A stretch of 35,088 bases of DNA from Verrucomicrobiales bacterium (GTDB taxonomy: Bacteria; Verrucomicrobiota; Verrucomicrobiia; Limisphaerales; UBA11320), in the NCBI GenBank assembly GCA_016793885.1, contig JAEUHE010000076.1:1-35088 (forward strand). The letters run 5' to 3'. Numbering within the stretch: position 1 is the stretch's first letter; each line of letters opens with the position of its first letter. A program made the position numbers and the translations under genes. The notes under the pieces were generated by a model. The model ran no database searches, was not told the DNA's origin, and saw only the letters and a list, made by a program, of their open reading frames with translations. Below, in pieces: positions 1 through 35,088 of the stretch.

Positions 1-3
1 CCT

Positions 4-300
4 GAGTATTACCCACAAGTTCTTCGACCAGATGTTAGAATCCCACAGGGATTCCGCCTCAAAGCCCAGGGTTGGCGCGAAGCGGGAGCGCCTACCCTGG
101 GTTAGTCGTTGTTTTCTCACAACCCCAACGCGGGTTGCGACCGGATCGGCCAACACCCCCAAACAAACCGCAACCCACGATGGGGTTGTGAATTCTATGG
201 GTTTTTCCCAGGGTAGCTCGTTCCTCGCAACCCTGGGCTTTGAGGCGCTATCCCGTTGGGATAGAGGTCCAAGATCTTCTGAACTTGTGGGTAATGCTTA
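4..300. repeat. Large (~290 bp) imperfect palindrome, probable dispersed structured repeat
   Basis: The two halves are reverse complements in several long blocks. ATTACCCACAAGTTC at 8-22 pairs with 281-295. GCCTCAAAGCCCAGGGTTG at 56-74 pairs with 228-246. CTACCCTGGG at 92-101 pairs with 207-216. The 22 bases at 118-139 pair with 169-190 with two mismatches. The centre is near base 153, so a transcript could fold into one long interrupted hairpin. A short frame runs through it on the + strand (32-301), but the mirrored structure explains the sequence better than coding does. The unit resembles intergenic palindromic repeats of PVC-group genomes, which is recollection rather than a search result. 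Confidence 0.75.
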
Positions 301-494
301 GAGCCCTCTGCCGCTTTCGTCTCCCCTCGATGGAGTCGGGATTCCCATAGGGAGATACAGATCTCCCCTCACTTCGGATCACGTCCTGGGTGCAACTGCC
401 CCCGTTATAGGCCTTGCGCCGGTAGTGCGCTTTGACATACTTCGGGTTCGGTTTTGATCGAATCACCCAGCAGGGCAACCCGTTAGAGAACTAG
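301..494 (+). promoter_or_regulatory. leuS leader / candidate promoter region
   Basis: No convincing gene lies between the palindrome and leuS. A TTGACA hexamer at 432-437 is followed 16 bases later by TTGATC (454-459), a weak match to a housekeeping -10. I see no T-box specifier or antiterminator and no clear Shine-Dalgarno sequence before the leuS ATG; GAGAAC at about 485 is the nearest purine run. The promoter is only a candidate. Confidence 0.25.
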
Positions 495-3278
495 ATGGAA
501 ACGACGCAATATAATCCGTCCCAGCTCGAAGAGATGTGGCAGGAACGATGGGAAAAAGAACGCCTCTACGAGGTGGATTTTCGCAGCGCCAAGAAGCCGT
601 TCTACACGCACGTGATGTTCCCCTATCCCAGCGGGGACAAGCTGCATGTGGGCCATTGGTATAACTTCGCGCCCTCGGACACCTTCGCCCGCTTCAAGAT
701 GATGCAGGGCTATGATGTGTTCTCTCCGATCGGATTTGATGCCTTCGGGCTCCCTGCCGAAAACTACGCCGTCGGCATTCGCAAATTGGTGGATGAATAC
801 GAGGCCGCCGCCGGTAAGCTGGAGTTCGAGGTGGGCGAGAAGGCGACGCTCGCCACGGTCAATGGCTGGATGAAGCATCGGAGTCAGCCGGCTAACTCCA
901 CGCGGTCCAACGTGCGGACCATGATCAAGCAGCTCAAACGCATGGGCTGCATGTACGATTGGACCAAGCTGCTCAACACCAGCGAACCGGAATACTACCG
1001 CTGGACCCAGTGGGTCTTTCTCCAGATGTTCAAGCGCGGCCTGGCCGAGCAGAAGACGAGCGTGGTGAATTGGGATCCGGTGGATCAGACGGTGCTGGCC
1101 AATGAGCAGGTCAAGCCGGATGGCACCGCGGAGCGTTCCGGAGCCAAGGTGGAGAAACGGCCGCTCAAGCAGTGGTTCTTCAAGATTAAGGATTATGCGG
1201 AGCCCTTGCTTCAGGAGCTCCCTGCTTTGGATTGGCCTGAGAAGACCAAGATCATGCAGAAAAACTGGATAGGACGCAGCGAGGGCGTGAACTTCCGCAT
1301 GAAGCTCAAGGACCTCGGAGACACGGTCGAGGTCTATGACTCCATCCCGCAAACCTACCTGGCCCAGACCTTCACGGTCATCGCACCGGAGCACGAACTG
1401 GTCGAACGCCTGATCAAGGGAACCCCTCAGGAAGCCGCTGTGCGTCAGTTTTTGGAGGATCTCAAGCGTAAGCGCGCGGAGGTCAAGCCAGCCAACCAGG
1501 TGGAATTGGCCATGCAGATCATGGGCCTCGTCAGTGAGCTGGGCGGCCAAGAGTGTCAGCCGACGAAGGCAGCGGGCGAAATCAGCCAGTTGGCCCAGTT
1601 GCTCGCGGAGACGACTGCTCCGGACTACTCGGTGATCTACAAGTCGCTGAAGACTATCTGCGCCGCTGCCGGATTGGCGGACAAGCTGGACGACCGTCGA
1701 ATTCGAATCGCCGCGACTCAGCTGATGGAGAGCAAGATCGCCAGCGAGGTGGACGGCATCTTCACAGGACGGTATGTGGAGAATCCCTTTGGCACCGGGG
1801 ACTTCCCCATCTGGATCGCATCCTATGCGCTCGCCGAATATGGCACCGGCATCGTCAACTGCAGTGCCCACGATGAGCGTGATTTTGTCTTCGCCAAGAA
1901 GTTCCAGATCCCATTGCGCATCGCGTTGCTGCCGTCCGACCCTGGATTGGCCGAGGCCGTGAAGTCCTTCCAGACGTTCTATCGCGAGGTGGACGGTCTG
2001 CTCACCGCTCCGCCCGAGTTGGCGGGACAGCGTTGGGACGCCGTCCGCCAGCCTGTGATTGAGCACATTGAAAAGCGCGGGGTAGGTTTCCGCAACGTGA
2101 ACTATCGTTTGCGCGATTGGTGCGTCTCCCGTCAGCGCTATTGGGGAGCTCCGATCCCCATCGCTTATGATCCGCAGGGGAAGGCTCATGCCATTCCGGA
2201 CGAACATCTGCCTTGGACTCTGCCGACCGATGTCGATTTCAAGCCCGATGGCGTGCCGCCGCTGGCGCGGTCCCGTGAGCTGGTTGAGCGGGTGGAGAAA
2301 ATCTTCGGCCCCGGATGGCGCCCGGAGACCGACACGATGGATACCTTCGTGTGCAGTAGCTTCTACTCCTTCCGATATCTCTCCCAAGGGGATCAAAAAG
2401 CCTTTTTGGCTCCCGATGTGGCCCAGAAGTGGATGCCTGTGGATGTGTATGTTGGTGGAGCCGAGCACGCCACCAAGCATCTGCTGTACGCTCGTTTCAT
2501 CGCGAAGGCGTTGAACGATGCGGGGCACCTGCCAGTGCGCGAGCCGTATAAGCGGCTGATTCATCAGGGGCTGATCACCAAGGACGGGCACAAGATGAGC
2601 AAGAGCCATGGCAATGCCGTGAGTCCCGATCCGTTCGTGGAGCGCTATGGAGCCGACGTGTTCCGCATGTATCTCATGTTTCTGGGGCCATTCGCCGAGG
2701 GCGGCGATTGGTCGGACCAGGGCATCAAAGGCGTGAACGATCTTGCGCGTCATATCTTCGAGTTTTTCACGGACCCGGCGAAGACCTCGGCGGAACAAAC
2801 CGATCCGAAGCTGCAAAAGTCGCTGGCGAAGGCGGTGAAGAAGATTGGTCAGAACCTCGAGCAGCTTCAGTTCAACACTTGCATCAGCACCTTGATGGAG
2901 TTGCGCAACGAGTTCCGCAAGGCAGGCACCATGTCGCGGTCCGATGCCGAGGTGTTTGTCCAGTTGACGGCGCCCTTCGCGCCCCATCTGGCGGAACAGC
3001 TGTGGCGCGAGACCTTCAAGAAGCCGCAGAGCATCTTCCGCAGTGGGTGGCCGGTCTACGATGAGAACGCCATCAAGGAATCCAGCGTGGAGATCCCGGT
3101 CCAGGTTAACGGCAAGCTGCGCGGTCGGGTGACCATTGCTGTGGGATGCGACGAGGCGGCGGTGAAAGAGCTCGCGCTTGCGGCCGATGGGGTTTCTCGA
3201 TTCGTACCCAGCTTGGATAAGATCACCAAGGTGGTTTACGTGCCGAACCGGATGATCAACTTCATCGTGGCGGGCTGA
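495..3278 (+). CDS. leuS: Leucyl-tRNA synthetase with altered editing-site peptide
   Basis: Class I aminoacyl-tRNA synthetase that charges tRNA-Leu with leucine in the cytoplasm. At 927 residues it is longer than the ~860 of E. coli. The HIGH motif is HVGH at residues 51-54, and the second signature KMSKS is at 700-704. The family blocks DWVxSRQRYWG-like (RDWCVSRQRYWG) and ETDTMDTFV are present, and the C-terminus carries the anticodon-binding domain ending in a LeuRS-type VNGKLRGRV segment. Two regions are unusual. About 30 extra residues follow PAENYAV near residue 95. In the CP1 editing domain the usual TTRPDT peptide reads DSIPQT (282-287), with roughly 70 added residues before the HDERD motif (459-463), which keeps the family aspartate. 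No CxxC zinc knuckle is visible in the ZN-1 region. Identity as LeuRS is secure; loss of editing is inference. Confidence 0.96.
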   Translation: METTQYNPSQLEEMWQERWEKERLYEVDFRSAKKPFYTHVMFPYPSGDKLHVGHWYNFAPSDTFARFKMMQGYDVFSPIGFDAFGLPAENYAVGIRKLVDEYEAAAGKLEFEVGEKATLATVNGWMKHRSQPANSTRSNVRTMIKQLKRMGCMYDWTKLLNTSEPEYYRWTQWVFLQMFKRGLAEQKTSVVNWDPVDQTVLANEQVKPDGTAERSGAKVEKRPLKQWFFKIKDYAEPLLQELPALDWPEKTKIMQKNWIGRSEGVNFRMKLKDLGDTVEVYDSIPQTYLAQTFTVIAPEHELVERLIKGTPQEAAVRQFLEDLKRKRAEVKPANQVELAMQIMGLVSELGGQECQPTKAAGEISQLAQLLAETTAPDYSVIYKSLKTICAAAGLADKLDDRRIRIAATQLMESKIASEVDGIFTGRYVENPFGTGDFPIWIASYALAEYGTGIVNCSAHDERDFVFAKKFQIPLRIALLPSDPGLAEAVKSFQTFYREVDGLLTAPPELAGQRWDAVRQPVIEHIEKRGVGFRNVNYRLRDWCVSRQRYWGAPIPIAYDPQGKAHAIPDEHLPWTLPTDVDFKPDGVPPLARSRELVERVEKIFGPGWRPETDTMDTFVCSSFYSFRYLSQGDQKAFLAPDVAQKWMPVDVYVGGAEHATKHLLYARFIAKALNDAGHLPVREPYKRLIHQGLITKDGHKMSKSHGNAVSPDPFVERYGADVFRMYLMFLGPFAEGGDWSDQGIKGVNDLARHIFEFFTDPAKTSAEQTDPKLQKSLAKAVKKIGQNLEQLQFNTCISTLMELRNEFRKAGTMSRSDAEVFVQLTAPFAPHLAEQLWRETFKKPQSIFRSGWPVYDENAIKESSVEIPVQVNGKLRGRVTIAVGCDEAAVKELALAADGVSRFVPSLDKITKVVYVPNRMINFIVAG

Positions 3279-3318
3279 TCCGCCGTCCCGCTCGGTATTC
3301 GATGGTTGGCGTCGCGTA

Positions 3319-3338
3319 GGCCTCCTTCCGGGGAGGCC
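3319..3338 (+). promoter_or_regulatory. Hairpin between leuS and the cysteine desulfurase gene
   Basis: GGCCTCC (3319-3325) and GGAGGCC (3332-3338) form a perfect 7 bp stem with a 6-base loop. It lies 41 bases after the leuS stop and 20 bases before the next ATG. There is no U-run after it, so a Rho-independent terminator is unlikely. An attenuating or mRNA-processing hairpin, or chance, are alternatives. Confidence 0.3.
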
Positions 3339-3357
3339 GGCCGGACGCCTCGGATCT

Positions 3358-4503
3358 ATGCTCTATTTTGACCACAACGCGACGTCGCCGATGACCGCAT
3401 CGGCTCGCCAGGTCTGGCTGGATGCGGCGGAACGATGGGTGGGCAATCCGAGCAGCCAGCATCGTTTGGGGTCGCGGGCTTCGAGTGCGCTGGAGGATGC
3501 TCGACATCGCTTGGCTCGCTTGCTGGGCTGTGATGCTCTGGACTTGGTCTTCACTTCGGGAGCGACGGAGTCCAATAACCAGGTGCTTCACCATTTCGCA
3601 CGAGTGCTGCCGCCGGATCGGGAGGTTTGGATCTCGTCCATCGAGCATCCTTGCTTAGTTCAGGCCGCCCGATGGTATTTTCCCGGTAGGGTCCGATGGC
3701 TGCCAGCCAACCCACAAGGTCAGGTGGACCTGGATGTCTTGGACGACTGGGCCTTGGGCGCCCTTCCTGGAGTGGTCTGTGTCATGGCTGCCAACAACGA
3801 AACCGGGGTCATCCAGCCCTGGGCTGAAGCGCGTGCCTGGTGTGCGTCCCGTGAGATCCCCTTTCTGTGCGACGCCACCCAGTGGCTGGGCAAGTTGCCG
3901 GCTCAAGGTTTGGGTGGGTGCGATTGGGTGAGCGGCTGCGCCCACAAGTTTGGCGGTCCGCGTGGGGTAGGCTTTCTCAAATGTCCGACCCGAGGACGAG
4001 TTTCTCCCCTGATCCGCGGAGGATCACAGGAAGAAGGACGTCGTGCCGGGACAGAGAACGTTCCGGGCATCCTCTCCCTGGTCTCGGCCTTGGAGAGTCG
4101 GGAGGCTTGGCTGGCGGCGGGTGGAGCTGAGCACGCCTCCGTCCCGAAGGCCCGTTTCGAGGCCCAGTTGCTTGAAGAACTTCCCGGTACGGAGGTGGTG
4201 GGGCAGGGCGTACCTCGCCTTTGGAATACCGTCTCGGCCCTGTTTCCTCAGAAGGACTGTCAGCAGCGGTGGGTGGTGAAACTCGATCGACAGGGGTGCG
4301 CGGTTTCGACGGGATCGGCCTGTGCCAGCGGCAGCGAAGAACCATCGCATGTGTTGAAGGCGATGGGTTTTGCTGACAGCCAAGCCAATCGGATGATTCG
4401 GCTGAGCTCAGGCTGGGACACCCCGGAGGCTGATTGGGATCGCCTGCTCGACGCTATCAAGGTGGTTCGGGATAGCATTGAGAAGGGTAACACGGCTCGG
4501 TAA
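3358..4503 (+). CDS. Cysteine desulfurase, NifS/IscS type
   Basis: PLP-dependent fold-type I enzyme that removes sulfur from cysteine as a protein persulfide for Fe-S cluster or thio-cofactor synthesis. At 381 residues it has normal length. The start MLYFDHNAT is the family N-terminus. The PLP lysine lies in the block GCAHKFGGPRGVGFL (K197). The histidine/threonine PLP-contact blocks TSGATESNN and SIEHP are present. The sulfur-accepting cysteine is C322 in STGSACASGSEEPSHVL, a class I (NifS/IscS) arrangement. No iscU, iscR, sufE or thiI neighbour is present, so the physiological acceptor cannot be read from context. It follows leuS by 79 bases on the same strand and may be co-transcribed with it. 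Confidence 0.93.
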   Translation: MLYFDHNATSPMTASARQVWLDAAERWVGNPSSQHRLGSRASSALEDARHRLARLLGCDALDLVFTSGATESNNQVLHHFARVLPPDREVWISSIEHPCLVQAARWYFPGRVRWLPANPQGQVDLDVLDDWALGALPGVVCVMAANNETGVIQPWAEARAWCASREIPFLCDATQWLGKLPAQGLGGCDWVSGCAHKFGGPRGVGFLKCPTRGRVSPLIRGGSQEEGRRAGTENVPGILSLVSALESREAWLAAGGAEHASVPKARFEAQLLEELPGTEVVGQGVPRLWNTVSALFPQKDCQQRWVVKLDRQGCAVSTGSACASGSEEPSHVLKAMGFADSQANRMIRLSSGWDTPEADWDRLLDAIKVVRDSIEKGNTAR

Positions 4504-4562
4504 TGATGATCCGGTCACAAGGAAACCATCAGCGGATCGGCTCTTTTCCACAGGAAAAACAT

Positions 4563-4662
4563 CTAGCAGCCTGTCGCGACGATTCCTAAAAGATAACTTA
4601 GCACAATCGGGCTCCACAGCCGGACTCACGTCCGGTGGGGATAAGTTCCGACAGGCTGCTAG
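4563..4662. repeat. ~100 bp element bounded by 14 bp perfect inverted repeats (MITE/REP-like or bidirectional terminator)
   Basis: CTAGCAGCCTGTCG at 4563-4576 is the exact reverse complement of CGACAGGCTGCTAG at 4649-4662. Inside lies a further perfect hairpin, CCGGAC-TCAC-GTCCGG, at about 4620-4635. The element fills the gap between two convergent genes, and its right end supplies the stop codon (TAG, 4659-4661 on the minus strand) of the zinc-ribbon gene. It could act as a two-way transcription stop or be a short non-autonomous mobile or REP-type sequence. I see no clear target-site duplication. Confidence 0.65.
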
Positions 4663-5387
4663 TCGGCGACTTGCAGGTCCATGTCCCTGGAATAGTAGAG
4701 AATTCGGCTGCAGTTGGGACACTGAATGATCTCTTTGCCGCCTTGGCATTGCAGCACGATACTGCGGCTGATGCCCATGTGACAGCCACCACAGACTCCG
4801 TGGGCGATCCCGACCACCACTCGGCCGCCTTTGTTCTTCACCAGACGATCGTATTTGGCCCGCAGGACTTCATCGACCTCGGTGGCCCGGCTGTTGCGTT
4901 CGGACTCCGCCTTAGCGAACTCCTGCTCCAGCTTGGCCTGGCGACCTTTGAGTTCGGCGATTCGTCCGTCGGCGGTCTTTTTGGCAGCGAGGTATTCCTC
5001 ATTGGCGGCCGCGACTTGTCGCTGGGCCCCTTCGATCTGCTCCATGAACTCGATCTGTTGGTCGTCCAGTTTGGCGATCGCAGCCTTGCAGGTTTCGATC
5101 TCGTTGCCGAGAGCCCGGTATTCCTCATTTTTCTTGGTCTGGAACTGCTGCAGGGAATATTTCTCGATCTGCTGCTTCCGGGTATCCACCTCCAATTCCA
5201 GCTTCTTGCGCTCGGTCTCGAGTTGCTTGACTCGGAGTTTGGCGTTGTCGAGGGCGGAGGTGGAGGACTTGGCCTTAGCTAGCAGGTTAGCTTCTTCCAC
5301 TGGAATCTGTTGCAACTCTTCGCGGAGGCCCTGAAGTTTCTGGTCCCAATCCTGCAAAATTAGAAGTTTTTCGATGATCTCGAGCAT
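4659..5387 (-). CDS. Coiled-coil protein with C-terminal C4 zinc ribbon (DUF164 / CdsZ-like)
   Basis: 242 residues. Residues ~1-180 are almost entirely charged heptad-like helix (long runs rich in K, E, Q, L), predicted to be an antiparallel coiled coil. The C-terminus has a four-cysteine zinc ribbon: C199-GG-C202 and C223-PN-C226, with an extra C214. This architecture is the widespread DUF164/zf-RING_7 family. The chlamydial member CdsZ is described as a regulator, and roles in ribosome or nucleic-acid association have been suggested for others; the function here is unknown. It is convergent with the cysteine desulfurase gene. No Shine-Dalgarno sequence lies at normal spacing before the ATG; an AGGAG sits about 18 bases upstream. 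Confidence 0.88.
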   Translation of the reverse strand: MLEIIEKLLILQDWDQKLQGLREELQQIPVEEANLLAKAKSSTSALDNAKLRVKQLETERKKLELEVDTRKQQIEKYSLQQFQTKKNEEYRALGNEIETCKAAIAKLDDQQIEFMEQIEGAQRQVAAANEEYLAAKKTADGRIAELKGRQAKLEQEFAKAESERNSRATEVDEVLRAKYDRLVKNKGGRVVVGIAHGVCGGCHMGISRSIVLQCQGGKEIIQCPNCSRILYYSRDMDLQVAD

Positions 5388-5554
5388 GGGTTGCGCTTTA
5401 GACGCTCCTAAAGGCTACCGGCCCAGTCGGCCGGAGTCAATGAGCAGTGACGAGGCCAAATTGGAGTGTGGGTCCTCTCGGCCCATCGGGTGGGGAACGC
5501 CCGAGGACGGACGTCGCTACAATGTAGTGAGGGCCGTCTCGGCCCATCCCTTCC
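5388..5554. other. Intergenic spacer with short direct repeats
   Basis: This gap lies between two minus-strand genes. It contains two copies of a CTCGGCCCATC block (about 5476-5486 and 5538-5548) and a small palindrome CTACAATGTAG near 5518. I see no gene here. It probably holds the promoter of the zinc-ribbon gene, but no strong hexamers are visible. Confidence 0.35.
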
Positions 5555-6103
5555 TTAATCCCGCAGCGCCGGGCCGTCCCAGAGCTGCGCGAGCAGAATG
5601 TGCTCCTCGGCCAGACGTCCAAACTGAACGATCAGGTTGGGAGGAAGGGCGGAGGCCTCAAGGGCGGATTCCCATTCCGAGGGCCCCATCTGTGCGGGAT
5701 TCAATCCTAAACTGGCCGCAGTCCAGATCCGCTTAAAGGTCTCGACCAATGCTAACTGAATCTGCGTCCGGTGTTCCCGCCGAAACCGGCGAAGCTCCGC
5801 GATGGACGGATACCTCCGGGTCGCCAGGTAGCTGACGGTCGGGTCGTTCTCGATCGCGGCTTCGATGTCGGCGGGGTTGTAAAGTCCCACGGCGTAGCAG
5901 TGGCTTAGAACACTGAGCAAGGTCTTGGGCGTCGTTTGAGAGGCGGCGGAGGGCGCCGATACCGCCTTCAATCCGTTGTCGCCCACCACTTGCACTGCGT
6001 CCAAGGTGACATTGACCAAGGAGTCGGGGCCAAACTGGTTCTTGATTTCCACCAGATAGGCTTCCAACTGGCGGTCCAACTGGGCTTGATTCGTCACAAT
6101 CAT
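5555..6103 (-). CDS. Small protein resembling the N-terminal DUF772 domain of IS1182/IS5-type transposases
   Basis: 182 residues. Residues ~61-128 have the layout of the transposase N-terminal (DUF772) helical domain: a buried helix (LLSVLSHCYAVGLYNPADIE), then DPTVSYLATRRYPSIAELRRFRREHR, which corresponds to the family pattern D-x-x-F-R-x-L-A-x-x-x-x-P-x-x-x-T-I-x-x-F-R-R-x-H. No DDE catalytic domain follows, and the frame ends cleanly. A good Shine-Dalgarno (AGGAG on the minus strand, complement 6111-6115) lies 7 bases before the ATG, which supports a real translated gene rather than debris. It may be a transposase-derived host gene. The assignment is from remembered family patterns and is not certain. 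Confidence 0.7.
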   Translation of the reverse strand: MIVTNQAQLDRQLEAYLVEIKNQFGPDSLVNVTLDAVQVVGDNGLKAVSAPSAASQTTPKTLLSVLSHCYAVGLYNPADIEAAIENDPTVSYLATRRYPSIAELRRFRREHRTQIQLALVETFKRIWTAASLGLNPAQMGPSEWESALEASALPPNLIVQFGRLAEEHILLAQLWDGPALRD

Positions 6104-6448
6104 CGTCTTTCTCCTAAAACGGATCCGTATGACCCGTCATTGTTCGTTCGTTTCACTGACTATAACTTCGTTCAGGACTGTTACGAACGCATGGCGACAG
6201 GGTCACCTTCGGGAAAAGAACCTAGGCGATTTAAAGGTCGAACGGGCAGTTTCCTCGAATGATACACGACAGGCTGGAGTCGTATTAATTAGGAAGCCTC
6301 GCTGGCTGGAGCTACCCAGGTCCATTCTTCGAGACTGGCGTTCACGCGGTGCCAGCTTGGATTGTGGATTGAACTGCTTGCACCGGGTTGGCACAGTCTA
6401 GGCTCGCAGGGCAAGGGTGACCCTCTTAGTCCGATTTGAGTGATCCGT
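6104..6448. promoter_or_regulatory. Divergent intergenic region upstream of the T2SS operon
   Basis: About 345 bases separate the minus-strand DUF772-like gene from gspE and must contain both promoters unless the operon is read from further away. An AT-rich segment (TATTAATTAG near 6285) and a TATAAC near 6162 are the only -10-like sequences I notice, and neither has a good -35 at 16-18 bases. I see no gene, no strong terminator and no recognisable operator. Confidence 0.3.
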
Positions 6449-8119
6449 ATGAGTATCTCAGAAATACTTCAGGAAAAGGGCCTGCTCACGGTGGAGCAGC
6501 TCGAGGAAGCCGTTGCTCTGCAACGGTCTGAAGGGTTGCGTCTGGATCGGGCTCTGATCCAATTGGGGTGCATTTCTGAACGGCAGCTCCTGGAGGTGAT
6601 GTCCGAACAGCTCCATATTCCGTTGGTGAATCTGGAAGATATTTCCATTCTTCCCGAGACCTTGCGTGCTCTCCCCTCCAAAATCGTCTACCGAAAGCGC
6701 CTCGTTCCCATTTCCCAGGTCAATGGGACCCTGAACGTGGCGACAAGTGATGCGTTTGATCTCTATGCTTTCGACGACATCCGGCTAATGACCGGGCTCA
6801 ACATCCAGCCGGTCTTGGCACCTCGCGATGAGATTGAGAAGATCATTAAGAGCCACTACGGACTCGGGGGTGACACGCTGGATGAGATGGTGGGGGCGGA
6901 TGACATCGATAGCCCGGCCAAAGCGTTGGAGGGCGGCGAAGATCTGCTCGAAATGGCCCAGGAGGCCAGCGTTGTTAAGTTGGTGAACGAGATTATTCTC
7001 GAGGCGGTCAACGAGCGGGCCAGCGATATCCATGTCGAGCCCTACGAGCACCAGATCGCCATTCGATATCGCATCGACGGTGTGCTCCAGGAGGCCTCAG
7101 TCCCCCCGCAGATGCATCGCTTTCAAGCGGCCATCATCAGCCGCATTAAGATTCTCGCCAATCTGAACATCGCCGAACGGCGCGTGCCGCAGGACGGCCG
7201 GATCAAGTTCAACGTCGGAGGGCGCCAAATCGACGTGCGCGTCAGTGTGATCCCGATGCTCTATGGCGAAGGCGTGGTCATGCGTTTGCTGGACAAGTCC
7301 AATGTCCTGTTCACCTTGCCGCAGCTGGGAATGGATGCTCAGACCTACGAGCTTTTCGATGGCCTGATTCAGCGTCCGCACGGGATTTTTCTGGTGACAG
7401 GTCCCACTGGTTCCGGGAAGACGACGACATTGTATGCGGCACTCAATGCCCTGGTCGGTCCGGGTATCAAAGTGCTCACCGTCGAGGATCCGGTCGAATA
7501 TCATCTGCACGGTGTTAACCAGATTCCGGTCGAGCATAAGGTGGGGATGACCTTCGAACGCGGGCTTCGAGCGATCCTCCGTCATGATCCGGATGTGGTG
7601 ATGATCGGTGAAATTCGGGATCTTGAAACTGCCCGGGCCGCTACCCAGGCGGCGTTGACCGGACATTTGGTTCTTTCGACCCTGCACACGAATGATGCGG
7701 CTTCCGCCCCGATGCGCATGATCGATATGGGTGTCGAACCGTACTTAGTCAGCAGCACGCTCATCGGTTCCATGGCCCAGCGACTCGTTCGTAAGATCTG
7801 TCCCAAGTGTCGAGTGGAGGTGGAACCCGATCGTTCTAAGCTGCCGCGAGACTTTACAGTGAAGCCGGGGGATAAACTCTTCGCTGGTACAGGATGTCCC
7901 CATTGTCGGAATAGCGGTTTTAGGGGTCGGTCTGGCCTATATGAGCTGATGGTGATGAATGATGAGATCGCCTACAAGGTCATGGAACGTGCTCCTTCGC
8001 CGGAGATCGTCAAAGTGGCCCGTCAGTCGGGCTTGCGCTTGCTTCGTGAGGATGGATGGGTCAAGGTCCGCGAAGGCATTACGACTCCTGACGAGGTTGT
8101 GATGTGCACGGCCTTGTAG
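6449..8119 (+). CDS. gspE: Type II secretion ATPase GspE (PilB/GspE family)
   Basis: Cytoplasmic hexameric ATPase that drives pseudopilus assembly. From the ATG at 6449 it has 556 residues; an in-frame GTG at 6440 is also possible, and neither has a clear ribosome site. The N-terminal ~150 residues form the T2SSE_N (MshEN-type) domain. Walker A GPTGSGKTT begins at residue 318, Walker B VVMIGEIRD lies near 382-390, and the Asp/His boxes (SDIHVEPYE and HLVLSTLHTNDA) are present. A four-cysteine zinc module (C451-x2-C454 and C483-x2-C486) is typical of GspE and some PilB. It is the first gene of a ten-gene T2SS run and precedes gspF by 10 bases. Confidence 0.95.
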   Translation: MSISEILQEKGLLTVEQLEEAVALQRSEGLRLDRALIQLGCISERQLLEVMSEQLHIPLVNLEDISILPETLRALPSKIVYRKRLVPISQVNGTLNVATSDAFDLYAFDDIRLMTGLNIQPVLAPRDEIEKIIKSHYGLGGDTLDEMVGADDIDSPAKALEGGEDLLEMAQEASVVKLVNEIILEAVNERASDIHVEPYEHQIAIRYRIDGVLQEASVPPQMHRFQAAIISRIKILANLNIAERRVPQDGRIKFNVGGRQIDVRVSVIPMLYGEGVVMRLLDKSNVLFTLPQLGMDAQTYELFDGLIQRPHGIFLVTGPTGSGKTTTLYAALNALVGPGIKVLTVEDPVEYHLHGVNQIPVEHKVGMTFERGLRAILRHDPDVVMIGEIRDLETARAATQAALTGHLVLSTLHTNDAASAPMRMIDMGVEPYLVSSTLIGSMAQRLVRKICPKCRVEVEPDRSKLPRDFTVKPGDKLFAGTGCPHCRNSGFRGRSGLYELMVMNDEIAYKVMERAPSPEIVKVARQSGLRLLREDGWVKVREGITTPDEVVMCTAL

Positions 8120-8129
8120 TCGACTATCG

Positions 8130-9335
8130 ATGGCACAATTTCAATACACTGCATTAACGGAGAGTGGTCAGAAAATCGCCGGACTGCTGGAAGCGGAATC
8201 CGAGGCGGCGGTGCTGAGGCAGTTGGGTGAGAAGAAGTTGTTTCCCGTGAGCGTGCGGGGAAAAGGGGTTTCTCGGGATCCTTCCATCAAGAAGAAGTAT
8301 CGGGTTAAATCTCGAGATTTGGGGGTTATGTATGGCCAGTTGGCCGATTTGTTGGGATCCGGCGTTCCGCTGCTTCGGTCGCTAGATTCCCTGATCAAAT
8401 CCACTGTCAGCCCCGGACTGAAAGGCCTGCTCAAAGAGGTTCGTGTCAGCGTGGCGGACGGCAAGTCCCTGACGGAGTCCTTGAAACAATTCCCGGAGGT
8501 TTTTCCGGTGTTGCACACCGCCATGGTTCAGGCGGGGGAACGAGCGTCCTTCATGGAGGAGGTGCTACGCAGCCTGAGTGGCTTTCTGGAACGTCTGGAT
8601 GAGCTGCAGAGCAAGGTCATGGGTGCTTTGATTTATCCCGCGCTGCTGGCCGCTCTGGGCATGGCCGTGATGATCGGCGCGCTGATTTTCTTTGTTCCCA
8701 AATTCGAGCCGTTGTTGGCCAACGCCAAGAAACCCCTTCCCACCGAGCTCCTGTTCGGCGCCAGCGTGTTGGTGCGGACCTATTGGTATTTCCTGCTGGT
8801 GGGGCTTGCCGGGGTGATCGCGTTGATCTGGACCAATCTTCGGAGCGAGAAAGCCCGACGTCGGATCGAGGAATGGCGCTTGAAGATTCCAGTGGTCGGT
8901 TCAGCTCTTCGTTTGGTGGCCATCACTCGGTTCTGTCGAATTCTTGGAACGATGCTCGCGAATGGAGTGCCTCTGCTACAAGCACTTAAGATCAGCAAGG
9001 ATGCAACCGGTTCCATGATTCTCGGGGAGCGGATTGCGCAGGCTGCGGAGTCCGTCCGCGATGGCAAGCGCTTATCCGAGCCGCTGGGGGAAGGTGGGTT
9101 TTTTCCGGAGCAGATCCTCGCCATGATCACCGTGGCGGAGGAATCCAATAAGCTGGAGAAAGTCCTCGTGCAGATTGCGGACACGGTCGAACGCCGTACG
9201 AACCGTCAGGTGGACCAGGCGGTTCGCCTTATCGAGCCGGTAATTCTTTGCCTAGTGGCGATGGGCATCGGTTTCCTGGCCCTTGGTTTGCTTCTCCCTA
9301 TCTTCACAATGGCCAGCCAACTCGGTTCCAAGTGA
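8130..9335 (+). CDS. gspF: Type II secretion inner-membrane platform protein GspF
   Basis: 401 residues, the normal length for GspF/PilC. It opens with the family start MAQFQYTALTESGQKI. It has two T2SSF cytoplasmic helical domains (about 70-195 and 270-390) and three hydrophobic segments: around 170-190 (ALLAALGMAVMIGALIFFVP), 213-232, and the C-terminal 370-392 (VILCLVAMGIGFLALGLLLP). It couples GspE ATP hydrolysis to pseudopilin extraction. Ten bases separate it from gspE, and 64 bases separate it from gspG. Confidence 0.95.
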   Translation: MAQFQYTALTESGQKIAGLLEAESEAAVLRQLGEKKLFPVSVRGKGVSRDPSIKKKYRVKSRDLGVMYGQLADLLGSGVPLLRSLDSLIKSTVSPGLKGLLKEVRVSVADGKSLTESLKQFPEVFPVLHTAMVQAGERASFMEEVLRSLSGFLERLDELQSKVMGALIYPALLAALGMAVMIGALIFFVPKFEPLLANAKKPLPTELLFGASVLVRTYWYFLLVGLAGVIALIWTNLRSEKARRRIEEWRLKIPVVGSALRLVAITRFCRILGTMLANGVPLLQALKISKDATGSMILGERIAQAAESVRDGKRLSEPLGEGGFFPEQILAMITVAEESNKLEKVLVQIADTVERRTNRQVDQAVRLIEPVILCLVAMGIGFLALGLLLPIFTMASQLGSK

Positions 9336-9399
9336 GAATGGACTTGAATGTTCGGGGCTGGATGGACGTCGACATACTCTTGCAACAACCAGTTAAGTT

Positions 9400-9930
9400 A
9401 TGAGATTGAAACAAGTTCTGCTGAATTCGAAACATCGAACCAACCGCTCCGGCTTCACCCTGATCGAGATTCTTTTGGTCATTGTGATCATTCTGTTGTT
9501 GGCCGGCGCCCTAGTCGTCTTTGTCCTCCCCCAGCAAGAAGGAGCGGAAAAAAACACCACCCGCCTGCTCTTGAGCGGTGTCGGCACTGCGCTCGACACC
9601 TATCGCCTGAACATTGGCCATTACCCCAATGAGCAGGAAGGCGGTCTGGACGCCTTGCTCAAGAAGCCCAACTACGAGAACGAGCGGATGGGCGAGAAGT
9701 GGCAGGGGCCTTATCTCAAGCCCGGCACCCGGCTGGATGACCCGTGGGGCAACAAGCTTCGTTACGAGGTGGTGGATCGTGCCAATGGGGAGGAACAGAA
9801 GGGCGGACTGCCCTACCGTCTTTCTTCGGTGGGTCCGGATGGCCAACCTGATACGGATGACGACATCAAACTCGCGTCGGGTGAGGGTGACAAAGATGAT
9901 CTGTCCTCCGGCTCCTCCTCCACCAAATAG
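9400..9930 (+). CDS. gspG: Major pseudopilin GspG
   Basis: 176 residues. The class III signal is cut between G18 and F19 (SG|FTLIEILLVIV), with the conserved glutamate at +5 (E23). The C-terminal globular domain carries family hallmarks: the Y-P-N-E-Q-E-G-G-L-D-A-L block, WQGPYL, DPWGN, and an acidic SVGPDGQPDTDDDIK segment matching the calcium-binding loop of GspG. It ends in an acidic/serine-rich tail of about 20 residues. It should form the shaft of the pseudopilus. Processing requires a prepilin peptidase (GspO/PilD), which is not encoded in this window. Confidence 0.96.
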   Translation: MRLKQVLLNSKHRTNRSGFTLIEILLVIVIILLLAGALVVFVLPQQEGAEKNTTRLLLSGVGTALDTYRLNIGHYPNEQEGGLDALLKKPNYENERMGEKWQGPYLKPGTRLDDPWGNKLRYEVVDRANGEEQKGGLPYRLSSVGPDGQPDTDDDIKLASGEGDKDDLSSGSSSTK

Positions 9931-9939
9931 GTTTTTCCT

Positions 9940-10692
9940 ATGGAACCGTGGGTGGTCCGAGGCTCTTCGCAAAGCAGCCGGGGATTCACCTTGGTGGAGC
10001 TGCTGTTGGTATTGGTGCTGATGTTCCTGTTGTTGGGTGCGGTCATCTTCAGTTTTTCGACAGCGCAGACCAATGCCCAGCTGACCGAAGGAGCCAGCCA
10101 GTTCGAGGCCTTGCTTCACTTTGCCAGGGCTCAGGCGGCCTTCGCCGGCAAGCGCGTTGAACTTCGGCTGGTCGCTCCGGTTTCGGCAGAAGGGGCTCCC
10201 GAGTCTCCGGCGGGGCTTCCGGTTCGACGGCTCGAGGTTCGGTGGGAACCGGATCCGGTCCAGCAGCCGGGCGTCTTCCACTCGATGGTCGAAGCCAAAA
10301 CGTTCCTCGTTCCGATGCAAGACCTGGTCGAGATCACTGAGATTCGTCCGCTCTCTGGCTCGCTCCCCGAGGCGGAGGGAGGTGAGGGGACGAGCTTGGT
10401 GTCGACGAATGGTCCTGGGCGGCTGGGCGAGGGTGGTGAAGAATCCGACTCAGAATCGGACTCGCTCACCGTCACGCTGTTTCCGGATGGATCCAGCGAT
10501 TCAGGAGAATTTGGGTTGCGAGTGCCTTTTTCTGAGGATGGTCGCATGATCTGGATCAGTCTGGACGGCATCACCGGAGCGATCCGTCGTCGGATGGAGA
10601 TTCCGGAAGATGTCAACCGTGATGGAGATCGCGATGCGGAAAAAGAAACGTCGCCGCGGCCTGAAGGGGTTGCTAAGGCAGCTAAGAAATGA
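9940..10692 (+). CDS. gspH: Minor pseudopilin, GspH-like
   Basis: 250 residues, long for GspH (usually about 150-190). The class III signal is G15|F16 with E20 at +5 (RG|FTLVELLLVLVLMFLL). After the helix, a QLTEGASQFEALLHFARAQAAFAGKRVELRL block follows the GspH/FimT pattern. An acidic, low-complexity loop (about residues 140-175, rich in E, G and S) lies before a C-terminal LRVPFSEDGRMIWISLDGITGAIRRR segment that fits the GspH core. The assignment rests on gene order (G-H-I-J-K) as well as sequence. It overlaps the next gene by 4 bases. Confidence 0.85.
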   Translation: MEPWVVRGSSQSSRGFTLVELLLVLVLMFLLLGAVIFSFSTAQTNAQLTEGASQFEALLHFARAQAAFAGKRVELRLVAPVSAEGAPESPAGLPVRRLEVRWEPDPVQQPGVFHSMVEAKTFLVPMQDLVEITEIRPLSGSLPEAEGGEGTSLVSTNGPGRLGEGGEESDSESDSLTVTLFPDGSSDSGEFGLRVPFSEDGRMIWISLDGITGAIRRRMEIPEDVNRDGDRDAEKETSPRPEGVAKAAKK

Positions 10693-11174
10693 GTCGTCGA
10701 AATTTCAGCATCCTTGCTCAAACGCGCATCGGTGGTTCTAGGTCATTCAGGCCTGGCCCCGAGCGTGGAGCCGTGCTGCTGGAAGTCGTCCTGGCTCTGG
10801 TGCTTTTTGTTGCTGCCGCCACCGTGCTTTCGGTGGCCATGAGTTCTTCCATGGAAGCGCTCGAACGTCAGAAGCGCCAGCTCCAGGCTGCCAACTTATC
10901 GATCTCGGTCTTCTCCGAACTTCAATTGGGAATTCGTTCCCTGGCCGCCGTCGGCCCAGAGCCTTTCAGGGCGCCTTTCGCGGGTTGGACCTGGCAAATC
11001 GCGTCCAGCCCCACCGAGGATGAGCTGGGCCAGGGGAACGGACTGACCCGCGTCGAGGTCGTGGTTCAGCATCTCGACTCGGCCACCACGTTCCGTTCCT
11101 GTCAGATTCTGGGCGCGGTTCATGCGCCGGCTGCGGCCCCGAACACGGCGCTGCCCGCGGGGGGTAGCCTATGA
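10689..11174 (+). CDS. gspI: Minor pseudopilin, GspI-like
   Basis: 161 residues. The start ATG overlaps the gspH stop (ATGA). The prepilin signal is non-standard: a long 27-residue leader ends in RG|AVLLEVVLALVLF, with A instead of F at +1 but the +5 glutamate (E32) kept. The VLLEVVLALVLF segment matches GspI better than GspG/H. A short globular domain of about 110 residues follows. GspI initiates the tip complex with GspJ and GspK in studied systems. Sequence alone is weak; the order between H and J supports the call. Confidence 0.82.
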   Translation: MSRRNFSILAQTRIGGSRSFRPGPERGAVLLEVVLALVLFVAAATVLSVAMSSSMEALERQKRQLQAANLSISVFSELQLGIRSLAAVGPEPFRAPFAGWTWQIASSPTEDELGQGNGLTRVEVVVQHLDSATTFRSCQILGAVHAPAAAPNTALPAGGSL

Positions 11175-12004
11175 ACCATCGGCGCCGATCATCCGCCGGT
11201 TTCACGTTGGTGGAGATGGTTCTGGCCATCGGCATCGCGGTAGGAATCTTGATGGTGGCCCTCTATTTTTATCAGCAATCCTCGCGCCTCCGGGCGCATA
11301 TTCTCGAGGAATCGGAACGATTGTCGGCCGCTCGCCTGCTGCTCGACCGGCTCACCACTGATCTTCGGTCCGCCTTGGCGCAACCGGTGGAGGCTTTTCA
11401 GGGCGATGCCACTTCGCTGCGGTTCGTTAAAGCGGGCCTGAGCGGACGATCCAGCCGTGCGGGTGTGAGCGACCTGCAGTTGGTGACCTACATCACCACG
11501 GTGGCGCGGGAAGGAACGAATGTGGTAGTGACCGGGGTTTCCCGGACGGAGGAGCCCCTGTCGGTTCGCAGCAGGTCTGCGGTGACGAACGTGACTGCTG
11601 CGAGTTCGGCCCCGATGGTCGCGTCCACGGTTTTCAATTCGCCGGACACTTCCAATTCCATCAGCCAAACCCCGGGCCCGGCACCCCTCACTGACCTGGT
11701 GCGTTATCTGAATTTCTCCTACTGGGACGGCACGGGGTGGGTGGCCCAATGGTCCTCACGAGAGCTGCCGCTCGGAGTGACGGTTACCTTGGCGTTTGAT
11801 GCGGTTCCGGAAGGGCTGGAGGCTGAGGATACGGACGCCGAGATTTTTCGTCGGGTGATCGATTTGTCGGCGCAAGGTTCCAATCGGCTGACGCGTCCCG
11901 CCTCCCATGCCGGCCTTCGAAACTCCCCGGGCCGCTCGGAATCCAGGCCCGGTTCAGAGGCGGTGCTGGTTCGTCCTTCGGACGGGGGAGGGGAGGGCTC
12001 GTGA
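11171..12004 (+). CDS. gspJ: Minor pseudopilin, GspJ-like
   Basis: 277 residues. It overlaps gspI by 4 bases (ATGA). A short 10-residue leader ends in AG|FTLVEMVLAIGIAVGIL, with +5 glutamate at E15. The following ILEESERLSAARLLLDRLTTDLRSA block is characteristic of GspJ. The rest is a beta-rich domain with a Ser/Thr-rich insertion at about 125-165. The C-terminal ~35 residues are Ser/Arg/Gly-rich and probably disordered. It should form the pseudopilus tip with GspI and GspK. Confidence 0.86.
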   Translation: MNHRRRSSAGFTLVEMVLAIGIAVGILMVALYFYQQSSRLRAHILEESERLSAARLLLDRLTTDLRSALAQPVEAFQGDATSLRFVKAGLSGRSSRAGVSDLQLVTYITTVAREGTNVVVTGVSRTEEPLSVRSRSAVTNVTAASSAPMVASTVFNSPDTSNSISQTPGPAPLTDLVRYLNFSYWDGTGWVAQWSSRELPLGVTVTLAFDAVPEGLEAEDTDAEIFRRVIDLSAQGSNRLTRPASHAGLRNSPGRSESRPGSEAVLVRPSDGGGEGS

Positions 12005-13437
12005 GGCTGAAGCGCATGCGAGGATCCCATCCAGTGTCGGTCGGTGCGGCGGCCACCTGGCGGCGCGGTCGCGGTCGTGGGGGCTTCGTTCTGTTGGCGG
12101 TGCTGGTGGTGATCATGATGGCTTCGATGGTGGCCATGAGCCTGATGTTCCGCATGCGCGCCGAGGACACCGCCTCCTCGGTGACTCTGACCTCCGAGCA
12201 GGCGTTCAACGCGGCCATCAGCGGCGTGCACGAGGCGATGAAGATGGTAGCGCGCAGCGGGGCGGGGCTCACCGACTGGCAGGACAATCCTCGCGCCTTC
12301 CGGGACCGATTCGTGTTCGATGATGGGGTGGAGCGTTGGTATTTCACCTTGTGGTCGCCGCCGGCTGACGACTCGTTGCAGGAGGTTCGTTACGGGTTGA
12401 CCGACGAAGCCGCCAAGCTGAACGTGAACCAGGCTCACACGGCCGAGCTTTCGAAGTTCGGCCGGTTGGATCCGACGCTGATTCAACCGTTGCGGGATTT
12501 CATCGATGCCGACTCGAGTCAACGGGAAGCTGGCACGGAAGAGAGTCCGGTGCTGCACGACCGAGGCTCGGCCTACCAGGTCCGGAATGGGGCGTTGAAC
12601 ACTCTCGACGAATTGCTTCTGGTTCGCGGCTTTACCCCCCGGTCCCTGTACGGAGAGGATCTCAATCTGAACTGCCGTCTGGATTCGAACGAAGATGACG
12701 GGGATCAGCGGGCTCCGGCGGACAATGGGGATGGCCGCTTGGATCTCGGTTTGCGGCCTTATCTCACGGTCTCCTCCTATGAGCCCAACCGGGATTCGCA
12801 GGGACAGCCCCGCACTAATCTCAACGATCCGCGTTCCCCGCTCCCTGCCGTGGAGGTGAATGAGGCGTTCACCAATTTCGTGGCCGCGCTTCGTGCCCAG
12901 AAACTGCGAGTGAACCATCCGGCGGAGCTGCTCGAGAGTTCATTGAAGATGAAGGACCGGCTGGGGCGCGACGTGGAGATTCCTTCCGGCATCGGAAAGA
13001 AGGAGCTGCCGGTTCTGCTCGAGCACTTCACCGCCACCGCCGAGGACGAGTTACCGGGCTTGATCAACGTGAACACAGCCTCGATCGGTGTGCTGGCCAC
13101 GGTGCCGGGGATCGATGAACCGTTGGCGGAAGCGATCGTGTCGGCGCGCAAAAGCGTCAGCCCTGAGCGGCGCAATACGATTGCCTGGCTTTTCGAAAAT
13201 GACGTCATGGACGCTGCTCGATTTCGATTGATCGCTCCGCGGCTGACGGCGCGCAGCTTTCAGTTCCGCTTCCAGGTGGTGGGCTTTGGCCTCCCCTCGG
13301 GACGCTATCGGGTTCTTGACGTGATGATTGATTCTGCCGGGGCTGAGCCGTCCATCAGTTATCTGCGGGATATCACCCGTCTGGGGCTGCCCTTCAGTCT
13401 TGAAAACAATCTATCCCAGGAGGCGAGCGGTGGCTGA
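12001..13437 (+). CDS. gspK: Minor pseudopilin GspK (pseudopilus tip)
   Basis: 478 residues, starting at a GTG that overlaps the gspJ stop (GTGA). An arginine-rich 28-residue leader is followed by G28|FVLLAVLVVIMMASMVAMSL. Position +5 is alanine instead of glutamate, as is usual for GspK, whose lack of Glu5 is linked to its tip position. Residues ~130-200 hold the DEAAKLNVN-type segment of T2SSK. A D/N-rich stretch (DLNLNCRLDSNEDDGD) could bind calcium. Residues ~353-400 (LINVNTASIGVLATVPGIDEPLAEAIV) match the helix-hairpin-helix-like T2SSK domain. Longer than the ~330 residues of enteric GspK. Confidence 0.92.
   Translation: MRLKRMRGSHPVSVGAAATWRRGRGRGGFVLLAVLVVIMMASMVAMSLMFRMRAEDTASSVTLTSEQAFNAAISGVHEAMKMVARSGAGLTDWQDNPRAFRDRFVFDDGVERWYFTLWSPPADDSLQEVRYGLTDEAAKLNVNQAHTAELSKFGRLDPTLIQPLRDFIDADSSQREAGTEESPVLHDRGSAYQVRNGALNTLDELLLVRGFTPRSLYGEDLNLNCRLDSNEDDGDQRAPADNGDGRLDLGLRPYLTVSSYEPNRDSQGQPRTNLNDPRSPLPAVEVNEAFTNFVAALRAQKLRVNHPAELLESSLKMKDRLGRDVEIPSGIGKKELPVLLEHFTATAEDELPGLINVNTASIGVLATVPGIDEPLAEAIVSARKSVSPERRNTIAWLFENDVMDAARFRLIAPRLTARSFQFRFQVVGFGLPSGRYRVLDVMIDSAGAEPSISYLRDITRLGLPFSLENNLSQEASGG
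13418..13423 (+). promoter_or_regulatory. Strong ribosome binding site fixing the gspL start
   Basis: AGGAGG lies 6 bases before the GTG at 13430. It decides the start of the GspL-like gene: the same frame stays open upstream to 13328, but that part overlaps gspK and has no such site. Confidence 0.75.
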
Positions 13438-15202
13438 GTCCCCTACAGGTCCCACGAGTTTCCTTCGGCGCCAGCTTCAATCCGCCGGGCTCACCAAGCG
13501 ACGCCAGCGGACCCCGAGCCTGGTCACCGCGATCGACATCGATGGCCAAACTCTTCGCGTGGCCCAGAGCATTCCACGCGGCCAGGATGGAGACATAACC
13601 TTTGTGTCGTCCACCTCGCTCGAGTTTGCCGTCGACGCCGACCGCACGGACCCCTTGGTGATGGGGGCTGCGGTGGCGAAGGCGCTGGCTAAGTTGAAGA
13701 TCAAGCCGAATGGCGTCGTGATGGGGGTGCCTCGGGCTCAGGTCGTTCTCCGCACGCTGACCTTGCCGGCCGTTCCCGACTTGCGGGAGATGGCATCCAT
13801 CGTGCATCTCCAGCTGGCGCGCGACCTGCCGTTTCGAATCGAAGAGGCCGTGCTGGATTTCAAGGTCGGCCGCAAGAACACCCCAGGTGCGCGGGCGGAC
13901 AGCCTGCTCAACGGCGGGGTGAGCGTTCCCGACGCCAAGGCCGAAGGTGCCGCCCAGGAGCGGATTGAGGTGCTGGTAGCCGCGTTAAAACAGGACGTGG
14001 TGGGGTATTACCAGCAGGTTGCGGACACGGCCGGCCTGCGGTTGATCGCCCTGGGACTGCTGCCGTACGCCAACGCCCGCTGCGTCGAAGCCTGTCATGT
14101 GGCGGATGGCCAGCAGGCCTTCGCCCTGGTGTCGCTTCGTCCGGATGAGGTAAATATCGATGTCATCGCGGACCAGTCGCTGTTGTTCAGCCGTGGCGCG
14201 CTGATCAAAGCGGCCGTCGAGCCGGTGACGGATCCCGCAGCTCCCGCTTCGTCCAAGTCCGAGGGAATTTCCGACGGAGAGAGCGCCGCTGCGGGAACCG
14301 CGGCCGATTCTGTTAAGCAGGCTGGCTTTACCGACGCGGTGACGATCGAGGTGGTGCGGACCCTCCACAGTTATAGCGGCATCGAAACTCTGAATCCGGT
14401 CACCAAGATCGTGGTCGCGGGCGCCACCGGGTTCGAGCCCGCCGTGGTCGAGTTGCTCTCAAAGCGGCTGAACCGCCCGGCCGCCCTGCTCGATCCTGCC
14501 ACCGCGCTCTCCCTGCCGGCGGAGGCCTGCCAGCAGGCGTCAGGTGCGATCGCGGCGATCGGGCTGACCTTGGGCCTGGGTGATTCGCGCGGGCTGCCGT
14601 TCGATTTTCTCAACCCGAAACGTCCCGCGGTTCAGCGCGACATGGGGCGCATCCGAATTCTGGCCGGCACCGCCGCCGTCGCCGCCGTTCTCGTGTTTAC
14701 AGCGGCCGTGCGCTCCTATCTCATCAATCAGCGCACCCAAACCAACCGCAACGTGGCCATGGAGCTGGCCGAGGCGGAGAAACATCGGCCGATCTACCGC
14801 AAGATGATTCAGCAGGCAGCGGCCATCGAGGATTGGGCGAAGGGAGCCCCCAATTGGCTGGATCACTACGCTTACCTCAGCGCGGTCCTGCCTCCCAGCG
14901 ATGAGGTGTACATCACCTCCCTCGCGGTCAGCGCGCAAGGCGTCCTCCGCCTCTCGGTGCAAGCGCAAAGCGGCGAGATTCTGGCCAAGCTGGACAAGCA
15001 GCTGCGGGCCGCCGGCTATGATGTGAAGCCCATCGCCATCACGCCGGGCGCCGATCGCTATGGATATGAGTTTCGATCCAACGTCGAGCTGATCGTCCCT
15101 GAGAAGCTCAAGATTGATCTTACGAAAGTGAAGGCGCCGAAGCGGCCGGCCGACGACGGATCGCTCGATCCCAAGCTCCACCGGGGAGGGACCAAGGGAT
15201 GA
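13430..15202 (+). CDS. gspL: GspL-like protein (fused PilM-type actin fold and PilN-type domain)
   Basis: 590 residues from the GTG at 13430, which has a perfect AGGAGG. Residues ~30-400 form a PilM/GspL cytoplasmic actin-like domain: AIDIDGQTLRVAQ is the first phosphate-loop strand, and VVMGVPRAQVVLRTLTLP and LQLARDLPF follow the PilM pattern. A Ser/Ala/Glu-rich insertion sits at about 270-300. One transmembrane helix follows near 410-430 (ILAGTAAVAAVLVFTAAV). Residues 430-590 form a PilN-like periplasmic part with a helical stalk and a ferredoxin-like domain (YITSLAVSAQGVLRLSVQ). The PilM-PilN fusion is the known architecture of GspL, which recruits GspE to the membrane. It overlaps gspK by 8 bases and gspM by 4. 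Confidence 0.9.
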   Translation: MAESPTGPTSFLRRQLQSAGLTKRRQRTPSLVTAIDIDGQTLRVAQSIPRGQDGDITFVSSTSLEFAVDADRTDPLVMGAAVAKALAKLKIKPNGVVMGVPRAQVVLRTLTLPAVPDLREMASIVHLQLARDLPFRIEEAVLDFKVGRKNTPGARADSLLNGGVSVPDAKAEGAAQERIEVLVAALKQDVVGYYQQVADTAGLRLIALGLLPYANARCVEACHVADGQQAFALVSLRPDEVNIDVIADQSLLFSRGALIKAAVEPVTDPAAPASSKSEGISDGESAAAGTAADSVKQAGFTDAVTIEVVRTLHSYSGIETLNPVTKIVVAGATGFEPAVVELLSKRLNRPAALLDPATALSLPAEACQQASGAIAAIGLTLGLGDSRGLPFDFLNPKRPAVQRDMGRIRILAGTAAVAAVLVFTAAVRSYLINQRTQTNRNVAMELAEAEKHRPIYRKMIQQAAAIEDWAKGAPNWLDHYAYLSAVLPPSDEVYITSLAVSAQGVLRLSVQAQSGEILAKLDKQLRAAGYDVKPIAITPGADRYGYEFRSNVELIVPEKLKIDLTKVKAPKRPADDGSLDPKLHRGGTKG

Positions 15203-16209
15203 ATGCGCGCGAGAAAGTATTGGCGGGCGTCGTCGGGGGCCTCGTTGGGGTTTTTGTGGCGGGGTATGCCCTGTACGCGTTGATCAACAAGCCGCTCAAG
15301 GAAATCGACAAGCGCACGGCCGTCCTCCGCGAGAAGCTGGAGAAGGTCAAGGCCGAGAAACGCGGGTATTTTATGGCCGAGGATCAGGTCAAGGCGATGA
15401 CCCTGCGAACCTTCGCCGATACGATCGATCAGGCCAGCGCGAAGTCCGGTGAGATGCTGACTCGGACGATCCTCTCCAGTGGTCTGCAGGAAATGGAGTT
15501 CACTCGGCTGCCGCTCGGGCCTCGCAGGCTAAAAGGGGCCAATGAGATTGGGTGGAGCGTTCAGGGAGAAGGGCCGTTGGCCAGCGTGGTTAACCTGGTG
15601 TTCCAGCTTCAGGAGTCTCCCTGGCTGCATCGGATCGAGAGCCTCACCGTCACGGCGGGGGACGTTCCGGGTGCGGTTCGCATCCGTTTCCGCTATCTGA
15701 CCTTGGTGATGGACCCGGCTCCCGAGGTCCAACGCACCGAGCTTGCCGTCGCCCGTTCCATCGATTCGAATGAGCGCCGTCTCTTGGACTCCCTGGTGGA
15801 TAGGGATATCCTGCGGCCGTATATCAAGCGTCCTCCTCCGCCGGCGCCGCCTCCTGCTTCGGGCGGCTCTCCCAGCGCCTCCCCCGGCGGACCGGCCGCC
15901 CCCCCAGGACCTGAGTCTTTCCGGATCGTGTCTCTGTCCGAGTGGCAGGGCCAACCCGAAATTCATGTTCGGGACATGGTCAATCAAAAGACCGCGCGGT
16001 ATAAGCCCGGGGATTCCCTGGCCGGCGGTACCGTCGTGATGGTGGACTATCGGCCGCTGCCCATGCCGGGCAATTCCGGGCTTCAGTCCTTTAGTCGGGT
16101 TCTGTTAAAGATCGGTACGGAATTTTGGGCCATCGAACGGGGGAAGACCCTGGCCGACAAGCGCAGGCTTGTCCCCAGCGAGTTTCCCGCGGAATTGGCC
16201 ACTAAGTGA
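15199..16209 (+). CDS. gspM: GspM/PilO-like protein with an added C-terminal HR-like (GspC/PilP) domain
   Basis: 336 residues, about twice a normal GspM. Residues 7-28 form a transmembrane helix (VLAGVVGGLVGVFVAGYALYAL). Residues 33-56 are a coiled coil and ~60-180 a PilO-like ferredoxin fold. A Pro/Gly/Ser-rich linker spans about 209-236. Residues 237-320 (FRIVSLSEWQGQPEIHVRDM, then RYKPGDSLAGGTVVMVDYRPLP and SRVLLKIGTEFWAIERG) look like a small beta domain of the GspC HR/PilP kind. In characterised systems HR links the inner-membrane platform to the N0 domain of the secretin. Because no gspC gene is present, this fusion probably does that job. The fold assignment is inference. It overlaps gspL (ATGA) and is 11 bases from gspD. 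Confidence 0.82.
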   Translation: MNAREKVLAGVVGGLVGVFVAGYALYALINKPLKEIDKRTAVLREKLEKVKAEKRGYFMAEDQVKAMTLRTFADTIDQASAKSGEMLTRTILSSGLQEMEFTRLPLGPRRLKGANEIGWSVQGEGPLASVVNLVFQLQESPWLHRIESLTVTAGDVPGAVRIRFRYLTLVMDPAPEVQRTELAVARSIDSNERRLLDSLVDRDILRPYIKRPPPPAPPPASGGSPSASPGGPAAPPGPESFRIVSLSEWQGQPEIHVRDMVNQKTARYKPGDSLAGGTVVMVDYRPLPMPGNSGLQSFSRVLLKIGTEFWAIERGKTLADKRRLVPSEFPAELATK

Positions 16210-16220
16210 TTTAAGCTGCT

Positions 16221-19200
16221 ATGAAAAACGACATCGAGATCCGCGAGAGTTCCCCGCTCTCGTCCTGCTGCTCCGTTCCCGGGGCTGAGCGCGCGCGCTT
16301 CAACAGCCTGCTGCTCGCCGCCGCCTTGCTGGGCACCTGGATCGACAAGGCCATCGGCCAGGCGGCCGTGCCAGCATCCGCTGCCGCCGCACCGGCATCC
16401 GCCGCTGCCACCCCGCCTCCGGCTGCCGCGCCGGCCACTGCGCCGGCGCTCAATCCCGCCGCGCGGAATATCCGGTTCCAATTTGATGGGATTCCGTACA
16501 CCGATGTGATCGAACGGTTCGCTCAAATGGCCAACAAGCCTTTGGTTACCGACACGAACGTCGTGGGGACTCTGACTTACAACGACCCGAACCCTTATAA
16601 CTACGGAGAAGCGCTGGACACGCTCAACCTCGTGTTGTCCATGAAGGGTGTCATGCTGATCGAGTCCGGAAACTACCTCCGACTTGTCCCGTTCCGTGAA
16701 CTGCCATCGATGCCGATTCGCATCCTCCGCGGGGTCGATTCCACCGGCGATGTCCGCCCGGGTGAAGTGGTGACCGTGGTGCTCGATGTGAAGAACCTCG
16801 ACTCGAAGGAGATCGGGGAGTCGATCGCTTCCATGCTGTCGAATGCCGGATCCGTTGCGCCGTTGTCGCGGGGAAGGGGACTGATCGTGACCGACCGGCT
16901 GTCCAATATCCAGCGAATCCGCACGCTTCTCGCCACGATCGACACGGAGGCGACCGTGGATCGGCAGATGAAGACCTACACCCTGCTGCACGCTTCGGGA
17001 GCGATCGTGTCGGATCTATTGAACCGCACCTTCGGCATCGCCACCGCACCCAAGCGCACCACCTACAACCCCACGACCAAGGCCATGGAGGTGCTGCCGG
17101 CGGATCCGAATGACTACATCACGGCGGTCTACGATGATGCGTCGCGGACCATGGTGCTGTTCGGGCCACGCGAGCGTATCGCCCTCGCCGAAGAGCTGAT
17201 CAATCGCTTTGAACAGAAGGACGGCCCGGGGGGCGACGTGCGCATCTACTATCCTCAGACCATCAAGGCGGAGGATCTCGCCAACGTCATTCGGCAGGCG
17301 GTCCCAGGCATCGCCGCTCCGGGGGACAATGCCAGCACGGCTGCGACCAAGGCTAGGCTCATCACGGACACCAACCAGAACCGGCTGATCGTCGCCGCGC
17401 CCATTCCGGGGCAGTTGGAGCAGATCGAGCAGTTGATCAACCGGGTCGACAAGCCGGTGCATGGGCAGGTCGGCAATGCGAATGTCCCGCTCCGCTCGCA
17501 AACGGTTCAGCTCACCCGCGTCTTCCGCCCGCGCGCGGCGGAAGCCACCAATCTCGCCCAGATCCTAACCCAAGCCCTGACCCGTCGATCGGCTTCGGGG
17601 CAGGTCACCAGCACGGCGAGCATCAGCTTCGACGCTGGCAGCCAAAGCGTGGTGGTGAGCGGCAGCCCGACTGACTTGCAAGTGGCGGGCGACATTGTCA
17701 CGCAACTCGAGACTGGCACCAGCCAACCTACCCGGATGCTGACCCGCTTCATCGATGTGGGTAGTTCTGCTGAAGCCAAGCGCTTGCTGCCCTTGGTGGA
17801 GCAGTTGTATCGGAATCAGGTCAGCGACGGAGCCTTTAGCCCGGGCGCTCACGCCAAGATTCTTACCGATGTGGACTCGAGCCGGTTGATCGTCACCGCC
17901 AGCGAGGATCATTTGAGTCGGATTGAGGAGCTGATTCGTCAGCTGCGCCTGGATCGTCCGCAGCCACAGGCGCGCCGACTGCAAATCGTCACGCTTCGCA
18001 ACGTTCGCGCTGAAACGGCTCTCGCCAGTCTCCAGAACCTGGTCAATGAACGGATGACCGAGAAGCGGTTTCAGGATTTGCCGAAGCCTTCCATCATCGC
18101 CGATGTTCCCAACAACCGCCTGCTGGTCACCGCCACGGACGACCAGTTACGCGAGCTGGAGCAGATCGTGGGTGTGGTGGATGTCACTCCGGACAAGCCT
18201 AAACGCGAACTGAACATCATCCAGCTGCAGGCCAAACCTGCCAGTGAGGTCATCCCCCTGGTGAATCAGTTTGTGTCGCAGATGAACGACGACCCGTCCC
18301 AGCCTGCGCCGTCGCTGATGTCCGATCCGACCGGCAAGCAGATCATCGTCCTGGCCTCCCAGCGGGACGTGGAGCGCATCCGCACACTCGTCAAACAGTT
18401 TGATGTGACGGTTGCCTCGGCCGCCCCGCGCCAGTTTCGCGGCGTCGAGTTGCACAGCCGCACAGCCGCCGAGCTGACCCCGCTGGTCCAGCAGCTTTAT
18501 CAGGAGCAAATCCGTGGTCAGCCCGAGCCCGCCGGGGGCACGGCCACCGTGATAGCCGAGCCCAAAAACAATCGGGTGATGATCAGCGGACCCGACACGG
18601 AGATCAGCCGGGTGGAGGCGATCATTCGTCAACTGGATCCCGACACCAAGCGCGGGACCAAGGAGGAAACCCGGGTGATCCGGATGAAGAGCGCCTCGGC
18701 CGCCGACTTGGTTGGGATCATCGAGAAGAGCCTGAACAACCAGCAACAGCAGGTCCGCGTCATGGTGGATGCGCGGAGCAACAGCCTGGTGATTTCCGGT
18801 GACTCGAGCGCGGTGGAAGCCGCCTCCCAAATCATCCAGCAGCTGGACACCCGTGCCACCGCCGGGCCACGGGAACTGCGGATCATTGAATTGAAGTCTG
18901 CCGACGCCACCGCGATCTCCCCGATGGTCAACAGCCTCTTCACGGAAATGGTCAAGGACAAGCGCGGGGCGGATTATGTCACCCAGACCAAGATTGTTCC
19001 CGACACGACCGCGAACCGCATCATCGTGACGGGGGGTCAGGAAGAGATCGGCCAGATCGCCGAGTTGGTCCAACAGCTGGATCAGGCCCCGGAGCAGGCG
19101 CCGGGCGCCCGGGTCTTTAAACTGAACATGGCCGATGCCGCCATGCTCGCGCCCATTGTTTCCAACGCCATGCTCCGTTTTGACGCGCGCGGGCAGGCGA

Positions 19201-22200
19201 TTCGCCGGGTGACCGTGACCGCCGATGACAAGTCCAACGCGCTCATCATCTCCGGAACTCGTGCGGACCTTCAGGATGTCGGCTCGGTCATCGAGAAGCT
19301 CGACGGCGAAACTTCCGGGAAGGAACGGGTCTTGAAGATCTTTGACGTGAAGTCGGAGGATGTTGATGCGCTGGCCGCCCTGACGCTCAAGGTTTTTGCG
19401 GCTCAAAATCCAGGTCGGTCCACCAGCGGCCTGATCAACATCACCGCCGAACCGGCTGGAAAGCGGCTGATTGTTTTGGCTCCGGCGACCATGATGACCC
19501 AGGTCGAGACCGTGATCTCGACGCTCGACTCCAAACCGGATCAGGGGGTGCGGGAATTGCAGTCCGTCGAGGTGAAGAACGCCAGCGCGACGGAGGTGTT
19601 TGGCCGTGTCAGTCAGATTTACTCCGAGCAATCCCAGGGCAAGACCATCAAGCCGGCGACGCTCTACCCGGATGCGACGGGAAGCCGCATCATGGTCTAT
19701 GGCACCAAGGAACAGGCTGCCTCCATCCGCCAGATCGTTGACACGCTGGCCAGCTCGGCACGATCGCCCCGCGAGACCAAGATTTTCGATGTGGGCCGGA
19801 GCGTGGAGGCTCAGCGGGTTCTTCCGCTGGCCCAGCAGCTCTACCGCGATCAGGTCGCGAGCAACCCCGATCTGGGCGCTCCTGACGCCCAGATGATTAC
19901 GGACGGTCGCACCGGCCGCATCATCGTTTCAGCCCGGGCCGATCAGCTCAAGGGAATCGAGGAGATCATCAGTCGGCTCCAGGTGGGGAGCGTCACCAAT
20001 CAAGCCGTCCGTGAGACCAGAACCTTTGAGGTGGGATCGGCCAGCGATGTGCAGCGACTGCAGCCACTCGTTCAGCAGCTGTATCAGGATCAGTGGAAGG
20101 ACCATTCGGAGTCGGACCCAGCCGATGCTCAGATCATCGCGGATGCGAAGACCGGCCGGCTGATTGTCACGGGCAAGCCGGATCATCTCAAGCAGATCGA
20201 AGCCATTCTGCAACAGATCGGAACGGGAAAGGCCAAGCCTGAGGCCCGCGACACGCGCATCTTTGATCTCAGCACTGCCAGCGCCACGGAACTCGCCGTG
20301 ACCGTCCGATCGCTCTATACGGAACAATCGAAGAGCCGCTTTGGCCCCGCCGGTCCCGACACCCTGATTATGCCGGATGTGGGAGGCAACCGGCTGATTG
20401 TTGTAGCAGAGTTGGCCGAGTTGGATGTGGTGGAAGACATCATCAAGAAGTTGGACAAGGTCAGCGCCCAGAGCGCAACGGCCCGGGTGTTTAAGCTGAA
20501 ATCGGCAGAACCTGAGAAGGTCGCGGAGATTCTCACCACGTCCCTGATTCGCTTTGACGCCTACGGACGTCCCCAGAAGCGGGCCACGGTGTCGGTCGAC
20601 TCCAAAACACGCACCTTGATCGTGACGGGGGATCCCAAGGAGCTCCAGGGAGTCTCGGTAATTATTGAACAGCTGGACCAATCGCTGGGAGCGCAGCCGG
20701 AGCGGAGGATGAAGGTCATCACTCTGAAGCACGGGCGCACCGCCGAGGTCGCGGGACGACTGCGTCAGCTGTACGCGGATCAAGTTCGCAGCCAGCCGGA
20801 GCTGACGACCAGCGATCTCCTGATCCTGGAAGAATCCCCCAGCAATCAGCTGATCCTCGCCGGCAATGAGGGGCAGCTGGCCTTGGCGGATCGCATTCTT
20901 TCGGACCTGCAAGCTTCCCAGAACCTCCAAGCCCCTCGCGAGACCAAGTTGTTGGAGCTCAGTTCGGTGGAGGAGATGAATCGCCTGCTCCCTCTGGTAC
21001 AGCAGCTCTATCAGGATCGTTGGAAGAACCGCGATGCCAGTGACCCGGCCGACGCCCAGATTCTGCCTGATGCCAAGAACGGCCGATTTATTGTGACCGC
21101 CCGCACGAATCAGATTGTCGAGATCGAGGCCATCCTGGGTCAGCTGCGAGGGAACAAGGCCCAGACCGAGGCTCGGGACACCCGCATCTACGACCTCACC
21201 ACCGCCAGCGCCGTCGAACTCGCCGTCACGGTGCGCACTCTCTATCAGGAGCAGTCCAGATCCCGGCCTGCCTCTGGAGCCGCCGATACGCTGATCCTGC
21301 CCGATGGCAGCGCCAATCGCCTGATCATCACCGCCTCCACCAACGAACTCGACGTGGTCGAAGACATCATCAAGAAGCTCGACAAGGTCAGCGCCCAGAG
21401 CGCCACGGCCCGGGTCTTCAAGCTCAAGTCCGCGGATCCCGACAAGGTGGTTGAGATCCTCGGCACCGCCCTGGTGCGCTACGACGCTTATGGCCGCACG
21501 CAGAAACGCGTTTCCGTGGTCGTGGATTCCAAGACGCGCACCCTCATCGCCACCGGCGATCCCAAGGAGCTGCAGTCCGCCTCGGTGATCATCGAACAGC
21601 TGGATGCCTCGCTCGGGGCCCAGCCGGAACGCCGAATGAAGGTTCTAGCGGTGAAGGCGGGTCGTGCCGCTGAACTGGCCACCAAGGTCCGCCAAGTCTA
21701 CCAGGATCAGGCGAAGAACCTTCCGGAGCTTTCCTCCACCGATCCCCTCATCATGGAGGATACCCCGAGCAACCAGCTCATTCTCACCGGCACCGATAAA
21801 CAGCTGAGCCTGCTCGAGCAGATCGCCACCGACCTTTCGACCAACCAGATTGCGTCGCAACCTCGCGAAACCAAGATGTTCGAAGTGGGGCAGGTGGGCG
21901 AGTTGGAGCGGATCCAACCGTTGGTCCAACAGCTGTACCAGGAACGCTGGAAGGGTAAGGACGCCGGGGATCCGGCCGATGCCACGATCCTGTCGGATGT
22001 CAAAAATGGCCGGCTCATCATCACCGCCCGGACCAATCATTTGAAGGAGATCGAGACAATCTTTGCCTCCCTGAACACCCCGACGACCAATCAGGAGCCG
22101 CGTGACACGCGGGTCTACGATTTGAACAGCAGCTCGGCGGCGGAGTTGGTGACCACCGTCAAGTCGCTCTATCAGGAGCAGCTTAAATCCCGGGCAGTGC

Positions 22201-25200
22201 CCATTGGCCAGCAGGCCACGATTCTTCCTGACGCCGCGGCGAATCGCATCGTGGTTTCGGCAGGGAGCAACGAATTGGCATCCGTCGAGTCGATCATCAC
22301 GAAGCTCGACAAGGTGAGCGCCAAAACGGGCGGCACGCGGGTTTTTACCCTGAAGAACGCGCAGGCGGACCAGGTGTCGAGTGTGCTCTCGGCCGCGCTG
22401 GTCCAGATCACCCCCTACGGCACCAAGGTGCCCCGGGTGAGCGTGGGGGCGGACCCGCAGAACAATCTGGTGATCGTGGCGGGTGAACCCAAGGACATTC
22501 AGTCGGCGGCCGTGATCATCGAACAGATGGATGGGACCGCCGCGCAAGAACAGCGTCAAATGCGGATCATTCCGCTGAAGTCCGGGGTCGCTGCCGAAGT
22601 GTCTCGGCGGGTGAAGCAGCTCTATGAAGATCAGCTTAAAGGGCGACCCAAGACCGGTGCGGACGCGTTGATCATGGGCGATGACCTCAGCAACCGGCTC
22701 ATCATCACGGCGAACGAAACCCAGCTGAAGCTGATTGAGGAAATCGTGGGCAAGCTCCAGGAGGCGGGCGAAGGCGCCGGCCGACAGCTGCGTGTGATCC
22801 TGCTGCAGCGCAACTCCGCTCGGGCGATTGCCAGTCTGGTCTCCCAACTCTATGCACCCCAGGTCGCCAGCACCGAGATGGGCGAGCGCCTGGTGGTCAG
22901 CCCCAGCGGCGATGACCGGACTTTGGTGGTGGAAGCGACTGCTCCCATGCTGACCAAGGTTGAGGAGTTGGTGAAGACCATGGACAAGGCGGAGGCCGAC
23001 AGCAAAACGTCCATCCAGGCCGTGCACCTCACGAAGGGCCGGGCGGAGGACCTTGCGGATGCGGTGACCAAATCGATTGCCAGCCAAGTGCCGCAGAGCG
23101 CGATGCATCGGGTCAGCGTGACCGCGGTTTCGGGAGCCAATAGCCTCCTGCTTAATGGTCCGAACGACGCCTTGCCGGACGTGCTCAAACTGATCAAGGA
23201 ACTCGACAGTGAAAGCGCCGACACCGAGATCGAGGTCCGCATCTATAAGCTGGAGAATGGCAACGCCAAGGAGATCAGGGGAGTGCTCGATCAGCTGCTG
23301 TTGAACGCGACCCGTCAGCGCCGAGCCATGAATGCCGGCCGGCTGGTCAATCCCACCATCAGCATCGATGACCGTTCCAACAGCCTCATCGTCTCGGGAA
23401 ATTCCGCTCACTTCAAAGTCCTCGAGAAGCTCTTGCCCACCCTGGATAAGAAACCGGAGCGATCAGAACGTGATGTTCAGTTTGTCTGGCTCAAGAAGGC
23501 GAAGGCTTACGATGTCATCTCCAAGCTCGAGGCGGTCTTTGAAAGCCGGCCGCAGTCGGATCGTCCGGTGATGGAGGCTGATGGGTTCAACAATTCCATT
23601 ACGATCATCGGCCGCAGCGGGGATATTGCCCAGGTGCAGGACCTCATCACGCGTCTGGATGACAGCTCCAAGGATTCCAATCAGCAGGTGCGGCTGCGAC
23701 CTCTGGATCGCGTTTCGGCCGAGCAGATGGCCAAGATGTTGCAGAACATCTATCCCCAGATGGCGAATGGCCAAGTGCGCGTGGTGGAACGGGTGGCACC
23801 ACCCAAGGCGGAAGCCACACCTACTCCCGGAGCGGCGCCTCAGCCCGCTCCGCCGGCTCCCAACCCTCAGCCCGCCCCACCCTCGGCCGAGAATAAACCT
23901 GAGGCTAGCGCCCCCGAGGTGGTCATCGCGGTCGACAAAATTGCCAACGCCCTGGTCTTGTCTGGTCCTGCTCAGGAGCTGGACAACCTCGATCGCATTA
24001 TCAATGACCTTTCCTATAACTTCAGCGGCAACGAGTCCGAGTTCCGGCTGTTTCCCCTGAAGGAAGCGGATGCCATTGTGGTAGCTCGCACCTTGACCAA
24101 TCTGCTCCGACAGGAGCCCGAGCCGAACCAGAATCGGCAGGGCGGCCCGCGCGTCGCAACTCCCCCCCAGCACCAGATCACCATCGTGCCCGATTCCCGC
24201 ACCCACAGCATCATTGTTCGGGCACGCCCCACGGACTTCGCGCTGATCGAGTCGATCATCAAGCAATTGGATGTCGGCAGTCTGGGAACTCAGGTGGCTT
24301 TCCGCCTGATCCGCCTGACGAACGCCCCTCCCGAGAAAGTGCAGCCGCTCGTTCAACAGATGGTGGCGCAGCTCCAGGTTAGCCGTCCCGGAGAACCGTT
24401 GACCGTCAGCGTCGATGCGCGATCGCACAGTCTGATGGTGGTAGCGCGCGAGGCGGTTATCGAGCAGGTTGAGAGGATGATTCGGTCGCTCGACACGCCC
24501 TCGTCCTACATGGAGGCGGAAGTGTTGGTTGTGGCTCTCAAGAAGGCCAGTGCTGGTCCGCTCAGCCAGATCCTCGAAGGAATGCTGAAGCCCGGAGCTC
24601 AAGGCGAATGGGGGCCGGAGGCCAAGGAACTGCAGGAGCAGGTGCGCCGGTTGAAAGTAGTGAACGAAGCGGGGGAAACCATCCTTCTGGACCTGACCAA
24701 GCCGATCAAAGTTTCCGCCGCCAGCGGCAGCGGCAATCGTCTGATCCTCACCTCCACGCCGGATAACCTGAAGGCTCTGTCCGCTGTCGTGGCCACTCTC
24801 GATACCTCCGCCGTGCTGGAAGGGGTTGAGGTTCGGCTAATTTCGCTAAAGAACGCCGATGCGAATAGCGTTTCTCAGACCTTGACCACCGTGTTCACCC
24901 AAGGTCGCCAGCTGGCGACCGGGCCGAATGGAGCGTCGGGGCAGCCTGAGGGCCAGACCGGGAAAGCGTTGACGAACCCGTTCAATGTGTCGATCGATCC
25001 GCGGGGCAACACGCTCATTCTCAGTGGTCAGAAGGAAACCCTGGATCTGGCGGTTAAAATCATCAACGACATGGACCAGCCGATTGAGCGGTTCGTGACC
25101 GAAGTCAAACTGTTCCGTTTGAAACACGCTTCGGCGACGCGGCTCCTCCCGCTGCTCCAATCCGTCTTCACGGAAGGAGCCGCTGTTCCTGGAACCGAGG

Positions 25201-28200
25201 GGCTGAGCACGCAGGTGACGCGGTTGCGCACGGTTAAGGATGCCGCTGCCTCCCAGACGAGCCAGACGGCCAAGAGCCGCGCGGCGATGGTGCTGCAGGC
25301 GGATGACCTCTCCAATATCCTCGTGATCGCCGCGCGCAGCGACATGCTGCCTTTGATCACCGACGTGATCGATCAGCTGGATATCCCCGCGGCCTCCGGT
25401 TTGGAGACGGTCCGCATCTATCCACTAAACCATGCGGATCCCACGGCGGTTCAGCGAATCCTCAACGAGCTTTACACGGGCGCTCGCGCCGCCAGCCTGC
25501 GCACGGAGGACAAGCCGGTGATTTCGGTCGACGAGCGCACGGGAGCGCTGATTGTGGCGGGCAACGGCAAGAGCTTCGGGGTCATCGAAGGATTGCTGGC
25601 GCAGCTGGATCAAAAGCTGAGCTTCGATCTGCGCGACATTCGGATTATCCCCTTGGAAAACTCGGATGCGGCGGCCGTGTCTGGCACCCTCCAACGTCTC
25701 ATGGATGCCCGACTCACCCAGCGCGCGAGTCTCAACAAGGGGCAGACGGATCTGCTGAAAGTGATCATCATGGCGGACGAGCGTAGCAACTCGCTGCTGG
25801 TTGGAGGAACGAAGGATAGCTTTGAGATGGTGGAATCGCTGGCCAAGCAGCTGGACAAGGCGGGGCCGGCCCTGAGCGGTCGCATCCGCATCATCCCGCT
25901 TGCCCAGGCCGATGCCCGCGTCATGGCCTCCACCCTCACCTCCCTGTTCGAGCAGCGCTATGCCGCGGCCCGCAGCAGCGATGTCCAGCGCCGCCGTCCC
26001 ATCATCATGGCCGATCCGCGCAGCAACAGCCTCTTGGTGACCGCCAACCAGGAAGATAATGTCTCGATCGACGACCTGCTCAAGCGGCTCGATGCCAAGG
26101 CGGAGAATCCGTCGCTGACCTTGACCGTGCTGCCTTTGAAGCACAACGACAGCGCCCGCGTCGCGAGTCTGATCGAGAACATTTTCGCGGCTCGGATGAA
26201 AGCCCAGAACTTGCCTGGCCAGCAACCCCTACCCAGCGAGCAAATCAAGGTGGAGGCCGATTCGCTGAACAACGCGCTCATTGTTTCCGCCAGCAAGGAG
26301 AATCTGGAACTCATGCAGGGCTTGCTGCAGAAGCTGGACGTGGAACCCAGCATCGCGGGCGGGGTGATGGAAACCTTCACGCTGCAGTTCGCCGACGCCC
26401 AGCGCGTATCGGCCCTGCTCAAGTCGCTGGTGGATCAGGGGCTGTATCGTCCCGGTCTGCCTCCGGGCGCCTCCCTGAGGAGCAACTCGCCTCGTGACGC
26501 GCTGGCGATCAGCGTCGACCCGCGCAGCAACACGCTGCTGGTAAGCGCGAGTCCAGAGAATCTGGCCATCGTTCGCGAAGTCATTCGCAAGCTGGACTCC
26601 AAGGACTTCACGGACTCCACCAATGTCCGTCTTTATGCCTTAAAGAAGGCCAGGGCGAGTTCCTTGGCCAATTCATTGGAACAGTTTTTCACTGCCAAGC
26701 GGGCGGGGGATGCGGTGGTGCTGAATGCCAATGCGCGTTCGATTCCGGTGGGGATCATCGCCGATGACCGGGTCAACACCCTGCTCGTCACCGGCGGCAA
26801 GGAAGCATTTGATGTCATCGAGCGCATCCTGCCTCAACTCGACGGGGAGAGCGTGTTTGCGCGACTGAATTTCAAGGTGTTTCCGCTCAAGAAGGCGACC
26901 GCCACCAAACTGCAACCCACGCTGCAACGTGTAGTGGCCAATCGTCCGGTGAAGGTGAAGGGCGAGCCGCTCGACCCGATTACCATTGTGGCCGATTCCT
27001 GGGTCAATGCGCTCTTGGTGGCGGCTTCGGTCGACGATCTCAGCACCGTGGAGTCGCTCATCGAGCGGCTCGACAGTGAGCCGGCCGAGAGTGGGCTCGC
27101 TATTCACGTTTTCCCGCTGGCCAAAGCGGATGCTCGACGGGTTGCTCAAGTTGTCCAGGGCCTGTTCCGGGACAGCAATTCGAATACCGATCCTGCGGCC
27201 TCCCTGGCCAATCTGCCGGTGACGGTCAATGCCGATGAGCGGATCAATGCCATCATCGTCTCCTGCGGAGAAGTTGACGCCAAGCGGGTCGGCGACCTGG
27301 TGAAGAAGCTGGATACCGAGCAGGTGGCGCGGGTCAGCGAGATCAAGGTCTTCCCCTTGAAGTATGCCAAGGCGGAGTCCCTATCCGGGATTCTGAACAC
27401 CGCGCTCAATACCAAGCCCGTTCCCTTGACTGAGCAGAGCCCGAATGCCCAGTCGGTGCTCCAATTCATCACCCGGACCACCGAAGGGAAGGAATTGATC
27501 AGCGCCGCCTTGAAGGAGGCGGTGATGATCACGCCGGACTCGCGGATGAACTCCCTGATTGTCAGCGGTCCGGTGGACTACATGGGCCTGATTGAGCAGA
27601 TCATCGGACGGCTGGACGCCAGCTCGCCTCAGGAGGCGAAGATCAAGGTGTTTGCCCTGCAGAACGCGGACGCGCATCAAATGTCGCAGCTGCTCATGCA
27701 GCTGTTTCGCATGACCCCGGCCGTGGGGCAGGGGAATGCCCGATCGATTCAATACACTCTGGTTCGCTCCGCCAGCACCGAGTCCGGAGTCAGTGGAGCT
27801 GAGGAATCGCTGGCTTCGGCAACTCTCGGCACGGCCGAGCAGAATGCACTCACCGTCACGGTCGATCCCCGGACCAATAGTCTGCTGGTTGGCGGCACCG
27901 ATCACTACGTGAAGCTCGTGTCCGAGATCATCGAGTCCTTGGACGCCACCCCCGCGAATGAGCGGAAGACCGAGTTGGTGCGAATGAAGAACACTCAGGC
28001 CACGGAAGTGGCCACCGCTCTCCGCGGGTTTTTGGATCAGGAACGCCAGCGAGTCACCCAGGTCCTGGGCGCTGATGCCGTTGGTACCGCTCAGCGTCTC
28101 CTGGAGCGAGAAGTTGCGGTGGTAGCCGAACCGGTGAGCAATACCTTGTTGATCTCCGCCAATCCCCGTTACTTCGATCAGATTCATATGATTATTCTCG

Positions 28201-29123
28201 AGCTGGATAAGGCCCAGGACCAGGTTCTGATCCAGGTTCTGCTGGCCGAGATCACCCTTGATTCACTCAGTGAGCTGGGGATGGAATGGACGCAGAACGG
28301 CAAGGTCGGCGAGGCGAATTACAAACTGGGAACTGATTTCGGCGTCGCCAACCAGGTCAAGAATTTCGGGGGATACTCGACCGCAGTGACCGGCAGCGAT
28401 TTCACCTTCCTGTTGCGGGCGTTGAAGGACGAGGGTCGACTGGAAGTGCTGAGTCGTCCTCAAATCGTTACGGGTGACAATAAGCCAGGCACGATCAATG
28501 TGGGGCAGCGGGTGCCCACCATCACCGGATCCACCGTCAGCACCGCCGGCACCACGGTAAACACCTACGGGTACGAGGACGTGGGCATCATCCTGTCGGT
28601 CACGCCCAAAATCAGCCCGGACGGGTTCGTGAAGATGGAGATCGGAACCACCAATAGTGCCATCAGCAGCGCGGTGGTCGAGATCAACGCCGACGCGAGG
28701 ATTCCCATCCTCAACCAACGGCGCGCCAATACCACCGTCACCGTGCAGAGCGGCCAAAGCATTCTGATCGGGGGCCTCATCGCCACCACGGACGATAAGC
28801 GAGTGAAGAAAATGCCACTGCTGGGTGATATTCCGTGGATCGGCTCCCTGTTCCGCAGCACGAAGACCGCCCGCGACCGGAAGGAGCTGCTGATTCTGCT
28901 GACCCCTCAGGTGCTGGTGAATGAGCCTAACTTGGCCATTTCGCGAGCGATGACCCCGCACGAGATGACGCGCGATCATCTGGACAAGTCGCGCATCAAG
29001 GATGAGATCAAGCGCGACGCTCTGCAGCAACAGCTGTTGGATCCATTGTTTCCGCCGGTGAAGAAGGACAAAGCCTCCGGCTCGGAGACGGATGCCAAAG
29101 CCATTCAGAAGAACGAACCGTGA
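16221..29123 (+). CDS. gspD: Giant type II secretion secretin GspD with ~47 tandem secretin-N modules
   Basis: Outer-membrane secretin in one open frame of 4300 residues (~0.46 MDa by average residue mass); classical GspD has about 650-700. In order: an N-terminal signal sequence (hydrophobic core LLLAAALLGTW near 30-40); an Ala/Pro linker (~48-80); an N0 domain (84-160, opening IRFQFDGIPYTDVIERFAQM); 47 consecutive N1-type modules of ~81 residues (182-3999); a secretin barrel (4000-4233, DQVLIQVLLAEITLDSLSELG to LLILLTPQVLVNE, including VxxGQxVP and IxIGGL-type motifs); and a charged tail of 67 residues. Each module shows strand-helix then D-x-x-S-N-x-L-I-V-x-G followed by a helix ending I-x-x-L-D. 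Modules 5-26 mostly carry LVQQLYQxQ after helix 1. Modules 29-46 carry VFPLKxADA-type first strands. A Pro-rich hinge interrupts module 31. The frame has no stop and codon use matches its neighbours. Confidence 0.95.
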   Translation: MKNDIEIRESSPLSSCCSVPGAERARFNSLLLAAALLGTWIDKAIGQAAVPASAAAAPASAAATPPPAAAPATAPALNPAARNIRFQFDGIPYTDVIERFAQMANKPLVTDTNVVGTLTYNDPNPYNYGEALDTLNLVLSMKGVMLIESGNYLRLVPFRELPSMPIRILRGVDSTGDVRPGEVVTVVLDVKNLDSKEIGESIASMLSNAGSVAPLSRGRGLIVTDRLSNIQRIRTLLATIDTEATVDRQMKTYTLLHASGAIVSDLLNRTFGIATAPKRTTYNPTTKAMEVLPADPNDYITAVYDDASRTMVLFGPRERIALAEELINRFEQKDGPGGDVRIYYPQTIKAEDLANVIRQAVPGIAAPGDNASTAATKARLITDTNQNRLIVAAPIPGQLEQIEQLINRVDKPVHGQVGNANVPLRSQTVQLTRVFRPRAAEATNLAQILTQALTRRSASGQVTSTASISFDAGSQSVVVSGSPTDLQVAGDIVTQLETGTSQPTRMLTRFIDVGSSAEAKRLLPLVEQLYRNQVSDGAFSPGAHAKILTDVDSSRLIVTASEDHLSRIEELIRQLRLDRPQPQARRLQIVTLRNVRAETALASLQNLVNERMTEKRFQDLPKPSIIADVPNNRLLVTATDDQLRELEQIVGVVDVTPDKPKRELNIIQLQAKPASEVIPLVNQFVSQMNDDPSQPAPSLMSDPTGKQIIVLASQRDVERIRTLVKQFDVTVASAAPRQFRGVELHSRTAAELTPLVQQLYQEQIRGQPEPAGGTATVIAEPKNNRVMISGPDTEISRVEAIIRQLDPDTKRGTKEETRVIRMKSASAADLVGIIEKSLNNQQQQVRVMVDARSNSLVISGDSSAVEAASQIIQQLDTRATAGPRELRIIELKSADATAISPMVNSLFTEMVKDKRGADYVTQTKIVPDTTANRIIVTGGQEEIGQIAELVQQLDQAPEQAPGARVFKLNMADAAMLAPIVSNAMLRFDARGQAIRRVTVTADDKSNALIISGTRADLQDVGSVIEKLDGETSGKERVLKIFDVKSEDVDALAALTLKVFAAQNPGRSTSGLINITAEPAGKRLIVLAPATMMTQVETVISTLDSKPDQGVRELQSVEVKNASATEVFGRVSQIYSEQSQGKTIKPATLYPDATGSRIMVYGTKEQAASIRQIVDTLASSARSPRETKIFDVGRSVEAQRVLPLAQQLYRDQVASNPDLGAPDAQMITDGRTGRIIVSARADQLKGIEEIISRLQVGSVTNQAVRETRTFEVGSASDVQRLQPLVQQLYQDQWKDHSESDPADAQIIADAKTGRLIVTGKPDHLKQIEAILQQIGTGKAKPEARDTRIFDLSTASATELAVTVRSLYTEQSKSRFGPAGPDTLIMPDVGGNRLIVVAELAELDVVEDIIKKLDKVSAQSATARVFKLKSAEPEKVAEILTTSLIRFDAYGRPQKRATVSVDSKTRTLIVTGDPKELQGVSVIIEQLDQSLGAQPERRMKVITLKHGRTAEVAGRLRQLYADQVRSQPELTTSDLLILEESPSNQLILAGNEGQLALADRILSDLQASQNLQAPRETKLLELSSVEEMNRLLPLVQQLYQDRWKNRDASDPADAQILPDAKNGRFIVTARTNQIVEIEAILGQLRGNKAQTEARDTRIYDLTTASAVELAVTVRTLYQEQSRSRPASGAADTLILPDGSANRLIITASTNELDVVEDIIKKLDKVSAQSATARVFKLKSADPDKVVEILGTALVRYDAYGRTQKRVSVVVDSKTRTLIATGDPKELQSASVIIEQLDASLGAQPERRMKVLAVKAGRAAELATKVRQVYQDQAKNLPELSSTDPLIMEDTPSNQLILTGTDKQLSLLEQIATDLSTNQIASQPRETKMFEVGQVGELERIQPLVQQLYQERWKGKDAGDPADATILSDVKNGRLIITARTNHLKEIETIFASLNTPTTNQEPRDTRVYDLNSSSAAELVTTVKSLYQEQLKSRAVPIGQQATILPDAAANRIVVSAGSNELASVESIITKLDKVSAKTGGTRVFTLKNAQADQVSSVLSAALVQITPYGTKVPRVSVGADPQNNLVIVAGEPKDIQSAAVIIEQMDGTAAQEQRQMRIIPLKSGVAAEVSRRVKQLYEDQLKGRPKTGADALIMGDDLSNRLIITANETQLKLIEEIVGKLQEAGEGAGRQLRVILLQRNSARAIASLVSQLYAPQVASTEMGERLVVSPSGDDRTLVVEATAPMLTKVEELVKTMDKAEADSKTSIQAVHLTKGRAEDLADAVTKSIASQVPQSAMHRVSVTAVSGANSLLLNGPNDALPDVLKLIKELDSESADTEIEVRIYKLENGNAKEIRGVLDQLLLNATRQRRAMNAGRLVNPTISIDDRSNSLIVSGNSAHFKVLEKLLPTLDKKPERSERDVQFVWLKKAKAYDVISKLEAVFESRPQSDRPVMEADGFNNSITIIGRSGDIAQVQDLITRLDDSSKDSNQQVRLRPLDRVSAEQMAKMLQNIYPQMANGQVRVVERVAPPKAEATPTPGAAPQPAPPAPNPQPAPPSAENKPEASAPEVVIAVDKIANALVLSGPAQELDNLDRIINDLSYNFSGNESEFRLFPLKEADAIVVARTLTNLLRQEPEPNQNRQGGPRVATPPQHQITIVPDSRTHSIIVRARPTDFALIESIIKQLDVGSLGTQVAFRLIRLTNAPPEKVQPLVQQMVAQLQVSRPGEPLTVSVDARSHSLMVVAREAVIEQVERMIRSLDTPSSYMEAEVLVVALKKASAGPLSQILEGMLKPGAQGEWGPEAKELQEQVRRLKVVNEAGETILLDLTKPIKVSAASGSGNRLILTSTPDNLKALSAVVATLDTSAVLEGVEVRLISLKNADANSVSQTLTTVFTQGRQLATGPNGASGQPEGQTGKALTNPFNVSIDPRGNTLILSGQKETLDLAVKIINDMDQPIERFVTEVKLFRLKHASATRLLPLLQSVFTEGAAVPGTEGLSTQVTRLRTVKDAAASQTSQTAKSRAAMVLQADDLSNILVIAARSDMLPLITDVIDQLDIPAASGLETVRIYPLNHADPTAVQRILNELYTGARAASLRTEDKPVISVDERTGALIVAGNGKSFGVIEGLLAQLDQKLSFDLRDIRIIPLENSDAAAVSGTLQRLMDARLTQRASLNKGQTDLLKVIIMADERSNSLLVGGTKDSFEMVESLAKQLDKAGPALSGRIRIIPLAQADARVMASTLTSLFEQRYAAARSSDVQRRRPIIMADPRSNSLLVTANQEDNVSIDDLLKRLDAKAENPSLTLTVLPLKHNDSARVASLIENIFAARMKAQNLPGQQPLPSEQIKVEADSLNNALIVSASKENLELMQGLLQKLDVEPSIAGGVMETFTLQFADAQRVSALLKSLVDQGLYRPGLPPGASLRSNSPRDALAISVDPRSNTLLVSASPENLAIVREVIRKLDSKDFTDSTNVRLYALKKARASSLANSLEQFFTAKRAGDAVVLNANARSIPVGIIADDRVNTLLVTGGKEAFDVIERILPQLDGESVFARLNFKVFPLKKATATKLQPTLQRVVANRPVKVKGEPLDPITIVADSWVNALLVAASVDDLSTVESLIERLDSEPAESGLAIHVFPLAKADARRVAQVVQGLFRDSNSNTDPAASLANLPVTVNADERINAIIVSCGEVDAKRVGDLVKKLDTEQVARVSEIKVFPLKYAKAESLSGILNTALNTKPVPLTEQSPNAQSVLQFITRTTEGKELISAALKEAVMITPDSRMNSLIVSGPVDYMGLIEQIIGRLDASSPQEAKIKVFALQNADAHQMSQLLMQLFRMTPAVGQGNARSIQYTLVRSASTESGVSGAEESLASATLGTAEQNALTVTVDPRTNSLLVGGTDHYVKLVSEIIESLDATPANERKTELVRMKNTQATEVATALRGFLDQERQRVTQVLGADAVGTAQRLLEREVAVVAEPVSNTLLISANPRYFDQIHMIILELDKAQDQVLIQVLLAEITLDSLSELGMEWTQNGKVGEANYKLGTDFGVANQVKNFGGYSTAVTGSDFTFLLRALKDEGRLEVLSRPQIVTGDNKPGTINVGQRVPTITGSTVSTAGTTVNTYGYEDVGIILSVTPKISPDGFVKMEIGTTNSAISSAVVEINADARIPILNQRRANTTVTVQSGQSILIGGLIATTDDKRVKKMPLLGDIPWIGSLFRSTKTARDRKELLILLTPQVLVNEPNLAISRAMTPHEMTRDHLDKSRIKDEIKRDALQQQLLDPLFPPVKKDKASGSETDAKAIQKNEP
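16470..16700 (+). other. GspD N0 domain (secretin/TonB short N-terminal fold)
   Basis: Residues 84-160 of GspD. IRFQFDGIPYTDVIERFAQMANKPLVTD followed by GTLTYNDP and a helix (YGEALDTLNLVLSMKGVMLIESGNYLRLVP) is the usual N0 pattern. It is the part that contacts GspC HR in studied systems. Only one copy is present, so the expansion affects N1-type modules only. Confidence 0.85.
20010..20936 (+). repeat. Four-module super-repeat, copy 1 (GspD modules 15-18)
   Basis: 927 bp, residues 1264-1572. It begins RETRTFEVGS, and its four modules begin RETRTFEV, RDTRIFDL, TARVFKL and RRMKVITL. The same order of module types returns twice downstream with equal or nearly equal length. Confidence 0.9.
20937..21863 (+). 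repeat. Four-module super-repeat, copy 2 (GspD modules 19-22)
   Basis: 927 bp, residues 1573-1881. Module starts are RETKLLEL, RDTRIYDL, TARVFKL and RRMKVLAV. It is the closest relative of copy 1: bases 21354-21434 encode the same 27 residues as 20427-20507, with 10 nucleotide differences, all synonymous. Confidence 0.9.
21864..22781 (+). repeat. Four-module super-repeat, copy 3 (GspD modules 23-26)
   Basis: 918 bp, residues 1882-2187. Module starts are RETKMFEV, RDTRVYDL, GTRVFTL and RQMRIIPL. It is more diverged than copies 1 and 2 and 9 bp shorter. Confidence 0.85.
28218..28920 (+). other. GspD secretin barrel domain
   Basis: Residues 4000-4233. It opens with the DQVLIQVLLAEITLDSLSELGMEW signature (the VxVxAxIxEV-like start of the secretin family), continues through RLEVLSRPQIVTGDNKPGTINVGQRVP, and ends in ILIGGLIATTDDKRVKKMPLLGDIPWIGSLF and LLILLTPQVLV. 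All hallmarks of a functional GspD-type channel are present, so the giant protein ends in a normal gate. Confidence 0.93.
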
Positions 29124-29668
29124 CCCCCTTGCCCTCCATGTCAGGAATCGGGCCCCGACTCTCCCTTGGCAGGGTTGGGCTAGGGCGTGTCCTGCAGGCG
29201 GCTGTGCTGACGGTTGCCCTCGCGGCAGCGGGTGCCGAACGGGATGGAGCGGTCGTTCGATCCAGCAGCCGCATTCAGGAGCTTCACCTGTTCACCATGC
29301 CGAGTGCTCTCGATCTGGATGCGCAGCCCGGGCCGGACGGATTTGAGGTTCGAGTCTATGCCAGCACGGCTGAGAAGGCCAAAGGTCTTCCGATCAACCA
29401 GGGCCGGCTCGAGGTGCTGATGTGGGATGGGGTGTTGTCGGCGCAGAAGAGCGCCACGAACAAGCCACTCCATGTCTGGAGCCTGAAGCCGGAGGAGCTC
29501 AAACGGTTCTCGACCCAAACCTCGTTGGGGGTGGGCTATCGCTTGACGCTTCGTTGGGAGGAGCATGTTCCAAAGAAGGAAGGCTTTACGGTGGTAGCCC
29601 GCTTTTTTCCCACCAAGGGCGATCCTGTCTATTCCACCCCCAGTGGGATCGCCATGAGTCAAAAGTAG
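29120..29668 (+). CDS. Small secreted protein translationally coupled to the secretin gene
   Basis: 182 residues from a GTG that overlaps the gspD stop (GTGA), or 176 from the ATG at 29138. The N-terminus has a signal peptide ([19 protein letters not shown]). There is no lipobox cysteine. The rest looks like an all-beta domain ([38 protein letters not shown]). I do not recognise the family. Position after gspD suggests a periplasmic or outer-membrane partner of the secretin, for example a pilotin-like or stabilising factor, but that is inference. Confidence 0.75.
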
Positions 29669-29754
29669 CCTGTAGGCGACGAGGTGACGAGTCGTCCCCC
29701 CCCATCAAATCCGGCCCCTTGCACTCATCTGAGTTCCTGGCATGCTTGTTCGTG

Positions 29755-31677
29755 ATGAGCAAAATCGTCGGTATCGATCTCGGCACCACTAACTCTCTCG
29801 TCGCTATCGTCGAGAGCGGCATTCCCTACGTGATGGCGGACTCTGAGGGCCAACGCCTCACCCCATCGGTCGTTCACCTGCCCGGAGCAGGCTCCGAACC
29901 CGTGGTGGGCTATCCGGCCAGTCGTGTGCGCGCGCTCAAACCCTCCGAAACGGTGTATTCGGTCAAGCGGTTCATGGGCCGACGCGGCGCCGATCTGGCC
30001 CGGGAGGAGCTGGTCATGAGCTACCCGGTTCGAGGCCAGGGGGCGGGATCCGTGACCATCGATATCCATGGCCGGGCTTGGTCTCCGGAGGAGATCAGCG
30101 CCGAGATCCTGAAGAAACTCAAGCGGGACGCCGAGACCTCCCTGGGTGAGCCCGTCACGCGCGCGGTAATCACCGTCCCTGCCTACTTCAACGATGCGCA
30201 GCGCAACGCCACCATCAAAGCGGGGGAATTGGCCGGACTGACGGTGGAACGGATTGTGAATGAGCCCACCGCTGCGGCTCTCGCCTATGGGCTGGATAAA
30301 CTCAAGGAGCACTCGCGGATAGCCGTGTACGACCTCGGCGGTGGGACCTTTGATCTGTCCATCCTGGAGATGAACAATGGTGTCTTTCAGGTCCTGTCCA
30401 CGAACGGCAACACCCGATTGGGAGGCGATGATCTGGATCAGAAAATCGTGGAGTTCCTGGCCTCCAAGATTCGAGCAGGAGGCGGTCCGGACGCTGCTGC
30501 TGCACCGGGGATGATGTCTCGTCTGCGCGAATCGGCCGAGCAGGCCAAGATCCGGCTTTCCACTGAGACGGAAGTTGAAATACAGCTCCCGTTTCTCACG
30601 CCTGAGTTCAGTTTCCAGTATCGCCTGAGTCGGGCGGAACTCGAACGATTGACCCGGGACATCGTGGAGCGCACCCGAGTGCACTGTCTGCGTTCATTGG
30701 CCGATGCCAAGCTCGAGGCGAAGCAGCTGGATCAAGTGATTCTGGTCGGAGGTCAGACTCGCATGCCTCTGGTGCGCCAGCTCGTGTCCGAATGGTTTGG
30801 CTGCGTTGAGTTTTCCGAAGCGCGAGGCGACCTTCGTCTGGGCACCGAGTTCCATCAGGTCGAGGGGCCGATGCTCAACACCTCTCAGAACCCCGACGAA
30901 GCGGTGGCCTTGGGCGCTGCCATCCAGGCTGAGATTCTTTCCGGCGGATTCAAGAATCTGCTGCTCCTGGATGTAACTCCTCTTTCCCTGGGAATCGAAA
31001 CCTTCGGGGGCTTGATGAATGTTATCATCCCCCGCAACTCCACCATCCCGATCAAGGCTGGTGAGTTGTTCACCACCGCGGTGGACAACCAGAAAAGCAT
31101 GCTGATCCATGTTCTTCAGGGAGAGCGCGAGCGATCCAAAGACAACTGGAGTTTAGGGAAGTTCGAGCTGGAATTCGAACCAGCCCCCAAAGGCGTGCCG
31201 CGCGTGGGGGTTCAGTTCGAGATCGATGCCAACGGAATTCTTCATGTGCTGGCGCGCGATGTTCGCACGGGCAAACAGAAAATCGTTCAGATGACCAGTG
31301 CTGTCGATGTCGATGACGCCGATGTACAGAAGATGGTGGAGGAATCCGTGGCTCATGCGTTTGACGATTTGCGCGCGCGACAATGGATCGAGGCCAAGGT
31401 GAAGGCTGGCACTGATCTTTCGGCGACTCGGAAGGGCATGGCTGAATACGCCGCTGATTTAGATCCCGATTATCGCCAGCAGCTGGAGCGGGCCATGGAG
31501 GCGGTTGAACAGGTGCTGGGCGAGGAAGAACCACGAACCAAGACCGGCGATCCTCAGAAGCTCAAGGCCGCCATCGCGGCCCTGCAGGAGGTCACGCTTC
31601 CCTTGGCTGATCACATGATGAATCAGGCTATGGAAGAAATGCTTAAGAAGCGGGGAGCCTTGCCTTCCGAAGGGTGA
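29755..31677 (+). CDS. dnaK: DnaK-family Hsp70 chaperone
   Basis: 640 residues from the ATG at 29755 ([17 protein letters not shown]). The frame is open upstream to 29422, but that part overlaps the previous gene. ATPase signatures are IDLGTTNS (7-14), [27 protein letters not shown] and [11 protein letters not shown]. The substrate-binding domain starts at [14 protein letters not shown] and contains IHVLQGER. Two oddities appear. About 22 extra residues (within 350-378) precede [13 protein letters not shown] in the nucleotide-binding domain. The lid ends in [12 protein letters not shown], without the acidic low-complexity tail usual in bacterial DnaK. No grpE or dnaJ is adjacent, so this may be a specialised paralogue. 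It follows the secreted-protein gene by 86 bases. Confidence 0.9.
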
Positions 31678-31706
31678 GGGGGGGGAGAGTGGAAGGTCTC
31701 GGGTGT

Positions 31707-31754
31707 CGAACCCGTCGGGTTCGCAGACATTAGCCGGGGATCACAGATCCCCGG
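31707..31754 (+). terminator. Two tandem perfect hairpins downstream of dnaK
   Basis: CGAACCC-GTC-GGGTTCG (31707-31723) and CCGGGGATC-ACA-GATCCCCGG (31734-31754) are perfect 7 bp and 9 bp stems with 3-base loops, 29 and 56 bases after the dnaK stop. There is no U-tract, so a classical intrinsic terminator is doubtful. They could be a Rho-associated end, an mRNA 3' stabiliser, or a dispersed repeat. Confidence 0.45.
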
Positions 31755-31755
31755 A

Positions 31756-31845
31756 GGAGTGACGAGTGACGAGTGATTTGACCGGCTACGCAGGACCGGT
31801 GTTCGATTCGGTATTACTTCGTAATCGTAATCGTAATCGTAATCG
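31756..31845. repeat. Direct repeat, copy A, ending in a CGTAAT microsatellite
   Basis: It begins GGAGTGACGAGTGACGAGTG, continues through TTTGACCGGCTACGCAGGAC and CGGTGTTCGATTCGGTATTA, and ends in four CGTAAT units. The same sequence returns at 34435-34520 in the same orientation. The two copies differ in the number of GTGACGA units, one base (ACCGG versus ACAGG) and the microsatellite length. Confidence 0.85.
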
Positions 31846-32614
31846 CCGATTCGCTTTCTATCCCTCTGTAGCGAGCGCCAGCCTGCCCCGCACCATTGGT
31901 CGGGCTGCAGGCGCATTCCCGTCAACCCCGATTTTCTCGCACAAAGCCACGCAGCCACGAAGGTCCCGATGGGGAGGGGCCCGAGTTTTAAACCGCGATG
32001 GACGCAACGGACGCGCTTGGGAACGAGAGGAAGGACAAATACAGAACCCTTCTTTGCCCTTTCTTCTTCCTTCGAATCCCCTCGTTTTCCGTGTGATCCG
32101 CGTGGTCCGGTTACACCAGTACGATAGCAGTCTCTAATCGAATGAAAGGAATCGATGATGTGAAATGTCCGTTGACCATCAAGTTACGCCCGGCGAGCGG
32201 AGGCAACGAAGCTCGCGAAACGGAGCGGTCTGGACAACCCAGGCGAAGGGGCCTGAAAGCCCTGGATAGCGAAGATGCGAGCCCTAATCCCTAAAAGGGG
32301 TGAACTCTGTTAGGCCTCGTTACGCGAAATATCGGCGGTCAGTCTCCCGGATATGATGAAGCCAAAATCGATAGGGAAGAAACGGATAGAAGCACCTGTC
32401 GAGCCGATCGGGGTAAGAGGAGAGAGCGCGCATCGAAAGAACTGCAAAGACGATTGGGAGACCCGCTCAAGCAGCCGCCGGGTGCGGCAAGTCCCTCCGG
32501 GAATCAATAACTGGACTGGGATGCTTGAATGGGAGTCGGATGAGCCCGTAGTAGCGATGAAGCGGGGTAACGCCCGTGGAGCAAAGGGGCTCTAGTGCAC
32601 ATACGCCAACATTA

Positions 32615-33991
32615 ATGAAGGAAGAGCCGATTGGGGGAGACCCCTACTACGAAGACGAGGACAGGGAATACCTGGATCGAGAACCGATCCAGCCCGATTT
32701 GCTGCCCACCGAACTTAACCTCCTGCGATGGAAGCTCAGTCAAAAGGCAAAGCAAGAACCGAAGTTTCGGTTCTACACGTTGTACGACCGGATCTACCGA
32801 AGTGATGTGCTGGCAGCAGCATGGAAACACGTAGGGCGGTATAAGAAGGCCAGTGGAGTCGATGGGATGACTCGTGAAAAGGTAGAACAGCAGCCCGGAG
32901 GGGTAGAGGCGTTTCTGCAAGAGATCCAAAAGGAACTCCAGGAGAAGCGCTACCGAGCCCAACCGGTGCGCCGTGTCTACATACCCAAAGGGAACACTGG
33001 GAAGATGAGGCCGCTGGGCATTCCGACCCTGAAGGATCGGATCGTTCAGATGGCTGTAGTCCTCATACTCGAACCGATATTCGAAGCGGACTTCCAAGAC
33101 TGTTCATATGGATTCCGTCCGAAACGGTCAACTCACCAAGCGCTGGAACAGATACGTCAGAACATCAAGGACGGGCTCACGGACATATACGATGCGGACC
33201 TGAAGGGATACTTTGACAGTATCCCCCACGACAAGCTCATGGCTTGCGTGGAAATGAGGGTCTCGGATCGGAGTGTTCTGGGACTGATACGGATGTGGCT
33301 CAAAGCACCGATCGTGGAGGTCAAGGAGGGAAAGAACCTGCCACCCACGAGGAGGGACAAGGGCACCCCGCAAGGGGGAGTCATTTCCCCGCTTTTAGCC
33401 AACCTCTACTTGCACTGGTTTGATACGGTGTTCCATCGCAAAGGGGGTCCTGCGCACTGGGCCAAAGCTCGACTCGTCCGCTATGCGGATGATTTCGTGG
33501 TGATGGCTCGGTATCAGGGAGCGCAGCTCAAAGGGTGGATAGAAGAACGCCTGGAAGGCTGGCTTGGATTAGAGATCAACCGCGACAAGACCCGGACGCT
33601 TCAACTCAAAGACGAGGGCCAGACTCTGGACTTTCTGGGGTATAGCTTTCGTTACGAGTGGGATCTGAAGGGACGGCCGTGGCGCTACCTGAACCTGTAT
33701 CCGTCGCAGAAAGCGATGGCTAAGGAACGGGATAAACTCCGAGAGCTTACCGGCCCGAAGCAGTGCTTCAAGCCGGCCAAAGCGCTCATCGAAGAAGTCA
33801 ACGAACACCTGGATGGGTGGAAGAACTATTACAAAATAGGCTTCTGCCGACGGGAGTTCCGGGAGATAAATCATTACGTCTCCCTACGACTGAAGAAGCA
33901 CCTGGAGCGGCGCAGTCAGCGGGGGTATGGTCGAACCCACTCTATGAGTTGGTATGCTTTCGTACGACAACTAGGATTGAAACCGCTGTAA
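32615..33991 (+). CDS. ltrA: Group II intron reverse transcriptase/maturase
   Basis: 458 residues from the ATG at 32615; an in-frame GTG at 32576 would add 13. Reverse-transcriptase blocks are in order: [10 protein letters not shown] (RT1-like), [29 protein letters not shown] (RT2), [14 protein letters not shown] (RT3), [16 protein letters not shown] (RT3-4), [17 protein letters not shown] (RT4), the catalytic YADD at 290-293 (RT5), and LDFLGYSFR (RT7). The C-terminal ~100 residues contain the maturase (GIIM/domain X) segment with [11 protein letters not shown]. There is no HNH endonuclease domain, so the intron would move by an endonuclease-independent route if mobile. All visible catalytic residues are intact. 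The symbol follows the usual annotation of this family. Confidence 0.93.
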
Positions 33992-34025
33992 ACTGCGAAC
34001 GCTTCCGACGAAGCATGTGCACGAA

Positions 34026-34056
34026 AGCCGTATAGTGGAAATCTCTATGTACGGTT
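34026..34056 (+). ncRNA. Group II intron domain V (catalytic hairpin)
   Basis: AGCCGTATAG at 34026-34035 pairs with CTATGTACGGTT at 34045-34056 around a GAAA-containing loop. It shows the AGC catalytic triad at the 5' side and a two-base bulge before ACGG on the 3' side. Both are diagnostic of domain V. Confidence 0.85.
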
Positions 34057-34060
34057 TAAC

Positions 34061-34095
34061 GAGGGGAGCGGGGTAACCCCCCGCTCCTACTCTAC
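34061..34095 (+). ncRNA. Group II intron domain VI with bulged branch-point adenosine and 3' splice site
   Basis: GGAGCGGGG (34065-34073) pairs with the CCC...GCTCC strand (34079-34087), and GAG (34061-34063) pairs with CTC (34090-34092). This leaves A34089 bulged, seven nucleotides from the proposed 3' end at C34095 (TAC, matching the AY end rule). Confidence 0.75.
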
Positions 34096-34734
34096 TGGGC
34101 AATACATTCCCCCTCGGCTTGTCCCCGCACATCGAGCGGAGTTCCCTTCATTTTCAACGACTTCCGTCTCGACATTCCGTCCGTCGCGGCGTAGTGTGAT
34201 CTTAAGAGAAGAGCGACCGAGGAAATCGTTATCCCCACAGCAGGAGTCTTAGTGACGAGGTAGTGTCTCGGGGTGCGGTTCGGAGCGGCGGGTGAGGAGT
34301 CAATCACGGTGCAAGCGGCATCGGAGAGTGCCAATCAAGAAATGGGGTCAGTATTGATCTGAACCCCAAGGGCGGCAGCCTTTCCCGGTTTTTCCTCCTC
34401 TCTTCTCCTCGTAATCGTAATCGCTTCCGTTGCAGGAGTGACGAGTGACGAGTGACGAGTGATTTGACCGGCTACGCAGGACAGGTGTTCGATTCGGTAT
34501 TACTTCGTAATCGTAATCGTCATCAAAGCCACAGTCCCTGTCGCGATGACACCTGCACTCGAGCCTCACGGCAAGTTGTGCCCCCATTCTGCCAATAATA
34601 GATAAATCGGCGGTCCTGTGGCCACTAACCAGCAATGGGCATCACGACGCAATGTACCTTCCAATAAATAATAACGACGCAATACTCCGGCCGTTAATGG
34701 ATAAACTGGCACGGGGAGTTGCCATTCAAGAACA
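34096..34734. other. Intergenic region with repeats and no supported gene
   Basis: About 640 bases. Short frames occur on the minus strand (34092-34334, 34348-34635), but the first begins inside the intron's domain VI and the second translates the direct repeat and CGTAAT tracts, so I do not call them. A pair of CGTAAT units at 34410-34422 precedes repeat copy B. A sequence resembling a sigma-54 promoter lies near 34707, but its spacing is one base too long. Confidence 0.5.
34435..34520. repeat. Direct repeat, copy B
   Basis: Second copy of the unit at 31756-31845, in the same orientation. It has one more GTGACGA unit and only two CGTAAT units. The two copies lie on either side of the group II intron, about 2.6 kb apart. 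Confidence 0.85.
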
Positions 34735-35085
34735 ATGTTGGGCTATATGAGTGCACGTCGATCCGTTCTTGAGGGAGGGGCATGGCTTGTTGGGATCTGT
34801 GCGACCATCCTTGCACTGTATCTGATAGCATATTTCCTGAGCGCACAGCGCAAGGTAGCTCGCGGCGGTGCCCAGCCAAGTAATGACGGAGGTACGAGTG
34901 AGTATTTTTCCGTCTCCTGTTCCTACCGACCTCGTTTTATGAGGAGTGATTTGGGGTTGATGTTCTTCGCGCCCGCCAGATACCTGGATTCGCGTGTAGT
35001 ACGTCCGCGTTATTGGTCGGGCTGGTATGAGGTTACAGACCCCGCTGGCACAAATCATGTATTCGACTTCGACAGACAGCACTGA
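34735..35085 (+). CDS. Small membrane-anchored hypothetical protein
   Basis: 116 residues from the ATG at 34735; an ATG at 34747 is also in frame, and neither has a Shine-Dalgarno sequence. One transmembrane helix spans about 17-36 (AWLVGICATILALYLIAYFL), followed by a ~75-residue soluble part rich in aromatic and Arg residues that ends WYEVTDPAGTNHVFDFDRQH. I do not recognise the family. The complete frame, the helix and a normal composition favour a real gene over the antisense frame in the same place. Confidence 0.55.
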   Translation: MLGYMSARRSVLEGGAWLVGICATILALYLIAYFLSAQRKVARGGAQPSNDGGTSEYFSVSCSYRPRFMRSDLGLMFFAPARYLDSRVVRPRYWSGWYEVTDPAGTNHVFDFDRQH

Positions 35086-35088
35086 AGG

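What the first reader, a model, noticed from the sequence alone, without database searches (positions are those of the whole stretch)
16221..29123. A 4300-residue secretin with about 47 stacked N1-type modules
Classical T2SS secretins have N0 plus three N1-type domains (N1-N3). This one has a single N0, a normal C-terminal barrel, and roughly 47 N1-type modules in one intact frame of 12.9 kb, inside a full gspE-M operon. This is an extreme expansion that I do not know from any described secretin. Signal peptide, N0 and barrel are all intact, so it looks functional, not decayed.
Basis: partly seen in the sequence, partly recalled or inferred. Interest (0 to 1): 0.97.

Follow-up and report, generated by a model that had tools for sequence, protein, structure and literature searches.

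The report
Giant secretin with 47 stacked rings
This bacterium carries one intact gene for a 4,300-residue outer-membrane secretion-channel protein with 47 copies of a building block that ordinary channels have about three of; it is predicted to build a tube some 150-200 nm long, which would likely bridge an unusually wide gap between the cell's two membranes.

Summary
Confirmed. ORF 16221-29123 (+) encodes a 4,300-aa GspD-type secretin: signal-like start, N0 (sub-threshold), 47 contiguous N1-type modules (46 strong, one weak; Pfam 43 stretches) and one barrel, closing a gsp operon. It is no artefact: a 98%-identical protein lies on a separate 1.86-Mb contig, and the 120 listed homologues have 38-55 modules; pN/pS is 0.08-0.46 in every module. 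In its order 96 of 293 genomes (own included) match strongly; none of 386 others sampled across the phylum do. Proteins named Phycisphaerales/Planctomycetota reach similar size. The two groups share about ten of the last fourteen modules, but modules 2-27 are not detectably collinear and duplication blocks differ (four versus five modules), which points to independent lengthening. No printed description found. Best mechanism (inferred): modules stack as rings into a 150-200 nm, about 7 MDa tube for the enlarged periplasm described in these groups. Against: the same genome has 4- and 6-module secretins, and predicted models do not fix the stacking.

The parts
16221..29123 (+). giant GspD-type secretin, 4,300 aa
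16221..16361 (+). signal-peptide-like start (residues 1-47), followed by an Ala/Pro-rich linker
   Evidence: hydrophobic stretch by eye; 117 of 121 proteins (query plus 120 listed homologues) have a hydrophobic 11-residue window in the first 80 aa versus 10 of 121 random interior stretches; no signal-peptide program was available
16500..16682 (+). N0 domain (residues 94-154)
   Evidence: PF21305 23.8 bits, under its cut-off; residues 86-248 aligned to XcpQ N0-N1 structures at whole-sequence E 1.4e-5, no stretch significant alone
16752..28220 (+). 47 contiguous N1-type (Secretin_N, ring-building) modules, residues 178-4000
19995..20924 (+). modules 15-18, first copy of a four-module block
   Evidence: module identities at offset 4, up to 80%
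20922..21851 (+). modules 19-22, second copy of the block
21852..22772 (+). modules 23-26, third copy; exactly these four, and nothing else, are absent in 48 of 120 listed homologues
24501..26351 (+). modules 34-40, collinear with modules of the Planctomycetota giants
27327..28220 (+). modules 45-47, nearest the barrel (N1-N3 equivalents by position)
28419..28916 (+). secretin barrel domain PF00263, residues 4067-4232
6440..8119 (+). GspE-type ATPase (T2SSE + MshEN)
8130..9335 (+). GspF (Pfam T2SSF over cut-off; NCBIfam GspF under cut-off)
9400..9930 (+). GspG major pseudopilin
9940..10692 (+). GspH-position pseudopilin (N_methyl only)
10689..11174 (+). GspI-position protein, N-terminal hydrophobic stretch, no profile hit
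11171..12004 (+). GspJ-like pseudopilin (below cut-off)
12001..13437 (+). GspK-like
13328..15202 (+). GspL/PilM-like protein (mechanical start; true start probably further downstream)
15199..16209 (+). GspM-position protein: one predicted membrane helix, Pro-rich linker, conserved C-terminal domain of unknown family
   Evidence: directly upstream of the giant gene in 10 of 16 loci; no Pfam family over cut-off, no PDB relative

Best explanation
It is a GspD-type secretin with one N0-like domain, 47 N1-type modules and one barrel, encoded at the end of a gsp operon, and it likely assembles as a ring oligomer whose modules are predicted to stack into a periplasmic tube of some 150-200 nm that would carry the pseudopilus and folded substrates across an enlarged periplasm to the outer-membrane pore. 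Shown: the anatomy, the operon, conservation of modules by position, pN/pS well under one in all modules, gain and loss in blocks of whole modules, and occurrence of similar giants under verrucomicrobial and planctomycete source names. Inferred: that each module forms its own ring with the same module of neighbouring subunits, as N-domains do in solved secretins; the length (47 rings at the 3-5 nm per ring that I infer from two secretins of known length gives about 140-235 nm); the mass (15 x 465 kDa = about 7 MDa, if 15-mer). Inferred too: that length is selected to match the wide, ribosome-free paryphoplasm or enlarged periplasm described for these groups, while the short secretins of the same genome serve places where the membranes lie close.
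Against: The same genome has a secretin with 4 modules (plus a partial one beside its separate barrel) and one with 6 modules in other gsp-like clusters, so the envelope cannot everywhere be 150 nm wide. The multi-module model has mean pLDDT 67.6 and superposes poorly as a whole on known secretins (query TM 0.11-0.22, rmsd 5-42 among the 32 best), so stacking geometry is not shown. The barrel model is poor (pLDDT 59.5). 197 of 293 genomes of the order show no strong match, some being incomplete. No periplasm width has been measured in a cell known to carry this gene. No expression data. PF11356 (GspC) is absent above cut-off. Three of 16 loci have the giant without gsp genes in the upstream sequence held. 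Loss of collinearity between the phyla could be divergence, not separate expansion.
Confidence: 0.5

Rival explanations
1. Elastic tether: only the modules nearest the barrel (and perhaps N0) form rings; the other 30-40 modules are a flexible chain of beads that lets one machine reach an inner membrane at variable distance.
For: The planctomycete periplasm is described as variable between cells (PMC5394234, passages); the modules clearly shared between the two phyla lie among the last fourteen; short and long secretins coexist in the genome; the predicted multi-module geometry is not settled.
Against: Modules follow one another with almost no linker and keep individual identities across the 120 listed homologues; the highest medians are at modules 17, 2 and 45, not only by the barrel.
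Confidence: 0.25
2. The extra modules are not a conduit but a scaffold or binding array in the periplasm (substrate capture, cell-wall anchoring, or a multi-layer collar), with the pore working like an ordinary one.
Against: KH-like sums most simply reflect a common fold; no stretch of a family other than Secretin_N, N0 and the barrel is significant on its own. A loose D...N/G pattern hits 33 of 47 modules, but it was run without a control and at least two hits look misplaced, so I give it no weight.
Confidence: 0.15
3. Artefact or neutral runaway duplication: the frame is misassembled, or modules accumulate without function.
For: Some relatives have broken frames (one in-frame stop in L044; a split frame in G244); length changes come in duplicated blocks.
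Against: 98%-identical 4,293-aa protein on a separate 1.86-Mb contig and 586 matches in all; pN/pS 0.08-0.46 in all modules; no near-identical module array at DNA level.
Confidence: 0.03

Closest known systems
GspD/PulD/XcpQ, T2SS secretin of Proteobacteria
   Same: N1-type modules and an N0-like start before a PF00263 barrel; gsp operon; TIGR02517
   Different: 47 N1-type modules instead of three; 4,300 aa against a published secretin-family mean of 555 +/- 151 aa (PMC4827864, passages); no GspC found above cut-off
Thermus thermophilus PilQ (type IV pilus secretin, six stacked rings N0-N5)
   Same: extra beta-alpha-beta-beta-alpha rings that lengthen the periplasmic tube across a wide periplasm
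   Different: five such rings instead of 47 modules; pilus system, 757 aa
Amuc_1098/Amuc_1101 pilus proteins of Akkermansia (another verrucomicrobial secretin and PilM-like protein)
   Same: weak profile matches of the barrel and of the L protein
   Different: both far under those families' cut-offs; the Amuc_1098 model has 805 positions
Split and six-module secretins in the same genome
   Same: PF00263 barrel with Secretin_N modules in gsp-like clusters
   Different: four modules on a separate chain from the barrel, or six modules in 1,046 aa

Membership tests
Secretin superfamily, GspD type | one C-terminal PF00263 barrel domain | tested here: met
   165.9 bits, cut-off 27.5, residues 4067-4232
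Secretin superfamily, GspD type | N1-type Secretin_N modules before the barrel | tested here: met
   43 PF03958 stretches; 47 by own profile, 46 strong
Secretin superfamily, GspD type | N-terminal N0 domain | tested here: inconclusive
   PF21305 23.8 bits, below cut-off 27; homologues such as P0009 and P0010 list PF21305 precomputed; region 86-248 aligns to XcpQ N0-N1
Secretin superfamily, GspD type | NCBIfam equivalog TIGR02517 | tested here: met
   1,287 bits, cut-off 351; total inflated by repeats, best stretch 3880-4236
Secretin superfamily, GspD type | signal peptide for export | tested here: inconclusive
   hydrophobic N-terminal window in 117 of 121 proteins, 10 of 121 interior controls; no dedicated predictor available
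Secretin superfamily, GspD type | ring oligomer in the outer membrane | not testable with these tools
   needs electron microscopy
Canonical proteobacterial T2SS | gspE-F-G-H-I-J-K-L-M operon | tested here: inconclusive
   E and G clear, F by Pfam but under the NCBIfam cut-off, K by HHH_3/T2SSK_1st but under the GspK cut-offs, J below cut-off, L PilM-like, H by motif, I by position, M no profile; gene order conserved, as far as held, in 10 of 16 loci
Canonical proteobacterial T2SS | GspC (PF11356) | tested here: not met
   no match above cut-off in the 95.7%-complete genome, best E 0.1; so I call this a gsp-type system, not a canonical T2SS
Long PilQ (Thermus type) | stacked rings spanning a wide periplasm | not testable with these tools
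   works-like comparison only

The most novel reading that the evidence does not exclude
A tube of about 48 stacked rings, 150-200 nm long and about 7 MDa, crosses the enlarged periplasm of Verrucomicrobiota and Planctomycetota. It would be the longest secretin channel known, and it was lengthened independently in the two phyla (by four-module blocks in one, five-module blocks in the other) from a shared core of about ten rings, so that ring number acts as a molecular ruler of envelope width.
Probability: 0.35. Interest if true: 0.94.

Novelty: new variant of a known kind. Interest (0 to 1): 0.86.

Why it matters
Described T2SS secretins have N0 plus about three ring modules, and the six-ring Thermus PilQ was called exceptionally long. 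A conserved family with mostly 36-55 modules in two phyla changes the known limits of this machine roughly eightfold. It also gives a molecular handle on a long dispute: how planctomycete- and verrucomicrobia-type cells with enlarged, invaginated periplasms connect their two membranes. If ring number tracks envelope width, the gene predicts a measurable dimension of the cell, which cryo-tomography can test directly. If the modules do not form rings, a large protein conserved module by module needs another explanation.

Tried and rejected
Assembly artefact: rejected (98%-identical protein on another contig, 586 matches). Recent array of single modules: rejected (periods up to 500 only; about 26% neighbour identity). 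DnaK gene downstream as part of the system: no match beside the giant in the 16 loci searched, some of which hold little downstream sequence. GspC-like HR domain at the C-terminus of the M protein: guessed from its layout, but neither Pfam nor the PDB profile search (best E 0.28 to an unrelated chain) supports it; left open. Multi-module geometry from a predicted monomer: not informative; barrel model too weak and not searched. A conserved D...N/G motif as evidence for ring-forming modules: dropped, since the pattern was loose, had no control and at least two of its 33 hits look misplaced. A single clade of giants across both phyla: not shown by the barrel tree (12 Limisphaerales rows one group at 75/75; 16 Phycisphaerales rows with one mid-size row at 100/97; no outside root; long branches warned of). 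Cultured carriers were not identified.

Counts made by hand: 96 of 293 genomes, own included (rows at E<=4.2e-81; the next best genome is 2.2e-19; the tool's own tally of 186 of 293 at 1e-10 also takes in ordinary secretins), then re-counted from typed frame lengths (96 genomes, 71 with the matched frame at least 2,500 aa, 51 at least 3,500; short frames not checked one by one for contig ends). Protein searches list only the best 120 of 586, 307 and 1,092; module counts use those: 121 (query included), 120 and 118 proteins (two of the last list were already held). Dropped rows: module 1 is below the i-E threshold in P0001 and is left out of the counts and the alignments; in the tree, loci whose barrel frame had five modules (mostly giants) were left out of the 'Ord' set. 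In the split-secretin count, L032, L034 and L036 have short barrel frames without a module ORF found upstream and are not counted. Paper searches for a description read listings only: 11 of 11, 30 of 1,588, 20 of 48, 20 of 1,767, 12 of 52.

Full report
Observation. The frame 16221-29123 (+) is one uninterrupted 4,300-aa ORF. Pfam gives 43 Secretin_N stretches (1,253 bits), one secretin barrel (4067-4232) and a sub-threshold N0. A profile built from the protein's own repeats resolves 46 strong modules and one weak N-terminal one, contiguous to residue 4000. The weak first module was found as a partial match (i-E 0.016); its bounds (about 178-242) are mine.

Context. The gene closes an operon E-F-G-H-I-J-K-L-M-D. 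E and G are clear by profile; F passes Pfam but is under the NCBIfam GspF cut-off; K has Pfam HHH_3 and T2SSK_1st over their cut-offs but the T2SSK and NCBIfam GspK models under theirs; J is below cut-off; L is PilM-like; H rests on a pilin motif and I on position; M has a predicted membrane helix, a Pro-rich linker and a conserved C-terminal domain without a family. The same order of genes, as far as held, stands upstream of the giant in 10 of 16 loci from named genomes; three loci begin at the giant gene itself, and three have upstream sequence without gsp matches (L045 with about 10 kb; L051 and L052 with only about 1 kb). GspC was not found above cut-off. Downstream are a DnaK-like gene, without a match beside the giant in those loci, and a group II intron.

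Not an artefact, not decaying. A 98%-identical 4,293-aa protein lies on a separate 1.86-Mb contig, and 586 proteins match at E<=1e-3 among 1,642 scored. The 120 listed relatives plus the query have 38-55 strong modules; length fits 87.4 residues per module plus 289 (r 0.99). Against two same-genus genes, pN/pS is 0.08-0.46 in each module, with synonymous sites near saturation.

How it grows. In the window protein neighbouring modules share about 26% identity, but modules four apart in the stretch 9-28 share 40% on average, up to 80%: modules 15-18, 19-22 and 23-26 are three copies of a four-module block. Aligned module by module to the 120 listed homologues, modules 2-13 and 28-47 are present in 118-120 of them with median identities of 51-80%; module 27 in 115 (49%); modules 14-26 vary in presence. 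48 of 120 lack exactly modules 23-26 and nothing else. So the array changes mostly in whole blocks in its middle and is otherwise fixed by position.

Distribution. The query N0 plus modules 2-8 finds a strong match in 96 of 293 genomes of the order, own included (E<=4.2e-81; the next genome is at 2.2e-19), 71 with a matched frame of at least 2,500 aa, up to 5,155. Among 387 genomes drawn from the phylum only the window's own genome matches at E<=1e-25; at least one of the 386 others is of the same order. A few records bear other names (Proteobacteria, Klebsiella, Akkermansia), which I take as mislabelled metagenome bins.

A second phylum. A 1,700-aa C-terminal query also reached Planctomycetes and Phycisphaerae proteins, and a search with one of these gave 1,092 matches among 7,984 scored; of the 120 listed many are 3,300-5,073 aa, named Phycisphaerales or Planctomycetota where named, one on a 3.9-Mb contig. 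The 118 newly listed have 23-53 modules by profile, 111 of them 36-53; some proteins are partial and some modules are missed. With the last three modules left out, module order is collinear with the window protein at z 4.4-6.8 in 11 of 11 tested, mostly through modules 34-40; modules 2-27 alone give z -1.4 to 2.3 (100 shuffles each). All five Limisphaerales-type proteins tested have their strongest repeats four modules apart (one also two apart); in 5 of the 7 Planctomycetota-type giants tested, the strongest internal repeats include modules five apart, in a different place; P0252 also has a three-module repeat, and P0304 and P0319 have none so strong. The plain reading is a shared core near the barrel and separate expansion of the rest; loss of signal by divergence is not excluded. 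Mid-size relatives of 23-25 modules (P0208, P0164) align with both ends and lack most of the middle.

Mechanism. In described secretins each N-domain forms a ring, and the rings stack into the periplasmic tube: Thermus PilQ has six, about 35 nm in situ, and its authors note this length across a wide periplasm, suggesting a thermophilic adaptation (PMC5745081 one section and passages, PMC4463427 passages); PulD with bound PulC domains extends about 20 nm (PMC6882859 passages). At 3-5 nm per ring, which I infer from these, 47 rings would be about 140-235 nm and a 15-mer about 7 MDa (465 kDa per chain; 15-fold symmetry is assumed from other T2SS secretins). An ordinary periplasm could not hold that. 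The groups concerned are those for which a ribosome-free paryphoplasm or enlarged periplasm has been described: strain Ellin514, subdivision 3 (PMC2647929 passages), and Planctopirus, where the periplasm varies greatly and crater-like complexes fasten the membranes where they lie close (PMC5394234 passages). That these match the carriers of the gene is my inference; no carrier has been imaged, as far as I know. The same genome also encodes a 6-module secretin and a split 4-module one in other gsp-like clusters, which either serve places of close contact or argue against a tube.

Novelty. Searches for giant or multi-module secretins in the held papers gave no description (only the listed papers' entries read, no bioRxiv held). 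A survey of pore families gives secretins a mean of 555 +/- 151 aa (PMC4827864 passages). I class it as a new variant of a known kind: unmistakably a secretin, far outside the described range.

Noticed in passing
L053 6937-8565 and 8615-9838 (own genome, contig C152): A split secretin: N0 plus four Secretin_N modules in one ORF, the barrel (with a partial module) in the next ORF with its own hydrophobic start. The same two-ORF layout is seen in 10 of 36 loci L001-L036, so it looks like a conserved form in this order.
   Followed up: partly
L057 8975-12112 (own genome, contig C256): A separate gsp-like cluster with a 1,046-aa secretin frame of six modules.
   Followed up: partly
L044 15947-15949: The giant frame of this relative is split 2,039 + 2,418 aa by a single in-frame stop; decay or assembly error not resolved.
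   Followed up: no
L045, L051, L052: Giant secretins whose upstream sequence, as far as held, shows no gsp genes, so the gene may stand apart from the operon.
   Followed up: no
15829-16206: C-terminal domain of the M-position protein after a Pro-rich linker, conserved (58-68% identity in 10 loci) but without a Pfam or PDB relative; position suggests a partner of N0.
   Followed up: partly
32576-34095: Group II intron maturase with an Rfam group II intron match (34023-34095) just downstream of it.
   Followed up: no
29422-31677: DnaK-like HSP70 with about 110 extra N-terminal residues in the mechanical ORF, directly downstream; no match beside the giant in the 16 loci searched.
   Followed up: partly
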